DNA of 58,514 nucleotides, from positions 1 through 58,514 of the IMG/VR virus record IMGVR_UViG_3300032157_000372, one strand, 5' to 3'. Position 1 is the stretch's first letter, and every line of letters starts with the position of its first letter. Origin of the DNA: a virus. The notes below the pieces were generated by a model. The model saw nothing but the letters and a program-made list of their open reading frames with translations. It did not search any database and was not told the DNA's origin. Positions 1 through 58,514 of the stretch are shown here, one piece after another. Both the position numbers and the translations under genes were made by a program.

Positions 1-1056
1 TCACAATCCGTTCTTACCGTCAATCTTGGCCATGGCGGAGGCCGCGAGCACCTTCTGGCGCGCCTTCTTCGTGTAGCGGCGAATCATCTGCGTCGTCGTG
101 TGGCCGGTGACCGACATGATCTCCAAATCGCTCGCGCCGGCTTCGGCAAGCGCCGTCGGCGTGGTGTGGCGCAGGCCGTGAAAATGGTACTCGTCGAGCC
201 CAAGGCCATCGAGGTGCGCGCGCAGCTCGTGGATGAATTCGGTCTGCTTGATCGGCGTGCCGTCGGCGCGCGTGACGAAGAGGAGGCCCGGGAACGAGCA
301 GGAGGCGAGATACTCGCGCAGCCGCTTGACCGCGGGGATCTCGAGCTCGACGATCGGCCCCTTGCGGCCCTTGCCGCGCTTTGCTTCCGGCCGGCCCTGG
401 CGGATCGTGAACCACTCGCCGTCGAAGCGCGCGCGAGAGAGCCGCAGGATGTCGCCCTCGCGCTGGGCCGTGTAGAGGCCGAGCATGTAGGCCGTGCGCA
501 TCCAGGCCGGCATCTCGCTCGCTTCGAATGCGGCGCGCGCCTGCGCCGGCCATGGCAGATAACTTTCGGAGTCGTTGAGCCGCACGATGCGCGCGGCCGG
601 ATTGCGGTCAGTGTAGCCGAGGTCCATGCCGATCGTGAAGGTGCGCGAGACGGCGGCGACGAAGAGATCCTGAGTGCGCGAGTTCGCCTTGAGCTTGTTG
701 CGCAGCCTCACGATGTGCTGGCGGCGCACGTTGTCGGCCTGGTAATCGCCGAACGGCGCCAGGTGGTCGAGCGCGCGGGCGTAGCCGGCCTGCGTCTTGG
801 GCGCGAGAGCGGCCCACTCGGGCGAGGACTTGAAATCGCGGATGAGCGCGCGCAGCGAGCCGGCGATGATGGGCTGCATGATCTCGGGGGAGAGGGAGGC
901 GAGCGCCTTCGCATACTCGCGGCGGAAATCCTCGCTCGTCGGATCGTCGGGGAGGCGGCGGAACACGCCGCGCCAGCGGAAATAGAGATACGTGTGACCC
1001 TTGGCGCGCTGGCGCACCACGTACATCGGCAGGGGCCTTGGCTCAGGGAGCGGCAT
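1..1056 (-). CDS. int: Tyrosine-type site-specific integrase
   Basis: Phage integrase of 351 residues, the usual family length, expected to catalyse integration and excision between attP and attB. The N-terminal part (about 1-160) has the SAM-like core-binding fold. The C-terminal catalytic domain shows Arg199 (QREGD), the HGLRH box with His293 and Arg296, His319 (TGHTT) and the nucleophile Tyr328 (RRYTKKA). It starts 14 bp inside the end of the excisionase-like gene, so it is the last gene of the leftward operon and is expected to be repressor-controlled with it. The stop codon is the first triplet of the window, so the attachment site is not included. Function is secure from the catalytic residues. 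Confidence 0.95.
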   Translation of the reverse strand: MPLPEPRPLPMYVVRQRAKGHTYLYFRWRGVFRRLPDDPTSEDFRREYAKALASLSPEIMQPIIAGSLRALIRDFKSSPEWAALAPKTQAGYARALDHLAPFGDYQADNVRRQHIVRLRNKLKANSRTQDLFVAAVSRTFTIGMDLGYTDRNPAARIVRLNDSESYLPWPAQARAAFEASEMPAWMRTAYMLGLYTAQREGDILRLSRARFDGEWFTIRQGRPEAKRGKGRKGPIVELEIPAVKRLREYLASCSFPGLLFVTRADGTPIKQTEFIHELRAHLDGLGLDEYHFHGLRHTTPTALAEAGASDLEIMSVTGHTTTQMIRRYTKKARQKVLAASAMAKIDGKNGL

Positions 1057-1342
1057 CGATGGCTCGCATCAGATCGTCGGGAGTCTCCTCGCGCGCCGAT
1101 GATGAGCTAAGTTTCGAGCGCCGGTCAACCGCGGCGTCGAGCGCCTTGCGGTCCCATTGCCGGCGGCGGCCGTCCGCCAGCGGGCCGGGATAGGTGCCGG
1201 CCTCGACCGCATCGAGGAACGCCTGCGACGAAAGGCCGACGTAGGCGGCGGCGAGCTCGAGGTCGAGAATGCGCGGCGGCAGGCCGCGCCGGATGAGCTC
1301 GTCGATCGCCTGCGTCTTGGTGATGTTGCCCGTCAAAACCAC
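1043..1342 (-). CDS. Small helix-turn-helix protein, probable excisionase
   Basis: About 99 residues from a GTG at 1342 (a TTG at 1336 is an alternative). The middle (LELAAAYVGLSSQAFLDAV) resembles the winged-helix/MerR-like DNA-binding fold of AlpA and phage excisionases, followed by the wing-like segment GRRRQWDRKALD. Small size, position immediately before the integrase and a 14-bp overlap with it support a recombination directionality factor. The family is recognised by pattern, not by a diagnostic residue; a transcriptional regulator of the AlpA type is the alternative. Confidence 0.7.
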   Translation of the reverse strand: MVLTGNITKTQAIDELIRRGLPPRILDLELAAAYVGLSSQAFLDAVEAGTYPGPLADGRRRQWDRKALDAAVDRRSKLSSSSAREETPDDLMRAIDAAP

Positions 1343-1632
1343 ACCTCGACGATGACGGGGTCGTCCTGGGCATAGCGGCCGAGGTTCGTGAGGCCGGGGT
1401 TCTGGCACAGCAGAGCAAGGCGCAGCGCATCGAGCGAGGGGGCAAAGAGCGCCTTCGTCGTCGGCCCCGAGAGCGGCGCCGTCTGCCCGCAGCGGACGAC
1501 GCTCAGGCGCGCCACGTACCCCGCGGGGTAGTCGGCCGGTCGCGCGGTGACGACCCACATGCAGAGGAAATCGCGCAGGCTCGGGGCGACGACGGCCTCG
1601 TAGTCGATCAGCACGGGCGCGCGCGCCTGCAT
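1333..1632 (-). CDS. Hypothetical protein in leftward operon
   Basis: Protein of 99 residues, not recognised. The ATG at 1632 overlaps the TGA of the preceding gene in an ATGA junction, and the stop overlaps the excisionase-like start, so translation is probably coupled on both sides. The sequence is mixed alpha/beta in character with no membrane segment and no metal-binding cluster. A much longer open frame extends upstream but has shadow-like Arg/Ala-rich composition, so the short start is preferred. Confidence 0.7.
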   Translation of the reverse strand: MQARAPVLIDYEAVVAPSLRDFLCMWVVTARPADYPAGYVARLSVVRCGQTAPLSGPTTKALFAPSLDALRLALLCQNPGLTNLGRYAQDDPVIVEVWF

Positions 1633-1826
1633 CAGGGTGCCTCCCGCAGCGCGGACGCCACGTCGCGCTCCTGCGCGGCGATCTGCGCCTCGGCGAAGTC
1701 GATGGCGGTGTGCGCGCAGCCGTGCTCGCATCTGAATTGCGCGTCCTCCGCGACGCCGACGAATTTGAGGATGGCGCGCGCCCTCTGCCGGGCGGTCCAT
1801 TCGGTGATGGGCTGCTGATCGGCCAT
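1632..1826 (-). CDS. Small hypothetical protein
   Basis: Protein of 64 residues starting three bases after the previous stop in a TGAGCGATG junction also used by three other genes of this operon. Charged and helical in composition, with two Cys and two His (FRCEHGCAHT) that might bind a metal. No family recognised. Confidence 0.65.
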   Translation of the reverse strand: MADQQPITEWTARQRARAILKFVGVAEDAQFRCEHGCAHTAIDFAEAQIAAQERDVASALREAP

Positions 1827-1829
1827 CGC

Positions 1830-2177
1830 TCAGGCCTCCGCGCCGATGCATGCGGCGACCGCGCGCCGATAGTCGCCGCCCGCGCTCCTCATGCGGCGCC
1901 AGGCCTGGCCGTCGGAGAGCTCGTCGGCGAGCCACGCGAAATCGCACACGTACATGATCGCGAGCAGCAGCACGCGTTCGCCTGAGCTCGCGCCGCCGTA
2001 GGCATGTCGTGCGGCGTCGACGAAACACCCCCGCTTCTTGTTGTCGTTGAGGTCGACGATCATCGATCGCAGCATGCGCCAGCTCTGGGCCGCCTTGAGG
2101 TATTCCTCGATCCCCATCTTGATGAACATCGCGCGCGCGGGATGCCCGGCCTTGAAGCTTTGGAAATCGTCGACCAT
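1830..2177 (-). CDS. Hypothetical protein
   Basis: Protein of 115 residues, hydrophilic except for a hydrophobic stretch near the middle (GERVLLLAIMYVCDFAWLA) that could be a buried helix. It follows the disrupted gene by a TGAGCGATG junction. Because the IS1595 element lies just upstream, expression from the operon promoter is probably reduced. No family recognised. Confidence 0.7.
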   Translation of the reverse strand: MVDDFQSFKAGHPARAMFIKMGIEEYLKAAQSWRMLRSMIVDLNDNKKRGCFVDAARHAYGGASSGERVLLLAIMYVCDFAWLADELSDGQAWRRMRSAGGDYRRAVAACIGAEA

Positions 2178-2343
2178 CGCTCAGTCCTCCTCGCCCGCAG
2201 GCGCGTGGCGCGCGCCGACGATGAGAAAATGCGTCTTCCCGAAGCTTCCGGGCAGCTTGACGATCAGGTCGTCATCCTCGGGCTCGCCGTGGCCGCCGTG
2301 CATCCAGTGCAGAAGCGTGTAGACGGCGGACGTGAGCCGGTCG

Positions 2344-2351
2344 TCGGGAAT
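2344..2351. repeat. Target site duplication, left copy
   Basis: TCGGGAAT directly abuts the left inverted repeat of the IS1595 element and is identical to the copy at 3919-3926. Confidence 0.9.
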
Positions 2352-2391
2352 CATGCTTATCCGCTTTGAACATACACCCTCCAAAGGTTGA

Positions 2392-3441
2392 TTAGTCATG
2401 ATGGCTGTCCATCGTCGGATGCTTCCAAGTTCCTTCGTAAATCCCGGCATAGGTCGGGCCTTCGCCGTTGGTCCCGATGCCGAGCAGCGAACGGAAGGCG
2501 TTGAACGGGTAGAAGCGCCGGTTAAAGCGGAACGTGAACTCATTCAGGTAAGCTTGCAGATGTTGCGGCTCGACGCGGCCATGGTGCGTCCCTTGCAGCC
2601 ACGCCTTGAGGTTCGAAAACACAAGGTGGACGATCGGCAGATATTCTTCCGCGACCTCGGGGTTCCCGGCTTCGACAACCGGCAAGTGCTGGTAGCCGCT
2701 GAGGGCCAGCTTATTGTAGGCCGGGGCGGCGTCGGTGATGACAATAGCGCCGGGCTCGACGGCCTTTTCCACAAAGCCAATCAGGGCCTTAGCCGAGCGT
2801 GCCGGAACGATTTCCAGCCGCAAACGTCCAGCGTAGCGCCCGCCGCGCCGCATGGGCTTGTCGCCTTTCTTGGCGGGGCGCGTGCGCACCTCGACAGCGG
2901 CGGCTACGATGGTCTTTTCGTCAGCGTGAGGGCCGCGACCCTCGCCGGTCGTGACGCCGCCGATGTAGGTTTCGTCAACTTCGACGTGATCGCCGCGCCC
3001 AAGGTTGCCGCCGATACGGTCGCGGCCTTGGCGGACCATGCCGGCGCGCAGTTTATGCAGGATGTGGAAGGCGGTTTCGTACCGGCTCAAGCCAAGCTGG
3101 CGCTGGAACTGCACGGCGGACATGCCCGGCGTCATACTCGACACGAGGTAAGCCGCCCAAAACCAGACGGTCAGCGGCGTATGAGTGCGCTGCATCACAG
3201 TATCGACCGTCAGCGACGTTTGCTTGCGGCAGGCGCGGCAGGTCAAGACGCTGGTCCGCGTCGCCAGTCGGAAGGGCTCGCCCTTGGCTTCGCAGTGCGG
3301 GCAGACAAAACCCTTCGGCCACTTCGCGCCCTCCAGGTATCGGGCACAAGCCGCGTCGTCTTTGAACAATTTCTGGAAGTCCCTGAGAGACTTAGGGAAT
3401 GGCAAGTGTTCCCATTGGAGTACGTCAGCGTGCGGGGGCAT
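2392..3441 (-). CDS. IS1595-family transposase
   Basis: Protein of 349 residues. The N-terminus carries a zinc ribbon (CPHC, then CRAC), typical of the family. The catalytic core begins at HVEVDETYIGG and continues through ITDAAPAYNKL. The C-terminal part (SNLKAWLQGTHHGRV ... YLNEFTFRFNRR) matches the last catalytic block of IS1595-type DDE/DDN transposases. The gene fills most of the element and ends 40 bp from its left end. It lies in the same direction as the host operon and starts 3 bp after the passenger gene. Full length with no frameshift, so probably active. Confidence 0.93.
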   Translation of the reverse strand: MPPHADVLQWEHLPFPKSLRDFQKLFKDDAACARYLEGAKWPKGFVCPHCEAKGEPFRLATRTSVLTCRACRKQTSLTVDTVMQRTHTPLTVWFWAAYLVSSMTPGMSAVQFQRQLGLSRYETAFHILHKLRAGMVRQGRDRIGGNLGRGDHVEVDETYIGGVTTGEGRGPHADEKTIVAAAVEVRTRPAKKGDKPMRRGGRYAGRLRLEIVPARSAKALIGFVEKAVEPGAIVITDAAPAYNKLALSGYQHLPVVEAGNPEVAEEYLPIVHLVFSNLKAWLQGTHHGRVEPQHLQAYLNEFTFRFNRRFYPFNAFRSLLGIGTNGEGPTYAGIYEGTWKHPTMDSHHD

Positions 3442-3444
3442 GGC

Positions 3445-3852
3445 TCAGAACCCGCCTTCATCGGTATCAATGCCCTTGATCGGCTTTTCTGTAGGCTGCC
3501 CAACCCTCGGACCAAAAACGTCCGAAACTTCACTACATTTTTCGGGCACGGACCCGAGCATTTCGAAATGCTTAGGTTCCAGCGTGACGCTCAGGTCTTC
3601 CCACCGGTCAGGCTCGCCAGTGCGATTGTGAACCGTCAAAACAAACTTGCCGTCATTACGGACCAGCACCTCAAGAGCAACATGGTCCGTTTCCACGATG
3701 GTCGCGACCAGCGCGCCAAACCGCTGTCTTTCAAACTTGGCGGCCGAAGTCGTCATTTTCATCACCCGTGGTTGTTCGGTCGCGGGGTCAAAGTCCCGCT
3801 CCCATTCGGTGCAGCCTGTGCTGTTCGATCCCATCGCGTTGTTCTCCATCAA
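3445..3852 (-). CDS. Passenger protein of the IS1595 element
   Basis: Protein of 135 residues encoded inside the insertion element upstream of the transposase, in the same direction and three bases apart. Two adjacent ATG codons (3852 and 3849) could start it. It is hydrophilic and lacks membrane segments or recognised motifs. IS1595-family elements are known to carry passenger genes; this one has no resistance or metabolic signature that I can see. Confidence 0.7.
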   Translation of the reverse strand: MMENNAMGSNSTGCTEWERDFDPATEQPRVMKMTTSAAKFERQRFGALVATIVETDHVALEVLVRNDGKFVLTVHNRTGEPDRWEDLSVTLEPKHFEMLGSVPEKCSEVSDVFGPRVGQPTEKPIKGIDTDEGGF

Positions 3853-3918
3853 AGGGCGGAAGCGCCCGATGACTCAACCCTACAGGAAGGTGCTGTATGT
3901 GTCAACCGGATAAGCATG

Positions 3919-3926
3919 TCGGGAAT
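3919..3926. repeat. Target site duplication, right copy
   Basis: TCGGGAAT directly follows the right inverted repeat and matches 2344-2351. Collapsing the pair restores the interrupted reading frame. Confidence 0.9.
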
Positions 3927-4124
3927 GACCTGGACGCTGCGCGAGCCGTCGGCGTTCGACTCCTTTGCGTTGTCGTGGGCACGCACGAAAGCCGCCGCCG
4001 TCGCCATGTCCGCCAAGCTCACGCCGTCGAGTGTGCGGGCGTCCGGCTCGCCGATGCCCATGGTCGAGAAGGCGATGCTGTTGATGGCCCGGACGATCTC
4101 GCGCGCCTCGTTGATGTTCATCGC

Positions 4125-4445
4125 TCACCTCCCGTCGTCGAGCACGGCCTCGACGAGGCCGCCGTCGAGCACGCTCTCGACGATCTGGCGCACGAGCTCG
4201 TTGACGTGCAGCCCGCGCGCGTGTGCTTCCGGCGCGGCACGATCGAGCGTGTCGACGTAGAACTGCACCGTCTTGACGTGGCGCGGCCGGCCGGTCAGCG
4301 CCGGGTCGCTCACGATGCGGCGCACGACCGACTTCGGGACGTCGAGTGCGGCTGCGATCTCGTCCGGCGACTGGTTGCGTGCGAGGCGGGCGCGCACGGC
4401 CGCATGGCGGCTGGCGTGGCCCTCGGTCGGAATCGTGGCTGGCAT
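4125..4445 (-). CDS. Small helix-turn-helix protein
   Basis: Protein of 106 residues. The ATG at 4445 overlaps the previous stop (TGATG) and has an AGGAGG ribosome site eight bases upstream. Residues around 20-50 (ARNQSPDEIAAALDVPKSVV) look like a helix-turn-helix with recognition helix VPKSVVRRIV. The C-terminal half (VNELVRQIVESVLDGG) is helical. Probably a DNA-binding regulator, but no named family is evident. Confidence 0.72.
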   Translation of the reverse strand: MPATIPTEGHASRHAAVRARLARNQSPDEIAAALDVPKSVVRRIVSDPALTGRPRHVKTVQFYVDTLDRAAPEAHARGLHVNELVRQIVESVLDGGLVEAVLDDGR

Positions 4446-4882
4446 CAAGCGTCCTCCTGATGAAAAAGATCGGGCGTGTGAAACGGGTTGGTGACGGTCG
4501 CCTCGGGGAATGCGGCGAGGACGGCCACGACGGCGGGGTGGGTCAAAAGCTCGGCGTCGGAGAGGGCGGCGTTGCCGACGACGGCCGAGGCCGCGCTCTT
4601 GCGCTTCAAGTCATAGAGCTGATCGCGCAGGCCGCCGATCCAGTTGAGGGTCGCGAGCGCCGCCTCGAGGTGGGCGACGTGGCGTGCCGCGGTTTCCTTT
4701 TTGAGGCGCCCGTTCTCGACCAGGCGAGGGTAGACGTGGGCGCGCGCCCGCAGCTCGCGCTCGATCTCGGCGACCTGGGCTTCGAGCGAGATTTTTTGCT
4801 TGGCGCGATCGGCCTCGCCTCCGGCAAGAGCCGCCGCGCCGGCAACGGCCGCCTGCGCTGGGTCTCTTGGTGTGGCGGTCAT
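4445..4882 (-). CDS. Hypothetical coiled-coil protein
   Basis: Protein of 145 residues from the ATG at 4882, which overlaps the stop of the preceding gene (ATGA). Residues about 25-90 are rich in Ala, Glu, Arg and Leu with heptad-like spacing, suggesting a coiled coil. The tail is more hydrophobic. No catalytic or metal-binding motif. Longer upstream frames exist but the coupled start is clear. Confidence 0.68.
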   Translation of the reverse strand: MTATPRDPAQAAVAGAAALAGGEADRAKQKISLEAQVAEIERELRARAHVYPRLVENGRLKKETAARHVAHLEAALATLNWIGGLRDQLYDLKRKSAASAVVGNAALSDAELLTHPAVVAVLAAFPEATVTNPFHTPDLFHQEDA

Positions 4883-5109
4883 TGCACGACCTCCCGCTCG
4901 GCGACCGGGCAATCTGGCCGCTCGCACTCTGTCTCGCCGCGGAGCTCGCGCTCGAAGCCGAGCTCGCGCCAGCGCGTGCTCGCGTGATCGAGGTTCCAGC
5001 GCTCCCAGATCGCGACACGCGTCGACACGGGGCGGCTGCACGAATAGGTGCCCGCGCCGTCGGGCCCAAACCGATGGCGGCAGGTCCAGCACGGCCATGG
5101 ATCGGTCAT
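4879..5109 (-). CDS. Small cysteine-rich protein, possible zinc finger
   Basis: Protein of 76 residues with Cys pairs (CWTCRHRF near the start, then YSCSR and TECERPDCPV) spaced like a small zinc-binding fold. Both ends overlap neighbouring genes by ATGA junctions. Similar small Cys-rich proteins are common in phage early operons; function unknown. Confidence 0.68.
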   Translation of the reverse strand: MTDPWPCWTCRHRFGPDGAGTYSCSRPVSTRVAIWERWNLDHASTRWRELGFERELRGETECERPDCPVAEREVVQ

Positions 5110-5366
5110 CGCGTCACCGAGGCGACTGAGCGCACGAGCGCCGGGCCGATCGCGGCGCGGACCTCGCTCGGGAGCGGAGGAAGGGTTGAGCGCGGCGCGC
5201 GCCTTTGGCTGCGCATGCCGTCGACGGCAAACGCGAGATCGCGCCGCCCTTCACACAACAGCAGGCAAAGCCGCAGGACCGCGAGCAAGACCCCGATCGA
5301 GAAGCCGAGCAGGACGCGCCCGAGCGGCAGGTCGTAAAGCTGGGCGAACTGGTCGGCGATCGTCAC
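5106..5366 (-). CDS. Small membrane protein
   Basis: Protein of 86 residues from a GTG at 5366 that overlaps the previous stop (GTGA). One strong hydrophobic helix (VLLGFSIGVLLAVLRLCLLL) lies at about residues 18-37, with a basic C-terminal region. Likely a single-pass inner-membrane protein. Function unknown. Confidence 0.65.
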   Translation of the reverse strand: MTIADQFAQLYDLPLGRVLLGFSIGVLLAVLRLCLLLCEGRRDLAFAVDGMRSQRRAPRSTLPPLPSEVRAAIGPALVRSVASVTR

Positions 5367-5980
5367 TGGCCGGCCTCTCCTTCCTTACTGGTGGCGGGAG
5401 GGGCAAATGCCCTGGCGATATCTGGCTCGGCGCCGTTGTTCGGATCATCCGCCTGCACGCGGTAGACCGTGATGGGATAGGAGCCATCTTCTTCAGCGCG
5501 CATGAAGTGTGCGCCGCACTGGCAAATTCGACCCTTGGCGTCAATCGCGAGACCTCGGCCGCCGTCGACGTGATACGCCTTCCATGGGCGCGGGCCGCGG
5601 TTGATCCATTCCTGCTTGTCACGGAAGGCGAATACGGCCTCGCCGAGCGTGACGGTGACGCTAACCTTGCTCTCCTCCGTCGTGCTTGCGGGAGGGGGAA
5701 GGGCGGAGAGGGCACGCTCATTCCAACTCGAATAGAGCGTTTGCTTGTAGCCGAACACGACTGCTGTTGAGGCGTTGCAGCGCTTGCACTGGATGCATGA
5801 CCCGCCGAAGTTTTCGTCGTTCTCATCAACGTCTGGCGGCTCGAAATCGACGCGCTCTGCATCGGCGCCGCAGAATGGACACGGCCGCAATTCGCCATCT
5901 TCCGGTTCCTCCTCCCCTCCCGGCTCTCGTCGCTCTGTCGCGCGAAGGCGCTCCACCAGATCGTCCCCTGTGCCGGTCAT
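5363..5980 (-). CDS. Lar-like zinc ribbon protein
   Basis: Protein of 205 residues from ATG 5980, coupled to the gene before (ATGA). The motif PCPFCGADAERVDF followed by CIQCKRCNAS and WNERAL is the signature of the Lar restriction-alleviation protein family (paired CxxC and a terminal WNxR motif). The C-terminal half is an added region with another CQCG motif. Lar of prophage Rac modulates EcoKI-type restriction; in most phages the family is only predicted to act this way. Domain call is good; anti-restriction function is inference. Confidence 0.75.
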   Translation of the reverse strand: MTGTGDDLVERLRATERREPGGEEEPEDGELRPCPFCGADAERVDFEPPDVDENDENFGGSCIQCKRCNASTAVVFGYKQTLYSSWNERALSALPPPASTTEESKVSVTVTLGEAVFAFRDKQEWINRGPRPWKAYHVDGGRGLAIDAKGRICQCGAHFMRAEEDGSYPITVYRVQADDPNNGAEPDIARAFAPPATSKEGEAGQ

Positions 5981-6414
5981 CGTGGCTCCCCCTTCGACCC
6001 GCCGTTGCGGCGGCGCCATTCGCGCTCATTGTCCCAATCCGCGCTCGGCGGCCGATCGCCGTGGTGCGCGAAGGGGTCTGAATCGGCGAGCCACGTGCGC
6101 AGGCCCGAGCCCATGAGCTCGATCGCGCGCACGACAGCGTCCATGACGTGCTGCTCGAAATGGCCGAACAGGCCGTAGACGGCGAGGAACAAAAACATCT
6201 TGCCGCCGAAGCCGACGGCGCTCGCCGCCATGCCCGAGAGGTAGGCCGCGCCGATGATGGCGAACGCGCCGATCAGGGCGCGCACGGCCGTGACAATGAC
6301 GAGGCGGCGGGCAGGGATGGCGCCGTGCGCGCGGGCGATGGCGGCCCGGCGCAGCCCCCGCAACACACCCGCTCCATTGACGCTTGCGCTCATGGGGTCC
6401 CCCGCCTTCGGCAT
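5977..6414 (-). CDS. Small integral membrane protein
   Basis: Protein of 145 residues with two hydrophobic segments (around residues 38-60 and 68-85) and a charged C-terminus. ATG 6414 follows the previous stop by the TGAGCGATG junction used elsewhere in the operon. A second ATG at 6393, preceded by a GGGGGA ribosome site, is a real alternative. Function unknown. Confidence 0.65.
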   Translation of the reverse strand: MPKAGDPMSASVNGAGVLRGLRRAAIARAHGAIPARRLVIVTAVRALIGAFAIIGAAYLSGMAASAVGFGGKMFLFLAVYGLFGHFEQHVMDAVVRAIELMGSGLRTWLADSDPFAHHGDRPPSADWDNEREWRRRNGGSKGEPR

Positions 6415-6417
6415 CGC

Positions 6418-6651
6418 TCAATCCGGGTATTTGGCGAGGTGCGCGAGCGCCCAGGATTCCATTGCGTTGGCCTGCGCGAGCGCCTCCTCGGTCTTGGCCT
6501 TGGGCGTGCCGCGCAGCTCGGCCTCGAAGGCCCACGTGCGCACGATCATCGGCGAGAGCTTGTCCTGGGCGCGCAGCACGAACACCGGCTCGTCGTCGGC
6601 CGCCTTGTTGAGGCAGCTATTCGGGTTCTGGATCTCTTCGCGTTTCAGCAT
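6418..6651 (-). CDS. Hypothetical protein, conserved phage type
   Basis: Protein of 77 residues beginning MLKREEIQNPNSCLNKA. This kind of short protein is seen in early regions of alphaproteobacterial phages and has no assigned role. It precedes the gene at 5977-6414 by three bases. Compact, soluble, one Cys. Confidence 0.7.
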   Translation of the reverse strand: MLKREEIQNPNSCLNKAADDEPVFVLRAQDKLSPMIVRTWAFEAELRGTPKAKTEEALAQANAMESWALAHLAKYPD

Positions 6652-6665
6652 GTGGTTCCTCTCGC

Positions 6666-6719
6666 TTGCCCATCGCGACGCCTCCGGCTACCGCGATGGG
6701 GCCCGCTATGATCGCGGGC
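6666..6719 (+). repeat. Palindromic element family 1, copy A
   Basis: Arms CCCATCGCG (6669-6677) and CGCGATGGG (6692-6700) are perfectly complementary, and a second small hairpin GCCCGC/GCGGGC follows (6701-6719). Bases 6666-6708 are identical over 43 bp to 20118-20160. This copy is between genes. Confidence 0.85.
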
Positions 6720-6732
6720 GTTGTGGACGATC

Positions 6733-6792
6733 GACCGGAGCCGGCGGCTTGGCTCACCGCGTGGAGAGCTACCCCGCTCGCCGGCTCCGGTC
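6733..6792. repeat. 14-bp inverted repeat
   Basis: GACCGGAGCCGGCG at 6733-6746 is the exact reverse complement of 6779-6792, with a 32-nt loop. Rightward it is followed by a short T-run (CGTTTTG). It could be a transcription-attenuating structure or part of a compound repeat. Confidence 0.7.
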
Positions 6793-6925
6793 TCGTTTTG
6801 CCGAAGGCGAACCATCGACAAAGTCCGAAGGCAGCCCTTCAGCCCCCGGCCGTGCTCTGCGCGGCTCCCGCAACCAGTTGCCGGGCGGGAGAAGGCACCC
6901 GCTGGCTTCCGAGCCGCGCAGGTGC

Positions 6926-7192
6926 TCACCCCGTCGACGCCGTGCGCGTCGATCGCGTGAGAATTGACATCGCCATCTTGAGCGTGCTGCTCGCAGCGTC
7001 GCGGCGCCGGCGCAGGCGGTAGAGCTTGGGATCGACCGCATCGAGGACGGCGGCGGCCTCGCGCATCGCATCGAGCAGGGCGCTCGCCTCGCGCCCCGAG
7101 AGCGTGACCGGCGGGTCGTCGCGGGTTGCGGCCAGCGCGTCGAGCGCCTCCTTGAGGTCGTCGGAATTGTCGGCCGTGGCGCGGATGGTCAT
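6926..7192 (-). CDS. Hypothetical protein, first gene of the leftward operon
   Basis: Protein of 88 residues from ATG 7192, the first gene after the leftward promoter, so probably expressed earliest. It is helical and charged (REASALLDAMREAAAVLDAV) with a basic stretch RLRRRRD in the second half. No family recognised. A longer frame starts at 7231 but would cover the promoter. Confidence 0.65.
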   Translation of the reverse strand: MTIRATADNSDDLKEALDALAATRDDPPVTLSGREASALLDAMREAAAVLDAVDPKLYRLRRRRDAASSTLKMAMSILTRSTRTASTG

Positions 7193-7216
7193 CGCGGTGC
7201 CCCTGATAAGGTTCGC

Positions 7217-7270
7217 TTGAGTTAATGCCAATTAGGCATAATGTCAAGATCAGAGATGCCCAACTGGCAT
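7217..7270. promoter_or_regulatory. Divergent promoters with two repressor operators
   Basis: Site 1 (ATGCCAATTAGGCAT, 7225-7239) and site 2 (ATGCCCAACTGGCAT, 7256-7270) share the pattern ATGCC-N5-GGCAT with centres 31 bp apart, about three helical turns. On the minus strand a TTGACA -35 (7247-7242) and a -10-like TAACTC lie 17 bp apart with site 1 filling the spacer. On the plus strand TTGAGT (7217-7222) gives a weaker rightward promoter across the same site. Repressor binding should block both. Confidence 0.75.
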
Positions 7271-7369
7271 CGATGCCGGACGGGTGGCACTTATGGCGTC
7301 GACGGTGAACGCACTCGCAGCTAGAATTCCATCATTGAGCACAATGCATTTGCGCGCTGGGGCGGGATC

Positions 7370-7936
7370 GTGGGGAGCGTCGAGGACCGTTTGCGCGAAG
7401 CCGCTGCGGCGGGCGAGATTCTCACGATCATCTACGGCCGTGGAACACAGCCCGGCACCAAGCGCGACATCGTTCCCCTCCAGATCGTCGAAGGCGGCCG
7501 TCTCGAGGCTCGCTGCCTCGCGACGAATGCCTTCAAGACCTTCTTCGTCGCGCACCTGCAAATTGTCGACCCCGGCCACGCGGCGGCGCCTTACACGTCA
7601 AAGACTGCCTACAAGGATCTGTGGGACGTCATGGCGCACCATGGGGATGAGTTCGATCTCATCGGCTGGCATGTCGAAACGCTCGGTGATGCGATGGCGT
7701 TGCGTCGCCGGGCACCCGATGGCTCGCCCATCGGCAATGCGGTCGTGGTGATCGCGCGCCGTGCGCGGCGACCGCCTTGGATCGTCACCGGGCTCGGGCG
7801 AGCCGAGGGGTACGCCGCCCTGCGCGAGGCGGCGCCCGTGTTCGTTTCAATGGCGCGCGAGGCTGCAAGGTCGCCGCCTGCGACGACGGAGAGCGGCGGC
7901 TTCTGGCGTTATCTATGGCGACGTCTGATCGGATGA
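7370..7936 (+). CDS. WYL-like domain protein
   Basis: Protein of 188 residues from a GTG at 7370. Residues 1-65 resemble a WYL ligand-sensing domain: a strand ILTIIYGRGTQPGTKRDIVP, then GRLEARCLATNAFKTF and the closing FFVAHLQIVD. The rest is not recognised. WYL domains bind nucleic acid or nucleotide ligands in bacterial regulators and defence systems. There is no attached helix-turn-helix. It is transcribed away from the leftward promoter and lies within the immunity region, so it may be expressed in the lysogen. Fold assignment is tentative. Confidence 0.62.
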   Translation: MGSVEDRLREAAAAGEILTIIYGRGTQPGTKRDIVPLQIVEGGRLEARCLATNAFKTFFVAHLQIVDPGHAAAPYTSKTAYKDLWDVMAHHGDEFDLIGWHVETLGDAMALRRRAPDGSPIGNAVVVIARRARRPPWIVTGLGRAEGYAALREAAPVFVSMAREAARSPPATTESGGFWRYLWRRLIG

Positions 7937-7953
7937 GTGGTGGGGAGGCGACG

Positions 7954-8514
7954 ATGCGTTTTCTGGCGATTTCAATTTTTGCGCTCGCGATGGCCGGGCC
8001 GGCTCAGGCCTGGGAGTTCGAAGCCGACGAAGACCCGATGACGGACAAGAAAACCGCCGTGATCGTCGAGGCGGGCGACGGCCTTTTCGCTCCGGCGCTG
8101 GGCGCCAAATGCTGGGAGGGCGGAGAGACGCTCTTGATCTTCAACACAAACCAGCCCTATGACGCGAGTGCAAGCTATTTGCCGATGGTGCCGGTCAAGG
8201 TGCGCGTCGACAAGAACGAGATCGTGCCGCTCATCATGATCCCGCAGGAGCTCAGTGGGCGGCTTGTGTTCGCGGACAAGGCCGACGAGGACGGTGGCGC
8301 CGTGCATGAGATCCTGCTCCAGATCCGCAACGCACGTCAGCGCGTCGCCGTCGATCTCGGCTCGCAAGTCTTCCAGTTCTCGGCGAAGCGCAGCGGCAAG
8401 GCCGTCGAGAGCTTCGAGAAGACCTGCGGCCTCGACCTCGAGAAGCTCGCCAAGGCGTCGGCCGGCGACGCGACCGAGGAGGAGGTTGCCAAGAAGCCGG
8501 ACGGGTCGCGCTAG
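7954..8514 (+). CDS. Secreted protein in the immunity region
   Basis: Protein of 186 residues with a clear Sec signal peptide (FLAISIFALAMAGPAQA, cleavage expected after AQA). A GGGAGG ribosome site precedes ATG 7954. The mature part is a soluble beta-rich domain with two Cys (AKCWEGG and KTCGLDL) and a Lys/Glu-rich tail. It lies just after the WYL-like gene and converges with the repressor, one base between the stops. Position suggests a gene expressed from the prophage that alters the host envelope; that role is inference. Confidence 0.75.
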   Translation: MRFLAISIFALAMAGPAQAWEFEADEDPMTDKKTAVIVEAGDGLFAPALGAKCWEGGETLLIFNTNQPYDASASYLPMVPVKVRVDKNEIVPLIMIPQELSGRLVFADKADEDGGAVHEILLQIRNARQRVAVDLGSQVFQFSAKRSGKAVESFEKTCGLDLEKLAKASAGDATEEEVAKKPDGSR

Positions 8515-8515
8515 G

Positions 8516-9121
8516 CTATTTCACCCGCAGCGAGCGGTGTGTGGCGATGATCACGCCCTTGATGTGCACGTCCTCGGTGGCGATGTTGAGCGGGGGCAGG
8601 TTCTCGCCCGAGCTGTTGGTGATGAGCAGGCTCGGCGGCACGAACTGGCGCAGGATCGTCGTCGCCTTGAGCAGGTCCTCCGATGAGTAGACCTGCGCGA
8701 TGACCGCCTGCAGCGGCTTCACCGCTTCCACCGCCTCGGCATTGAGATCGAGAAAGACCACGTCGCCGGCATGGATGTCGGCCTGATCGAGCGCGTTGCT
8801 CGTGATCTTGTAGGGAACCACGTTGCGCCGCTTCTTCGCGAAGTGCTGCAGGATCTCGTCGTCCTGCGCGCGATAGGGCTCGGCATCATCAGAGAAGCCG
8901 ACGGCCGGCCGGGCGACGCCGTTGCCTTCGTTGAGACCAAGCACTGTCGGGACGTCCTCGCCTAATGCCATCGCGATCCTCTCGGCCAAGGGCACCGAGA
9001 GGCCGCGCTTGCCGCCCTCGATGCGCGTCAAATAGGGCTGCGAGATCCCCGCCTTCTCAGCGAGCTTCTCGACCGTCATCCCTTTCGCCGACCTCAAATC
9101 GCGAATCTTGTTTTTGGGCAT
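8516..9121 (-). CDS. CI-type transcriptional repressor
   Basis: Protein of 201 residues from ATG 9121. Residues 5-60 form an XRE/Cro-type helix-turn-helix (MTVEKLAEKAGISQPYLTRI). The C-terminal half (about 105-201) has the LexA/CI S24-like beta fold (ADIHAGDVVFLDLN, later a VIIATHRSL strand). A candidate nucleophile Ser is in KITSNALD. The Lys of the Ser-Lys dyad is not obvious in the KATTILRQF stretch, so self-cleavage is uncertain. Divergent from the Cro-type gene, with matching operators upstream. It is expected to maintain lysogeny. Confidence 0.88.
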   Translation of the reverse strand: MPKNKIRDLRSAKGMTVEKLAEKAGISQPYLTRIEGGKRGLSVPLAERIAMALGEDVPTVLGLNEGNGVARPAVGFSDDAEPYRAQDDEILQHFAKKRRNVVPYKITSNALDQADIHAGDVVFLDLNAEAVEAVKPLQAVIAQVYSSEDLLKATTILRQFVPPSLLITNSSGENLPPLNIATEDVHIKGVIIATHRSLRVK

Positions 9122-9156
9122 GGCGGCATTAGCCAGCTTAGCGCAGCCCACGAAAA

Positions 9157-9211
9157 GCGCCAGATTGGCATGAGATTACCTGTTGACGACTCATGCCAAA
9201 TAGGCATTAAG
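9157..9211. promoter_or_regulatory. Repressor/cro control region with two operators
   Basis: Site 3 (ATGCCAAATAGGCAT, 9193-9207) matches the sites upstream of the leftward operon. Site 4 (GCGCCAGATTGGCAT, 9157-9171) has one good half (GGCAT) and one degenerate half. A TTGACG -35 at 9183-9188 with a -10-like ATTAAG at 9206-9211 drives the rightward Cro-type gene, and site 3 covers its spacer. No clear promoter for the repressor itself could be picked out. Confidence 0.75.
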
Positions 9212-9235
9212 TGGGCTCGTTGATTCCGGGAGACC

Positions 9236-9496
9236 GTGCTCGTGACGCAGCTTGCCGACTGGCTGAAAGCAAAGGGACTGACGGGGTCAGATCTCGCGCG
9301 CCTCGTCGGCTGCGACGACGCGACGATCAATCGCCTCATCCCGAAGAAGGGCAAGAAGCAGGTGCGCAAGCCGAGCTTGGATCTCGCGGAGAAGATCTGC
9401 GAGGCGACGGACGGCGAGGTGACGCCAAACGATTTCATGGATGCAGGCCCCCGTGCCGCTGCCGAAGAAGCGGACCACGAGCCTGCAACGAGTTAG
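9236..9496 (+). CDS. Cro-type helix-turn-helix regulator
   Basis: Protein of 86 residues starting at GTG 9236 (or GTG 9242). The helix-turn-helix SDLARLVGCDDATINRLIP is followed by a basic KKGKKQVRKP segment. Divergent from the repressor and behind the operator-covered rightward promoter, which is the position of cro. It probably competes for the same operators to favour lytic growth. Confidence 0.82.
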   Translation: MLVTQLADWLKAKGLTGSDLARLVGCDDATINRLIPKKGKKQVRKPSLDLAEKICEATDGEVTPNDFMDAGPRAAAEEADHEPATS

Positions 9497-9857
9497 GCGG
9501 CCCAGTTCCGTTGCCGTCTCAAGTCAGTCGCGTTTCACGTGTGGCGTCCAAAGCACCAGTCAGCGTCACCCGGCCCCGGCGCCGGGCGTGTGTGGGGTTC
9601 TGATCTCGAGCAGCCGCTCGACCTCGGACTAAGCAACCCGCGCACGCCTCGCGACGCGACCGGAAACGGTTTCGTCACCTAACCCCGCCGCATGCCGCGG
9701 CGTGTTTAGGGGCTGTCCCTAGACTTGGGCCGCCTGCCCAGGGAGCGCCCGCGCCTCGCGCGGGGGCAATGATCGAAGTGGGCGGCCATTTTCTAGGGTG
9801 GTTGCACCCCGCGGCGCCGGCGCCTCGTCAAGCGTGGCCGGCAGCGGCGGGACCTAG
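9497..9857. other. 361-bp gene-poor region before the tRNA
   Basis: No convincing coding frame on either strand. It contains a stable hairpin around 9678-9712 (outer CCTAA/TTTAGG, inner CGCCG/CGGCG) and a GC-rich run. It could hold an untranslated leader of the rightward transcript or a small RNA. Confidence 0.5.
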
Positions 9858-9933
9858 TGCGGGGTAGAGCAGCGGCAGCTCGCCTGGCTCATAACCAGGA
9901 GGTCGTCCGGTTCGAATCCGACCCCCGCTACCA
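9858..9933 (+). tRNA. tRNA-Met (CAT)
   Basis: 76 nt with encoded CCA. The anticodon stem CCTGG/CCAGG (9883-9887, 9895-9899) encloses loop CTCATAA with anticodon CAT at 9890-9892. The TTCGAAT T-loop and a standard D-arm are present. Two oddities: position 1 with 72 is a T-T mismatch, so the acceptor stem has six pairs, and the T-stem pairs fully only if one C is bulged. The stem sequence is elongator-like, not the GGG/CCC of initiators. An isoleucine-type modified CAT tRNA cannot be excluded. Confidence 0.82.
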
Positions 9934-10208
9934 GTTTCGCCCGAAAGGGCACGAGTGGTTTCCGCGGGGAGACCAGCGAGGAAAAGTGCCCCGCCTGACG
10001 CGTCGGACGATCGAGAGCCGGTCAGGCAAACAGCGGTGAGGCGCAGCGGCGGCAGTCGCGGTGAAGCGTAGCGCCTCAAGTGAATTCGCGCGCGCCCTTG
10101 GCTGAGAGGGCGTGTGTTGGGGGGAGTTGTTGCGTCGGCGTTCTTCCGTGACAGCCGCCGGTGAGATGCGTCTCGCCGGCGGCGTTGGAAGCGAAAGGGG
10201 GGAATGCC
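9934..10208. other. Non-coding stretch with a strong hairpin
   Basis: 275 bp between the tRNA and the next gene with no convincing coding frame. The main feature is the hairpin at 10154-10183. Confidence 0.5.
10154..10183 (+). repeat. 13-bp stem hairpin before 10209 gene
   Basis: GCCGCCGG and CCGGCGGC with a T-G pair and GAGA/TCTC close a four-base TGCG loop. It ends 25 bases before the GTG start of the next gene and lacks a T-run, so a leader or attenuator structure is more likely than a simple terminator. Confidence 0.7.
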
Positions 10209-10838
10209 GTGCTGCTTGGGGGAATGGAGTTTGCCGCCGTGAGCGCCGCGCTGGCGCTCTCCGCCATCATGGCGGGGCACGGATTTGCGCGGGCCTTCCA
10301 GCGCGAGGGCGCGGCGACGCCCGCCGCAAGCCGCGAGTCGCCGTCCTTCACGACCACGCGCGACACGTTGCGCTCGATGCAGAGCGCGCCGCTCCGCTTC
10401 CGGCCGATCAACCGCCACGCCGCCGCCATGCGCTTCGTCGCCTGGATGCGCGACAACCACTACACCGATTACCTCACGGTGCCCGAGCTCGATCAGACCT
10501 ACCTCGACTTCTGCCGCGAGGTCGAGGTCGAGCCGATCGACGCGCGGGAGCTGCGCGAGTTCGTGCGCGCGCTCCCCGGCGTCTACCACGGGCGCCCGCG
10601 CATCAACGGCCCGCGCTGGGCCAGGCTGCGCCAGCGCGTCCACGTCGAGCGCCCCGTCCTCTACCGGGTTCTGTCCCAGGTCGAGCTTGAGACCGCAGGC
10701 GTCCGAGCGCGACCGGACACGGTCGGCCCCGAGCCCGGTCAGGACCGGCCATCGGCGGACGCGCGCAAAAAGCAGAGTCGCAAGAGGGTGTTGGCGCCGG
10801 CCGCCGACGTCCAGGAGCCGATGGGGATCGCCGCATGA
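10209..10838 (+). CDS. Hypothetical protein, first rightward early gene
   Basis: Protein of 209 residues. GTG 10209 is chosen because a GGGGGGAAT ribosome site precedes it with the spacing seen at several other genes here; in-frame ATG 10227 is an alternative. Residues around 80-155 (RFVAWMRDNHYTDYLTVPEL ... PRINGPRWARLRQRV) form a conserved-looking helical domain that could be a winged helix. The N-terminus has a short hydrophobic stretch; the C-terminus is basic and disordered. Not recognised. Confidence 0.65.
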   Translation: MLLGGMEFAAVSAALALSAIMAGHGFARAFQREGAATPAASRESPSFTTTRDTLRSMQSAPLRFRPINRHAAAMRFVAWMRDNHYTDYLTVPELDQTYLDFCREVEVEPIDARELREFVRALPGVYHGRPRINGPRWARLRQRVHVERPVLYRVLSQVELETAGVRARPDTVGPEPGQDRPSADARKKQSRKRVLAPAADVQEPMGIAA

Positions 10839-11014
10839 CGCTCGAAGCCGGGCTCGCAACCTATTGGGCGGTCGGCTTCGGCCTTGCCGGCGCGGGCCTC
10901 GCGCTGCGCCCGCTGCGGCACTGGGTCATGCGCCGCCGGCGTTTCGACCTCGGCCGCGTGCTCGAAGTGAGCGGGCCGCGCTGGCGTGCGGAGTGCAACT
11001 GTCTCGACGATTAG
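10835..11014 (+). CDS. Very small membrane-associated protein
   Basis: Protein of 59 residues coupled to the previous gene through ATGA. The first 25 residues are hydrophobic (YWAVGFGLAGAGLALRPL), followed by a basic MRRRR patch, giving an N-out type single helix. The short C-terminus has two Cys (AECNCLDD). Function unknown. Confidence 0.6.
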   Translation: MTLEAGLATYWAVGFGLAGAGLALRPLRHWVMRRRRFDLGRVLEVSGPRWRAECNCLDD

Positions 11015-11044
11015 TGTCTGCGTTTCAAACACGGGGGAATTCCG

Positions 11045-11305
11045 ATGAGCAAGACGTTCAAGATCCACGTGCGCCAGTACGCCAATGGCGCGGTCTATGC
11101 GCTCACCGACTTCGAGATGAGCGAGCAGGACTCCAAGAGCGGCGTCGCGTTCAACGACATCGTCGACGGGCCATTCGACAATGGGCCGTTTCGCGAGTTC
11201 GCGATCGACGTGGCGGCAACGCCGCCCCACGCGGACACGCCGACGCTCGCGGAGGTGACGGTTCCGACAGTGGCGCAGGGCGAAGTCGCGGCCTCTGCCG
11301 CCTAG
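11045..11305 (+). CDS. Hypothetical protein
   Basis: Protein of 86 residues with a GGGGGAATTCC ribosome site ahead of ATG 11045. The sequence is beta-rich and acidic (VRQYANGAVYALTDFEMSEQ). It stands alone between an 30-bp gap and a strong terminator, so it ends the first rightward transcript. No family recognised. Confidence 0.7.
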   Translation: MSKTFKIHVRQYANGAVYALTDFEMSEQDSKSGVAFNDIVDGPFDNGPFREFAIDVAATPPHADTPTLAEVTVPTVAQGEVAASAA

Positions 11306-11314
11306 AAACGAATT

Positions 11315-11343
11315 GAGCCCCGCAGTTTGCCGCTGCGGGGCTC
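11315..11343 (+). terminator. Strong hairpin terminator
   Basis: An 11-bp perfect stem (GAGCCCCGCAG with CTGCGGGGCTC) around a seven-base loop. It is followed by TGAATTT, a weak U-tract. It lies between the 11045 gene and the replication initiator, where antitermination would be needed if one promoter serves both. Confidence 0.8.
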
Positions 11344-11472
11344 TGAATTTGGTTCCGAGCGTGGGGCTCGGGCAGTGAGACTGTGGATTTCAATCGAGCT
11401 TTGGCTCGGCGCGCAAGCTCTCACGCTTCGCCGCCGCGGTCAAGGCTCTCACGCGGCGGGAAACGGGGACAA

Positions 11473-12663
11473 GTGAGCGACAAGCCGCAAAAAACAGAGC
11501 GCGTGCAACGCGTCGCCGAGCTGGACGACCAGCGCTATTCGATCCAGCCGGCGGACGCCGTGCTCGACGCGAACCTCACGCTGCCGCATTTCCGCGTGCT
11601 CGGCTACATCGGCCGCGTCAACACCTCGCGCGGCTGGTGCGAGTTCTCGCAGAAGGCGTTCTCGAAGCTCACCGGCATCAACCGCACGACGATCAATCTC
11701 GCGCTCTCCGACCTCGTGCGCTGGCGCTACGTCGAGCTGCGCACGCAGAAGACGACGCGCTCCTCGTTCTGCCACTATCGCACGCTGATCGATGACCCGT
11801 TTTTCGACGCCGAGGCCGAGCACGCCGCGCGCGGGGGAGTGTCGGCTGGGGACAACACCCCCCCCGAGGGGGGAGTGTCGGCCGGAGACAACACCCCCCC
11901 GGTGGGGGGAGTGTCGGCTGGGGACAACACATGTGTCGGCTCCACACAACACGGGAGTCGGCTGGGGACGACACCCCCCATTAGTAAAGCTCGCGCGCGC
12001 TCTAGATCAGAGATCAGAGATCCTTCCCCCCCTACCCCCCGCGAGGACGCGGGGGGCTGGGCGAGTGGGTGGGGAAAACCTGTTCGTGAAGCAGTGGACG
12101 AGCTGCGCAAAAGCGCTCTCATCGCCTACGTGGCCACCAACTTCGTCGACGAGGTGCGCGGCACGCTGAGCCCGCCCAAGGGCGTCGACGGCGCCGCCTT
12201 CGTGCGCCAGCTCGCCTCCCGGCTCGGCCGCTTCGACGCCACCGTCCTCAAGGCCACCGCGCAGCACATGCTCGACACGCGCGGCCACAACCTGCCGGCG
12301 GCGCCCGAGATTGAGCGCGCCGCGGCGAGGCTCGCGAAGCTGCCGCCGGCAAGGCCTGCACCGATCGTTGTCGACGCCGCGCGCGTCGAGCGCCCGTCGA
12401 TCTTTGTCGCGCACGCCGCGGCCGTGCGCGCGCGTCTCGAGGAGCGCGTCGGGCCGGACGTGTTTGCGTCGTGGTTTGCCGATCTCGAGGTCGAGCAGAT
12501 CGCGGGCGACCTCGTCACCGTGTCAGTGCCCGTGAAGTTCGTCCGCACCTGGATCGAAACCCACTGGTCGACCGAGCTGGCGGACGCCGTGCGCGCATCG
12601 ATCGCCGGCGCCGAGCGCGTGAAGGTGATCGCGCTCGCCGAGCCGAGGAGGACCGCAGCATGA
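11473..12663 (+). CDS. Replication initiator: winged helix plus DnaA N-terminal-like domain
   Basis: Protein of 396 residues from GTG 11473 (an upstream ATG at 11383 is less likely). The N-terminal part (about 30-110) is a winged helix (HFRVLGYIGRVNTSRG ... FSKLTGINRTTINLALSDLV), typical of replication initiators. The middle is a linker with three GGVSAGDNTPP repeats encoded by iterons. The C-terminal 70 residues (VRARLEERVGPDVFASWF ... VPVKFVRTWIETHW) match domain I of DnaA, which contacts DnaB. There is no AAA+ ATPase domain, so it probably recruits host helicase to an origin in its own gene, like lambda O. Confidence 0.82.
   Translation: MSDKPQKTERVQRVAELDDQRYSIQPADAVLDANLTLPHFRVLGYIGRVNTSRGWCEFSQKAFSKLTGINRTTINLALSDLVRWRYVELRTQKTTRSSFCHYRTLIDDPFFDAEAEHAARGGVSAGDNTPPEGGVSAGDNTPPVGGVSAGDNTCVGSTQHGSRLGTTPPISKARARSRSEIRDPSPPTPREDAGGWASGWGKPVREAVDELRKSALIAYVATNFVDEVRGTLSPPKGVDGAAFVRQLASRLGRFDATVLKATAQHMLDTRGHNLPAAPEIERAAARLAKLPPARPAPIVVDAARVERPSIFVAHAAAVRARLEERVGPDVFASWFADLEVEQIAGDLVTVSVPVKFVRTWIETHWSTELADAVRASIAGAERVKVIALAEPRRTAA
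11833..11980 (+). repeat. Iterons, candidate replication origin
   Basis: Five related units sharing GTGTCGGCTGGGGAC-like cores. The GTCGG anchors fall at 11841, 11877, 11913, 11935 and 11957, so the spacing is 36, 36, 22 and 22 bp. The first three are flanked by G5-6 and C7-8 runs, making each unit a hairpin-like inverted repeat. An AT-richer segment with repeated AGATCAG follows (11981-12023), like an unwinding element. Confidence 0.75.
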
Positions 12664-13136
12664 GCGCAAGTCTTTCCCCGCGCGCCTCCGGCGCGACCCC
12701 GGACCGCCGCCCGGACATCGAAGGCCGAGAGCACGCGCACGAGGAGCTTCTCAACACGCTCATCCGCCAGATCGAGGATTCGGCGCGCATCGTCGTCGAT
12801 CGCGGCGGCGCCGAGGTCCTGCGCCGGCGTCTCGCACCCATGCTTGACTTTTTGCCCACGGCGACGGCTCCGCCTTTGCCCATCGCGACGCCTCCCGTGG
12901 GCAAGCCAGACCCGCTCGACATGACCTTCGTCTGGCGCGCGCTGGGGCTTGCGATGCGTCGCCTCCGCCTCTCGCAGGACGAGCACAAGCTTTTCAACCG
13001 CGCGGTCGAGATCGTCGGCGCGCTGATGCAGGTGCCAAAATCGTCGCCGCGCGCGAGCGGCGTACCCAACGAGAAGACCGCAACGCCGGCCAAGCCGGCG
13101 CGGGACGACGTGAGCGACGGGCGTGAGTTCACCTGA
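12660..13136 (+). CDS. Hypothetical protein after the initiator
   Basis: Protein of 158 residues, ATGA-coupled to the initiator. The N-terminal part is helical (EHAHEELLNTLIRQIEDSAR), and a second helical block follows residue 95. Between them lies a proline-rich insertion encoded by a nested palindromic element (12851-12904). The position after an O-like initiator recalls lambda P, but no sequence similarity is visible. Function unknown. Confidence 0.7.
   Translation: MSASLSPRASGATPDRRPDIEGREHAHEELLNTLIRQIEDSARIVVDRGGAEVLRRRLAPMLDFLPTATAPPLPIATPPVGKPDPLDMTFVWRALGLAMRRLRLSQDEHKLFNRAVEIVGALMQVPKSSPRASGVPNEKTATPAKPARDDVSDGREFT
12851..12904 (+). repeat. Palindromic element family 1, copy D (nested)
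   Basis: Outer arms GCCCACGG (12854-12861) and CCGTGGGC (12895-12902) are complementary. Inside sits a second partial element (TTTGCCCATCGCGACGCCTC, 12875-12894) equal to the left half of copies A and C. Both are read in frame as LPTATAPP then LPIATPP. Confidence 0.78.
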
Positions 13137-13153
13137 TGCGAGAGGAGGGCGAG

Positions 13154-13387
13154 ATGCCGATGCCGATGATCGAAAGTTTCGTGCTGCTGCTGATCCTGAC
13201 CGGGTCGGACGGCGCCAGCAGCAAGGGCGACGGCGAGATGTGGGTCGTGCCCTCGGCGACTTACTGCGAGCTCGCCAAGGCGGACGCGATCGAGCGCGGC
13301 CACGCGAGCGCGGGGCGCTGCCTGCCGGCGCTGATCGACCTCGAGGCGTGGGCGAGCGTCGCCGCGCGAAAGGAAATCGCGCCATGA
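13154..13387 (+). CDS. Small exported or membrane-anchored protein
   Basis: Protein of 77 residues. ATG 13154 has a GAGGAGGG ribosome site; an upstream ATG at 13136 overlaps the previous stop. The N-terminus (MIESFVLLLILTGSDGASS) is hydrophobic and signal-like, followed by a small domain with two Cys. Function unknown. Confidence 0.62.
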   Translation: MPMPMIESFVLLLILTGSDGASSKGDGEMWVVPSATYCELAKADAIERGHASAGRCLPALIDLEAWASVAARKEIAP

Positions 13388-13818
13388 TGCGAACGCCGAT
13401 CAAGGACCCGATCGCCAAGGCGCCGAGCGTCGCCGGCAAGGCGTCCAAGGCCTGGCTCTGCGATCTCGATGCGATGCGCAAGCATCTGCGCGAGGTTCAC
13501 GGGACGGAGCGCCCGGACGGCACGGTCGCGGTTTGGATCGTCGAGGCGCCGTGGGCGCATCCGGCGTGGCACAGCTATGCGATCAGCCTTTTGCATCTCC
13601 GCCCGATCGGCCTCGAGACGAAATTCTACCTCGCGGGCGCGACGCACGAGATCTGGGTGCAGGCGCTTCATCCCGATCATCCGCGGGAGCCGGCGATCGC
13701 GGGCAGCGGTCCTTGGCTCCCGCTCTCGCCGAACAATTTCTCGGCGCAGTTCATCGAGCCGTCCGACGCGGCGGCCGAGCTTCGCGTGCTCAAGGCCGTC
13801 GCGCAGGATTTGCACTGA
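13384..13818 (+). CDS. Hypothetical protein
   Basis: Protein of 144 residues, coupled on both sides by short overlaps. It reads as a compact alpha/beta domain with conserved-looking aromatic and His residues (VEAPWAHPAWHSYAISLLHL, LHPDHPREP). It directly precedes the methyltransferase gene. No family recognised. Confidence 0.7.
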   Translation: MMRTPIKDPIAKAPSVAGKASKAWLCDLDAMRKHLREVHGTERPDGTVAVWIVEAPWAHPAWHSYAISLLHLRPIGLETKFYLAGATHEIWVQALHPDHPREPAIAGSGPWLPLSPNNFSAQFIEPSDAAAELRVLKAVAQDLH

Positions 13819-14639
13819 TGAGCCAAAGAAATTCCGGCCGGGTGCGCATCGCGCGCGACGCCTACAACACCGAGCCGTGGGCGACCAACGTGCTCGTCGA
13901 CGACCTCGAGCGCGAGGGGCTGCTGCCGATGAAATCCCGGCTCGGCGAGCCGCTCGCGATCTGGGAGTGCGCGGCCGGCGCGGGCCTCATGAGCGGCGCG
14001 CTCGCGGCGCGCGGCTACGAGGTCTATGCGTCCGACATCGAAGCGAAGCCGGATCATCCTATAGTTTCGGCGTCGATCCCGTCGCGCGCCGACTTCCTCA
14101 CCGAGACGCTGTGGGTCGACGACAAGCTCCCGTCCGGCATCGGCGCCATCATCACGAACCCGCCTTACAGCCACGCCTATGCCTTCATCGGCCGCGCGCT
14201 CGATCTCACCGAGCGCGTGCAGGGCCTCGTCGCCATGCTGCTCAGGGCCGACTTCGACAGCGCAGGCGGCCGGCGCTGTCTGTTCGGCGAGCATCCGGCC
14301 TGGTGCCGCAAGATCGTGCTCACCGATCGCATCGAGTGGTTCGAGGACCCCGAGGGGCGCGGCTCGCCGAGTGAAAATCACGCCTGGTTCGTGTGGAAGT
14401 GGCGCGGGCTCTCCAACGACCTCTCGGCGACCATCGGCTATGGCGGCATGCCGCCCGAGCTCAAGGCCGAGAAGTCCGCACGCCGGGCCGAGCTGCGCCG
14501 CGCCGCCGCCGAGCTCGAGGCGGCGATTGCGAAGCGCCTCGACAAGCGCCAGGCCGAGCACGCGATCGCGCGTGCGCTCTCCTGCCCGGTCGAGAAGGTG
14601 CGTGCGGTGAAGGCCTTGCGCGCCGGGAGGCGGGGATGA
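13818..14639 (+). CDS. DNA methyltransferase, N6-adenine type
   Basis: Protein of 273 residues. The SAM-binding motif ECAAGAGLMSG lies at 50-60 with an acidic strand end at YASDIE, and the catalytic motif TNPPY at 113-117. This motif order (SAM motif, then NPPY) and small size fit phage adenine methyltransferases of the Dam/MT-A type. The C-terminal part is helical. It may protect phage DNA or influence regulation. No partner restriction enzyme is evident, although a nuclease-fold gene follows directly. Confidence 0.82.
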   Translation: MSQRNSGRVRIARDAYNTEPWATNVLVDDLEREGLLPMKSRLGEPLAIWECAAGAGLMSGALAARGYEVYASDIEAKPDHPIVSASIPSRADFLTETLWVDDKLPSGIGAIITNPPYSHAYAFIGRALDLTERVQGLVAMLLRADFDSAGGRRCLFGEHPAWCRKIVLTDRIEWFEDPEGRGSPSENHAWFVWKWRGLSNDLSATIGYGGMPPELKAEKSARRAELRRAAAELEAAIAKRLDKRQAEHAIARALSCPVEKVRAVKALRAGRRG

Positions 14640-15046
14640 CGCGAGCCAAGAGCAGGACAACGGTCGAGAGGGCGCCGCCCCTGACGGTCGACGACGATAT
14701 GGAGGCCGTCGTCCGGGCGCTGCAAGGCAAGCGCCTCCCGCTCGAGGACGAGAAGCGCACGCAAGACGAGATCGAGACGGCGCTCAAGGCCGCGCTGGGC
14801 GAGGCGCGCGTCGGGCGCGAGGTCCGCGTCATGGGCGGCATCATCGACTTTTTCTGCCTCGAGGCGATCGGCGTCGAGGTCAAGATCAAGGGGCCGGTCG
14901 CGGCCATCGGCCGCCAGCTCTACCGCTACGCCGAGGACCCGTCGATCCGGGGCCTGATCCTCGCGACCAATAGGCCGTTCGGGCTCGCGAGCAGCGTGCG
15001 CGGCAAGCCGCTCCTCGTGTTCGATCTCTCGAGGGCCTGGCTATGA
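14636..15046 (+). CDS. Possible PD-(D/E)XK nuclease-fold protein
   Basis: Protein of 136 residues, ATGA-coupled to the methyltransferase. The segment VRVMGGIIDFF ... GVEVKIKG resembles the D-x(n)-ExK core of the PD-(D/E)XK fold, with an upstream Glu-rich helix and the downstream helix RQLYRYAEDPSI. Phage proteins of this type act as resolvases or repair/restriction nucleases. The residue pattern supports the fold, but the exact family is not identified. Confidence 0.6.
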   Translation: MTRAKSRTTVERAPPLTVDDDMEAVVRALQGKRLPLEDEKRTQDEIETALKAALGEARVGREVRVMGGIIDFFCLEAIGVEVKIKGPVAAIGRQLYRYAEDPSIRGLILATNRPFGLASSVRGKPLLVFDLSRAWL

Positions 15047-15294
15047 GCACCTGCCACGCTGCCGGCTGCGATCGCGAGGCACGCCCCAAGCAGCTCATGT
15101 GCCGGGCGCACTGGTTCTCGCTGCCGCTGCCGCTGCGCGATGCGATCTGGGACACCTACCGCGCCTGGTCGAAGAAAAGCGCCAGCGCGCCGACGCGGCT
15201 CGCGGCCATGAAGGCCTACCGCCGCAACATCCTCGAGGCGCGCCGCGTCATCGCCGAGGCCGAGGGCAAGCTGCATCTCATGGTGCTCCGATGA
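15043..15294 (+). CDS. Small Cys/His protein
   Basis: Protein of 83 residues. The N-terminus CHAAGCDREARPKQLMCRAHW has a Cys/His arrangement like a small zinc finger; the rest is a basic helix. It overlaps both neighbours by ATGA. Similar short proteins occur next to phage helicase genes; role unknown. Confidence 0.7.
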   Translation: MSTCHAAGCDREARPKQLMCRAHWFSLPLPLRDAIWDTYRAWSKKSASAPTRLAAMKAYRRNILEARRVIAEAEGKLHLMVLR

Positions 15295-15500
15295 GGAAGC
15301 GCAACACGCCGATGCCGCCCGTAGTCGTGCTCGCTCCCGTCGAGGACCTGCGCGAGGCGCTGCACGCGCTGAGCAATGGCGAGCGCGGCTCCGGTCTCAT
15401 CGGGATGGCGGCGGCGCACCTCCGGGCCAAGGCGATCTTGCGCCGGCTGCTCGAGCTGCCGCGCCGCCTGCCCTCCGACGCCGAGGAGGGCACGATTTGA
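15291..15500 (+). CDS. Small hypothetical protein
   Basis: Protein of 69 residues, helical and basic (AAHLRAKAILRRLLELPRRL). It overlaps the preceding gene (ATGA) and the TTG start of the helicase. No family recognised. Confidence 0.65.
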   Translation: MRKRNTPMPPVVVLAPVEDLREALHALSNGERGSGLIGMAAAHLRAKAILRRLLELPRRLPSDAEEGTI

Positions 15501-17248
15501 CCGCCCCACTCCTCGCCTTCAACCGCACCTACGGCTCGCTGCACTACGACGCGGACGCGCGCGGCTGGCGCATTACTGAGGTCGAGCCGCACGTCGCCAT
15601 CAAGCTCAAGGCCAACTTCCCGCGCATCCCGAAAACCGCGCGCCCGCCCTACTTCCTCACGGGCGGCGCGAGCCTCGACGCCGACCTCGCCTGGTTTCTC
15701 ACCCGCTTCCCGATGGTGATCTCGGGCGGCGACAAGCTGCGCCTCGAGGAGCGCAAGACGCTGTTCGAAACCGGCCAGCGCGAGCTCGGCGCGCTGCTGT
15801 CGGCAGACTGGCGCCCCTCGGGCACGGTCGGCTTCCGCGGCAACATGCGTCCCTACAATTACCAGTCGCAAGCGGCAGAGCTCGCGCGCCGCACCGGCCG
15901 CCTTCTCCTCATGGATGACCTCGGCCTCGGCAAGACGATCTCGGCGCTGGCGACGATCACGAACCCCGACTGCCTGCCCGCCCTCGTCGTGCCGCAGACG
16001 CACCTCGTGCGCCAATGGCAGGAGAAAATCGCCGAGTTCACGACGCTCACCAGCCACGTGTTCCGCCAGACCACGCCCTACGAGCTGCCCAAGGCCGACG
16101 TCTACATCTGCCCCTACTCGAAGCTCGCCGGCTGGATCGACTACGCCGAGAGCGCGGGCTTCCGCTCGATCATCTTCGACGAGATGCAGGAGCTCCGCCA
16201 CGGCGAGGAGACGGCCAAGGGGCGCGCGGCCGCCGCCTTCCGCGAGACGGCCGGCGTCGCCATGGGGCTCACGGCCACCCCGATTTACAACTACGGCTCG
16301 GAAATCTTCCGCATCGTCAATCTGCTTGAGGAGGGCATCCTCGGCACCTGGCGCGACTTCATCGAGGAGTGGTGCATCCCCGGCCCCGGCGGCAAGTGGA
16401 TCGTCGACGACCCGCAGGCGCTGGGGACGTTCCTGCGCGAGCAGCACATCGCGCTTCGGCGCACATCCGCCGACGTCGGCCACGAGATGCCGCCGCTCAA
16501 CGTCGTCACGCGCACGATTCCCTTCGACGCCGAGGTCCTCGACGAGAACGAAGCCGAGCTCAAGGCGCTCGCCTTGAAGGTCCTCAACGGCAGTTGGACC
16601 GAGCGCGGCCAGGCCTCGCGCGAATTCGATCTCGCGCTGCGCAAGGCGACCGGCGTCGCCAAGGCGCCGCACGTTGCCGAGTTCGCCAAGGTGCTGCTCG
16701 AAGCGCGGCAGCCGCTCGTCATGTTCGGCTGGCACCGCGACGTCTACGACATCTGGCTGCGCCGCCTCGCGAAGTACCGGCCCATTCTCTACACCGGCAC
16801 CGAGAGCCCGACGCGCAAGGAGAAGGCGAAACGCGCCTTCGTCGAGGGCGATACCAACTGCCTGATCATGTCGCTCCGCTCCGGCGCCGGCGTCGACGGC
16901 CTGCAATACCGCGCGCACACGGTGATATTCGGCGAGCTCGATTGGAGCCCGCAGGTGCACGCGCAGTGCTGCGGCCGTCTGCGCCGCCCCGGCCAGGAGA
17001 ACCAGGTCGACGCGATCTACCTCTACGCCGACGGGGGCACCGACCCCGAGGTGATCGGCGTGCTCGGGCTCAAGGCCTCGCAGAGCGCCGGCATCGTCGA
17101 CCCGCTCAGCGCACCGGGAGAGCAGCACTCGAGCGACACCCGCATTCGCCAGCTCGCGCAGCTCTACCTCGAGGGGAAATCGCATCTCGCGGCCAAGGCC
17201 AAGGCGCCGAAGGCCGCACCGCCACCCGACCAGCACAGCCTTTTTTGA
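15497..17248 (+). CDS. SNF2/DEAD-like DNA helicase
   Basis: Protein of 583 residues from a TTG at 15497 that overlaps the previous stop, with a GGAGGG ribosome site. Helicase domain 1 shows Walker A DLGLGKT (141-147), DEMQ (228-231) and GLTATP (257-262). Domain 2 shows the SLRSGAGVDGLQ and RLRRPGQENQ (motif VI) blocks. It resembles phage SNF2-type helicases used in replication or recombination. The last residues, DQHSLF, fit the beta-clamp-binding consensus QxxLF, suggesting recruitment to the replication fork. Confidence 0.9.
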   Translation: MTAPLLAFNRTYGSLHYDADARGWRITEVEPHVAIKLKANFPRIPKTARPPYFLTGGASLDADLAWFLTRFPMVISGGDKLRLEERKTLFETGQRELGALLSADWRPSGTVGFRGNMRPYNYQSQAAELARRTGRLLLMDDLGLGKTISALATITNPDCLPALVVPQTHLVRQWQEKIAEFTTLTSHVFRQTTPYELPKADVYICPYSKLAGWIDYAESAGFRSIIFDEMQELRHGEETAKGRAAAAFRETAGVAMGLTATPIYNYGSEIFRIVNLLEEGILGTWRDFIEEWCIPGPGGKWIVDDPQALGTFLREQHIALRRTSADVGHEMPPLNVVTRTIPFDAEVLDENEAELKALALKVLNGSWTERGQASREFDLALRKATGVAKAPHVAEFAKVLLEARQPLVMFGWHRDVYDIWLRRLAKYRPILYTGTESPTRKEKAKRAFVEGDTNCLIMSLRSGAGVDGLQYRAHTVIFGELDWSPQVHAQCCGRLRRPGQENQVDAIYLYADGGTDPEVIGVLGLKASQSAGIVDPLSAPGEQHSSDTRIRQLAQLYLEGKSHLAAKAKAPKAAPPPDQHSLF

Positions 17249-17263
17249 GAGAGGGAAAACACG

Positions 17264-17551
17264 ATGAAGCTCACGGACATCTACGACAACGCGACGCTCA
17301 CCGGCGACCGGCAGGCCGCCTCGCAGATCCTGCGCGCGCTCGCCCAGGGCGAGGCCGTCGAGGTGCTCTGCAACGGCACGGGCTATCGCTTCGACAAGGG
17401 CGATCCCGGTCACGCGGCCCTGCTGGCCGAGTTCGCCGCCGAGTTGGGGCGCCTCGACGACAAGCTGCGCGCGCTGGGCATCGACGTCGACCTCAAGCCC
17501 GACGAGCCCGGCGACGGTGACGGCGACGACGAGGAGGGCGGCGACCAATGA
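17264..17551 (+). CDS. Hypothetical acidic protein
   Basis: Protein of 95 residues with a GAGGG ribosome site before ATG 17264. The first 70 residues look folded (ASQILRALAQGEAVEVL); the last 20 are Asp/Glu/Gly-rich (PDEPGDGDGDDEEGGDQ), a DNA-mimic-like acidic tail. Function unknown. Confidence 0.68.
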   Translation: MKLTDIYDNATLTGDRQAASQILRALAQGEAVEVLCNGTGYRFDKGDPGHAALLAEFAAELGRLDDKLRALGIDVDLKPDEPGDGDGDDEEGGDQ

Positions 17552-17820
17552 GCGGCAACAAGTACGATGCCGAGCTCAACGCCACGCTGACGCAGGGCGA
17601 GATTGCAAACTTCACCGCCCGCGCGCTCGCCCACGGCTGGCGCCATCCCGACGAAGCGCCGGCCTACCGCGACCTGCACCTCGTCATCCTGCCGAACAAG
17701 ACCGTCGTCCGCGGCTGGCTGGTGACGCACCTGCGCACGCTGCCCCGCGCCTTCTTCACCTACGTCGACGGCGTTGCGCGCCTGGTGGAACCTGTCGCCT
17801 GGTGCGAGGTCGAGCCGTGA
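17548..17820 (+). CDS. Hypothetical protein
   Basis: Protein of 90 residues, ATGA-coupled to the preceding gene. A compact alpha/beta domain with no recognised motif (HGWRHPDEAPAYRDLHLVIL). It stands in a chain of tightly coupled small genes. Confidence 0.67.
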   Translation: MSGNKYDAELNATLTQGEIANFTARALAHGWRHPDEAPAYRDLHLVILPNKTVVRGWLVTHLRTLPRAFFTYVDGVARLVEPVAWCEVEP

Positions 17821-18053
17821 TGACCGAGCGCGAAATGCTGGCCAAAGGCTTCCGCCCGATCGACGAGCTCGTCGAGGAGCACCGCCCCGTCGAGTTCCTG
17901 CTCTGGGGCGGCCTCACCTGCCGCGGCTTTTTGATGGTCGGGGTGCCGCACCCGATGGCGCGCACGTTCTGGACCCGCGCCTGGGGCGGCATGCAGAACG
18001 TCAAGCCCGTTGCCTTCCGTCCCGATCCGCTCGAGATGGCGAGGGCGATCTGA
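17820..18053 (+). CDS. Hypothetical protein
   Basis: Protein of 77 residues overlapping both neighbours by one base (TGATG). It is beta-rich with aromatic residues (ARTFWTRAWGGMQNVKPV). Function unknown. Confidence 0.66.
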   Translation: MTEREMLAKGFRPIDELVEEHRPVEFLLWGGLTCRGFLMVGVPHPMARTFWTRAWGGMQNVKPVAFRPDPLEMARAI

Positions 18054-19114
18054 TGGGCAACAGGCAACAGGCAACAGGCAACAGGGGCGGCGCCGCTGCC
18101 CGCTGCCCCCTGCCTGCTGCCGCCCCTTACTACTACACCGCCGACATGCTGCCTCCGATGGGCATCGTCGTGCGCGTCGTGTGGGACGGGCGCGGGCCGT
18201 TCGAGGCCGCACGCGTGATGAAGCCGGCCAAGCGCCATCAGCGCACCGAGTGCTGGCTCACGCATCACCACGGCGAGGCGGTATTCCTGCCCGAGGGCGG
18301 GCCCGGATTCGCGCCCATGGAAAGCGACCAGCCGCAGATCTGGCAGCCGCTCTCGGCGCGCCACTGGTCGCTCCCGCTCCCCGAGCGCACGGCGACGCTC
18401 ATGCCCGACGAGGGCCGCATGTGGTCGTCGCGGCAGAGCTTCGGCGCCGTCGACGATGCGGAAGCATCCGACCTCGCCAAGGAAATGGAAAACGACCGCC
18501 ACGCGGCTGGCTCCCATCGCGAGGGAGGTATTGCCGGAGGCGATCCGACCGAGCAACAGCGCGGAGCGCGAAGAAAATTATGGTGGCGCGACGCGACGCT
18601 GGTCAAATACTCCGCGCCCGGCCGCATCGTGAAGCGCGAGGCGGAAGCGCGCATCATGCGCTACCTCGCCGGCGAGGACCTCTCCGGCTTCATCCACGGC
18701 GCGGGCCTGCACCGCCGCCCGTTCGGCCTCTCCGACGACGACCTGCGCGCGCTCGCCGACCTCGAGGGCTCGCGCCTCGCCGACGCCATCCTGCGCTTCG
18801 ATCCCCTCCCTCAGGACTTTGCCGACGAGGAGACGGCCGGCATCTGGTTTGCCGCGCTGGGTCTCGAGGGCGGCGGCCGGGCGCGCCAGCGCGTCCTGAT
18901 CTTCGCCTCGCGCGACCTCGCGCTCTCGTTTGCCGAGATCGGCTCGGCGGCGGGCGTGAGCCGGGCGCGCGCACACCAGATTTACGGCGACGCGATCGAG
19001 CGCGTCTGGGCGATCGCCAACGGCGAGCGCACGGCGGGCATCGCCAAGCGCGACGCGGCGATCGAGCGCATCCGCATCGGCAACCGGCAGCACCGACAGA
19101 GGGAGAGGGCATGA
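18053..19114 (+). CDS. Helix-turn-helix protein with repeat-encoded N-terminus
   Basis: Protein of 353 residues. The first 24 residues (MGNRQQATGNRGG...) are translated from the GGCAACA repeat, and the original start was probably ATG 18146 (MLPPMGIVVRV). The C-terminal part (LALSFAEIGSAAGVSRARAH) is a sigma-70-region-4-like helix-turn-helix. The middle contains a beta-rich domain and a linker rich in Gly and Glu. A phage transcription regulator is likely; whether it controls late genes is not shown. Confidence 0.7.
   Translation: MGNRQQATGNRGGAAARCPLPAAAPYYYTADMLPPMGIVVRVVWDGRGPFEAARVMKPAKRHQRTECWLTHHHGEAVFLPEGGPGFAPMESDQPQIWQPLSARHWSLPLPERTATLMPDEGRMWSSRQSFGAVDDAEASDLAKEMENDRHAAGSHREGGIAGGDPTEQQRGARRKLWWRDATLVKYSAPGRIVKREAEARIMRYLAGEDLSGFIHGAGLHRRPFGLSDDDLRALADLEGSRLADAILRFDPLPQDFADEETAGIWFAALGLEGGGRARQRVLIFASRDLALSFAEIGSAAGVSRARAHQIYGDAIERVWAIANGERTAGIAKRDAAIERIRIGNRQHRQRERA
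18056..18121 (+). repeat. Palindromic element family 2, copy 1
   Basis: Four GGCAACA units (18056-18087) face GCTGCC-type units (18094-18121) across a short GC-rich loop. The arms pair with A-C mismatches on this strand that become G-U pairs in RNA of the opposite strand. The element begins two bases after the ATG and is translated. Confidence 0.8.
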
Positions 19115-19209
19115 TGAGGCAACAGGCAAGAGGCAACAGGCAAGAGGGGAGGGCGCCAGCAACTGCTGCCTGCTGCCTGCTGCCTGCTGCCTGCGGGGCC
19201 GCCACATGA
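19111..19209 (+). CDS. Mini-ORF made of a repeat, joining two genes
   Basis: A 32-codon frame from ATG 19111 to TGA 19209 consists almost wholly of a family 2 element (starting MMRQQARGNRQ). It overlaps the upstream stop and the downstream ATG (19206) by ATGA at both ends. It may be translated only to keep the two genes coupled. It is probably not a functional protein. Confidence 0.45.
   Translation: MMRQQARGNRQEGRAPATAACCLLPAACGAAT
19118..19194 (+). repeat. Palindromic element family 2, copy 2
   Basis: Left arm of GGCAACA/GGCAAGA units (19118-19148) and right arm of TGCTGCC units (19163-19194). It lies between the stop and start of adjacent genes. Confidence 0.8.
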
Positions 19210-19901
19210 GCAATCTGAAAAAACTCGCCAAGGATCTCGGTTTGAAGACGGCCGATTCTTTGCCCCCGCGCTCGCCTTCGGCAAGACGCGCGGGACCCGA
19301 AAAGCCCGCGCCCGATCACAAGGCGGCCCGCGAGCGCTGGCCGTCCGACATGCGGCTCGCCTTCGCGGTCGTGGCGCCCGCGGCCTACTGCATCGTGGCG
19401 ACCGACGGGCCGGTCTCGCTCACGCTGCACAATCCCGACGGCTCGGTCGCGCGCCGCTTCGGCCACAACCGCGGCGTCTGGCCGGCCGAGGTGGCCAAGA
19501 CCTCGAATTTCAAGGACACCGTCACGCACAACTACGACAAGTTCCCGCTCGCCTTCTACGGCACGCAGGTGCGCATCTGGGCGCCGACGATCGCCATGCG
19601 CGACGCGGCGGCCGACGACGCGCTCGCCGTGCTCGGCGCCCAGGCCGAGGCCGAGGGCGGGCTCGCCGAATTGCGCCGGCGCGCGCTCGACCTCGGGCCC
19701 GCGATCGACTTCGCGCTGCTGACGCGGGGCCTGCGCGAGCGGGCGGCGTCGCTCGGCATCAAGACGTGGGTCGACGCCGAGCTCGAGGCCTGGCTCGAGG
19801 ACCTGGTCCGCCGCGCCAACGAGGTGCGCGCCAAGAACGGCGGCACCTTCAAGCAGACCGTCGAGCGCCTGGCGTGGAAATCGATCGAGCAGCGGGGGTG
19901 A
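19206..19901 (+). CDS. Hypothetical protein with an in-frame palindromic element
   Basis: Protein of 231 residues. After the first 17 residues, an inserted segment SLPPRSPSARRAGP is encoded by palindromic element copy B. The main body (about 40-231) is a folded alpha/beta protein with DMRLAFAVVAPAAYCIVATD and a helical C-terminus. The position just after the mini-ORF suggests translational coupling. No family recognised; the domain looks conserved enough to be a real phage protein. Confidence 0.72.
   Translation: MSNLKKLAKDLGLKTADSLPPRSPSARRAGPEKPAPDHKAARERWPSDMRLAFAVVAPAAYCIVATDGPVSLTLHNPDGSVARRFGHNRGVWPAEVAKTSNFKDTVTHNYDKFPLAFYGTQVRIWAPTIAMRDAAADDALAVLGAQAEAEGGLAELRRRALDLGPAIDFALLTRGLRERAASLGIKTWVDAELEAWLEDLVRRANEVRAKNGGTFKQTVERLAWKSIEQRG
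19259..19299 (+). repeat. Palindromic element family 1, copy B
   Basis: Arms CCCGCGC (19265-19271) and GCGCGGG (19288-19294) around CTTCGGC-type spacer, preceded by TTTG. It is translated in frame inside the 19206-19901 gene. Confidence 0.78.
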
Positions 19902-19904
19902 GCC

Positions 19905-20342
19905 ATGACGACACTTGAAGACGAAATCGAGGGCATGAGGCAGCGCATGGTCGCCTCGGCGCGGTCGGAGCGCGAGCGCGTGGCCGACCTCGGCGAGCAT
20001 CTGAAGGCGTCCGACGAACTGCTCGTCGGCGACGTGCGCCTCATCACCGCCCAGCACGAGGAGCGCCGGCGCGCGCTGCTCTCCGAGCTGCAGCGGCTCG
20101 CGTCGCGGCTCGGTTACTTGCCCATCGCGACGCCTCCGGCTACCGCGATGGGGCCCGCTACGGTCGCGCGTGTCGAGCAAGCGGGGAGGCGTGATCTTGC
20201 GGCCGATTGCCGATTGCCGGCTGCCGGCCTTCCCGAGGAGCCGGTGATGACGGAGGCCGATTTCATGGCCGAGCTCGCCCGCCACGGACTGCCCTGGCCC
20301 GAGCACGGGCCGCCGCCGCATCGCAACGGGAGGCCGCAATGA
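19905..20342 (+). CDS. Hypothetical protein split by a palindromic element
   Basis: Protein of 145 residues. The first 70 are a coiled-coil-like helix (RQRMVASARSERERVADLGE). Then comes copy C of the palindromic element (YLPIATPPATAMGP) plus about 20 further repeat-like residues. The last 30 (MTEADFMAELARHGLPWP) look like an independent short helical protein with its own ATG at 20247. Two small genes may have been fused by the insertion. Confidence 0.65.
   Translation: MTTLEDEIEGMRQRMVASARSERERVADLGEHLKASDELLVGDVRLITAQHEERRRALLSELQRLASRLGYLPIATPPATAMGPATVARVEQAGRRDLAADCRLPAAGLPEEPVMTEADFMAELARHGLPWPEHGPPPHRNGRPQ
20118..20160 (+). repeat. Palindromic element family 1, copy C
   Basis: Identical over 43 bp to copy A (6666-6708), with arms CCCATCGCG and CGCGATGGG. 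Translated in frame inside the 19905-20342 gene. A short family 2-like stretch (20202-20228) follows. Confidence 0.88.
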
Positions 20343-20665
20343 ACGCGCTGCCGCGAATTCCCGTGGTCCCGGTCGCGACCCTCGCGCTGACCGGTGACGA
20401 GATGTACGCCGGCGTGATCCTCGCGCACGCGTTCAACTGGGCGCAGACGACGACGGTGCTGCTCGAGGATGCGGACGGCGTCGTCGGCGTCGGCAACACG
20501 ACGAGCTGGCCGAACCAGGGGCACAGCGTCACGTTCCGCGTCGAGAAGGCGCGGAGCAAGGCGCTCTCCAACCTGCGCGACTGCCAGCGCATGCGGCGAA
20601 ACTGGCTCGCGAAGTACCCGGCCGCCGCGCCGGCCGCCGCGCGGGTCGGGGAGGGCGTGGCGTGA
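20339..20665 (+). CDS. Hypothetical protein
   Basis: Protein of 108 residues, ATGA-coupled. The core (GVILAHAFNWAQTTTVLLED) looks folded, and the C-terminus (KALSNLRDCQRMRRNWLAKY) is a basic helix followed by an Ala/Pro tail. No family recognised. Confidence 0.66.
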   Translation: MNALPRIPVVPVATLALTGDEMYAGVILAHAFNWAQTTTVLLEDADGVVGVGNTTSWPNQGHSVTFRVEKARSKALSNLRDCQRMRRNWLAKYPAAAPAAARVGEGVA

Positions 20666-20946
20666 TGCGGGTCTATCACTTGTTCCTGCTCGCGGTCGCG
20701 GCGGCGCTCGGCGGCCTCGCCATGATCGAATTCGGCACGACGGTTTCCGTGATCGAGTGGGGCGCGCGCGTCGCGACGTTCGGCGTCTGCTACTTCACCG
20801 CCATGTGCGCCTGGTTCGGGGGTTTTGTGGGACGTGCGCCGCTGATTGCCGCGCTCGAGGAAATCGCCGCGCTCCCGGCAAGCGAGGGAACCAGCTACCG
20901 CGCCGCCCGCATCGCCCGCGCGGCGCTGGAAAGGGCCGCGGCATGA
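20665..20946 (+). CDS. Two-helix membrane protein
   Basis: Protein of 93 residues from ATG 20665 (GTG 20662 is an alternative). Two hydrophobic helices (HLFLLAVAAALGGLAMI and VATFGVCYFTAMCAWFGGF) span the first 55 residues, with a helical cytoplasmic tail. A holin-like topology is conceivable, but the gene is far from the lysis genes. Confidence 0.65.
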   Translation: MRVYHLFLLAVAAALGGLAMIEFGTTVSVIEWGARVATFGVCYFTAMCAWFGGFVGRAPLIAALEEIAALPASEGTSYRAARIARAALERAAA

Positions 20947-21071
20947 ACATCAAGGGCTACGTGCTGCGCGACGGCAAGCTCACGAAGAAGGGCCGGCGCC
21001 TCGACGCCTCGGCGAAGATCAGGCAGCGCAAATCGAAACGAACCAGGGTCGTGAAACGAGGCCCGGTATGA
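20943..21071 (+). CDS. Tiny basic protein
   Basis: Protein of 42 residues, strongly basic (KLTKKGRRLDASAKIRQRKS), ATGA-coupled on both sides. It may bind nucleic acid. Function unknown. Confidence 0.6.
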   Translation: MNIKGYVLRDGKLTKKGRRLDASAKIRQRKSKRTRVVKRGPV

Positions 21072-21529
21072 GCGCCTGCAATCGCATCAAGCCCGGAACG
21101 TGCGGCCGCTGCCGCTGGTTCAAGCCGCCGTTTCAGGATCGGCACTGGAAGGGCCGCGTGCGGCGCCAGGTCGCCGGCGCGTGCTCTGTGCGGGAGGATG
21201 AGCTGCGCTTTCGCGATCAGAGCTGCGACCTGATCGAGGGCGGGCCGCCGATCGGCTCGGCGCCGTCGGATCGGATGGCCAGCCTGAATGAGCGCATGAA
21301 GCGCAAGAATTCGGCCGCCCGGCGCCGCCGCATCGAAGGCCAGAAGCGTGTGCGCCAGGACCCGGCCTATCGCGCGGTGCAGGCGGCTGTGATGCGCGAT
21401 GTGATGAGCCGCCCCGAGATGCGCGAAGCGGCGCGTGCGCATGCGGCGACGATCAATCGCGACCCCGAGGTCCGGCGGCGGCAGTGGGCCGGCCGGCGGG
21501 CAAAGGCACAAGAGCGAGGGCGGGAGTGA
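21068..21529 (+). CDS. Hypothetical Cys-rich basic protein
   Basis: Protein of 153 residues. The N-terminus has a Cys cluster (CNRIKPGTCGRCRWF, later AGACSV and QSCDL) that probably binds zinc. The rest is Arg-rich helix (RMKRKNSAARRRRIEGQ). It precedes the second methyltransferase, which starts inside its stop codon. Unknown function, possibly nucleic-acid binding. Confidence 0.68.
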   Translation: MSACNRIKPGTCGRCRWFKPPFQDRHWKGRVRRQVAGACSVREDELRFRDQSCDLIEGGPPIGSAPSDRMASLNERMKRKNSAARRRRIEGQKRVRQDPAYRAVQAAVMRDVMSRPEMREAARAHAATINRDPEVRRRQWAGRRAKAQERGRE

Positions 21530-23163
21530 AGCGCAAGCGCTACGACCCCGCCGACAACTCGGCCAAGAGCTACACGGCCGCGGTCGATGCCATTCGCATG
21601 GAGGGCGTCAAGGCCGGCCGCTTCCTGCCGCTTGCCGATCGGCCCGAGGAGATCAAGGCCTCGCCGATCGTCGACGACGTGCGCCGCATCGCCAATGGAA
21701 ATCACGGCCACGCCACCCTCTACCTCGGCGACTGCCGACGCATCGTGCCGCTGCTCGAGAACCTCGACGCGGCCGTGACCGACCCGCCCTACGAGCTCGG
21801 CTTCATGGGCAAGGGCTGGGACTCGAGCGGCGTTGCGGCCGCGTGGGAAACCTGGGGCGCGGTGCGCATCGCGCTGAAGCCCGGCGCGCATCTCGCGGCC
21901 TTCGCCGGCGCGCGCACCTATCACCGCATCGCGGCCGCGATCGACGACGCCGGTTTCGAGGTGCGCGACCAGATCATGTGGATTTACGGCTCGGGGTTTC
22001 CGAAGTCGCTCGACGTTGGCAAGGCGGTCGACGCGCTCGACGTCGTCGGCCCGCGCCGCAATCGCGCGCTGCGCTTCACCGCCTGGATGCGCTCGACCGG
22101 GCTCACGGCGCGCAAGATCAACGCCATCACCAAGACCGCGATGGGCAGCCACTACCTCACCGACGGCGAGCAGCCCGAGATCCCGACGCCGGAAATGTTC
22201 GACCTGCTGCGGCCGCACCTGGCCGCCGTGCCGCCCGACGTCGAAGCGCTCATCACCAGCCGCGCCGTCGAGAGCGAGAACGTCAAGCGGCGGCTGGTTG
22301 TCGGCCAACACGAGAAGCCTGCACATGCCGCGGAGTGGCGCGCGAGCCTCGGCCTGGGCGGTGTCGCGCCTGCCGGCGCGATCTCGCAGGCTTACACCGA
22401 CGACGCCAAGAAATGGGAAGGCTGGGGTACAGCGTTGAAGCCGGGACATGAGCCCGTGTGTTTCGCGCGGAAGCCGCTTTCCGAAGGCACCGTCGCCGCC
22501 AACGTGCTGCGCTGGGCGACGGGGGCGATCCATGTCGACGCTGGTCGTGTCGGCGACGATCGCATGATGCGTGAACGTTCGACAGGCCAACTGCTGACCA
22601 GCAATGGATCGATGGCCGGCGGCAAATACTCGCGCGAGAGTCTGGGCGAAGTCGAAGGCCGCTGGCCGGCCAACGTCGCCCACGACGGCTCGCTCGAGGT
22701 GCTCGAGTGCTTCCCGCCCTCGGCGCGCGATGCCATCCGGTTTTTCTACGCCGCGAAAGCGGACCGGGCCGAGCGTAACGCCGGGCTGAAGGAACTTCCT
22801 CTGAAAGCGCGCCCGACCATGGGCAACGGCATCGGCGGCCAGCCCGATCAGGGCCGCGCGAACAATCGCAATTCGCACCCGACCGTCAAGCCCGTCGACC
22901 TGATGCGCTGGCTCTGCCGCCTCGTGACGCCGCCCGGCGGCATCGTGCTCGACCCGTTCATGGGCTCTGGGACCACCGGCATCGCTGCCCTGCGCGAGGG
23001 CTTCTCGTTCGTCGGCTGCGAGCAGGACGCGGGCTATTTCGACATCGCGGCCCGGCGCATCCAGCACGCCGCCGACATGATCCGCCGCGAGCCTGATCTC
23101 GTGCGCGAGATCGCCGGCGCCATGACAAAGCGCCGCGCCGGCGACCAGGGAGAATTGCTGTGA
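21526..23163 (+). CDS. DNA methyltransferase, beta-class N4/N6
   Basis: Protein of 545 residues from a GTG (GTGA junction). The catalytic DPPY is at 86-89 and the SAM-binding DPFMGSGT at 476-483, so motif IV precedes motif I, the beta-class order used by N6-adenine and N4-cytosine enzymes. The spacing is unusually large: roughly 300 residues of extra sequence, likely the target-recognition region, lie between. The final helix carries the FDIAARRI motif. No restriction partner is adjacent, so it is a solitary phage methylase. Confidence 0.92.
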   Translation: MKRKRYDPADNSAKSYTAAVDAIRMEGVKAGRFLPLADRPEEIKASPIVDDVRRIANGNHGHATLYLGDCRRIVPLLENLDAAVTDPPYELGFMGKGWDSSGVAAAWETWGAVRIALKPGAHLAAFAGARTYHRIAAAIDDAGFEVRDQIMWIYGSGFPKSLDVGKAVDALDVVGPRRNRALRFTAWMRSTGLTARKINAITKTAMGSHYLTDGEQPEIPTPEMFDLLRPHLAAVPPDVEALITSRAVESENVKRRLVVGQHEKPAHAAEWRASLGLGGVAPAGAISQAYTDDAKKWEGWGTALKPGHEPVCFARKPLSEGTVAANVLRWATGAIHVDAGRVGDDRMMRERSTGQLLTSNGSMAGGKYSRESLGEVEGRWPANVAHDGSLEVLECFPPSARDAIRFFYAAKADRAERNAGLKELPLKARPTMGNGIGGQPDQGRANNRNSHPTVKPVDLMRWLCRLVTPPGGIVLDPFMGSGTTGIAALREGFSFVGCEQDAGYFDIAARRIQHAADMIRREPDLVREIAGAMTKRRAGDQGELL

Positions 23164-23477
23164 CCGGCCGCGCCGAGAAGGACCTCCTCACCAACGCAGA
23201 GTCTTTGCCCGCGGGCTCGGCTCCGCCAAGACCCGCGGGGCCCGGCTCGGCGCCGAGCGCCGAAATCACCGTCGGCGAGCTGCGCATGGCGGGCAAGCGC
23301 ATCTTCGGCCGCTGCCGCGAGTGCGGCCACGAGCGCACGATCGACCCGATGCGCGAGCCCTTCGACGGCCTCGAGCGCGACATGCCGGTCGCCGCGGTCG
23401 GCGTGCGCCAGCTCAAATGCCGCTGCGGCTCGAAGCAGATCATCACCATGCCCGAGCAGGAGAAAGGGAGCCCATGA
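23160..23477 (+). CDS. Zinc-ribbon protein with in-frame palindromic element
   Basis: Protein of 105 residues from a GTG (GTGA junction). The N-terminal third (SLPAGSAPPRPAGPG) is encoded by palindromic element copy E. The remaining part has CRECGHERTIDP and CRCGSKQ, a four-Cys zinc ribbon. Role unknown. Confidence 0.72.
   Translation: MTGRAEKDLLTNAESLPAGSAPPRPAGPGSAPSAEITVGELRMAGKRIFGRCRECGHERTIDPMREPFDGLERDMPVAAVGVRQLKCRCGSKQIITMPEQEKGSP
23204..23244 (+). repeat. Palindromic element family 1, copy E
   Basis: Arms CCCGCGGG (23208-23215) and CCCGCGGG (23232-23239), each self-complementary, around CTCGGCTCCGCCAAGA. Translated in frame. Confidence 0.78.
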
Positions 23478-23872
23478 TCGACAGAATGGACGTGCGCCGC
23501 GCCGTCGGCGAGGCCGTGAAGCGCATCGAGCGCAACAACGCTGCGGCGCGCGCCGAGATCGCCGCCGAGAAGGATCGCCTGCACAAGCGCTGGCGCGAGC
23601 TGCAGGACCAGGCCGACGCCGCGCGCAAGGCCGTCGACCGCTGCAGCCCGAAATGGCGCGACCGGGAGGACATAGCTCTGCTCGAGAGGCTCGCTCGCGA
23701 GAATCCGGACCTCCGGATCATGGACCGCGAGTTCACGCCGCACATCTGCCCGGTCGTGTGCGAAGTGACCGGGCTCGGCATCTTCAAGGGCGACGAGGTG
23801 CTCGGCGACCCCGACTACGGCGCGTGTGTGCTCAAGGCCGCAGTGAAAGCGACGGTCGAGCCGGTCGAGTGA
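23474..23872 (+). CDS. Hypothetical coiled-coil protein
   Basis: Protein of 132 residues, ATGA-coupled. The first 60 residues form a long amphipathic helix (RNNAAARAEIAAEKDRLHKR); the second half is a folded domain with two Cys (HICPVVCEVTG). No family recognised. Confidence 0.7.
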   Translation: MIDRMDVRRAVGEAVKRIERNNAAARAEIAAEKDRLHKRWRELQDQADAARKAVDRCSPKWRDREDIALLERLARENPDLRIMDREFTPHICPVVCEVTGLGIFKGDEVLGDPDYGACVLKAAVKATVEPVE

Positions 23873-23944
23873 AAGGGGCGGCGCGAGGGCTGTAGAAGGG
23901 CTCGGCAACGGGTCGGCGCGGATACAACGCTAGGAGCAATCGAC

Positions 23945-24151
23945 ATGAGCACGACGGAGCTGCTGCAGGGGTTCGCGAGGGCGGTCGATGCGATGCTGCG
24001 CAACACGACGGGGCGGCGGATAAATTTCAGCCTGATCATCTGGGAGGACGGCGAGGCGAACTACGTCTCGAACGCCGACCGCGCGAGTGTGAAGAAGGCC
24101 ATGGCCGAGGTCCTTGAGCGCTGGGACCAGCCGCATTACAAGGGGCAGTGA
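23945..24151 (+). CDS. Small hypothetical phage protein
   Basis: Protein of 68 residues with a TAGGAG ribosome site. The middle (RRINFSLIIWEDGEANYVSN) is typical of short proteins found in many phage early regions with no known role. Confidence 0.68.
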   Translation: MSTTELLQGFARAVDAMLRNTTGRRINFSLIIWEDGEANYVSNADRASVKKAMAEVLERWDQPHYKGQ

Positions 24152-24172
24152 GACAACGAGGGAGGTCGCGTG

Positions 24173-24424
24173 ATGGCTGCAGGCGATTACAGCAAAGTCA
24201 TTGAGGCCGCCAACGGGCTCACGCGCGCCCTAGCTGGGATCGAGATCGAGGGGCCGTTTAAGGTGATCCTCACGGCGGACGCCGGTGCGCGGCTTGCAGC
24301 GGCGCTGCCGCAATACGGGATTGACACGGTCCCGTCTTCGTCGCCCGTCTGGGTTTGGTGTGTGGTCGCAGACGTGCGGTTTGAATGGCCCCTGCACGCG
24401 CCGGCAAGCGATGAGATTTCGTGA
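24173..24424 (+). CDS. Hypothetical protein
   Basis: Protein of 83 residues from ATG 24173, with GGAGG seven bases upstream (GTG 24170 possible). Alpha/beta, with no motif. The next start is fused to its stop codon (GTGATG). Confidence 0.65.
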   Translation: MAAGDYSKVIEAANGLTRALAGIEIEGPFKVILTADAGARLAAALPQYGIDTVPSSSPVWVWCVVADVRFEWPLHAPASDEIS

Positions 24425-24615
24425 TGGCCGCCGCCCGTGCGCCCTGGGCCGAGGCCGATCAGATTCACCACGCGCTCATCGAGCGCGCCGACGCGCTCAT
24501 GGGCTGCACGGAAGGCAGCGAGGAGGAGCGCGAGCTCGTCACCCTCACGGCCATGATCGAGGTTTACGAACAGGCGAGATGGCCAGCGGGCAAGATCGAG
24601 GGAGGCAAGGGATGA
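24424..24615 (+). CDS. Small helical protein
   Basis: Protein of 63 residues, predominantly alpha-helical and acidic (ERADALMGCTEGSEEERELV). Overlaps both neighbours. Function unknown. Confidence 0.62.
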   Translation: MAAARAPWAEADQIHHALIERADALMGCTEGSEEERELVTLTAMIEVYEQARWPAGKIEGGKG

Positions 24616-24791
24616 GCGTCCTCGAGGCGATGAACAAGCTGTTCGAGACGCCGGCGCTCGGCAGCAAAGATCGCCGGCCGTGTTTCGTTGCGCCGGCCTA
24701 CCGCGCGACCCGTGGCCGCTACCGGCCGCTTTCCCCGCATGTGCGTCGGTTCGTATCCTACCGGCGGTTCAAGATGTGGGGATTGCGATGA
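24612..24791 (+). CDS. Very small basic protein
   Basis: Protein of 59 residues starting in the ATGA of the gene before. The C-terminal half is Arg/Tyr-rich (RATRGRYRPLSPHVRRF), suggesting nucleic-acid or membrane contact. Unknown. Confidence 0.58.
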   Translation: MSVLEAMNKLFETPALGSKDRRPCFVAPAYRATRGRYRPLSPHVRRFVSYRRFKMWGLR

Positions 24792-25057
24792 CCCACGTCA
24801 CGCCCGCATCCGAGACGCTGCCCGAGGCCGCACTGCTCCCCGCATGGCGCGCGGCGTGCATCGCCTATCACCGTGAGCGGCGCGCTGGGACCTGGGAGCG
24901 CCACGCGCACGACGCGGCGTGCGAGGCGGTCCTCGCGCTGCGCCCCGACATGACGCCCCGCGCCGCGAGCGACGAGGCGATCCGCGCCATCGCCTACGCC
25001 TCGCAACTGCATCCCCGCTGGCTCTGGGACGGCGTCGGCGCTGGGTCGCAGCCGTAG
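24788..25057 (+). CDS. Hypothetical protein, last early gene
   Basis: Protein of 89 residues, ATGA-coupled, helical (ACIAYHRERRAGTWERHAHD). It ends the long rightward chain of coupled genes before the control region at 25058-25423. Function unknown. Confidence 0.66.
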   Translation: MTHVTPASETLPEAALLPAWRAACIAYHRERRAGTWERHAHDAACEAVLALRPDMTPRAASDEAIRAIAYASQLHPRWLWDGVGAGSQP

Positions 25058-25155
25058 CCCCGCGCCCGCAATTCTCGTTCCTCCGCGACACACACAATTC
25101 TCGTGACCGCGGCGGGTATCGCCGAAAGCGATCGCGCTCGCGCAAAAAACGCCCC

Positions 25156-25184
25156 TTGACACTTAACGCAAATCAGCCCATCGC
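25156..25184 (+). promoter_or_regulatory. Candidate late promoter
   Basis: A consensus TTGACA at 25156-25161 stands out in GC-rich DNA, but the -10 hexamer 17 bp on (CATCGC) is weak. This may indicate an activator- or phage-factor-dependent promoter. Not proven. Confidence 0.4.
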
Positions 25185-25214
25185 TCGCATCAACGTCGCG
25201 AGACGTGTGCAGTG

Positions 25215-25249
25215 AACCCGGCCGGGACCGTCCCCGCGCCGGGTTTTTT
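25215..25249 (+). terminator. Rho-independent terminator
   Basis: Stem AACCCGGC with GCCGGGTT followed by TTTTTT. It is well placed to end early transcription or, if a promoter lies at 25156, to require antitermination for late genes. Confidence 0.85.
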
Positions 25250-25257
25250 GTTGGGTG

Positions 25258-25303
25258 GGCGTAGGCAGGCATCAGCGCCCTGCTGCCCGCTGCCCGCTGC
25301 CTC
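25258..25303 (+). repeat. Palindromic element family 2, degenerate copy
   Basis: The right arm of GCTGCC-type units (25280-25303) is intact; the left arm is reduced to a GTAGGCAGGCA remnant. Intergenic. Confidence 0.6.
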
Positions 25304-25423
25304 CCCCTTTCTCGCGCCTGATCCGGCCGCAGTCCAACTCTGAAGAAATCCTGAATAGTTGCTGCCCGCGCCGCGAAGACGGCCGCGAGGAACACGCCAC
25401 GCCGACACACCGGAGCCTCCGAC

Positions 25424-25831
25424 ATGGCCTTGAAGCTTTCGACCGCAGTCCGCAACGCCCGCCTCGACGCCATCGAGAGCACGGCCGGCGCGAGCGCGAT
25501 CATGAAGATGTTCACGGGCTCGGCGCCCGCCAACTGCGCGGCCGCCGATTCGGGCACGAAGGTCGCCGAGCTGGCGCTGCCGTCCGACTGGATGGCCGCG
25601 GCCTCGGGCGGATCGAAAGCCAAATCCGGCACATGGCAGGACGCGAGCGCCGACAACGCCGGCACGCTCGGCCACTGGCGCCTCTACGCCTCCGACGGCG
25701 TGACCTGCCACGCTCAGGGCACCATCACCGCGACCGGCGGCGGCGGCGATCTCGAGGTGCAGAACACCTCCGTTGCGGCCGGCCAGCAGATCACGGTGAC
25801 GAGCTTCCAGTTCAACGACGGCAACGGCTGA
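25424..25831 (+). CDS. Phage structural-type protein
   Basis: Protein of 135 residues starting MALKLSTAVRNARLDAIEST, a start typical of short virion-associated proteins in many phages. The body is beta-rich with Gly repeats (TITATGGGGDLEVQNTSV). First gene of the late region. Exact virion role unknown. Confidence 0.7.
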   Translation: MALKLSTAVRNARLDAIESTAGASAIMKMFTGSAPANCAAADSGTKVAELALPSDWMAAASGGSKAKSGTWQDASADNAGTLGHWRLYASDGVTCHAQGTITATGGGGDLEVQNTSVAAGQQITVTSFQFNDGNG

Positions 25832-25841
25832 GTGACCGGCC

Positions 25842-26345
25842 ATGGCCAGCGGCGATCAGGTCGTCAAGATCCTGCGCGTGATGCCGCCGGGCGCATCGTT
25901 CGCGTATCTCTCTCGGCTGGCAGGCGGCTCGACGCCGGCCGAGAACATCCTCGCCTGGACGTTCCCGGATGCGGCCGCGACGTATCTTGATTTTCTCTGC
26001 GCGTTGCACGGCTATGGCGGTGGCGGGCTCACGTTCCGGCTCGGCTGGGGCACGCCTGCCACGGCGAACAACGCCGTTTGGCAGCTCGCCATCCGCCGCA
26101 TCGCGGACGACGCCGAGGATCTGGATACGTCCCAGACCTACGATTTCAACACGGTGACGGCCCCCGCCCCGTCCGCCACGCTCGAGCTTTCCTACGACAA
26201 TATCGCCTTTACGAACGGCGCCGACATGGACAACTGGGCGGCGGGCGAGATGGCGATCGTGCGGCTCATGCGGGACCCGGCCAACGGCTCCGACAACCTC
26301 GCCAATACCGCCTATCTGTTCGGGCTCTACGGCTACGAGACCTAA
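25842..26345 (+). CDS. Phage structural-type protein
   Basis: Protein of 167 residues, beta-rich, with many aromatic and Gly residues (LCALHGYGGGGLTFRLGWG). It sits between the small structural gene and the LamG-repeat protein. Likely part of a surface decoration or fibre. No family recognised. Confidence 0.68.
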   Translation: MASGDQVVKILRVMPPGASFAYLSRLAGGSTPAENILAWTFPDAAATYLDFLCALHGYGGGGLTFRLGWGTPATANNAVWQLAIRRIADDAEDLDTSQTYDFNTVTAPAPSATLELSYDNIAFTNGADMDNWAAGEMAIVRLMRDPANGSDNLANTAYLFGLYGYET

Positions 26346-26348
26346 CCC

Positions 26349-28274
26349 ATGAGCGTCCGCTTCGACGCCTCGGGCGAATATCTCTCCCGCGCTGCCAACC
26401 TGCCGGGCGTCTCGCTCGGCACGGTCTGGGGGTGGTGCCGAGTGGTTGCCGACGTCGGCGCCGACACCGGCCAACCGATCTGCAATCTCGGCAACACGAC
26501 GAATACCGACTACGCCTACGGCCTCTATTGGGAGGGTATCACAGCCGGCGAGACGATGACGGTGTTGTCGTATGACGACGCCACCGCCACGATCAACGAG
26601 GTCGCCTTCGGCTCCAGGCCCGCCGCCGGGACCGATTTTTTCTGGGCCCTCGTGTGTGCCGGCGCCGGCGCGAACCAGATCACGGCCTACTGGTCGGCCG
26701 CCAACTCCGACACCTGGAACTCGGCGCAGACGACGCAGGTCTCAGGTCAGAGCGCGCCGAATGCGCTCTTCATCGGCCGCGATATTCACAACTTCACTCG
26801 CCTCAATGGTCGCGTAGGATTTGTCGGCTGCGCGGACCGGGCGCTTGCGCTCAACGAGCTGCGCATCCAGAAGTACAGCTCGCTGCTCGCCCGTCCCGAG
26901 AGCGCGAATTTCTTTTGGCCCGCCTACGACGCGACGCAGGCCGGCACGGACTACTCCGGCAGCGGGCGCAATGCCACCGTCAACGGCACGCTGACCACGG
27001 AAGACGGCTTCCCGGTCGCCGACATTTTGCATCCCGATTGGGATGGCGCTCTTGCTGCTGGCGTATCCGGCATCGACGGCACGGCCAACGTCACGCTTGC
27101 CGACGACGCGACGAGTGGCGGTGCTGATGTCAGCATTGACGCAGCCGGCGCACCCAATTTCGCGACCGACGCGATCTCGGGCGCAGCGTCGATCGACGTC
27201 TCGGGCGCAGCGAGCCTCACGCTTGCGACCGACATCGTCGCATCCGCGGCCGCCGTCGACATCGCGGCCGCAGCGACACTCGTGCTTGCCGATGATGCCT
27301 GCGTCGCCGTCGGCATCATCGAGACCCTTGCCTCTGGCACGCCGACGCTCGCCGACGACGCGACGAGCGCGGCGGGCGCGGTCGACATCACGGCCGCAGC
27401 GAGCCTCACACTCGTTGACGACACCGTCTCGGCCGCGGCCGAGGTGCCGATCACGGCCGCGGTCGCGCTCACGCTCACGGACGACACGGTTGCGGCCGCC
27501 GCCGAGCTGCCGATCGGCGCTGCGGCCAGCCTCACGCTCGCCGACGATCTCACGGCCTCGGCCGGCGCGGTCGACATCACGGCCGCGACGGCGGGGACGC
27601 TCGCCGATGACACGCTTTCGGCTTCGGCTGCCGTCGATATCACGGGTACGGCGTCGCCCACGCTCGCCGATGACACGAGTTCGGGCACGATCGGCGACGT
27701 CGGCGCCACGCTCACGGGCACGCTCGCGCTCGCCGACGATACGGTTGCAGCACAGGCCGCCGTCGACATCGACGCGGCAGCGGCGGGAACACTTGCCACC
27801 GACACGACGTCGGGTCAGTCCGCAGTTGCCATCGCAGGCACGGCGTCTCTTGCGCTCGCCGACGATGCGCTGACGGCGGCCGGCGAGGTCGGCAACATTG
27901 CCGCCGCGGCGGGCATCGACCTCGCCAGCGACACGGCCTCCGGCCTTGCGACGGTTACGCTCTCGGGCGGCGCCGACATCACGCTCGCCGACGACGTGAG
28001 CGCCGGCACCGCTGCGGTCGCTATCGCGGGAGCGGTCAATCTCACGCTCGCCGACGACACGGTTTCGGGCAACACGGGCGACCAGATCACGGGTGCGCTC
28101 GGGACGACGCTTGCCGACGGCACGGTCGCGGGCGCAATCGTCGTTGACGTCGGCTACCTGTTCACCGTGCGCATGCCCCCCGTGCACACGTTTTCCTGCC
28201 CGCTGCCGGCGCGCCATGACTTCACGGTGCTCATGCCGGCCGTGCACACGTTCACGGTGCGGAGAGCGGCATGA
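26349..28274 (+). CDS. LamG-like adhesin with 21-residue repeats
   Basis: Protein of 641 residues. Residues 1-220 form a concanavalin/LamG-like beta-sandwich (VSLGTVWGWCRVV ... GRVGFVGCADRALALNELRI). From about residue 243 to 600 there are about 17 tandem repeats of roughly 21 residues with the pattern LTLADDTVSAAAAVDITAAA. The C-terminus carries two related FTVxMPxVHTF blocks. Such proteins act as virion surface fibres or decorations that bind carbohydrate. The repeats have diverged, so the array is old and under selection rather than a recent expansion. Confidence 0.8.
   Translation: MSVRFDASGEYLSRAANLPGVSLGTVWGWCRVVADVGADTGQPICNLGNTTNTDYAYGLYWEGITAGETMTVLSYDDATATINEVAFGSRPAAGTDFFWALVCAGAGANQITAYWSAANSDTWNSAQTTQVSGQSAPNALFIGRDIHNFTRLNGRVGFVGCADRALALNELRIQKYSSLLARPESANFFWPAYDATQAGTDYSGSGRNATVNGTLTTEDGFPVADILHPDWDGALAAGVSGIDGTANVTLADDATSGGADVSIDAAGAPNFATDAISGAASIDVSGAASLTLATDIVASAAAVDIAAAATLVLADDACVAVGIIETLASGTPTLADDATSAAGAVDITAAASLTLVDDTVSAAAEVPITAAVALTLTDDTVAAAAELPIGAAASLTLADDLTASAGAVDITAATAGTLADDTLSASAAVDITGTASPTLADDTSSGTIGDVGATLTGTLALADDTVAAQAAVDIDAAAAGTLATDTTSGQSAVAIAGTASLALADDALTAAGEVGNIAAAAGIDLASDTASGLATVTLSGGADITLADDVSAGTAAVAIAGAVNLTLADDTVSGNTGDQITGALGTTLADGTVAGAIVVDVGYLFTVRMPPVHTFSCPLPARHDFTVLMPAVHTFTVRRAA
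27079..28155 (+). repeat. About 17 diverged 63-bp coding repeats
   Basis: Each unit encodes about 21 residues centred on LADDT. Units vary mostly in the alanine/serine positions and a few are one or two codons longer. Not a CRISPR array: no identical repeats and no spacers. Confidence 0.8.
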
Positions 28275-28630
28275 CGACCACCAACATCGCGGGCTACGTC
28301 GCAGGCGACACGCTGCGCGCGCGTTTTCTCGTGCGCACGCCCGACAACTCTGGCCCGCAGGACCTGACCGGCGCCACTGTCATCTGGCGCGCCACCGACA
28401 TGCCGACCAAGGGCGGCGTTCCCGGCGCGGTGAAGGTCACGCGCACGGCGGGGGCCGGCATCACGCTCACCGACATCGCGGGCGGCGTCGTCGATCTCTT
28501 CGTCGCCAGGGGCCTGCTCAAGTGGGTGCAGAACTATTTCCACGAGCTCGAGGTGACGCTGCCCTCGGGCGAGAGCTACACGCCGGCGACGGGGCAGATC
28601 GTGGCCGCGCCGGCCATCGATCGCGAGTGA
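28271..28630 (+). CDS. Small beta-domain virion protein
   Basis: Protein of 119 residues, ATGA-coupled to the LamG protein. The sequence (GDTLRARFLVRTPDNSGPQD ... TGATVIWRATD) resembles the Ig-like BppU-type domain of baseplate upper proteins. It probably forms part of the same surface structure. Tentative. Confidence 0.62.
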   Translation: MTTTNIAGYVAGDTLRARFLVRTPDNSGPQDLTGATVIWRATDMPTKGGVPGAVKVTRTAGAGITLTDIAGGVVDLFVARGLLKWVQNYFHELEVTLPSGESYTPATGQIVAAPAIDRE

Positions 28631-28634
28631 CGCC

Positions 28635-29240
28635 ATGACCGGCATCACCATAGATCTCGACATGCGCGAGTTCTCGAAGAAGGCGCGCCAGATGGGCATC
28701 TTCGCCGAGGATCAGCTCCCGTTCGCGCTCGCCAATTCGCTCAACGACACGATGTTCCAGGATACGCGCCCGCAGATCATCGGGCCGACCTGGGCGAGCG
28801 CGTTCACGGTGCGCAACTCGGGGCTGCCGCGTGCTGCGATCCGCGTCGAGAAGGCGACGAAGAAGGCGCTCACGGCAGGCGTGTACGATGCGCTCGGCAA
28901 GGTCGACCTGGCCCAACACGCCGACGGGGGCGAGAAGACGCACTCGGGGACGATCGCAGTTCCTGTTCGTGACAAGGTCCGCCTGCATGCGCGCGGCAAG
29001 ACGCCGTGGGCTAAGGAGCTGGAGCGCCGCTTCGGTCGTCGCGCCGTGAGGAAGACGGCGCGCGGCCTGTTCGTGGGCAAGGGCGGGCGGCTGCATCTTT
29101 GGTTTTCGTTCACGCAATCAGCACACCTCGACAAGCGTTTTGCGTTCTACGAGGACTTCGAGCGCGTGTCTGTGTCGGGCATCGTGCGCCGCTTCCCAGC
29201 CCACATCCAACGCGCGATCGCCTCTGCGTTCGGACGCTGA
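28635..29240 (+). CDS. Phage head/tail-type protein, unassigned
   Basis: Protein of 201 residues with a basic, helical middle (AKELERRFGRRAVRKTARGL). General character resembles phage minor tail or head-completion proteins, but no family is evident. It is the last gene before the packaging module. Confidence 0.62.
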   Translation: MTGITIDLDMREFSKKARQMGIFAEDQLPFALANSLNDTMFQDTRPQIIGPTWASAFTVRNSGLPRAAIRVEKATKKALTAGVYDALGKVDLAQHADGGEKTHSGTIAVPVRDKVRLHARGKTPWAKELERRFGRRAVRKTARGLFVGKGGRLHLWFSFTQSAHLDKRFAFYEDFERVSVSGIVRRFPAHIQRAIASAFGR

Positions 29241-29349
29241 GAGCGAGGCGCGCGCTCGTCGGGTCCTTTCCACAAATCGCCCCCACGCGGGTCACGCCCG
29301 ACCGCGAGGGATCGCTAGAGACAGCATTTTTTTGGGGGGATTCCGCCAC
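29241..29349. other. Candidate cos/packaging region
   Basis: 109 bp immediately upstream of the small terminase, where lambda carries cos. It contains a CGCGG/CCGCG hairpin (29286-29306) and a run of Ts followed by Gs. No cos sequence can be identified by eye, so this is a positional suggestion only. Confidence 0.3.
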
Positions 29350-29820
29350 ATGGCGACGCAGAGCGAATGCGCCGAGTGGCTTGATCTTTCCGAGCGCCGT
29401 TTCCGCGAGCTTCTCGATCAAGGCGCGATCGAGCGCGCCGAGAAAGGCCAGTACGACCTCAAATCCGTCGTGCAGCAGTACGTGCGCAACATCCGCGAAG
29501 TCGCCGCGGGGCGCGGCGGAGGCGAAGCGCAGACCGTCAAGGCCGATGAGGAAGCACGCTTGCTAAGGGCGAAGGCGGACAAGGCTGAGATGGAAGCCCA
29601 GGAGATGCGCGGCGATCTCGTGCCGGCTGCGCAGATCGCCGACACCGTCAACTCAGCCGTCATCATCATGAAAACGAGGTTAGGTGCCGTGCCGGCGAAG
29701 GCCGCACCCCTCGTCGCCGGCGTCAAATCGATCCCGGCCGTCGAGCGAGTGATCCGTGACAACATCGAGGAGGCGCTCGACGAGCTCTCGAAAACAGAGA
29801 TCGTCTCCGCCGCAGCTTGA
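29350..29820 (+). CDS. Terminase small subunit, Nu1-like
   Basis: Protein of 156 residues with an N-terminal winged helix (MATQSECAEWLDLSERRFRE), as in lambda Nu1, which binds cos DNA. The rest is helical and ends in a segment for large-subunit contact. It overlaps the large terminase by 65 bp. Confidence 0.88.
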   Translation: MATQSECAEWLDLSERRFRELLDQGAIERAEKGQYDLKSVVQQYVRNIREVAAGRGGGEAQTVKADEEARLLRAKADKAEMEAQEMRGDLVPAAQIADTVNSAVIIMKTRLGAVPAKAAPLVAGVKSIPAVERVIRDNIEEALDELSKTEIVSAAA

Positions 29821-31792
29821 TCTTCGACACGTCCACCCGGCCCTCGCCCGCGTCATCGCGCAAGCGTTCACTCTTTGTGCGCCGCCGCCCAAGCTTACCG
29901 TCAGCCAATGGGCCGACGCGCACCGTATCCTCTCGCCCGAGGACAGCGCCGAGCCAGGCCGCTGGCGCACGTCGCGCATGGAACCCATGCGCGAGATCAT
30001 GGACACCTACAACGATCCGCTGATCGAGGAGACGGTCACTCAAAAAGGCACGCAAATCGGCTGGACGGCGGTCCTCGGAAACGTCGCCGGCTTCGTGATC
30101 GACCAGGACCCGGCGCCGACGCTGCTCATGCAGCCGACGAAGGCGATGGCCGAGGAATGGTCGAAAGCCCGCCTCGCGCCGATGCTGCGCGACACGACGC
30201 GCCTGCGCGGCAAGGTCAAGGACCCGCGCTCGCGCGATTCCGGGAACACGATCCTGAACAAGGAATTCCCCGGCGGGCGCCTCGCCATCATCGGCGCCAA
30301 CGCGCCGGCCGAGATCGCGAGCCGCCCGATCAAGGTCGTACTCTGCGACGAGATCGACCGCTATCCGCTATCGGCCGGCACCGAAGGCGACCCGATGAAG
30401 CTCGCCGAGAAGCGGCAAGAGACGTTCTGGAACCGCAAACGGTTCAAAGGCTCGAGCCCGACCGTGAAAGGCCGTTCCGCCGTCGAGCGCGAATACGCGC
30501 GATCCGACAAGCGCCGCTACTATGTCGCTTGCCCGCACTGCGACCATCACCAGACGCTCCGCTGGGAGCAGGTGAAATGGGACAAGGTCAAGGGCGCCGA
30601 CGGCAAGAAGGTGCACGCGCCCGAGACTGCGCACTACCAGTGCGAGGATTGCGGCACGCTATGGAGCGATGCCGAGCGCTGGCAGGCAGTCGCGGCGGCG
30701 CCTAAGAAGGGCGCCGGCTGGAAGGCGACGGCGCCATTCCGCGGCATCGCGGGCTTCCACCTCTCGCAGCTCTACTCGAGCTGGGTGAAGCTCGAGAAGA
30801 TGGTGACGGAATTCCTCACCGCCTACGGCAAGCTGCCGGGCACGCATCCCGACGTCGAGCTCATGAAGGTGTTCACGAACACCGTGCTCGCCGAGACGTG
30901 GGAGGAGGAAGGCGAGACCGTCGACAAGTCGGGCATCAACAACCGCGGCGAGCACTACGGGCCCGACGACCTGCCCGAGCAGGCGCTCATCGCGACCGCC
31001 GGCGTCGACGTCCAAGGCAACCGCCTCGAGGTGCAGCTCATCGCGTGGGGCGCGGGCGAGGAATCCTGGCCGGCGCTCTACTTCGTGATCTCTGGCGATC
31101 CGGCGCAAGACCAGGTGTGGTCCGAGCTCGACGATCTCCTGCGCGAACCGCTGAGAACCGCAAGCGGCCGCCTGGTGCGCATCCGCGCGACGTGCGTCGA
31201 CACCGGCGGCCATCACGCCGCGCAGGTGCACGCCTTCTGCAAGAACAAGCTCGGCCGGCGCATCTATCCGATCGTCGGCGTCGCTGGCGCGAAGAAAATC
31301 TGGCCCGTCCGTGCCTCGCGATCGAAGCACGGCCACGTCTACTCGATCGGCGTCGACACGGCCAAGGATCAGATCCACGGTCGCCTGAAGATCCCGGCGA
31401 AAGCCCCGGACGAGGCCAATCCCGGTTTCATCCATTTTCCGCTTCCGAACGAGGACGCACGCACGGACGGCTTCAACGACGACTATTTCGACCAGTTGAC
31501 CGTCGAGAAGGTCGAGACGCGCTACCGCGAGGGCAAGCCCTACCGCGTGTGGACGAAGAAACCGGGCGAGCGCAACGAGGCGTTCGACACGTTCGTCTAC
31601 GCGCTCGCGGCGCGCATGAGCCTCCCTTGGAAGCTGCGCGCCGTCGTCTCCGAGCCCGACGCCGAGTCGGCCGTGCGTGCGCCGAGGCCGAAAGAGCAAG
31701 CGCCGGCGCCAGTCGTTGCCGCGCGCGCCGTCAGGCTCATCACAAAACCGCGCCGTGACCCGGCTGCGATCGCAAGGATGTTCAGGCGATGA
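29756..31792 (+). CDS. Terminase large subunit, GpA family
   Basis: Protein of 678 residues from GTG 29756 (the only good upstream start). The ATPase has a Walker A-like KGTQIGWT (97-104) and Walker B VVLCDEID (194-201). A zinc ribbon (CPHC, CEDC) sits mid-protein and the nuclease domain follows. It packages DNA into the prohead and cuts the concatemer at cos. Lambda-type size and order. Confidence 0.95.
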   Translation: MTTSRRRSTSSRKQRSSPPQLDLRHVHPALARVIAQAFTLCAPPPKLTVSQWADAHRILSPEDSAEPGRWRTSRMEPMREIMDTYNDPLIEETVTQKGTQIGWTAVLGNVAGFVIDQDPAPTLLMQPTKAMAEEWSKARLAPMLRDTTRLRGKVKDPRSRDSGNTILNKEFPGGRLAIIGANAPAEIASRPIKVVLCDEIDRYPLSAGTEGDPMKLAEKRQETFWNRKRFKGSSPTVKGRSAVEREYARSDKRRYYVACPHCDHHQTLRWEQVKWDKVKGADGKKVHAPETAHYQCEDCGTLWSDAERWQAVAAAPKKGAGWKATAPFRGIAGFHLSQLYSSWVKLEKMVTEFLTAYGKLPGTHPDVELMKVFTNTVLAETWEEEGETVDKSGINNRGEHYGPDDLPEQALIATAGVDVQGNRLEVQLIAWGAGEESWPALYFVISGDPAQDQVWSELDDLLREPLRTASGRLVRIRATCVDTGGHHAAQVHAFCKNKLGRRIYPIVGVAGAKKIWPVRASRSKHGHVYSIGVDTAKDQIHGRLKIPAKAPDEANPGFIHFPLPNEDARTDGFNDDYFDQLTVEKVETRYREGKPYRVWTKKPGERNEAFDTFVYALAARMSLPWKLRAVVSEPDAESAVRAPRPKEQAPAPVVAARAVRLITKPRRDPAAIARMFRR

Positions 31793-32031
31793 CGGACGAG
31801 GAAAAAGCGCGCCTACAGGCGATCTTCGACGCCATCATTGCGAAAACGACCGGTCGCCAGGTGAGCCAGGCCGGCCACAAGGACAAGCAGACGAGCTTCG
31901 CCAGCGTCCCGCTCGCCGAGATGATCCGCCTCTACCGCATGCTGTGGAAAGCAGAGAGCGGATTGCCTCTCCTCGACGACGTCGGCCAGCCCTTCGTCAA
32001 GCGCGGGCCGCCCGCGCGCCACTACCACTAG
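31789..32031 (+). CDS. Head-tail joining protein, gpW-like
   Basis: Protein of 80 residues between the large terminase and portal genes, as in lambda. Sequence is helical with the TSFASVPLAEMIRLYR motif typical of the gpW family. ATGA-coupled to the terminase. It forms part of the connector below the portal. Confidence 0.85.
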   Translation: MTDEEKARLQAIFDAIIAKTTGRQVSQAGHKDKQTSFASVPLAEMIRLYRMLWKAESGLPLLDDVGQPFVKRGPPARHYH

Positions 32032-32040
32032 GGAGCGCCC

Positions 32041-33660
32041 ATGCAGTCTGCAGCACAGACGGCCGCGCCCGCCAAGCGCATTCCGTTCCGCGACGCGCTC
32101 GCCTCGCGCATGATGGCGGGCTCGAGCTCGGCCTACGCCGCGGCCTCGCAGTTCGATCGCCAGATCGCGCTCTGGAACCCGGCGCTGCGCTCGGCCGACG
32201 CCGAAGTGCTGCGCGACGCGGCGAAAATCCGCGCTCGCGCGCGCGATCTCTACCGCAATCATCCCTACGGCAAGCAGATCGTCCGCATGGCGGTCCTCGC
32301 CGTGGTCGGCAAAAAGCTCCGCTACGCGTCCAAGATCAATCACGTGTTCCTCGGCATCGACGAGGAAGAGGCGGAACGCTGGGACGGCGAATTCTCGCGC
32401 CTCTGGGAGCAGTACGCGCACGGGCCAGGCGCCTGGGTCGACGCCGGCCGGCGCCTCAACTTCTCGGCCTTCATGCGCCTTGCCTTGCGCTCGCGCATGG
32501 TCGACGGCGAGGCGCTCGTCGCCGCCGAGTGGATGCGCGGCCGCAGGTGGAAGACCTGCTTTCAGCTCGTCGACGTCGACCGGCTGTCGAATCCGCACGG
32601 ACGGCCCGACAGCGCCTACCTCAAGGGCGGCGTGGTGCTCGACGACGGCTCGGCGCCAGTCGGCTACCACATTCGCAACGGGCACCCGGCCGACATCGGC
32701 GTCACGGCGCCGCTGCGCACCAACACCTGGACGCTCGTGCCGCGAGAGACGGCCTGGGGCCGCCCGGTGATGCTGCACTCCTACCTGCAGGAGCGCGCCG
32801 AGCAGACGCGCGGCATCTCTGATTTCACGACCGTCATTCGCGCCATGCGCATGCAGCAGGAGTTCAGCGAGGCCGATCTCGCCTCCGCCATGATGCAAGC
32901 GATGTACGCGCTCGTCATCAAGTCGAATGCCGACTGGTCGAAGGCCATGGAAGCGATCGGCGGCGAGGTCGAGGTCGACGACAACGGCAACCCGGTCAAT
33001 CCGATGATGGCGATGGCGCTCGACCAGCTCGCGACCGCCGCCGCCTACCACAATGAGGCGAAAATCATCGGCTTCGACGGCGGCCGAATCCCGCACCTGG
33101 TGCCGGGAGAAGAGCTGCAGATGCTGTCGCCCGAGAACAAGGCGTCGAACGCGGCTGAGTTCACGAAATCTGCCGTCAAGCAGTTCGCCGCCGGCCTCGG
33201 CGCCGACCCGATCTCGGTCTCCCAGGACTATTCCGACGTCAACTACTCGTCGGCGCGCATGTCGGTCGCCTCGAATTGGCGCGCGCACGAGGTGACGCGC
33301 GGCGACCTGGTCTACGACATCGGCATGCCGATGGTGCAGGCCTTCCTCGAGGAGGTCGTGCACGCTGGCGTGCTCAAGCTGCCGAAGGGCGTCAAGGAGA
33401 CCGATTTCTACGACGCGCTGCCCGCGCTCTGCTCGGGCAATTTCCTGACCGGCGGCCCGCCGATGCTCGATCCCATGAAGGAGCGCCAGGGCCAGCAGAT
33501 GGGCTGGTCGCTCGGCCTCGACACGCTCGAGGAGATGGGCGCCGAGGAAGGCGACGACTGGAAAGAGAAGATCCGTCAGAAGGGGCGCGAGATCCGCTTC
33601 ATGCGCGAGCAGCGCGTGCCGCTGCCGGGCGAGCCTGTCGTGCCGCCGATGGCGCCTTAG
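32041..33660 (+). CDS. Portal protein, lambda family
   Basis: Protein of 539 residues. Typical lambda-type portal sequence (ARDLYRNHPYGKQIVRMAVL, SQDYSDVNYSSARMS). It forms the dodecameric ring through which DNA enters the head. The TAG stop is followed in frame by 16 more codons (to TAA 33711), discussed under findings. Confidence 0.95.
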   Translation: MQSAAQTAAPAKRIPFRDALASRMMAGSSSAYAAASQFDRQIALWNPALRSADAEVLRDAAKIRARARDLYRNHPYGKQIVRMAVLAVVGKKLRYASKINHVFLGIDEEEAERWDGEFSRLWEQYAHGPGAWVDAGRRLNFSAFMRLALRSRMVDGEALVAAEWMRGRRWKTCFQLVDVDRLSNPHGRPDSAYLKGGVVLDDGSAPVGYHIRNGHPADIGVTAPLRTNTWTLVPRETAWGRPVMLHSYLQERAEQTRGISDFTTVIRAMRMQQEFSEADLASAMMQAMYALVIKSNADWSKAMEAIGGEVEVDDNGNPVNPMMAMALDQLATAAAYHNEAKIIGFDGGRIPHLVPGEELQMLSPENKASNAAEFTKSAVKQFAAGLGADPISVSQDYSDVNYSSARMSVASNWRAHEVTRGDLVYDIGMPMVQAFLEEVVHAGVLKLPKGVKETDFYDALPALCSGNFLTGGPPMLDPMKERQGQQMGWSLGLDTLEEMGAEEGDDWKEKIRQKGREIRFMREQRVPLPGEPVVPPMAP

Positions 33661-33703
33661 GCTGTGGCCGACGACGAAAAAACGAAGAAATCGGGCAAGG
33701 ACG

Positions 33704-36700
33704 ATGGCTAAGGAGCCGCTGCCGCGCAACTGGAAGGCCATGCGCGCCGATCGCGTGCTCGCCATGGCCGAGAACCGTTTCGGACGGCGCTTTTCGTCGA
33801 AGGCGGCGGCGATCGCCGAGCTATCGCGGCTTCCCAACGCCGAGCAGCGCTCGCTCAAGAAGGTTGCGGTCTCGAAAAGCGAGGCTGTGCGGCGTGCTGG
33901 TGCGTCTGACCGCATGATTTCAGGCATGTCGCAGGGGCAGAGACCGATGGCTGGCATTGCGGACGAGATCAAGGGCCTGAAGAAGGCGGACCTGCAGGCG
34001 ATCGCGCGCGAGGTGAGCGTCAGCACCAAAGGCAGCGTCTCGCAGCTCAGGGCCTCGATTGTGAAGCGCGCCACCGAGCATGCGCGCTTCGCCGCCAAGA
34101 ATTCTGTTGCTGGCCAGCTCGGCATAGGCATGGTGCTCGGCGGCACTGTCGACCAGTCCAAGGTGCGCTCCGCGACGGCGGCCGGCCGCGCCGAGATGGA
34201 GCAGCGCATCAGGGCCGCGATTTCCAAGGTCCGCGGCGGAGGCAGCGCGAGCAGCTCCGTCGAGGCGCTGTCGGCGAAAATCAACGCCACGCTAAAGAGC
34301 CCGACGCGCGAAAGCATCGCCGCCGTGCGCCAGGAGCTTGCCGCGGCGCGCCTCTCGAAGGTCGATGCGCATGCCATCGCGAAGGCCACAGAGCTGCCCG
34401 TCAAGGCGGCGTCGGCGGCCAAGGCGGTCACGGGCCGCCTCGACAAGCGGCTCGGGAGCCTCGCGAGCTTTCTTGCCAAGAAGGCCGCCGTCGGCGGCCG
34501 CGGCGCGGCCGGCATCGCGCTCGGCATAGCCGCGGGCGGCCTCGCGCTCGCCATGACCTCGCGCCAGTCCGAGGCCGCCGAGGGCAAGAAGCGCAACAAG
34601 GGCCCATCGGCGAACACGGTCAAGGCGAAAGAGGCCGAGGCGAACAAGGCCAAGGCGGAAGCCGAGCGGGCCGCCTCCGAATCGCGCGCGCGCGAAGCGG
34701 AAGCCCAGGCCCGCGCCCGCGAGGCCGAGGCGAAGGCCGCCGAGCGCAAGTCCGCCGAGGAGACGAAGCGCGAGGACGCGCGCATCAAGGCCGAGGAGCG
34801 GAAGCTCCGCGCCGGTCGCGAAGGCTACGCCGCGAACCTCAACCTGGCCGCGACCGCGGCCGGCATCGTCGGCGGCGTCGTCGCCGGCAAAAAGATCGCA
34901 GGCAAGGTCAAGGCCGACGACATCGCGGCCGAGAAGCTGCGCACGCGCCAGGCCAAACAACTCGCCGCCGCCGCCAAGGGCGGCAAGGGCGCTTCATCGC
35001 TCAAGGCGGTCGCCAAGACGGCTGCCGACATGAAAATCGTTCGCGCCGAATCGCGCAGTGCGCGGGCTATGAACGTCGCCGGCAAGATCGGTCTGCCCTA
35101 TGCGGCCGCTCTCGTTGTCGAGGGCGTGATCGCGCGCCAGGTCGCTGCCGAGCTCGAGGAGCGCGGTAACGTCGAGGGCGCGGCGATCGCCCGCGGCGTC
35201 GGCATGGCCGGCACCGTGGCGGCGGCGACGCTGATCGGCTCGCGCTCGACCGACCTCGCGTTCCCGACCAAGGCCCCGAACGCCGGCCACGTCGCGAAAA
35301 TCGAAAAGGCGCGCATTGACGCGGCCGAGAAGCCGAAGCGCCGCGCCGCGCGCACGAAAGCGGCCGCCGTCAAGGGCGATCCTGTGGCACAGCTCGCCAA
35401 AAACACGGGCGCGACGCTTTCGAAGGGCGCCAAGGCGCCGGCCGCGGCCGTCGCCGCCGCCGGCAAGGGCCCCGCCGGCTGGTCGGACGCTGCCCGCGCA
35501 GCCTCGGCGAAGGTGCGCGCCGCGAACGCGAATCCTGCCGTCCCGCCGCTGATGGAGAAGCAGCCGGCCGCGGCGAAGGCCCCGAATGCAGCGGCAGCCA
35601 AGGCCGCCGCTCCCAAGGCGCCCAAGGTGGCGACGGCGCCGAAGGTGCCGCCGGTCAAGGATCTGCGCGCGATGGCGAAGGCCGAGGGCGTCAAGGGCGC
35701 TCTCTCGATGAGCAAGAATGCGCTCGCCGCGACGTTGCGCGGGCTCGGCAAGCTGGTGCTGCCAGCCGCGATCGGCCTCACGGGCTATGCGGCCTTCCAG
35801 GACGAGGCCGCGGCCGCCGAGGCCAGCGGCGGTGACGCAACGGCGCAGGGCGCCACGGCCGCGACCAAGGCCATCACCGATTACCTCACCTTCGGCGCCG
35901 GCTCCGAGACGGAGAGATTGATGGCGGCCGGCAAGAGCCGCGGCGAGGCCGTCGCGCGCGGGATTGCCGTCGGCGCGATCAACACGGCGACGCTCGGCAC
36001 GGTGACCGCGCTCGACGAGGTCTACAAGGATCAGGGCGGCGCCGCCGCCTACGTCTTCGACAGCGTGCGCGACGCGGTCGGACATCTCGCGCGTGGCGTC
36101 AAAAAGGGTGTCGAGGTCGCGAAGTCCCGCCAGTCGGGCGAGGGCGAGCCGTCGAAATCCAGCGGCGCGGGCGAGGCGATGGCCGGCGCGGCCGCGGTCG
36201 GCGTCGGCATGGCCGACCACAAGTTCAGCAAGGCGCGGGGCAAGGCGCTGATCGCCGTCGGCGCCGGGCTCATCCTCGACGCCGCGATGAGGTCGGACGC
36301 CAAGGCCGAAGAGGCGCCCAAGGGCGGCCCGGTCGGCTTCCAGAACGAGGCGACGCTCAACGCCGCGCTCGAGGCGCAGGGCAAGGCTGCCTCGGGCGAG
36401 GGAAAGAAGGACGACACGGTCGACCGTGTCACCGACGGCGCCCTCGGCGTGGCGGCCGCCGGCTTCGGCGCAGCCCTCCTCAAGGAGGGGCGCCACAAGA
36501 TTGCCGGCCCCGCATTCCTTGCGCTCGGCACGGGAATGGTGCTGAGCGCGCTGGCGGGTGACGCCGACGCGGCCGAAGCGCCGAAGGGCATGCCGAAAGG
36601 AGCTGACGCGGAGAAATCCGACGCCGGCGTCGGCGCCGGGCTCACAGCGACGGGCGCCGTGCTCGCCGGCGGCGGCATCACGGCGATGAAGTTCGGCGCC

Positions 36701-37036
36701 GATGCGCTCAGGAACGCCGCGACCACGCTCGCCAAGGTGCGCGGCGGCGGCATCGCCGCGGCCGGCATCTCGCTCGCGGCCCTCGGCGTCGGCGCCATGC
36801 ACGAGGGCATCGACATCCTCAAGGGCAAGGAACCCGTGGCGCCGGGCAAGGCCTACCTCAACGAGGCGGCCGAGCGCAAAGCATCGAAGCCCGCGCCGAA
36901 GCCGAAAGCCTCCGTCGGCACCGTGGTCGCCGCGAGCCAGAAGAAGAAATCCGACGGCCAGACGGCCGGCTACACGCGCCGCTCGAAGACCGGCACGTCC
37001 GTCCGCGTCCAAGGCTACCGCACGCCGACCAAGTAG
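33704..37036 (+). CDS. 1110-residue Ala/Lys-rich multi-hydrophobic protein
   Basis: Lies between portal and head protease, where lambda-type phages have no gene this large. The N-terminal 130 residues include LKKADLQAIAREVSVSTKG, a SAP/Rho-N-like helical motif. A charged coiled coil lies at about 307-370. Hydrophobic helices occur around 264-292, 379-400, 463-515, 685-700, 826-862, 911-945 and 976-1032. Several end in similar EAPKG or AAEA tails (QSEAAEGKK, SDAKAEEAPKG, GDADAAEAPKG). It could be an internal ejection protein that crosses the host membrane, a core protein of the prohead, or a giant scaffold. Family not recognised; function is inference. Confidence 0.82.
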   Translation: MAKEPLPRNWKAMRADRVLAMAENRFGRRFSSKAAAIAELSRLPNAEQRSLKKVAVSKSEAVRRAGASDRMISGMSQGQRPMAGIADEIKGLKKADLQAIAREVSVSTKGSVSQLRASIVKRATEHARFAAKNSVAGQLGIGMVLGGTVDQSKVRSATAAGRAEMEQRIRAAISKVRGGGSASSSVEALSAKINATLKSPTRESIAAVRQELAAARLSKVDAHAIAKATELPVKAASAAKAVTGRLDKRLGSLASFLAKKAAVGGRGAAGIALGIAAGGLALAMTSRQSEAAEGKKRNKGPSANTVKAKEAEANKAKAEAERAASESRAREAEAQARAREAEAKAAERKSAEETKREDARIKAEERKLRAGREGYAANLNLAATAAGIVGGVVAGKKIAGKVKADDIAAEKLRTRQAKQLAAAAKGGKGASSLKAVAKTAADMKIVRAESRSARAMNVAGKIGLPYAAALVVEGVIARQVAAELEERGNVEGAAIARGVGMAGTVAAATLIGSRSTDLAFPTKAPNAGHVAKIEKARIDAAEKPKRRAARTKAAAVKGDPVAQLAKNTGATLSKGAKAPAAAVAAAGKGPAGWSDAARAASAKVRAANANPAVPPLMEKQPAAAKAPNAAAAKAAAPKAPKVATAPKVPPVKDLRAMAKAEGVKGALSMSKNALAATLRGLGKLVLPAAIGLTGYAAFQDEAAAAEASGGDATAQGATAATKAITDYLTFGAGSETERLMAAGKSRGEAVARGIAVGAINTATLGTVTALDEVYKDQGGAAAYVFDSVRDAVGHLARGVKKGVEVAKSRQSGEGEPSKSSGAGEAMAGAAAVGVGMADHKFSKARGKALIAVGAGLILDAAMRSDAKAEEAPKGGPVGFQNEATLNAALEAQGKAASGEGKKDDTVDRVTDGALGVAAAGFGAALLKEGRHKIAGPAFLALGTGMVLSALAGDADAAEAPKGMPKGADAEKSDAGVGAGLTATGAVLAGGGITAMKFGADALRNAATTLAKVRGGGIAAAGISLAALGVGAMHEGIDILKGKEPVAPGKAYLNEAAERKASKPAPKPKASVGTVVAASQKKKSDGQTAGYTRRSKTGTSVRVQGYRTPTK

Positions 37037-37049
37037 GGCACCCCCGCAC

Positions 37050-38552
37050 ATGACCCAAGGCATTGCGATGCAGTCGCAGTCGCCGGGGACGGCGCATGCC
37101 GACCTCGGCTTCTGGCTGCAGAGCCAGATCATCGGCCAGCCGATGGCGATGCGCGAGGAGAACCTCAATGCGCTCGTCGAATCGATCGCCGCCAACCGCT
37201 TCTCGCTGCCGCGCAACCGCACCACGGGGGCGCGCATCACCGAGAAGGGCACGGCGATCGTCGAGATCCACGGCGTGCTCATCAACCGCATGCCGGTGAT
37301 GGGCACGTTCTGGGGCCTCACGGCCTACGAGGGTCTCGGCGAGCAGTTCCGCCGCATCAAGACCAACGCCGACATCAAGCGCGTGGTGCTCGACGTCGAC
37401 AGCCCCGGCGGGCTGGTCGCCGGCATCCGCACCTGCGCGGACGCGCTCGAGGACCTCGCCGAGGAAAAGCCGGTCTACGCGGTCGCCCACGACATGGCGT
37501 GCTCGGCCGGCTACTGGCTCGCGTGCATCGCCGAGGAATTGTCGGTCACGCCCGACGGCGACGTCGGCTCGATCGGCGTGCGCGGCGGCCACGTTTCCTA
37601 TGCCCAGCTCCTCGATCGTGCGGGCATCGACATCCGCGTGATCAAGGCCGGCCGGACCAAGGCCGACCACGCGATCAGCGAGCTGCTCAGCGACGGCGCC
37701 GCCGCCGAGATGCAGTTCACGTGCGACCGCCAATACGACCGCTTCGTTGCCCACGTCGCGCAACACCGGCCGCTCTCCGAGTACGAGGTGCGCGACACGG
37801 ATGCGCGCTGCTGGGTCGGCCAGGACGCGGTCGACGCCGGCCTCGCCGATCGCGTCGAGACGCTCGAGGAGCTCGTCGAGCGCATCGAGAAGAACACCGC
37901 GCGCGTCAAGCCGCGCCGCAAGCTCAAGACCGACAAGAGTTCCAAGGGCGGGCTCGCCCCTAGTCAGCGTTCGTCAGCGCCACCGCGGGCGCCGGGCGAC
38001 GACGAGCCGACCGCGGCCTACCCCCGCCACAGAGGAGGACGGACAGTGTCCGATCGCAACGAACCGGGCGCTGCCGGCCCGGATTACGCTCAAATCATCG
38101 CGGCCTACACGGCAGGCATCGCCGCGAGCAAGACGACGCCGGCGGCTCCCGCTGCCGGAGCGCCGGCGGCCCCGGCCGCTGCGGCTCCCGCCGCTCCGGC
38201 TGCTGCTGCGGCGCCCGCGACGCCCGCCGAGGCCGCGACCGCGGCGCGCGAGCGCATCAAGGCGATCATGGGCTCGGAGGCGGCCAAGACGCGGCCCGGT
38301 CTTGCCCAGCACATCGCGCTCGAGACCGACCTCGACGCCAAGACGGCGGAGGCGCTCCTCGGCGCCGCGCCGGCCGAGGCCGCCGCCGACAAGGGCAAGA
38401 CCGAGCTCGGCAGTGCGCTCGAGAAGCGCATGAGCCAGGGCGGCAACGCCGCCGGCATCAAGCCGGACGGCTCGGGCCCCGCCGCGCAGCGTCCCTCGCT
38501 CGCCGACCACGTCGCCGCCAAGTATCAACCCGCCGCCAAGAAGGGAGCCTAA
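37050..38552 (+). CDS. Head maturation protease, S49 family, fused to scaffold
   Basis: Protein of 500 residues from ATG 37050 (37068 possible). The SppA/lambda C-type protease has Ser152 in the ACSAGYW motif and a candidate general base Lys204 in KAGRTKAD, 52 residues later, the separation known for the archaeal SppA dyad. The C-terminal 168 residues are Ala/Pro-rich and correspond to the scaffold. It cleaves the scaffold during prohead maturation. Confidence 0.93.
   Translation: MTQGIAMQSQSPGTAHADLGFWLQSQIIGQPMAMREENLNALVESIAANRFSLPRNRTTGARITEKGTAIVEIHGVLINRMPVMGTFWGLTAYEGLGEQFRRIKTNADIKRVVLDVDSPGGLVAGIRTCADALEDLAEEKPVYAVAHDMACSAGYWLACIAEELSVTPDGDVGSIGVRGGHVSYAQLLDRAGIDIRVIKAGRTKADHAISELLSDGAAAEMQFTCDRQYDRFVAHVAQHRPLSEYEVRDTDARCWVGQDAVDAGLADRVETLEELVERIEKNTARVKPRRKLKTDKSSKGGLAPSQRSSAPPRAPGDDEPTAAYPRHRGGRTVSDRNEPGAAGPDYAQIIAAYTAGIAASKTTPAAPAAGAPAAPAAAAPAAPAAAAAPATPAEAATAARERIKAIMGSEAAKTRPGLAQHIALETDLDAKTAEALLGAAPAEAAADKGKTELGSALEKRMSQGGNAAGIKPDGSGPAAQRPSLADHVAAKYQPAAKKGA
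38046..38552 (+). CDS. Internal scaffold protein, Nu3-like
   Basis: An internal GTG (38046) in the protease frame with a strong GAGGAGG ribosome site seven bases before it would give a 168-residue product identical to the protease tail. Lambda does the same with gpC and Nu3. The sequence is Ala/Pro-rich then helical (ERIKAIMGSEAAKTRPGL), as in scaffolds. Confidence 0.8.
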   Translation: MSDRNEPGAAGPDYAQIIAAYTAGIAASKTTPAAPAAGAPAAPAAAAPAAPAAAAAPATPAEAATAARERIKAIMGSEAAKTRPGLAQHIALETDLDAKTAEALLGAAPAEAAADKGKTELGSALEKRMSQGGNAAGIKPDGSGPAAQRPSLADHVAAKYQPAAKKGA

Positions 38553-38555
38553 CCC

Positions 38556-39233
38556 ATGGCCGTCGTCTCCAACTTCCCCAAGCTGTCGAGCGAGTGGCTG
38601 GTCCATGAGCTCGACTCCCGCATGCACCGCAAGCAGGGCACGATCCTCGCCGCGACGGGCAACCTCCCGACCGGCGCCGTGCTCGGCAAGATCACGGTCG
38701 CGGGCGCGTCCTCGGCCGCCAAGTCCGGCGGCAACACGGGCGGCGGCTCGCTGACGCTCGACGTGACGACGCCCGTGCTCGCCGACGCGAAAGCCGGCGT
38801 CTACACGGTGCGCTGCGTCGGTCTCGTCGCCAACGGCGGCCTGTTCGAGGTCAGGGACCCCGACGGCGTCGTGCTCGGCTCCTACACCATCGGCGGCGCC
38901 GCCTTCGCCAAGCACATCAAGTTTGCGATGGCCGATTCCGGCACCGACTTCGCGCTCGGCGACGGCTTCGACATCACGATTGCGGCCGGCTCGGGCAAGC
39001 TCGCCTACTACGACCCGACCGCCGTCAACGGCGCCGCGACGCCCTACGGCATCCTGCTCGATGCGCGCGACGTCTCGGGCGGCTCCGACGTGGCGGGCGT
39101 GGTCGTGACCGGCAACGCCGAGATCATCGCCCTGGGCCTCACCTGGGGCGCCGCGGTCGACGACGCGCCCAAGAAGGCGGCCGGCCTCGTGCTGCTCGAA
39201 AAGCTCGGCTTCATCGGCCGGCAGCTCGTCTAA
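38556..39233 (+). CDS. Head decoration protein, gpD-like
   Basis: Protein of 225 residues, longer than lambda D (110). The C-terminal part (YGILLDARDVSGGSDVAGVV) matches the gpD-type family, which trims the capsid lattice at trimers. Located in the lambda order between protease/scaffold and major capsid. Confidence 0.88.
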   Translation: MAVVSNFPKLSSEWLVHELDSRMHRKQGTILAATGNLPTGAVLGKITVAGASSAAKSGGNTGGGSLTLDVTTPVLADAKAGVYTVRCVGLVANGGLFEVRDPDGVVLGSYTIGGAAFAKHIKFAMADSGTDFALGDGFDITIAAGSGKLAYYDPTAVNGAATPYGILLDARDVSGGSDVAGVVVTGNAEIIALGLTWGAAVDDAPKKAAGLVLLEKLGFIGRQLV

Positions 39234-39251
39234 CCCCCGACCACACGCATG

Positions 39252-39307
39252 CCCGCCGCGACGGCGTCCGAGCGAAGCTCGGCTCCGCCGAGACCTACCG
39301 CGGCGGG
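39252..39307 (+). repeat. Palindromic element family 1, copy F with inner repeat
   Basis: Outer arms CCCGCCGCG (39252-39260) and CGCGGCGGG (39299-39307). Inside is a 27-bp unit (39263-39289) related to two others at 47308 and 47412. Intergenic, between decoration and capsid genes. Confidence 0.8.
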
Positions 39308-39347
39308 GCCCGCGAACGGACGCTGACCCCACACAGAGGACCCTCTC

Positions 39348-40409
39348 ATGCAACTCGATTTTCTGCGCGACCCGCGCTACTCCGTCCGCAACGTGTCGGA
39401 CGCCATCATGAAGATCCCGAACGAGTATTCGCTGCTGTCGCAGTTCGGGCTCTTCCCCGAGAAGGGTATCCGGACGACCTATGTCGAGGTCGAGATCAAG
39501 ACCGGATTCCTCAATCTGATCCCGACCTCGGAGCGCGGCTCGCCGGCGACCGAGTCCAAGCGCTCGACCCGCCAGACCCGCGTCATGAAGACGCTCTTCA
39601 TGCAGAAGAACGCCACCATCCGGCCGTCCGACCTGCAGAACCTTCCGGCCTTCGGAACGCTCGACCAGGCCGGGAACGCGAGCGATGCCTTCTTCGAGTC
39701 CTTCGACAGCGAGCTCACGGATCGTTTCGACGATCTGCAGCGCGGCTACCGGCAGACGCACGAGTACATGCGTTGGGGCGCGCTCAAAGGCGACGTCTAC
39801 GACGCCGACGGCAGCCGCGTGCTCTACAACTGCTACACGGAGATGGGCGAGAGCCAGCAGTCGATCGATTTCGCGTTCGGCACGACCTCGTCGGATACCG
39901 TGATGGCGGCCTCCAAGGCCGGCCGGCGCTACATGGAGCAGAACCTGCTCGGTGAGCCCATGACGCGCCAGCTCGCGCTCTGCTCGTCGGAGTTCTTCGA
40001 CAACGTCTGCAACCATCCCTCCTACCGCAAGTTCTACGAGAACAATCCGGTGGGCAAGAACAACCCCGTGCTCGACGATCTCGGCGTCACCTACTTCCAG
40101 CACGGCACCTGGACCTACATCGAGCACAACGGGCAGGCGACCTACCTCAACGCCGACGGCACGACGGCGACGCGCCGCTTCATCCCCGCGAGCGAGGCGA
40201 TCATCGTCCCGCTCGGCACGCAGCAGGTGTTCCGCTCCTACTTCGCGCCGGGCGAGATGCTCGACGCGGTCAACATGCCGGGCCAGTCGATGTACGCCTC
40301 GCTCAAGGAGCTCGACCACGGCGGCGGCGTCGAGATCCACACGGAATCGGCGCCTCTGTTCCTGGTCCAGAAGCCGCGCCTCGTGCTGCGCGGCTACTCG
40401 AGCAACTAA
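39348..40409 (+). CDS. Major capsid protein, gpE-like
   Basis: Protein of 353 residues, the length of lambda E (341). Typical start MQLDFLRDPRYSVRNVSDAI and the C-terminal HTESAPLFLVQKPRLVLRG. Forms the T=7-type HK97-fold shell. It is followed by a strong terminator, allowing high expression of the capsid gene. Confidence 0.95.
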   Translation: MQLDFLRDPRYSVRNVSDAIMKIPNEYSLLSQFGLFPEKGIRTTYVEVEIKTGFLNLIPTSERGSPATESKRSTRQTRVMKTLFMQKNATIRPSDLQNLPAFGTLDQAGNASDAFFESFDSELTDRFDDLQRGYRQTHEYMRWGALKGDVYDADGSRVLYNCYTEMGESQQSIDFAFGTTSSDTVMAASKAGRRYMEQNLLGEPMTRQLALCSSEFFDNVCNHPSYRKFYENNPVGKNNPVLDDLGVTYFQHGTWTYIEHNGQATYLNADGTTATRRFIPASEAIIVPLGTQQVFRSYFAPGEMLDAVNMPGQSMYASLKELDHGGGVEIHTESAPLFLVQKPRLVLRGYSSN

Positions 40410-40436
40410 GAGCCACCGTCACACGCCGCTTTGTTC

Positions 40437-40466
40437 AAGGCCCGCGGGTGCTCCCTGCGGGCCTTT
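40437..40466 (+). terminator. Terminator after the capsid gene
   Basis: AAGGCCCGC pairs with GCGGGCCTT around an 11-base loop, then T. It stands between the capsid gene and the connector genes. Confidence 0.82.
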
Positions 40467-40534
40467 CGCCATGCTGAAAGCATGCCTTCGGCATGACGAG
40501 CGCCGTCCGTCAACTCAAAGGGGGGAATTGCACC

Positions 40535-41005
40535 ATGCGCGTGAAGCTCTTGCGCGAGAAGACCGTCATTCTCGATGCCACCAACTCTCAGACCTGGCCC
40601 GCGGATTGGGCCGGCGACGTCGTGCCGGAGTTCCTGAAGCTCTGGAAAGAGGGCGTCGATTACGAGGTCCTGCCTCTCACCGCCGAGAGCCTCACGCCCG
40701 GCCAGCAGTTCACGGCCCAGCAGGCCGCCGCGCTGGCTCTCGTCGCCGAGCAGGTCATCGCGCAGTCGACGCAGATCGACGCCGGCGCTGGCGGTGCCGA
40801 CGTCGCCGATGGTGCCGCCGAACCTGTCGTCGCGCCCGATGTCGACGCGGCCGGCGAGGACGTCGCCAACATGAGCAAAGAGGAGAAAATCGCGCTCCTC
40901 GAGCAGCTCGACGCCGGCCAGATCAACGCTCTCGCTAAGGATCGCGGCGTGAAATACGTCGGCGTCAAGCGCGCGGCGGTGATTGAGGCGTTGGCCTCGC
41001 TCTGA
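40535..41005 (+). CDS. DNA-packaging/connector protein, FI-like
   Basis: Protein of 156 residues with a GGGGGGAATT ribosome site before ATG 40535. The C-terminal 45 residues (QINALAKDRGVKYVGVKRAA) form a SAP/HeH-like helical motif. Position after the capsid gene corresponds to lambda FI, which aids packaging. The sequence link is weak. Confidence 0.7.
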   Translation: MRVKLLREKTVILDATNSQTWPADWAGDVVPEFLKLWKEGVDYEVLPLTAESLTPGQQFTAQQAAALALVAEQVIAQSTQIDAGAGGADVADGAAEPVVAPDVDAAGEDVANMSKEEKIALLEQLDAGQINALAKDRGVKYVGVKRAAVIEALASL

Positions 41006-41352
41006 TGGCCTTCGACATCGACGCCCTCATCAACACGCACCTCGTCGAGCTGTTCGGCGAGCCGGCGCCCGCCGTCTACGCACCGCTGAAATCGGCGCCC
41101 GGCTGGCCGCCCTTCGACGTCGAGGCGATCTTCGAGCGCGAGCACGGGGCGGTGCTCGACGCGATCGCCAAGTCGGAGCTGAAAAGCTCCGGCCATTCGA
41201 CGACGGTGCCGGTCGCATCCGTGCGCGCCGCGCTGTTTCCGGCCGAGCCTAAGCAAAACGACCAGATCACCATTGGCGGCGTCGTCTGGTCGGTGTGGGA
41301 CGTGCAGCCCGACGGCTCGGGAATGTTCGATTTGATACTTCGAAAAGCCTGA
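41005..41352 (+). CDS. Head-tail joining protein, FII-like
   Basis: Protein of 115 residues overlapping the preceding stop. The C-terminal half (QITIGGVVWSVWDVQPDGSG) resembles the lambda FII attachment protein, which joins head and tail. This is the last gene of the head module. Confidence 0.75.
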   Translation: MAFDIDALINTHLVELFGEPAPAVYAPLKSAPGWPPFDVEAIFEREHGAVLDAIAKSELKSSGHSTTVPVASVRAALFPAEPKQNDQITIGGVVWSVWDVQPDGSGMFDLILRKA

Positions 41353-41367
41353 CACGAGCATCGGCGG

Positions 41368-41382
41368 GGCGCACTGGCGCCG
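41368..41382 (+). repeat. Shared intergenic motif, copy 1
   Basis: GGCGCACTGGCGCCG, identical to 43802-43816. Both lie between tail genes in otherwise GC-rich hairpin DNA. Confidence 0.65.
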
Positions 41383-41431
41383 CGCGCGCGGTCGCGCGCC
41401 GAGCCGCTCCGCGGCTGAGTGGGGGAAATTC

Positions 41432-41980
41432 ATGCTGATCCTCGAGACGCTCGCCGACGCCGCGCTCGCGCGCCTGGTCGCCGCCAATTTCGCCGGCGGC
41501 AACATCGAGAAACACCGCGACCCGCCGACCGAGGACGACGATCTGCCGCTCGCGTCCCTCACCTACGAGAACGACACGGGCACCGCCGACGGGGATTCGC
41601 GCACCGGCATCCAGGACTTCGTGCACAAGGCGACGTTCACGGTCGACATCCTCGATTGGGCGCCGACCGGCGCCGAGCTCATGGCCAAGCTCGCCATCGC
41701 GAGCGAGACAGTGATGGTGGCCCTCATCGCAGGCCTCGCGACGTGGGACTGCGGCGTCATCGAGGGCATCGGCGGCGTGCGCCAGGTGACGGAGAAGTCG
41801 CCCAAGGGCGCGCGCATCGTCTACCGGCGCCAAATTCAGATCGACGTCCTCTACCGCTCGCAGTGGGAGCCGTCGACGGCGGATCTCGAGACCCTCGCCG
41901 GCGTCGACGTCGACACTGGGCTAGACGCGCCCGACGACGCGCCGGGCATCGGCACCAGCATCACCGTTCCGACAGAGTAG
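41432..41980 (+). CDS. Tail terminator/neck protein
   Basis: Protein of 182 residues with a GGGGGAAATT ribosome site. Its position before the DUF2635 and sheath genes and its alpha/beta composition (LILETLADAALARLVAANFA) match the Mu gp37-type tail terminator. Function assigned from position and character. Confidence 0.7.
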   Translation: MLILETLADAALARLVAANFAGGNIEKHRDPPTEDDDLPLASLTYENDTGTADGDSRTGIQDFVHKATFTVDILDWAPTGAELMAKLAIASETVMVALIAGLATWDCGVIEGIGGVRQVTEKSPKGARIVYRRQIQIDVLYRSQWEPSTADLETLAGVDVDTGLDAPDDAPGIGTSITVPTE

Positions 41981-42009
41981 CACCCAAACCCCCAAAGGAA
42001 CCCGACACC

Positions 42010-42204
42010 ATGACCGAGCGCATTTTCGTGCGGCCGGCAGAGGGCAAGACGCCCCGCTCGCCGCTGCCGCCCTACGAGCGCCTGCCCGCAGAGGGTGGCT
42101 GGCGTATCGATGCTGCCGCCTGGCGCCGCCTCGAAAAGGCGGGTGACGTCGTCATCACGAAATCCGACCCGGCCGAGCGTCCCGCGGCCAAGGCCAAAGC
42201 CTAA
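42010..42204 (+). CDS. DUF2635 protein, Mu gp38-like
   Basis: Protein of 64 residues. The sequence RIFVRPAEGKTPRSPLPP ... WRRLEKAGDVVIT is the DUF2635 pattern, found directly before the sheath gene in Mu-like tails. Role unknown but conserved. Confidence 0.85.
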   Translation: MTERIFVRPAEGKTPRSPLPPYERLPAEGGWRIDAAAWRRLEKAGDVVITKSDPAERPAAKAKA

Positions 42205-42217
42205 GGAGCGATAGACC

Positions 42218-43744
42218 ATGCCCGTCAGCTTCAACGCCATCCCTTCCTCGCTCCGCCTGCCGCTGTTCTGGGCCGAGCTCGACCCGAGCCAGGCCGGCAC
42301 GTTCGCCAACTACCAGCGCGCGCTGCTGATCGGCTACAAGAAGACCGCGGGCCCGGCCGCAGCCGATACGCTGATGCGCATCACCTCGCCCGACCAGGCG
42401 CGCGCGCAGTTCGGCCGCGGCAGCCAGCTCGCGCACATGTTCGAGCTCTGGTTCAAGAACAACCTCTTCGACGAGGTGTGGGCCATCGCCATCACGCCGC
42501 CCTCGGGCGGCACGGCGTCGTCGGGCACCATCGTCGTCGCCGGGCCGGCCACGGCCTCGGGCGTCATCGCGCTCTACATCGGCGGGCGCAAGATCACGGT
42601 GCCGGTCGTCTCCGGCGACGCTTCCACGGCGATCGCGGCCGCGATCAACACCGCGATCAACGCCGCCCTCGACCTTCCCGTGACCTCGTCCGTAACCAGC
42701 AGCACGGTCACGCTCACGGCCAACTGGAAGGGCATCGACGGCGACGGCATCGACATCCGCACCAACTATCTCGGGCCCCTCGGCGGCGAGGTCCTGCCCG
42801 CCGGCGTGACGCTCACGATCACGGCCATGGCCTCGGGCGCCGGCACGCCGACGCTCACCTCGGCGATCGCGGGCATGGGCGACCAGGAGTTCGACACGGT
42901 CGCGATCGGCTGGACCGACACGTCGACGCTCAACGCGATCGACGCCGAGTGGGACCACGTCGGCGACAACGGGCGGTGGAGCTGGCTGCGCCAGGTCTAT
43001 GGCCACGTCTACTGCGCCAAGGACGGCACGTCGGGCGACCTGCAGACCTTCGGCGCCGCTCGCAACGGCGGCCACGTCACCTGCTTCGGCTACTACGGCT
43101 CGCCGACGCCGTCCTGGGAGCGGGCCGCGATCTTTGCCGCGCAGGCGCACCGCGCGCTCATGAACGATCCGGCCCGCCCGCTGCACACGCTGCCGCTCAA
43201 CGGCATGCTGCCGGCGATCCCCGATCTGCAGTTCACGAAGGGGGAAAAGAACGCGCTCGCCTTCGACGGCATCTCGGTCGCCAAGGATACCGAGGACGGC
43301 CGCTGTCAGATCGAAACCTCGTTCACGATGTGGCAGAAGAACCCGCACGGGCTCGACGACAACGCGCTGCTCAAGATCCAGACGCTGGCGACACTGGCCT
43401 ACGTGCTGCGCTCGCTGCGCTTCCGCATCGTGCAGAAGTTCCCGCGCCATAAGCTCGCCAGCGACGGCACCCGCTTCGGGCCCGGCCAGGCGATCGTGAC
43501 GCCCAAGATCGCCAAGGCGGCGATCGTCGCCCACTACCGCGAGCTCGAGTACCTGGGCCTGGTCGAGAACACGGACGCGTTCAAGGCCAATCTCATCGTC
43601 GAGCGCAACGTCACCAATCCCGACCGCCTCGACGTTGTCTACCCGCCCGACGTGGTCAATCAGCTCGACGTGTTCGCGGTCCTCGCGCAGTTCCGGCTCC
43701 AGTACCCGGCCGAGCTGCCCGACCAGCCGTTGCCTATTGCTTAG
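42218..43744 (+). CDS. Contractile tail sheath protein, Mu gpL-like
   Basis: Protein of 508 residues, the usual sheath size. The start (MPVSFNAIPSSLRLPLFWAE) is characteristic of the Mu-type sheath, and the C-terminus (QFRLQYPAELPDQPLPIA) ends in the conserved assembly domain. Establishes that the tail contracts (myovirus). Confidence 0.95.
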   Translation: MPVSFNAIPSSLRLPLFWAELDPSQAGTFANYQRALLIGYKKTAGPAAADTLMRITSPDQARAQFGRGSQLAHMFELWFKNNLFDEVWAIAITPPSGGTASSGTIVVAGPATASGVIALYIGGRKITVPVVSGDASTAIAAAINTAINAALDLPVTSSVTSSTVTLTANWKGIDGDGIDIRTNYLGPLGGEVLPAGVTLTITAMASGAGTPTLTSAIAGMGDQEFDTVAIGWTDTSTLNAIDAEWDHVGDNGRWSWLRQVYGHVYCAKDGTSGDLQTFGAARNGGHVTCFGYYGSPTPSWERAAIFAAQAHRALMNDPARPLHTLPLNGMLPAIPDLQFTKGEKNALAFDGISVAKDTEDGRCQIETSFTMWQKNPHGLDDNALLKIQTLATLAYVLRSLRFRIVQKFPRHKLASDGTRFGPGQAIVTPKIAKAAIVAHYRELEYLGLVENTDAFKANLIVERNVTNPDRLDVVYPPDVVNQLDVFAVLAQFRLQYPAELPDQPLPIA

Positions 43745-43801
43745 CGACGCGAGCGGCGGCGTAGCGGCTTTCGCCCGCTCGCCGCAGTTTCGCTGAAATC
43801 C

Positions 43802-43816
43802 GGCGCACTGGCGCCG
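43802..43816 (+). repeat. Shared intergenic motif, copy 2
   Basis: GGCGCACTGGCGCCG, identical to 41368-41382, in the 139-bp gap between sheath and tube genes. Confidence 0.65.
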
Positions 43817-43883
43817 AGCGCCCTTGGCGCATGGCTGCCGCAATCAAGCATCGCGCGCATCGCAAAACTCAGGAGACTCTACC

Positions 43884-44249
43884 ATGGCGAACAACAGGAT
43901 CGCGGGCGTCGCCTTCGTGAAATACGACGGCCGGCAGCTCCCCGTCCGGGGTAGCTGGAACGTCGGCTTCAACAAGCTCAAGCGCGAGGGCCTCGCCGGC
44001 CAGGATCGCGTCCACGGCTACAAGGAGAAGCCCGACGTCCCCTTCCTCGAGGGTGACGTGTCGACCACGGCCGACGTGTCGCTCGACGTCCTCCTCGCCA
44101 TCACCGACGCCACGGTGACGATCGAGCTCGCCAACGGCAAGAGCTACGTGCTGCGCAACGCCTGGACGGCGCAGGGCTACGAGATCGACAGCGAGGAGGG
44201 CAAGATCAAGGTCCGCTTCGAGGGCATGGACATCGACGAAATCAGCTAA
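43884..44249 (+). CDS. Tail tube protein, Mu gpM-like
   Basis: Protein of 121 residues (GVAFVKYDGRQLPVRGSWN ... GYEIDSEEGKIKVRFEG), the pattern of Mu-type tube proteins. It forms the inner tail tube and is encoded right after the sheath. Confidence 0.93.
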   Translation: MANNRIAGVAFVKYDGRQLPVRGSWNVGFNKLKREGLAGQDRVHGYKEKPDVPFLEGDVSTTADVSLDVLLAITDATVTIELANGKSYVLRNAWTAQGYEIDSEEGKIKVRFEGMDIDEIS

Positions 44250-44256
44250 CGCGGCC

Positions 44257-44276
44257 GGCGGGGTGAGGGCCCCGCC
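44257..44276 (+). terminator. Weak hairpin between tube and chaperone genes
   Basis: GGCGGGG with CCCCGCC around a short loop, followed by AGCTTT. It may reduce transcription of the downstream tail genes relative to sheath and tube. Confidence 0.55.
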
Positions 44277-44305
44277 GCCAGCTTTCCAACAAGGGGGAAT
44301 TCATC

Positions 44306-44878
44306 ATGACGCAAGACCCGAGAGACGTGCGCCGCCTCGGCGGCGCGGAGTATGCGCCGGGCTACGATCCGCAGCCGTCCGTGCGGCCGGTGCCGCAGCC
44401 GGTTTCGCCGCGTCTACAGGCCTCATTGGATAAAATCATTCCTGAGGAGTGGCGGCAGCAGGCACGAGAAATCGTTGCGCAGGAGATGGCGCAGGCCGCT
44501 CAGGCGCAGACTTTACCTGCACCGCCTCCGCCGCCTGCCCAGGCAACCACAGCGCCCGTGCAGGTCGCTCCGCCTGCACTTTCGACTTCGGGCCCGAACA
44601 CGGTCAAGCTCTCGCGCGCCTACAAGGCGCACGACGTCGACGTGCAGGTCGTGACGTTCCGCAAGTACACGGTTAAGGAGCTGCGCAAGGTCGGCTATCC
44701 GCTGCGCAACGTGTTCGGGCCCGACGGCATGCCGGCCGGCCTCGACGAGCTCCCCGACGTCGTTGCGCGCTACATGTCTGTGCTTTCCGAGCCGCCGCTG
44801 CCGCCGTCGACGATCGATGCCATGGACGTCGACGACTTCGCGCTCTGCTCGCGGGCGATCCTGCTTTTTTTCGTCTAG
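44306..44878 (+). CDS. Tail assembly chaperone (gp41-like), short product
   Basis: Protein of 190 residues with a long Pro/Gln/Ala-rich N-terminal extension. The folded part starts near residue 95 (TVKLSRAYKAHDVDVQVVTF). It ends in ILLFFV just after a slippery T-run, so most ribosomes stop here and a minority shift to make the longer form. It acts with the tape measure during tail assembly. Confidence 0.9.
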   Translation: MTQDPRDVRRLGGAEYAPGYDPQPSVRPVPQPVSPRLQASLDKIIPEEWRQQAREIVAQEMAQAAQAQTLPAPPPPPAQATTAPVQVAPPALSTSGPNTVKLSRAYKAHDVDVQVVTFRKYTVKELRKVGYPLRNVFGPDGMPAGLDELPDVVARYMSVLSEPPLPPSTIDAMDVDDFALCSRAILLFFV

Positions 44879-45048
44879 GCCGCGACGACGATCCCGACGA
44901 GGTCATCGACGAGCTCGTCGACCTGTGCTTCGACATGGCGCACATCCTGCACCAGCACCCGGACGCCTTCCTCGACCTGCCGCTCGATGAGCTCAACTTC
45001 TACGCCGACGCCACGGCTCGGCTCGCCAAGCGCACGAAAGGCAAGTGA
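44306..45048 (+). CDS. Tail assembly chaperone, -1 frameshift product
   Basis: Slipping at T TTT TTC (44866-44872) continues the chaperone into the -1 frame as RLGRDDDPDEVIDELVDL and on to TGA 45048, adding 58 codons. This matches the gp41/gp42 (or lambda G/GT) arrangement directly before the tape measure. Confidence 0.85.
44866..44872 (+). promoter_or_regulatory. -1 ribosomal frameshift site
   Basis: T TTT TTC in frame zero, the classic X XXY YYZ heptamer. The zero-frame stop TAG is four bases downstream (44876-44878). Confidence 0.88.
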
Positions 45049-47234
45049 TGGCCGGACCTCTCGACCTGCGCGGGCGCGCCACGATCTCGAACGGCGCCAG
45101 CGGCACGCTCGGCGCCATCAAGCGCGATCTGGCCTCGGTCGGCAACATGACCGGCCGGCGCACGGTGCCGCTCGGCACCGCCATCACCAACGGCATGATG
45201 AGCGGCGCCGTCGCGACCAAGAAGCTGCAGAACAACCTTGTCGGCGCGACGGCGGGCGCCTGGGCGCTGGTCTCGGCCGTCAGGAAGGCCGAGAGCTTCA
45301 ACCGCAACGTGTTCGGCGTCGGCGTGGCCGCGATCGGCGATTACACCGACCGCGTGAAGGACGCCGCGACCGGCACGGAAAAGGTCGTCGTCGACTTCGA
45401 CAAGGTGCGCGCATCCATGGAGCGCGTGTCGAAGCTCTCCAAGGACCTGGCGCACGAGATCCCCGAGACGCCGACCAAGCTCTCCGGGATCGCCGAAACT
45501 CTCGCCAAGGCGGGCTTCGGCGACGAGAAGCTCGCGGCGGCGACCAAGTGGGCAGCGATCCTGGGCTCGACCGATACCGAGACGGCTGCCTCCGAGCTCG
45601 GTGAGTTCGCCTCCGTTCTCGATACGATCTACAAACCACGCCAGGGCGAGGCCTGGGGCGACTACTTCAAGCGCCAGCTCGACATCGTGCGCATCGCCGC
45701 TGCCGAGACGCGCCTCTCGCTCGCGTCCACCATGGAAGGCCTCCGGCCCTTCTCGGCGCTCTACTCGCTGCTCGGCAACTCCGAAACCGACAACGCGATG
45801 CTGCTCATGGGCGGTGTGCGCAAGGGTGGCGAGGCGGCCGAGGTCGGCCACACGCTGAAATCGGACGCCATGCGCATGCTGCGCTCGACGGCGGAATCGA
45901 CGTCACGGTTCTCGGCCTTGGGCCTCCGGCGCTCCGACTACACCGACCTTTCGGCCATGGACCCGACGCGGGCGGCCGGTAACCTGTCTCGTGTGTTCCG
46001 CTCGGCCGACATCACGGGCAAATTCCGCAAGTCGATCGAAGCCGACATGCAGAAGGCCATCGAAACCGGGACGTTCGACACGGCCGAATTCCAAGACAAG
46101 CTCTTGGCCAAGGTGGCGAAGCGCGCTGGCGTCGACATGAAGGACGACGTCTCGCGCGAGAGCTTCGAGGACAAGTTCAACAACGCCATTTTTGCCGGCG
46201 GCGCGCGCTTCAACATGCGCAAGCTGTTCGAGGACCTGGTTGCCAAAGGCGCGACGGCGGCGGATGTCGGCACCATCTTCGAAGGCCGCCGCATCGGCAC
46301 CAACATCCAGATCCTCGAGGGCTTGAAGGAATTTGGCCCCGAGTTCATGAAAAAGCTCGAGATGGCAGACGGCACCGGCCTTTCTGCGGTGCTCGACCTG
46401 CTCAAGGAAAGCGATTACGGCCGCCTGCAGAAGTTCTCGGCCATGATGGAGGACTTCCAGATCAAGCTCGCCAACTCGGGCGGCTTCCAGACATTCCTTT
46501 CCGGCATCACGGCCGTGTTCGACACGCTAGGTCAGTTGCATCCGGCCGTCGTGAACATCGGCGTCGCCGCCGGCATCGCCGCGATCGCGCTGACGCCGCT
46601 GGCAATGCTGTTCCGCGGCCTCGCCGGAATGGCTCGTGTGCTAAGGGCGGCGCTCGCCTTCGTCGGCATCGGCGGCGCGGCCGCAGCAGCCGGCGGCGCG
46701 GCCTCGCGCATGGCCGCGGGCGGCCTGGCCGGAGCCGGGACAGCGGCGGCAGCGGGCCTCCTCAAGAAATTCGGCATCAAGGGCCTCGCCAAGCTCGGCG
46801 CGCGCTTCATTCCGGGCCTCGGCCTGGTCGTCATGGCGGGCGGGGCGGGCTGGGCCGCCTACGACGCCTGGCAGCGCGGCGAGGACGCGCTCGGCATCGG
46901 CAAGAGCGCCGCGCTGGGCGCGATCGGCCTCGACGGCATCGCGCAGGCGGGCGAGGCCCCGGCCGGCGGCGAGGGCAAGGCCGATCTCGGTCTCGGCGCC
47001 AACGCCGACGGCGCGATCGCGGACGCCCGGTCGGCCGCCGAGCAGATCCGCAGCGCCTTCCTCTCGGTCGACCTTTCGAGCGTCGGGCGCCAGATGATGG
47101 ACGAGCTCGCGGCCGGGATTCGCTCGGGCGGTGCCGCGGCGGTCGCGGCCGCCAACGACGTTGCGGCCCAGGTCCGCGCCGCCGGCGAGCGCGTGCGGCT
47201 CAACACCGGCCCCAACATGCAGCCTGCGCGCTGA
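45048..47234 (+). CDS. Tail tape measure protein
   Basis: Protein of 728 residues beginning in the TGATG overlap with the chaperone extension. Mostly alpha-helical with a hydrophobic Gly/Ala segment (about 495-600) near the C-terminus. Its length fits a myovirus tail of roughly 100 nm (family rule of thumb). Sets tail length. Confidence 0.9.
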   Translation: MAGPLDLRGRATISNGASGTLGAIKRDLASVGNMTGRRTVPLGTAITNGMMSGAVATKKLQNNLVGATAGAWALVSAVRKAESFNRNVFGVGVAAIGDYTDRVKDAATGTEKVVVDFDKVRASMERVSKLSKDLAHEIPETPTKLSGIAETLAKAGFGDEKLAAATKWAAILGSTDTETAASELGEFASVLDTIYKPRQGEAWGDYFKRQLDIVRIAAAETRLSLASTMEGLRPFSALYSLLGNSETDNAMLLMGGVRKGGEAAEVGHTLKSDAMRMLRSTAESTSRFSALGLRRSDYTDLSAMDPTRAAGNLSRVFRSADITGKFRKSIEADMQKAIETGTFDTAEFQDKLLAKVAKRAGVDMKDDVSRESFEDKFNNAIFAGGARFNMRKLFEDLVAKGATAADVGTIFEGRRIGTNIQILEGLKEFGPEFMKKLEMADGTGLSAVLDLLKESDYGRLQKFSAMMEDFQIKLANSGGFQTFLSGITAVFDTLGQLHPAVVNIGVAAGIAAIALTPLAMLFRGLAGMARVLRAALAFVGIGGAAAAAGGAASRMAAGGLAGAGTAAAAGLLKKFGIKGLAKLGARFIPGLGLVVMAGGAGWAAYDAWQRGEDALGIGKSAALGAIGLDGIAQAGEAPAGGEGKADLGLGANADGAIADARSAAEQIRSAFLSVDLSSVGRQMMDELAAGIRSGGAAAVAAANDVAAQVRAAGERVRLNTGPNMQPAR

Positions 47235-47307
47235 TGCCTCACGCGCGCCGTTCGGCCTTCGGCCGGCGCGCTCCGGCGGGGCGGCGCTCGCGCCGGGCGC
47301 CCGTCTC

Positions 47308-47333
47308 GGCGGAGCCGAGCTGCGCTCGGACGC
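47308..47333 (+). repeat. 27-bp unit, copy 2
   Basis: GGCGGAGCCGAGCT followed by GCGCTCGGACGC. Same family as 47412-47438 and, inverted, 39263-39289. Confidence 0.75.
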
Positions 47334-47411
47334 GCCTGGCTGCCGCAAACCTTTGAGCTTGCGCCGACACAAATCGCCCGCGGCCGTAGCCGCGAGCGAG
47401 GTGTAGATCTT

Positions 47412-47438
47412 GGCGAAGCCGAGCTCCGCTCGGACGCC
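47412..47438 (+). repeat. 27-bp unit, copy 3
   Basis: GGCGAAGCCGAGCT followed by CCGCTCGGACGCC. Self-complementary ends make a hairpin. Confidence 0.75.
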
Positions 47439-47458
47439 GTACCGAGCGAGCAAACGCA

Positions 47459-47950
47459 ATGGCCGACACCAAGCTCTCGCCGTGGAAAGCCGGGCTGCGC
47501 AACGCGTCCTTTCGCGGCGTGCAATTTCATGTCGTCGACCGCGACTTCGAGAGCGGCCGGCGCATCCACAATCACGAGTACCCCAAGCGCAACTCAAATT
47601 TCCCCGAGGACATGGGAAAGTCGACGCGCGAGTTCTCGGTCGAGGCCTACGTGATCGGCGACGACTACATGAACCGCCGCAACCGGCTCGTGGCGGCCTG
47701 CGAGCAGGAGGGGCCCGGATCCTACGTCGACCATTGGGGCATCACGCAAAAGGTCGTGTGCACCAAGATCAAGCTCGGCGAATCGAGCGAGGAGGGGCGC
47801 ATGTGCCGCTTCCGGCTCGACTTCATCGAGGCGGGCTCGGGCAACTTCGCCCCGGTCGCGATCGCGGCCACGGCCGCCCAGCTCACGACGGCCGCCGGCG
47901 CGCTCGCCGCCGCCGCAACGCAGAGCCTCAACGCGCGGACAAGCCGATGA
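47459..47950 (+). CDS. DNA circularization protein N, N-terminal part
   Basis: Protein of 163 residues. The N-terminal domain (WKAGLRNASFRGVQFHVVDR) matches the Mu gpN start, including the RNSNFPEDMG motif. In Mu this protein is one polypeptide; here it ends at about the domain boundary and is ATGA-coupled to a second gene. Part of the baseplate/tail tip. Confidence 0.85.
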   Translation: MADTKLSPWKAGLRNASFRGVQFHVVDRDFESGRRIHNHEYPKRNSNFPEDMGKSTREFSVEAYVIGDDYMNRRNRLVAACEQEGPGSYVDHWGITQKVVCTKIKLGESSEEGRMCRFRLDFIEAGSGNFAPVAIAATAAQLTTAAGALAAAATQSLNARTSR

Positions 47951-48678
47951 GGGTCTATACGCCCGACTACGTCTTCGACGCGACGGCGCGCATCCTCAAG
48001 GCGATGCTGCTGCTGTTCCGGCGCACGCCCGGCCCGATCGCGGACGCGGTCGCCTATGCCGCCTACCGGCGCACGCTCGAGGTGCTGATCGCCGATACGC
48101 GCGCCGCCGCGCGCTCCGCGACGCTCGCCGCCGACCTGGCCGCAATCGCGGCCGGCTACCGGGCGGCCGCCGCCGACATGCGGGCCGTGATCCGCGGCCT
48201 CGAGCGCGTGCCCGTCGCCGCGCGCGCATTTCAGCCGGTCGAGGCGCGCACGGCGACGCTCGCCCGCCAGCGCGAAAACGAGATGGCGCTCTGCCTCACG
48301 TTCGAGGCGCTCGCCCTGGCCGAGATCGCCAACGCGGTCGCCGCGTTGACGCCGCGCTCGCACGACGAGGCCTCGCAGCTCCGTGGCCGCCTCGGGCGCA
48401 CCTTCGACCTCGCGATCGAGCGCGCCTCCGAGCAGGGCGCGATTGCCGTCATGCGGGCGCTGCGCGACGCTCAGGCCAAGCTCACGCGCGACCTCATCGA
48501 GCGCGGGAGGCCGCTGGCGCGCATCGTCGCCTACGAGACGGCCGTGCCGCTGCCGGCGGTCGTGATCGCGCACCGGCTCTATCAGGACGCCTCGCGCGCC
48601 GACGAGCTGCGCGATGAGAACAGCGGCACCGATCACCCTAGCTTCATGCCGACGGCCGGACGGGCCTACAGCCGTTAA
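47947..48678 (+). CDS. DNA circularization protein N, C-terminal part
   Basis: Protein of 243 residues continuing where the first N gene stops. Helical, with the terminal DHPSFMPTAGRAYSR motif typical of the C-terminus of gpN. It has its own start, so gpN is made as two chains. Confidence 0.75.
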   Translation: MRVYTPDYVFDATARILKAMLLLFRRTPGPIADAVAYAAYRRTLEVLIADTRAAARSATLAADLAAIAAGYRAAAADMRAVIRGLERVPVAARAFQPVEARTATLARQRENEMALCLTFEALALAEIANAVAALTPRSHDEASQLRGRLGRTFDLAIERASEQGAIAVMRALRDAQAKLTRDLIERGRPLARIVAYETAVPLPAVVIAHRLYQDASRADELRDENSGTDHPSFMPTAGRAYSR

Positions 48679-48701
48679 TCGCTCACGCGCCGGCGGCAAC
48701 C

Positions 48702-48718
48702 ACCGGGATATTCCCGGT
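48702..48718 (+). repeat. 17-bp perfect palindrome
   Basis: ACCGGGA with TCCCGGT around TAT, followed by CGTTT. Possibly a small terminator between N and P genes. Confidence 0.5.
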
Positions 48719-48786
48719 CGTTTCCTGGCGCTCCGCGAGGGCGCGCGACTCCGCGCGGGTCGCCTTGCTCCCTCAAGGAGGTGCTG

Positions 48787-49917
48787 ATGAGTTTCGCTCT
48801 GCCGGGCTTCCGGCCGCAGACGGTCTCGCTGCTCGTCGGCGGCATGCTCTACGAGGGCTGGAAAAAAGTCGAGGTCTCGCGCTCGATCAAGGAGATGGCC
48901 GGCGAGTTCAGCCTCGAGGTCTCCGAGCGCTTCTCGGGCGGCCGCGACGGACCCGCGGTGTTGATGGGCTGGCGCATCCGCCCCGGCGACCCGTGCATCG
49001 TGCTCTATGCCGGCGTCCCCGTCATCACCGGCTACGTCGACGTCTACAGCCCCGATTACGACGCCCGCAAGCACGAGGTGAAGATCCAGGGCCGCTCGAA
49101 GACCGCCGATCTCGTCGACAGCTCTGCCGAGAGCGACGTGCCGAACGGCGAGATGAGGAACGTCGGCCTCGACCAGCTCGCGAGGAAGCTCGCCGGCGCG
49201 CACGGCATCGGCGTCAAGGTCGAGGCCCAGATCAAGGAGCGCTTCGACTTCGTGCGTGCCCATCCCGGCGAGACCAAGCACGAGATGCTCGAGCGCTACG
49301 CCAGACCCGGCGCGGTCGCGCTCACCGACGACCAGTTCGGCAATCTGCGCCTGATGCACGCATTGGGCGGCGGCGGCTTCGCGCTGATCGAGGGCGTCAA
49401 TATCCTCGAGGCCTCCGCGACGCTGCGCGCCGACAACCGCTATTCCGACTACGAGGTCAAGGGCCAGGACCGCGGCTCCGACCAGCAGTTCGGCAAGACG
49501 GTGGCCGAGATCAAGGCGCGCGTCACGGACGGGGCGGTGAAGCGCTATCGCCCGTTCGTGGTCGGCAACGAGACCAAGACGACGAAGTCGCACGCGAGAA
49601 ACCGCGCCGATTGGGAGTGCGCCTCGCGCGCTGGCGAATCGACGCGCGCCGAGGTCACGGTCCTCGACTGGCTCGTCGGCGGCGCCGGCCCGCTCTGGAT
49701 GCCCGGCATGGTCGGCATGCTCGTCTCGCCCATGCTCGCGATCAGCCGGCCGATGGCGGTCGAGGCCGTGCGCCACAGCCAGGACGAGGGCGGCACGGTG
49801 ACGCAAGTCACGCTGGTTCCGCCCGAGGCTCTGAAGCCCGGCGGCGGCGGGGCCTCCGGCGGGTCGGGGAGCGATTCGGCCTGGCTCGACACGAAGCCGA
49901 CGACGGCAGCAGTTTAG
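48787..49917 (+). CDS. Baseplate hub protein, Mu gpP-like
   Basis: Protein of 376 residues. AAGGAGG precedes ATG 48787 by six bases. Typical gpP features include GWRIRPGDPCIVLYAGVPVI and RADWECASRAGESTRAEV. It forms the hub that connects tube and spike. Confidence 0.9.
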   Translation: MSFALPGFRPQTVSLLVGGMLYEGWKKVEVSRSIKEMAGEFSLEVSERFSGGRDGPAVLMGWRIRPGDPCIVLYAGVPVITGYVDVYSPDYDARKHEVKIQGRSKTADLVDSSAESDVPNGEMRNVGLDQLARKLAGAHGIGVKVEAQIKERFDFVRAHPGETKHEMLERYARPGAVALTDDQFGNLRLMHALGGGGFALIEGVNILEASATLRADNRYSDYEVKGQDRGSDQQFGKTVAEIKARVTDGAVKRYRPFVVGNETKTTKSHARNRADWECASRAGESTRAEVTVLDWLVGGAGPLWMPGMVGMLVSPMLAISRPMAVEAVRHSQDEGGTVTQVTLVPPEALKPGGGGASGGSGSDSAWLDTKPTTAAV

Positions 49918-49926
49918 GGGGAAGGG

Positions 49927-50424
49927 ATGGCACAATTCGAAGGCCTGTCGCGGGCCGACGCCCGCCAGCTCGAGCGCATCGTGCGCAACATGATCGTGCG
50001 CGGCGAGATCGCCTCCGTCGACGACGCGCTCAAGATGCAGGAGCTCGGGGTGCGCCTCGAGGACGGCCACCGGCCGACCAAGGTCGAGCACTGGCACCCC
50101 TACGGCATCACCTATCACCCGTTCCCCGGCTCCGAGATCGTGGCGCTGGCGATCAAGGGCAACCGCGACCACGTCGTCATCATTCCCGCCGCCGACCGCC
50201 GCTACCGGCTCAAGAACCTCGCCGAGGGCGAGCTCGCCGTGCACGACGATCAGGGCCAGAAGGTGCATTTCACGCGCGGCGGCCTGGTCGTCGAGACGCC
50301 GAAGCCCGTGACCATCAAGGGCCAGACGATCACGCTCGACGGGCCGGTGCACATCACGGGCCAGGTCACGACCGACGCGGGAATCACCTCGGCCGGCGCG
50401 CACGTCGCCTCCGCGCACGTCTGA
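49927..50424 (+). CDS. Baseplate spike protein, Mu gp45-like
   Basis: Protein of 165 residues. N-terminal GHRPTKVEHWHPYGITYHP is typical of the OB-fold of gp45. The C-terminus repeats short beta turns (VTIKGQTITLDGPVHITG), forming the triple-stranded needle. The end HVASAHV may hold an ion. Confidence 0.9.
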   Translation: MAQFEGLSRADARQLERIVRNMIVRGEIASVDDALKMQELGVRLEDGHRPTKVEHWHPYGITYHPFPGSEIVALAIKGNRDHVVIIPAADRRYRLKNLAEGELAVHDDQGQKVHFTRGGLVVETPKPVTIKGQTITLDGPVHITGQVTTDAGITSAGAHVASAHV

Positions 50425-50433
50425 GAGGCGATC

Positions 50434-50892
50434 ATGGCCGACATCCGCGTCGTTTGGGACCCCGAGCGCATGGCGGGCGAGTGGCTCTTGAAGGGCCGCA
50501 TGCTCGACACCGCGGGCGAGCTCGTCACCGCCGTCGCGGTCGCGCTCTTCACGCACCGCACGGCCGAGGCCGACGATCCACTGCCCCACTTCGCCGCCGA
50601 CCGGCGCGGTTGGTGGGCGGACTTCGATGCCGGCGAGATCTACGGCGCGACGCCGATCGGCTCGCGTCTCTGGCTGCTCAGCCGCGAGAAGCAGACCGAT
50701 GAGACGCGCGCGCGCGCCGCGCAATACATCCGCGAGGCTCTCGATCCGTTCGTCGAGATGCGCCTCGTCGAGCGCTATGACCTCGCCGTCGACTGGTTCG
50801 CCTTCGAGCGGCTCGGCGCCGAGATCACGTTCTACCGCGGGCCGAAGGAGAGCATCGCCGTGCGCTTCGAGAAACTCTGGGATGAGATTTAG
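50434..50892 (+). CDS. Baseplate wedge protein, GP46 family
   Basis: Protein of 152 residues with the GP46 signature DRRGWWADFDAGEIYGATPI. Forms part of the baseplate wedge and is encoded directly after the spike. Confidence 0.92.
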   Translation: MADIRVVWDPERMAGEWLLKGRMLDTAGELVTAVAVALFTHRTAEADDPLPHFAADRRGWWADFDAGEIYGATPIGSRLWLLSREKQTDETRARAAQYIREALDPFVEMRLVERYDLAVDWFAFERLGAEITFYRGPKESIAVRFEKLWDEI

Positions 50893-50963
50893 CGGCGCGC
50901 TCGGCACGGCTCCGCCTACACCTCGCTCGCGGCCACCAACGCGGGCGTCTTAAGGAAACTGCT

Positions 50964-52052
50964 ATGCCCTGGCCGCTGATCTCTCTCCGCGACCGCCGCC
51001 AGCAGGTGCGCGACGACGTCGCGACGCATCTGCCCGGCGCCGACGCGACGGTGCCGAATTCCGTGCTGCGCGTCGTCGGGGATGCGCAGGCGAACCTCAC
51101 GCACGATAACGACCTGCACCTCGACTGGGTCGCGCGCATGATGATGCCCGACACGGCCGAGGGCGAGTTCGTCGAGCGCTGGGCCAACATCTGGCTACCC
51201 CAGGGCCGCAAGGGCGCGGGCTATTCTGTCGGGCTCATCACCGTGACCGGCGTCAACGGCGCCGCGCTCCCGTCCGGCACCGAGATCACGGCCGACGTCA
51301 TCGACGCGGCCGGCCGTGCGGTATCGATCGCCTTCGAGGTGCGGGCCGGCATCACGCTCGCGGGCACGTCGGGCGCCGCCGAGATCACCGCGCTCGCCGG
51401 CGGCGTGCTCCACAACCTCGACGAGGGTGCCGCGCTCGCGTTCGTCAACCCGCCGGCCGGCATCGACGGCGTTGCCACCGTCGCCGCGCCCGGCCTCGCC
51501 GGCGGCGCCGACGCCGAGACCGATCCCGAGCTCATCGAGCGCTACATCGACCGCATTCAGGAGCCGCCGCACGGCGGCGCTCGCCACGACTACGAGCAAT
51601 GGATGCTCGAGGTGCCGGGCGTCACGCGCGCCTGGGCCGCATCCGAGATGGGGATCGGCACGGTGACGTGCCGCTTCATGATGGACAGCGTGCGCGCCTC
51701 GTTCGGCGGCTTCCCGCAGTCCGAGGACCTGGCCGTCGTCGCGGCCTATCTCGACGGGCTGCGCCCGGTCTCGGTCGCCGACCTGTTCGTCACGGCGCCG
51801 ATCGCGCAGGCCTTGAACCTCACCATCGACGACCTCACGACCGACACGCCCGAGGTGCGCACCAACATCGCGCTCGAGCTCACCGAGATGCTGCGCTCGC
51901 GCGGCCGGCCGGGCGCGACGATCTTCGCGTCGTGGATTCGCGAGGCGATTTCTGCCGCAACCGGCGAGGATCACCACAACATCACGATCGCGAACGCGGT
52001 TCCGAGCTCGGCCGGACACCTGATCGTCCTCGGAACGATTACGTACACGTGA
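50964..52052 (+). CDS. Baseplate J-like protein, Mu gp47
   Basis: Protein of 362 residues with the baseplate J pattern (FVERWANIWLPQGRKGAG, GGARHDYEQWMLEVPGVTRA). Central wedge component. ATG 50964 follows a TTAAGGA ribosome site. Confidence 0.95.
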   Translation: MPWPLISLRDRRQQVRDDVATHLPGADATVPNSVLRVVGDAQANLTHDNDLHLDWVARMMMPDTAEGEFVERWANIWLPQGRKGAGYSVGLITVTGVNGAALPSGTEITADVIDAAGRAVSIAFEVRAGITLAGTSGAAEITALAGGVLHNLDEGAALAFVNPPAGIDGVATVAAPGLAGGADAETDPELIERYIDRIQEPPHGGARHDYEQWMLEVPGVTRAWAASEMGIGTVTCRFMMDSVRASFGGFPQSEDLAVVAAYLDGLRPVSVADLFVTAPIAQALNLTIDDLTTDTPEVRTNIALELTEMLRSRGRPGATIFASWIREAISAATGEDHHNITIANAVPSSAGHLIVLGTITYT

Positions 52053-52063
52053 GGACCTGACCC

Positions 52064-52753
52064 ATGGCCTGGCGCCCGCGCGATGCCGACGCGTTCACGC
52101 ACGCCTTTCTTGCCAGCCTGCCGCTGGGCGAGGTCTGGCCGCGGGCGCGCTCCTCGACGCTCTACAAGGTCGTGCGCGGCCTCATGGGCGCAGTCGAGCG
52201 CTGGGCGGCGCGCGTCGCGTCGTTCCTCCTGATCGAGGCGTTCCCGCCGGCGTCGTTCAATCTTCTCCCCGATTGGGAGCGCGTGCTCGGCCTGCCCGAG
52301 CCGTGCTTTCCCGCGGCGCAGTCGATCGAGGAGCGGCGCCTGCAGGTCCTCGAGAAGCTGCGCCGCCGGCCCGGCGCGCAAAGCCGCGCCTACTTCATCG
52401 ATCTCGCGCGCCGCCTCGGCTACTACGAGGACGGCCCGTCGCCCTATCAGTTGCCGATCGAGCTGCCGGGCGAGCTTGGTCGCCTCAACCAGGCGACCAT
52501 CACCGAATACCGGCCTTTCATGTTCGGCGTGTCGCGCTGCGGCGATCCCCGCTGGCGCTTCGCGCCGCATCAGATGCGCTTCGTGTGGAAAGTCGGCGTG
52601 CCGGGCCAGCGGCTCACGTGGTTCCGCTTCGGCGCGTCGCGCTGCGGCCAGGACCCGCACCTGCGCATCGCGCGCGCCGAGGACCTCGAGTGCATCCTCC
52701 AGAAGCTCAAGCCCGCGCACACGCGCCTCATCTTCTCGTACACGGGAGCCTGA
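52064..52753 (+). CDS. Baseplate protein gp48 / DUF2313
   Basis: Protein of 229 residues with PLGEVWPRARSSTLYKVVRG and the FGASRCGQDPHLRI motif typical of the YmfQ/gp48 family. Last baseplate wedge gene before the fibres. Confidence 0.92.
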   Translation: MAWRPRDADAFTHAFLASLPLGEVWPRARSSTLYKVVRGLMGAVERWAARVASFLLIEAFPPASFNLLPDWERVLGLPEPCFPAAQSIEERRLQVLEKLRRRPGAQSRAYFIDLARRLGYYEDGPSPYQLPIELPGELGRLNQATITEYRPFMFGVSRCGDPRWRFAPHQMRFVWKVGVPGQRLTWFRFGASRCGQDPHLRIARAEDLECILQKLKPAHTRLIFSYTGA

Positions 52754-52754
52754 C

Positions 52755-54131
52755 GTGAAATATCAGCCGCCTTTCGACCCCGCCTTCGCCGGCGCGCCCG
52801 TGAACGGCATCTACAATGCCGACGCGAACGCCTCCTACGTCAACGGCAACCCGGCGACGGGGCAGGAGGGCTCGATCCCGCCGTTCGAGGCGGTCGAGCA
52901 CACGATGCGCGAGATCATGAAGGTGATCACGGAGGCCGGCATCACGCCGAACCATGCCGACCTCACGCAGCTCTGGCAGGCGTTGCAGTGGCTCGTCGGC
53001 GAGCGCCTGGTCGAGAGCGTCGGCGGCGCGATCCCCGTCTACGCCGGGATCAACGACGGCGGCGCCCACGAGATCCGATCGATCGAGGCCGGCGCCAACA
53101 TCACGTTGACGCTCGTCGAGTCGCCCGCGTCCTCCGGCCAGTACAAGATCCGCATCGCCGCGACAAGCGGCGGCGGCGGCGGCGGCGATCCGCTCCTCAA
53201 CGTCGGCGACGGCGTCGACGTCTTCAAGGGCGTCGCCGGCGGGTTCAGCGAGATCCGCGGCATCAAGGCGCTCGGCGACGGGATCGCCGTCACCCTCGAG
53301 GCCGGCGGCAACAACATCCTGATCGAGAACTTGAAGCCTGGTCAGGCCGGGTATCAGAACAAGCTCGTCTACAGCTACACCGGCGCCGACCAGGAATGGG
53401 TCGTTCCGAGCGGCGTCACGAAGGCAAAATTCAAGGTCTGGGCCCCGGGCGGCGCGGGCGATCATTTCTTCGGCGGCGCGGGCGGCTATACCGAGGCCGA
53501 GCTCCCGGTCACTGCGGGCCAGGTCTACAAGATCGTCGTCGGGCAGGGCGGCGTGAGCCTCGTCAACGCCGGATACACGGCGAACCCCTACGGCTTCGGC
53601 GGGCGCGGCTACGGCGTTTCGATCCCGCCGAACAACACGCAGTGCAGCGGATTTGCCGGCGGCGGCCTGTCGGGCGTCTTCCTGACGAGCGTCACGCAGG
53701 GCAACGCGCGCGTGATCGCCGGCGGCGGCGGCGGATCGTCCAACGACAGCAATGGCAACACCGCCAACCAGTCGCAGGGCGGCAACGGCAATGATCCGGC
53801 GCACTCCGGCGGCGCGGCTGGCATGACGGGCGAGGACGGGTCGAACGACCACAGTCACGGCGGCGGCGGCGGCGGCTACACCGGCGGGCGCGCGGGCGCC
53901 AACGGTCAGACGCGCTCGACGCCGACGGGTGAGTTCAAGGCCGGCGAGGGCGGCGCGGGCTATGTCCACTCTTCGGCGCTCACGCAAACCATCGCGTCGA
54001 CGGTCGAGTTCGACAACCTGCCGCCGAACCGCAACGACGTCGACTACATCAGCGGCATCGGCCGCGGCGGAGAGGACGACGGCGCGCCGCCGTTCCCCGG
54101 CGGCAACGGTCTGATCATCGTCTACTACTGA
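52755..54131 (+). CDS. Tail fibre with glycine-rich adhesin domain
   Basis: Protein of 458 residues from GTG 52755. The N-terminal 130 residues are a conserved fibre base (PPFEAVEHTMREIMKVI). The C-terminal region has many Gly runs (VIAGGGGGSSNDSNGN, HGGGGGGYTGGRAGANGQ) suggesting stacked polyglycine helices like those of S16 gp38-type adhesins. Likely the receptor-binding tip. Confidence 0.82.
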   Translation: MKYQPPFDPAFAGAPVNGIYNADANASYVNGNPATGQEGSIPPFEAVEHTMREIMKVITEAGITPNHADLTQLWQALQWLVGERLVESVGGAIPVYAGINDGGAHEIRSIEAGANITLTLVESPASSGQYKIRIAATSGGGGGGDPLLNVGDGVDVFKGVAGGFSEIRGIKALGDGIAVTLEAGGNNILIENLKPGQAGYQNKLVYSYTGADQEWVVPSGVTKAKFKVWAPGGAGDHFFGGAGGYTEAELPVTAGQVYKIVVGQGGVSLVNAGYTANPYGFGGRGYGVSIPPNNTQCSGFAGGGLSGVFLTSVTQGNARVIAGGGGGSSNDSNGNTANQSQGGNGNDPAHSGGAAGMTGEDGSNDHSHGGGGGGYTGGRAGANGQTRSTPTGEFKAGEGGAGYVHSSALTQTIASTVEFDNLPPNRNDVDYISGIGRGGEDDGAPPFPGGNGLIIVYY

Positions 54132-54140
54132 GGGGCTGGG

Positions 54141-54719
54141 ATGCACATCACTGTGAATATTCAGGACGCGCGGCTCCGTGTCGGCCGCGGCGTCTTCGAC
54201 CTCGCGACGGCGCTTGCGAATGCGGCGGTCGCTGCGGCCTGGCCGTCGACTTTCCACAAGTATCACGCGGTATCGATCGATGCCGCCGGCTCGGCGATCG
54301 CGTCCGTCTATGGTTCCAGCACCGCGGTGGCGGTGGGCAATCTCTCCGCCCTGAGGGCGGCGATCCTGGCCGTGCCCGCGATCGCCGATTGGCTCGCAAC
54401 CGACCTCGATCGGTCGCGCGCCGCCTTGGCCGACGCCATCAAGGCCGAGTGCTCGCGGCGCATATTCGCCGTGCTGAGCGAGAGCACGCAGAAGAACCTC
54501 ACCGCCTATGCCGTCGATCTCAGCCTCAAGCTCGCGGCGGGCGACGCGCTGACGTCGATCGAGGTTTCGGACATCGGGACGGCGCGCGCGGCGCGGGCGT
54601 GGGTCCAGGCGATGCTCGCCAAGTGCCGGACGCTCGTCATGGCGTCGGGCGACTGGAAATCTGACGCGACTTGGCCGCCGGTGCCGGAAGGCGTCGCGGA
54701 GATCGCAGCGCGCTTCTGA
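54141..54719 (+). CDS. Fibre-associated protein, unassigned
   Basis: Protein of 192 residues, helical, with repeats of Ala-rich segments and RRIFAVLSESTQKNLTAY. Encoded between two fibre genes; may be a chaperone or an accessory fibre component. No family recognised. Confidence 0.65.
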   Translation: MHITVNIQDARLRVGRGVFDLATALANAAVAAAWPSTFHKYHAVSIDAAGSAIASVYGSSTAVAVGNLSALRAAILAVPAIADWLATDLDRSRAALADAIKAECSRRIFAVLSESTQKNLTAYAVDLSLKLAAGDALTSIEVSDIGTARAARAWVQAMLAKCRTLVMASGDWKSDATWPPVPEGVAEIAARF

Positions 54720-54735
54720 CCTCTGAGGGCTTCGC

Positions 54736-56067
54736 ATGACCTACACGGGATTCCGGTTCACCGGGCTCAACGCGGTGGCCACTCGGCCGGCCGACAAAGC
54801 GCAGGCTGTCGCCGGCAACGTGTGGGCGCGCGACCGCACGAGCGTCGGCGCCGACGACGGCACCGAGCTCGACGCGACGACCCTCAATCGCCTCAAGGCG
54901 AACCTCGAGGGCTTCGTCGCTGGCCTGGGCGGCAACCTCGGCGACGGCGACGACCAGCTCAAGAACGCGGCCATAGCCTACGTGGCGGCGCAGCTCGCGA
55001 GCTTTGCGCCGCTCGCGTCGCCTGCTCTTACTGGCATCCCCACCGCACCGACGGCGACGCTGGGCACGAACACGACGCAGATCGCCACGATGGCGGCGCT
55101 GCAGGCGGCGATCGCGGCGCTCCTCGACGCTCCGCCCGGCGCGCTCGACACGCTCAACGAGCTCGCCGCTGCGCTGGGCGACGACGCCAACTTCGCTGCG
55201 ACGGTGACGGCCGCGCTCGCGCTCAAGGCGCCGCTCGCCTCGCCTGCGCTTACCGGCGATCCAACCGCGCCGACCCAGTCGCCGGGCAACAACTCGACGC
55301 GGATTGCGACCACGGCTTACGTGATAGCAGAACTGGCGGGCGTCTCGGCGTTGTCGTTCAACGGCCGCAACGGCGCCGTCACGATGCAGGACTCGGATCT
55401 CGCCGCGAGCCTGATGCCCTCCGTTTCCGTCGCCTCGGCGGCGACCTGCGACGTGCTCGGCGCGGCGAGCCTGCTCGTCACCGTCACCGGCTCCACCGGT
55501 CCGATCACGAGCTTCGGCACCGGCACCAACCGTTTGCGCTGGGTCAAGTTCGCCTCGACGCCGACCGTCAACCACAACGCCACGAGCCTGATCACGCCGA
55601 CCGGCGGCAACATCGCGGTCGCGGCCGGCGACACCTGGCTCATTCGCTCCGACGGATCGAGCAACGTCACGGTGCTGGCCATTCACAAGGCCAACGGCCA
55701 CGCGGCGGTGGAGGTGCTCTCGTCGAGCTACGTCTCGGCCGACCAGACGATCACGTCCGCCGGGACGCTCACGCTGGCGCATGGCCTCGGCGTCAAGCCG
55801 AAGATGATCGAGTTCACGCTGATCTGCCAGTCGGCCGAGTTCAACTTCTCGGTCGGCGACGAGATATTCTGCGGCCCGGCCGGCGGCGTCGTCGGCGGCA
55901 CCAGCGGCAATCCGGCAACCGGCATTGCGGTCAAGGCCGACGCCACCAACCTCACGCTCCGCTTCGGGTCCGGCACCAACGTCTTCCAGATGCAGAATTT
56001 CACGAGCGGCGTGATCCAGGTGCTCACGAATGCCAACTGGAAACTGCAGGTGAGGGCCTACGCATGA
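54736..56067 (+). CDS. Tail fibre protein
   Basis: Protein of 443 residues. It contains repeated fibre motifs (PLASPALTGIPTAP, PLASPALTGDPTAP) of the phage_fiber_2 type and FNGRNGAVTMQDSD. The C-terminal half is a beta-rich receptor-binding domain. Typical lytic-module fibre. Confidence 0.88.
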   Translation: MTYTGFRFTGLNAVATRPADKAQAVAGNVWARDRTSVGADDGTELDATTLNRLKANLEGFVAGLGGNLGDGDDQLKNAAIAYVAAQLASFAPLASPALTGIPTAPTATLGTNTTQIATMAALQAAIAALLDAPPGALDTLNELAAALGDDANFAATVTAALALKAPLASPALTGDPTAPTQSPGNNSTRIATTAYVIAELAGVSALSFNGRNGAVTMQDSDLAASLMPSVSVASAATCDVLGAASLLVTVTGSTGPITSFGTGTNRLRWVKFASTPTVNHNATSLITPTGGNIAVAAGDTWLIRSDGSSNVTVLAIHKANGHAAVEVLSSSYVSADQTITSAGTLTLAHGLGVKPKMIEFTLICQSAEFNFSVGDEIFCGPAGGVVGGTSGNPATGIAVKADATNLTLRFGSGTNVFQMQNFTSGVIQVLTNANWKLQVRAYA

Positions 56068-56591
56068 CGACGAAATATTATGTCGACGCGAACGGCGCCT
56101 ACCTCGGCGGCTTCGTCTCGCTCACGCGCGGCGATGAGGTGTTCCAGCCGGCCGTGCCCGAGGGCGCGATCGAAGTCGAGGCGCCGCCGGCCGACGGCCG
56201 CATGGTATGGACCGGCAGCGCCTGGACGAGGCCCAAATTCATGCTCGCCGAGTATGCGGCCGGCAAGCGGCGCGCGCTCGTCAACGGCGCGGCGACGATC
56301 AACGTCGGCGAGCGGTCTATTCCGACCTGGCTCGATCCCGAGAGCCGCGGCGCGGTCACGGGCCTCGTCGTCGCCTCGACCCTCGTCGAGGGCCTAACCG
56401 CGCCCTGGAAAGGCGCCGACGGGGATTTCTACACGCTGACCACGGCCGAGATCACCGCGCTCGCGCTCGGCATGATGGGCTTCGTGCAGGCCGCGTTCGC
56501 GACCGAAGCTGCGGTCATCGCCGCCATCGACGCCGAGACCATCACGACCGCGGCCGCGGTCGACGCCGCCGCGTGGCCGGCCGGGCTCTGA
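56064..56591 (+). CDS. Fibre assembly-type protein, DUF4376
   Basis: Protein of 175 residues, ATGA-coupled to the fibre. The C-terminal half (KGADGDFYTLTTAEITALAL) matches the DUF4376 pattern found in fibre chaperones and tip proteins. Confidence 0.8.
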   Translation: MTTKYYVDANGAYLGGFVSLTRGDEVFQPAVPEGAIEVEAPPADGRMVWTGSAWTRPKFMLAEYAAGKRRALVNGAATINVGERSIPTWLDPESRGAVTGLVVASTLVEGLTAPWKGADGDFYTLTTAEITALALGMMGFVQAAFATEAAVIAAIDAETITTAAAVDAAAWPAGL

Positions 56592-56614
56592 CGCAATCGA
56601 TCGAGGGGAAACAC

Positions 56615-57463
56615 ATGCACATGCGCATCTCCGCGCACGGCCTCGCTTTGGCCAAGGGATTCGAGAGCTTCGTGCCCTACGTCTACGACGACAAGGTCGC
56701 GCCGATCCGCGGCAAATATCGCGAGTGGCGCCGCGGCGATCCTATCCGCGGCACGCTCACGATCGGCTACGGCCACACGGACGCGGCGAAATTCGACCTC
56801 GGCTTCAAGCTTGCCGACGTGCCGGCAGGTTTCCGCATCACGGAAGCCGAGGCCTGCGAGATCCTCGACGTCGACCTCGACGAATGCGAGCAGGCGGTGA
56901 ACGACCTGGTCAAGGTGCCGCTCAGGCAAGGCGAGTTCGACTCGGTCGTCGACCTCACCTTCAATTTCGGCACCGGCAACCTGCGGAAATCGACGCTGCT
57001 CGCCCGCCTCAACCGCGGCGACAAGAAGGGCGCGCGCGCCGCCTTCGACCTCTACGTCAAGTCAAAAGGCGAGTTCATGCGCGGCCTGCAGCGCCGCCGC
57101 GACGCCGAGCAGCTCCTCTGGGACGAGGAGATCCCGGTCGTGCCGACTGAGCCCGTGCATCACCCGGCCGAGGTCGACCACGTCGAGGTCGTCGAGCCGC
57201 CGGCGAGCATGGTGCAGAGCTCCGAGGGCAACGCGGCCGTCCTCACCTCCGGCACGGGCGCGACGGGCGTCTCGCTCGAGATGTCGCGCGCGGCCGAGAA
57301 GGTCGCGGCCAAGGGCGCCGACGGCGTGCTCGACTACGTGGGCCAGCTCGCGATGGCGCTCCTCGCCTCGCCGACGTTCTGGATGTCGGCGCTCGTCATG
57401 GCGTCGGGTGCCTATCTCTGGTTCCGGCGCCGCTCGTGGTTCCTGGCGCAGCGGGGAGGCTGA
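56615..57463 (+). CDS. GH24 lysozyme with C-terminal membrane anchor
   Basis: Protein of 282 residues. The lysozyme domain (1-150) has the catalytic Glu17 (KGFESF) and the TLTIGYGHT motif. After an acidic linker the C-terminus has a transmembrane helix (FWMSALVMASGAYLWF), then a basic end. No N-terminal signal or SAR segment, so export and release probably differ from T4 and P1 models. Confidence 0.92.
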   Translation: MHMRISAHGLALAKGFESFVPYVYDDKVAPIRGKYREWRRGDPIRGTLTIGYGHTDAAKFDLGFKLADVPAGFRITEAEACEILDVDLDECEQAVNDLVKVPLRQGEFDSVVDLTFNFGTGNLRKSTLLARLNRGDKKGARAAFDLYVKSKGEFMRGLQRRRDAEQLLWDEEIPVVPTEPVHHPAEVDHVEVVEPPASMVQSSEGNAAVLTSGTGATGVSLEMSRAAEKVAAKGADGVLDYVGQLAMALLASPTFWMSALVMASGAYLWFRRRSWFLAQRGG

Positions 57464-57466
57464 GAC

Positions 57467-57868
57467 ATGTTCGGGATTGATCTCGCCGCCTGGCTCGCAG
57501 GAAGCGCGCTGGGCCGCTTCTGGAACAAGGACACCGCGAAGGCGATCGCCGTCGTTGTGGTCGCGCTCGCCGTGCTCATCGGCGGCATTCTCGTCTGGCG
57601 CGCGATCGGCGCCGCCGCCGTCGCGGCCAATGATGCCGGCTGGCGCGCGAAGGCCGCCGCCGCCGCCTACGCCGAGCGCGGCCGCCAGCTCGCTGTCAAC
57701 AGCCGTGCCGAAGCCGCCGCCGCCGCCGAGCGCGAGGTCTACGTCGGCCAGATCCGCGACATGGCCGAGCATGCCGTCACGCTCGAGGCCGAGCTCGCCC
57801 GCCTCAAGGGCGTCGACGGCGATCCGATCATCTATCCGAAGTCGCTCGCAAGGGAGCTGCGCAAATGA
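57467..57868 (+). CDS. Inner-membrane spanin (Rz-like)
   Basis: Protein of 133 residues with one N-terminal transmembrane helix (AIAVVVVALAVLIGGILVW) and a long periplasmic coiled coil. The partner outer spanin starts inside its last codons. Confidence 0.85.
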   Translation: MFGIDLAAWLAGSALGRFWNKDTAKAIAVVVVALAVLIGGILVWRAIGAAAVAANDAGWRAKAAAAAYAERGRQLAVNSRAEAAAAAEREVYVGQIRDMAEHAVTLEAELARLKGVDGDPIIYPKSLARELRK

Positions 57869-58212
57869 AGATCGGCAACAGGCAACAGGCAATAGGCATC
57901 CGGGCGCTCGCTGCTGCCTGCTGCCTGCTGCCTCTCTTTCTCGCCGGCTGCGCGAACGGCGACGTGCCGGTCGACTGGCTCGCGCTGACCGAGGCCGAGC
58001 CCGCGCCGGCGCCGTCGCTCCCCGCCGAGTGCGTGTCGAAGGATCGCGCCTGGACAGACGTGCCCGACGCCGACGTCACGCGCTCGCAGGGCGCTGCGAA
58101 CCTCGATCGCAACAAGCGGGCCTACAAGGAGCTGATCGCCAAGCGGCGCATCTGCACGGCCGCGCTGCGCGAGCAATTCCCGACCGCGTGGGCCGTGAGC
58201 GTCAATAAGTGA
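57865..58212 (+). CDS. Outer-membrane spanin lipoprotein (Rz1-like) with repeat-encoded signal
   Basis: Protein of 115 residues starting in the ATGA of the inner spanin. The lipobox LAGC is preceded by a signal peptide whose residues (GNRQQAIGI, then AAACCLLP) come from a family 2 palindromic element. The mature part is 83 residues, Pro/Asp-rich then helical. Together with the upstream gene it should fuse the two membranes at lysis. Confidence 0.85.
   Translation: MKIGNRQQAIGIRALAAACCLLPLFLAGCANGDVPVDWLALTEAEPAPAPSLPAECVSKDRAWTDVPDADVTRSQGAANLDRNKRAYKELIAKRRICTAALREQFPTAWAVSVNK
57874..57933 (+). repeat. Palindromic element family 2, copy in the outer spanin
   Basis: GGCAACA, GGCAACA, GGCAATA (57874-57897) and TGCTGCC units (57912-57933). 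Fully translated into the signal peptide. Confidence 0.85.
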
Positions 58213-58235
58213 AGCTGATCCTGGAGGGGGAACCC

Positions 58236-58514
58236 ATGGACAAGAGAAAGCTCGAAGCCTTCGGCGCGATCGCGCTGGGCATCGCGGTCATGCTCATCGG
58301 CGTCAAGATGGCGATCACGTATGCGAGCGCGCCCGACGTTGCTGTCGTCGCCGCAGACACGCCCGCGCCCGTCATGATGGCGACGCAGGGCGAGGTCGAC
58401 GACCTGCGCCTCTCGCTCGGCGCCGCCACGGCCGCGATCGAGCTCATGGACGCGCGCGTCGCCCGGATCGAGGCCGAGATCAAGAAAGCCGCCGCCAAGA
58501 AATCGAAGCGCTGA
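58236..58514 (+). CDS. Small membrane protein at the window end
   Basis: Protein of 92 residues from ATG 58236, after a GGAGGGGG ribosome site. One hydrophobic helix (AFGAIALGIAVMLIGVKMAI) near the N-terminus and a basic coiled-coil tail. May be a holin or antiholin, but that cannot be shown. The TGA is the last triplet of the window. Confidence 0.7.
   Translation: MDKRKLEAFGAIALGIAVMLIGVKMAITYASAPDVAVVAADTPAPVMMATQGEVDDLRLSLGAATAAIELMDARVARIEAEIKKAAAKKSKR

Follow-up and report, generated by a model that had tools for sequence, protein, structure and literature searches.

A C-terminally tagged, membrane-prone protein family in the portal-protease interval as candidate virion cargo of a phage with a lambda-type head and a contractile tail

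Main finding

The window analysed here is a 58.5-kb IMG/VR virus record (IMGVR_UViG_3300032157_000372), taken at its full length. Between the genes of a lambda-type portal and an S49 head maturation protease it carries an ORF of 1110 residues, whose product has relatives in the same slot of other viral contigs. Judged by their sequences, these proteins form a fast-changing, membrane-prone and previously undescribed set; a literature search found no description naming the family. Their bodies differ, and their C-terminus is common. The interpretation that we favour, at somewhat better than even chances, is that the 1110-residue protein is a C-terminally tagged, DNA-associated and membrane-interacting cargo or ejection protein of the virion interior.

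Gene and genome setting

The GC content at the three codon positions of the 1110-residue ORF (0.70/0.56/0.89) is that of the portal (0.67/0.46/0.91) and protease genes (0.71/0.54/0.90) and is fairly even over the length of the gene. The ORF is therefore truly coding, as a previous sequence-only reading of the window had assumed; the long antisense ORFs (0.77/0.53/0.74 and 0.85/0.58/0.74) do not have the pattern of the neighbours. The placement of the gene in that reading, between portal and S49 protease, is equally borne out by the profile matches of the two flanking genes (Table 1).

A terminase gene of the GpA type lies upstream with the portal gene, and a baseplate gene is found downstream with the sheath and the tape measure candidate: the genome combines a lambda-type head with a Mu-type contractile tail. 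The tape measure candidate is a gene distinct from the 1110-residue ORF, which counts in favour of a cargo role, and the PHROG search gave no match between the tape measure profile and the 1110-residue protein. The long Ala/Pro-rich C-terminal part of the S49 protease is likely, from its position and length, to be a scaffold part. Portal and capsid scans of bacterial genome contigs found no relative and no prophage.

Table 1. Position of the ORF, of its segments and of neighbouring genes in the window
Feature	Coordinates	Strand	Evidence
Portal protein, lambda family	32041..33660	+	PF05136 E 2.4e-86; TIGR01539
1110-aa tagged protein, candidate virion-cargo/ejection-like	33704..37036	+	ORF, codon-position GC, same-slot homologues
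N-terminal extra module, residues 1-296	33704..34591	+	alignment with L003/L002 and with ten members
SAP-like (helix-extension-helix) segment, residues 89-126	33968..34081	+	Pfam SAP E 0.036, which fails the Pfam cut-off
Family core, residues 291-613 and 622-806	34574..36121	+	hmmsearch built from relatives stripped of the tag; domain E 3.1e-18, 5.3e-12
Ala/Glu/Lys/Arg-rich long helix, residues 303-376	34610..34831	+	predicted helix, pLDDT about 80
GPAGWSDAAR segment common with L008b	35462..35542	+	z 7.8, 0/1000 shuffles
Conserved hydrophobic helix ending A702-x-A704	35735..35821	+	alignment of 9 relatives
Hairpin repeat r1, residues 820-878	36161..36337	+	duplicate of r2
Hairpin repeat r2, residues 903-966	36410..36601	+	vs r1 z 10.7, 0/500 shuffles
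Third hydrophobic pair, residues 968-1042	36605..36829	+	vs r1, r2: z 1.3, 0.2
C-terminal tag module, residues 1048-1110	36845..37033	+	leave-one-out E 4.4e-19
S49 head maturation protease	37050..38552	+	PF01343 E 2.5e-35; phrog_53 E 9e-86; start read from sequence
Head decoration protein D	38556..39233	+	PF02924 E 3.9e-20
Major capsid protein E	39348..40409	+	PF03864 E 2.3e-70
Tail sheath (contractile tail)	42218..43744	+	phrog_165 E 2.3e-178
Tape measure candidate	45045..47234	+	phrog_1686 E 8e-7; phrog_1533 E 9e-5

A family in the portal-protease slot

Relatives were reached through portal matches to IMG/VR contigs. The search for homologues between portal and protease genes that had been proposed with the sequence-only reading proved fruitful: all six records with a complete interval (the window, L003, L005, L006, L008 and L010) contain one or two tagged genes there, tightly packed and with no other evident gene, L010 having an extra 384-base gap. 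The genes encode 423 to 1110 residues when single, and the pairs 509+177 and 508+814 residues. The arrangement is consistent in L002, L007, L029/L045, L038/L044 and L014/L046, which are cut at contig ends; such a gene was not found in L009, which is more distant (30% portal identity).

A profile of the relatives, made without the window protein, matches it with an E-value of 1e-27, and a profile of L005 and L010 alone does so with 1.5e-48; the window protein is not among the matches of profiles built from L003/L002 alone or from the relatives with a peptidoglycan-binding-like start (PG-type, see below) alone. When phages, plasmids and viral contigs were searched directly with the 1110-residue protein there was no match, partly because its low complexity seems to block BLAST. 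The earlier remark that lambda-like phages have nothing comparable in this position agrees with what was seen in nine of nine characterised phages: portal and protease are adjacent in eight of them, and PPF1 has a single 90-aa ORF in between. The nine were selected, with an eye to spread and to hosts among the alphaproteobacteria, out of 515 phage records whose portal is related.

The net charge of the family proteins ranges from +13 to +76, the latter in the window protein, and cysteine is absent from all 11, both of which speak for the cargo reading. The tag carriers come from nine records, and since several of these are closely related to one another, we estimate that they represent perhaps four or five independent lineages.

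The C-terminal module

All members with an intact end share the pattern AYLN/AFLN-xxA, a linker of about 20-30 residues, and YxR(R)...G..V..Y, which together make a module of 50-63 residues predicted to fold as a short helix and a beta-hairpin. In the window protein it consists of an AYLNEAA helix, a linker and the hairpin YTRR..G..VRVQGYRTPTK, whose strands (1090-1093 and 1099-1102, pLDDT 73-81) are among the few confident parts of a poor structure model (mean pLDDT 47, pTM 0.28).

The tag profile finds 11 proteins in nine records, all of which end with it 0-3 residues from the stop; there is no other carrier at E <0.01 among 9,905 frames from 63 sequences, and the next match has an E-value of 0.018. 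Leave-one-out E-values are between 4e-12 and 2e-22 for 10 of 10 proteins tested, and the best decoy reached 1e-4, once. In the window's own record the E-value is 6.1e-25 with a profile that includes the window row. Searches of whole records matched in these genes only. The module has no match in Pfam or PHROGs, and tblastn gave two chance-level matches in phages (E 3 and 6) and none in plasmids. A DNA-pattern scan returned 12 matches in 11 contigs: five are tags at the C-terminus of proteins of the group (L029, L031, L033 twice, L038), and the other seven are internal, in other reading frames or proteins.

The bodies that carry this C-terminus are of three or more kinds: the core family, L008b, and the short bodies of L006b and of the gene neighbouring L029. 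A short conserved terminal segment on differing cargo is what characterises capsid targeting sequences, and the module has this distribution, closing all 11 proteins despite their different bodies. It could also be an ordinary domain and not a signal.

Differing bodies

The core-family body has a coiled-coil-like helix in its N-terminal part, along with hydrophobic pairs; in the window protein, the helix at 303-376 is probably a coiled coil, as modelled. The N-terminal extra module of the window protein (about 290 residues) sits behind the conserved MAKE start and is missing from shorter relatives. Within it, residues 81-135, which include the SAP-like segment, match residues 446-500 of L008b (z 15.5, 0/1000 shuffles). 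This stretch and the GPAGWSDAAR segment are both short, and they are all that the two proteins share. A second SAP-like segment considered at 661-700 was ruled out (z 0.2 and 0.7).

Four relatives (L006a, L007a, L008a and L029) begin with a peptidoglycan-binding-like stretch. A PG_binding_1-like start was found in three of the three PG-type proteins scanned, with Pfam E-values of 0.003-0.011, below the cut-off, and the N-terminus of L029 was assigned to this type by its alignment with L006a, L007a and L008a. A PDB profile search with this N-terminus gave 24 weak matches, several to cell-wall enzymes and others to unrelated enzymes. A viral scan with the PG-type proteins also brought up contig L059, in which a 265-aa endolysin-like protein shares its first 37 residues with them (47%, E 1e-5).

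L008b, of 814 residues, has another make-up. Its residues 578-760 match PG-type members of the core family, tag excluded, and residues 48-365 match phrog_10691 (E 1.2e-49) and a 3912-aa protein of Ruegeria phage 45A6 (E 2e-58) which has a polyvalent composition (LPD38, helicase, methyltransferase and GNAT domains). The same residues match proteins of Dunaliella virus SI2 and of Prochlorococcus phages P-SCSP1; in P-SCSP1a, a T7-like cyanophage, the match is gene 21. The product of this gene has been guessed from its size and position to be an internal virion protein (PMC9860041). Used alone as the query of a viral scan, the L008b module retrieved its own contig only. A DGHQRL motif in the module hints at a DdrB-like ParB; Pfam and a PDB profile search gave no confirmation of this identity, and the structure model of residues 1-440 is too poor for use (pLDDT 44).

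L006b has only 177 residues, and the cut gene beside L029 is similar; both have short hydrophobic bodies, and the core profile matches neither L006b without its tag nor a 70-residue fragment of the gene beside L029.

Hydrophobic segments and repeats

The sequence-only reading counted at least eight hydrophobic helices in the window protein. Eleven 19-residue windows have a mean Kyte-Doolittle value of at least 1.2, compared to a mean of 4.3-4.5 and a maximum of 10 in shuffled versions of the protein. Just two windows reach the usual value of 1.6, which counts against the cargo reading, and six pass a summed Hessa-type scale, so that the count holds solely for moderate hydrophobicity.

It was also proposed that a module of helix pair and acidic tail had been duplicated, with four related tails. 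This is correct for repeats r1 and r2, whose similarity does not depend on the tails (without them, 0/1000 shuffles are as good), and for their tails SDAKAEEAPKG and GDADAAEAPKG, which are a true duplication. The other two tails, QSEAAEGKK and AAAAEASGGDA, show no clear relationship to these (nearest pair z 3.1, 6/500 shuffles); they and the third hairpin were rejected as further copies of the module, the similarities not being significant.

Cleavage, assembly or cargo

According to the sequence-only reading, the S49 protease would cut after each acidic tail and free small membrane peptides that are ejected. The protease gene does adjoin, two tails are genuinely duplicated, one AxA is invariant in nine of nine relatives, and there is a precedent in P22, whose record gives gp7 as trimmed by host OpdA. 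The proposal finds no support in the frequency of the sites or in the comparison with relatives: AxA-type sites follow 13 of 57 hydrophobic segments, against 12.5 with shuffled flanks (146/300 shuffles reach the observed number) and 8 of 58 in reversed sequences; the r1 and r2 tails are found solely in the window protein in the alignment with ten members; and L010 lacks the whole tail region yet retains the tag. We consider a polyprotein the least probable of the readings weighed; that the protein is carried in the head and ejected would be a better fit. The chance-level frequency also speaks against signal-peptidase sites at the tails (AxA after a hydrophobic stretch). A702-x-A704 may be one conserved processing site, a thought allowed by the invariance of A702 and A704, and of P687, in the nine aligned relatives, with no gaps in between. 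A limited literature search found nothing relevant on the cleavage specificity of such proteases.

The Ala/Lys/Glu helices might instead build an internal assembly core or scaffold on the portal, which the S49 protease would remove or degrade before the DNA is packaged. The position of the gene from portal to protease, the predicted coiled coil, the composition rich in Ala, Lys and Glu and the highly variable length are all compatible with this, but the protease gene, with its long C-terminal part, probably bears the scaffold itself, as in lambda, and HK629 has an internal assembly gene within the protease gene. Moreover, hydrophobic hairpins, a peptidoglycan-binding-like stretch and a polyvalent module, the last two in relatives, are not scaffold features, and neither the P22 scaffold nor the S49 protein of the window has such hydrophobic windows; we therefore hold a core or scaffold to be unlikely. 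A minor structural protein that lines the portal vertex or plugs the neck and remains in the virion would explain the gene position, the basic character and, through a fixed binding site, the conserved C-terminus. A 2.6-fold variation in length and changing bodies are more easily reconciled with cargo than with a symmetric component, and such a vertex protein appears quite improbable.

We prefer the cargo reading. A constant end on changing bodies, encoded in the head block beside the portal and the scaffold/protease, looks like a loading signal and its cargo, while the high positive charge, the lack of cysteine and the membrane-prone pairs would fit packing with DNA and passage of a membrane. 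Ejection with the DNA is a fair inference from the position among head genes, the charge of +76, the membrane-prone helices and, in relatives, the peptidoglycan-binding-like stretch and the internal-virion-protein module. While the head is being assembled, the C-terminal helix and hairpin would most likely dock the protein onto the portal, the scaffold or the protease. The variable part would be the cargo, with its DNA-binding-like SAP segment, long coiled coil and Gly/Ala-rich amphipathic or transmembrane-prone hairpins. The protein would be packed alongside the DNA and leave with it through the tail, and the hairpins might enter the inner membrane and help the DNA to cross. Against this reading, the 1110-residue protein matches no known ejection protein in Pfam, PHROG, NCBIfam or the PDB, the SAP and peptidoglycan-binding matches fall short of the Pfam cut-offs, the structure model is poor, and proteins of this sort are generally considered dispensable for phages with contractile tails.

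More tentatively, the slot may be a site of cargo exchange, in which a tag of about 55 residues, recognised by the portal or the scaffold-protease, loads any carrier into a lambda-type head. The carriers (membrane hairpins, peptidoglycan binder, polyvalent effector module, DNA binder) would all be delivered. We know of no earlier case of a loading signal in lambda-type heads, and the tag would be the first. Hidden cargo proteins could then be found by their tail end alone, and phages that combine a lambda-type head with a contractile tail would prove to deliver membrane-active and effector-like proteins, too, before their DNA.

Comparison with known systems

Polyvalent proteins, as described by Iyer et al. 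(2017, PMC5512222), are likewise large and modular. Their genes neighbour virion genes, they are believed to enter the particle and to be injected from it, and Rho-N/SAP-type domains are reported in some of them. One of them, the protein of Ruegeria phage 45A6, has a module in common with the relative L008b. The gene of the 1110-residue protein is also adjacent to virion genes (portal and S49 protease), but polyvalent proteins combine at least two disparate, mostly enzymatic domains, whereas this one has no recognisable enzymatic domain, shows a single sub-threshold SAP match and is dominated by Ala/Gly-rich hydrophobic hairpins. Its C-terminal module is unmatched in Pfam, PHROGs, phages and plasmids.

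The ejection proteins of T7 (gp14/gp15/gp16) and P22 (gp7/gp16/gp20), some of which have membrane-prone helices or a peptidoglycan hydrolase domain (PMC8954989), are alike in predicted role. They have no sequence match to the 1110-residue protein, whose Ala content and net charge are much higher, and their genes follow podovirus tail genes, whereas the gene in the window belongs to the head block of a contractile-tailed phage. The T7 and P22 controls had no such hydrophobic clustering or high Ala, which counts against the cargo reading; the likeness is therefore one of role alone. The ejection proteins of the N4-like phage DEV and the cargo proteins of crAssphage are large as well; they travel in the capsid and are delivered together with the DNA (PMC10925440), in a podovirus context. 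No sequence relation to the 1110-residue protein was found.

Dar proteins of P1 and internal proteins of T4 are carried inside the virion, to which a short signal at one terminus directs them; in P1 DarB the N-terminal 30 residues suffice (PMC9024508). Their signal is N-terminal, whereas the constant part of the present family, the putative tag, has no sequence match to them, lies at the C-terminus and spans about 50-63 residues.

Head genes and related phages

The contig L004, of 4.8 kb, encodes a portal protein whose first 218 residues are 100% identical to those of the window portal. Judging from this identity, the window phage, or a very close one, is present in this second record.

In the related contig L010, a 384-base gap (9630-10012) separates the portal gene from the tagged gene (that of the C-terminal helix-hairpin module), and no gene is evident on its + strand. 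This departs from the rest of its phage group, in which the two genes touch each other.

The head block of Rhizobium phage PPF1 contains a small ORF and an annotated lytic murein transglycosylase, which are a further hint of wall-active head cargo. The large protein of Ruegeria phage 45A6, annotated as hypothetical, has a module in common with gene 21 of the Prochlorococcus phage P-SCSP1.

Positions of the features discussed
Feature	Record	Position	Strand	Remarks
641-aa ORF	window	26349-28274	+	upstream of terminase genes
decoration protein D	window	38556-39233	+	
3912-aa protein	Ruegeria phage 45A6 (L042)	6805-18543		LPD38, helicase, methyltransferase and GNAT domains
small ORF	Rhizobium phage PPF1 (L054)	4312-4584		between portal and protease
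lytic murein transglycosylase	Rhizobium phage PPF1 (L054)	5523-6068		directly after protease

Other features of the window

Searches of Pfam, PHROG and NCBIfam gave no match for the 641-aa ORF. A stretch of 105 bases (21901-22005) is 86.7% identical to MT835566.1, a phage record from human faeces, which matches the window nowhere else.

The window's decoration protein D has roughly double the length that is normal for such proteins. The 116 positions that match Pfam are stretched across residues 8-218, and it therefore seems that a domain of about 100 residues has been inserted. The decoration proteins of three related contigs (L003, L006 and L008) are equal in length to that of the window.

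Follow-up and report, generated by a model that had tools for sequence, protein, structure and literature searches.

A short palindromic repeat built of 7-nt units, dispersed in three copies through a temperate phage genome, appears to have been recruited to form the n-region and the larger part of the hydrophobic region (h-region) in the lipoprotein leader of a putative outer spanin (o-spanin). This is the best reading of the sequence and a well supported one, because the o-spanin gene offers no alternative canonical start, excision of the element leaves a product that fails the lipoprotein rule, and the leaders in related lysis cassettes are free of the repeat.

The lysis cassette and its spanin pair

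The window, that is, the whole 58.5-kb virus record analysed here, belongs to a temperate phage; the gene at its left end is apparently integrase-like, a name taken from its N-terminus. Its right end is a lysis cassette of endolysin, inner spanin (i-spanin), o-spanin and a small membrane protein, with the following features:

about 56.6-57.5 kb, endolysin
57467..57868, + strand, putative i-spanin, 133 aa, with an N-terminal transmembrane segment, assigned by position and topology
57850..57856, + strand, Shine-Dalgarno-like AAGGGAG, 8 nt before the ATG at 57865
57865..58212, + strand, putative o-spanin, 115 aa, MKIGNRQQAIGIRALAAACCLLPLFLAGC..., with the lipobox LAGC and an expected lipidated Cys29
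57874..57932, + strand, element copy C, 59 bp, (GGCAACA)2 GGCAATA GGCA, loop, (TGCTGCC)3
57934..57951, + strand, end of the leader beyond the element, CTC TTT CTC GCC GGC TGC = LFLAGC (lipobox)
58209-58514, small membrane protein, downstream of the o-spanin

The Shine-Dalgarno-like site is not part of the element; it falls within the 3'-terminal stretch of the i-spanin gene. The o-spanin ATG (57865-57867) and the i-spanin TGA (57866-57868) share a 4-nt overlap (ATGA), so that the o-spanin does begin inside the i-spanin gene, as the first-pass annotation had it, but only by these four letters and not well inside. Kongari et al. (2018, PMC6139136), as far as their account of spanin layouts goes, class a pair with an 8-bp overlap as 'separated', and by the same criteria the 4-nt overlap makes the pair in the window 'separated' as well. 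At the other end, the o-spanin stop and the start of the gene at 58209-58514 overlap in GTGA; this gene is possibly a further lysis or holin-like gene.

The spanin assignment of the ORF at 57865-58212 is putative and draws on position and anatomy. The ORF directly follows the i-spanin within a lysis cassette, the placement expected of a two-component o-spanin, and its lipobox-bearing leader matches the PROSITE rule PS51257 at Cys29 (LAGC; a match to the pattern only). Its codon use resembles that of the other genes. Profile support is a weak match to phrog_456, Rz-like spanin (E 0.0068); the ORF had no match in Pfam, and the i-spanin no significant family match in profile searches. Searches of IMG/VR, of phages, of 28 related viral records and of 397 genomes from the order to which the relative L123 (see below) belongs turned up no credible homologue of either spanin.

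Anatomy of the leader and its dependence on the element

The o-spanin leader has 28 residues and reads as MKI, then the element, then LFLAGC. The element encodes residues 4-23 (GNRQQAIGIRALAAACCLLP), its last codon ending at 57933, and both MKI and LFLAGC lie outside it. The first-pass annotation had placed the repeat at 57865-57960 and credited it with the first 30 residues and with the export signal as such. A repeat palindrome is indeed translated just before LAGC, but its share is narrower: residues 4-23, corresponding to the predicted n-region and most of the h-region, with the lipobox coming from elsewhere.

Reading back 180 nt from ATG 57865 in the o-spanin frame, one meets no ATG, GTG, TTG, CTG or stop, and the next in-frame ATG, GTG or TTG lies past the lipobox. 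No other canonical start of the o-spanin yields a leader. Excising the element in silico in four ways gave MKILFLAGC... and its like, with the Cys at position 7-10, and PS51257 was failed by all four excised versions (4/4). Given the lack of another start and the failure of the excised forms, the leader would consist of the element plus MKI and LFLAGC. Leader quality was judged here by pattern (PS51257) and hydropathy; the h-region contains a proline.

Leaders in related lysis cassettes

The closest cassettes found, with endolysins 41-61% identical, come from the viral contigs L030, L031 and L032 and from two cellular sources, L123 (a Bradyrhizobiaceae MAG) and L124 (a Xanthobacter chromosome). 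Each has a transmembrane protein followed by a short lipoprotein ORF that carries no heptads and has an ordinary leader, with its Cys at 17-25. The o-spanin leaders begin, in the same order, MTRSKRIP.., MNARSHLF.., MNTSFWRQ.., MPSPRRNR.. and MRLTALLV.., and in L030, L123 and L124 the o-spanin starts inside the preceding i-spanin frame. All phrog_456 matches are weak: it is the best family for the window's o-spanin and for L031 (E 0.05) and the second for L124 (E 0.033). The comparison with related spanins that the first-pass annotation had proposed thus gives five cassettes with different leaders and no repeat, and none with the window's leader lacking the repeat. Since the mature o-spanin parts of these relatives are too diverged from that of the window for alignment, they represent the normal look of the site, not an empty site in the same gene. 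Two contigs with a related terminase, L121 and L122, had no matching lysis cassette.

Three copies of a palindromic heptad element

The window contains two further copies:

18056..18122, + strand, element copy A, directly behind the ATG of TGATG
19117..19194, + strand, element copy B, directly behind ATGATGA

Copy C matches 18052-18115 (copy A) at 81% (E 8e-13) and 19125-19185 (copy B) likewise at 81% (E 6e-11), which bears out the earlier view that it belongs to a repeat family. The two-arm heptad pattern, present in the window, appeared in 0 of 100 dinucleotide shuffles. All three copies have one common orientation and sit right behind a stop/start overlap, GGCAACA being preceded by TGATG in copy A, by ATGATGA in copy B and by ATGA AGATC in copy C. 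They are also read: in frame, copy A is the N-terminus of the ORF at 18053-19114 (MGNRQQATGNRGGAAARCPLPAA...), the frame continuing into the downstream gene; copy B forms a short ORF (from 19111/19114) that ends in a TGA overlapping the ATG at which the following gene starts (19206); and the reading frame of copy C runs into the o-spanin.

Dispersed copies with inverted arms are features that the element shares with MITEs or mobile palindromic repeats; its arms are plain heptads. Inspection of the flanks of copies A and C revealed no target-site duplication; copy B has CATGA on both sides, which may be chance. A search for homologues of the copy A gene that might reveal an empty site gave none, and neither this search nor those made with the o-spanin turned up a homologue whose gene lacks the element.

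About 1 kb separates copies A and B, which both fall in a single series of small overlapping genes (17260-19210), where the 32-33 aa ORF of copy B bridges two genes via stop/start overlaps at both ends. Elsewhere in the window, a single-arm run like GGCAATCGGCAATCG occurs on the minus strand at 20204-20225, within the ORF at 19905-20342, and may represent a halved or decayed relative. A tandem array at 11833-11974 has a 36-bp unit (GGGGGAGTGTCGGCTGGGGACAACACCCCCCCCGAG) in about 2.7 copies together with degenerate 22-bp units.

Why these heptads can read as a leader in every frame

In a 7-nt repeat, each stretch of 21 nt visits all three frames, and the resulting frame independence is a matter of arithmetic. 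Because of the unit length, every frame of (GGCAACA)n translates as GNRQQAT and every frame of (TGCTGCC)n as CCLLPAA, the left arm bearing Arg and the right arm being hydrophobic. As the element is nearly palindromic, the minus strand reads similarly, with GSRQQAA followed by CCLLPVA. The right arm had earlier been said to happen to encode Leu, Cys and Ala; the composition is as described, but it is built in, the heptapeptide being the same in all frames. That repeats of an oligomer are coding in every frame is an idea that reportedly goes back to Ohno. Delihas (2007, PMC2759123) cites Ohno 1987.

When the 18 strand and frame readings of the three copies were swapped into the o-spanin, 17 matched PS51257 and one contained a stop. 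This substitution assay keeps the LFLAGC tail and scores the insert solely as a possible n- and h-region; in it, about 17% of random 60-mers from the same phage also pass (17-18%), 6% pass at the lowest hydrophobicity of the elements and 2.2% reach the native value. The 17 readings fit a lipoprotein leader because the heptapeptides, Arg-bearing and then hydrophobic, are the same in every frame. The property is uncommon among heptamers: when all 2,344 types were cast in the same palindromic form and judged at the lowest hydrophobicity of the elements, 71 passed in all six frames, as did 18 of the 1,024 with like G+C. GGCAACA and GGCAGCA pass this six-frame assay, and GGCAATA, GGCAGTA, GGGAATC and TAACTGA fail it.

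A wider family of heptad palindromes

The strict two-arm pattern was found zero times in viral contigs. A relaxed pattern, with GGCARNA and TNYTGCC arms, recovered 28 distinct elements in 26 other viral contigs. The two-arm pattern was likewise absent from GTDB genomes and from 199 genomes of L123's family and 385 of its class, in searches with exact patterns that may miss variants; plasmids held no element, and a literature search for the literal heptad strings returned nothing. Most relatives are intergenic, many within about 20 nt of the end of a neighbouring ORF (on a crude ORF map). The common GGCAATA and GGCAGTA versions bring TAG into all frames, with stops in 115 of 168 readings; set against these, the nearly stop-free version in the window is the readable kind. 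Among 69 heptad clusters screened, only the window's o-spanin combines a start preceded by a Shine-Dalgarno site with a lipoprotein leader, so the leader potential is rarely used.

Two relatives may be singled out. In L143, a GGCAGAA-type palindrome (3936-3979) is apparently read in frame inside an 835-aa DNA methyltransferase-like ORF. In L148, a close kin of the element (1486-1537) lies between tail-like genes, one of which, we presume, resembles the DUF2460 gene of gene transfer agents. L148 comes from a metagenome that also holds L041, a contig with a terminase identical to that of this phage; the IMGVR record 3300032144 contains such a terminase-identical contig.

Strand-asymmetric pairing

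In RNA from the minus strand, all three copies pair nearly in full using G-U (z -4.2 to -5.7 vs shuffles). In the plus-strand RNA, A.C mismatches recur at intervals of about 7 nt (z about -2.2), an asymmetry common to all copies. No Rfam family reached its gathering score at the element, and a terminator scan found no terminator-like site there. The element may have an antisense or boundary hairpin role, which is compatible with its role as a leader.

Origin of the leader and competing explanations

We think it probable that a repeat-derived element now encodes the n-region and the larger part of the h-region in the o-spanin's type II signal peptide. The founding event would have been an insertion of the element, with replacement of an older o-spanin leader. 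The left arm with its Arg would then serve as n-region and the right arm, CCLLP, as most of the hydrophobic region, the element-coded part being joined to the outside lipobox LFLAGC; the product is predicted to be processed by the host lipoprotein machinery (Lgt, LspA) and to function in lysis. Behind any start codon the element should make a crude leader, because it is frame-independent and stop-free and its arms run from basic/polar to hydrophobic. On this view the transposition would be recent, and the o-spanin is predicted to be lipidated.

The strongest competitor, in our judgement a distinctly less likely one, holds that the element is mainly an RNA or DNA boundary hairpin (for translation coupling, mRNA stability or an antisense RNA) and that leader coding is a tolerated by-product. 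The position of all three copies at stop/start overlaps and the pairing of the minus-strand RNA fit this, as does the intergenic location of most relatives, which recalls other bacterial heptamers as far as their description extends (PMC4692102). Yet such a hairpin is compatible with a leader role: the o-spanin, with no other canonical start, would be leaderless without the element, and neither the terminator scan nor the Rfam scan favours a hairpin function.

Heptamers can expand by slippage. An ordinary old leader whose codons drifted or slipped into heptads in place, with no insertion, would accord with the failure of homologue searches to find an empty site and with the simple composition of leaders in general. 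We regard this as improbable, since slippage gives direct repeats rather than a pair of complementary arms, the two-arm unit recurs at two unrelated gene junctions and in other phages, and the minus-strand folding is far beyond that of shuffles (z -4.7). Still less probable is that this ORF lacks o-spanin function and that the real o-spanin lies elsewhere or lysis takes another route. The weak family match and the i-spanin's lack of any significant one speak for this, but the ORF follows an endolysin and a transmembrane protein, has a lipobox and ordinary codon use, and the same weak family recurs at the same place in L031 and L124.

Beyond recruitment of the element as a leader, a more general proposal is speculative: stop-free heptad palindromes might be frame- and strand-independent leader donors, and here one might have let the spanin pair pass from overlapped to separated with the lipoprotein signal kept.

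Relation to known systems and meaning

A repeat-supplied leader is already known from Yersinia YPO1552, whose predicted 41-residue signal peptide takes its residues 1-30 from an RU-2/YAPL repeat; homologues elsewhere carry leaders of their own that lack the repeat (Delihas 2007, PMC2759123; PMC2229807). As in the window, a small dispersed palindromic repeat gives the leader, and homologues or relatives lack it. RU-2 is, however, a 168-bp MITE of a bacterial chromosome that provides a general secretory signal, whereas the element here is a 59-bp heptad palindrome of a phage, with a predicted lipoprotein signal and frame-independent coding. In-frame palindromes within protein genes are likewise known, from the Rickettsia palindromic elements (PMC10969869). 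By description these resemble the window's element in being kept in frame within genes, but they measure about 100-150 bp, have a conserved peptide per family and occur in unrelated metabolic genes.

Other heptamer repeats, GGGNATC of Xanthomonas/Nostoc (PMC4692102) and TAACTGA of Beggiatoaceae (PMC4679880), are described as mostly intergenic, GGGNATC lying between co-directed genes near stop codons (PMC4692102). They share with the wider family here the 7-nt unit and the location mostly between genes. They differ in forming direct arrays without inverted arms, and the accounts drawn on report no leader role. For spanins, Kongari et al. (2018, PMC6139136) note that switches between overlapped and separated layouts must leave the o-spanin a lipoylation signal. 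There too, the leader varies and the remainder of the protein is retained; the switches involve a homing endonuclease gene or duplication, and the parts of that account on layout describe no repeat-encoded leader.

What appears to be new is the setting in a phage lysis gene, the lipoprotein leader and a frame-independent reason for its function. Nothing is overturned, the principle having bacterial precedent. The case would be a concrete instance of usually non-coding repeat DNA that has turned into a targeting signal within a compact pair of phage genes. It also provides a simple rule for any genome: a repeat with a unit length not divisible by three encodes one peptide in all frames, and for that reason some such repeats are ready-made leaders.
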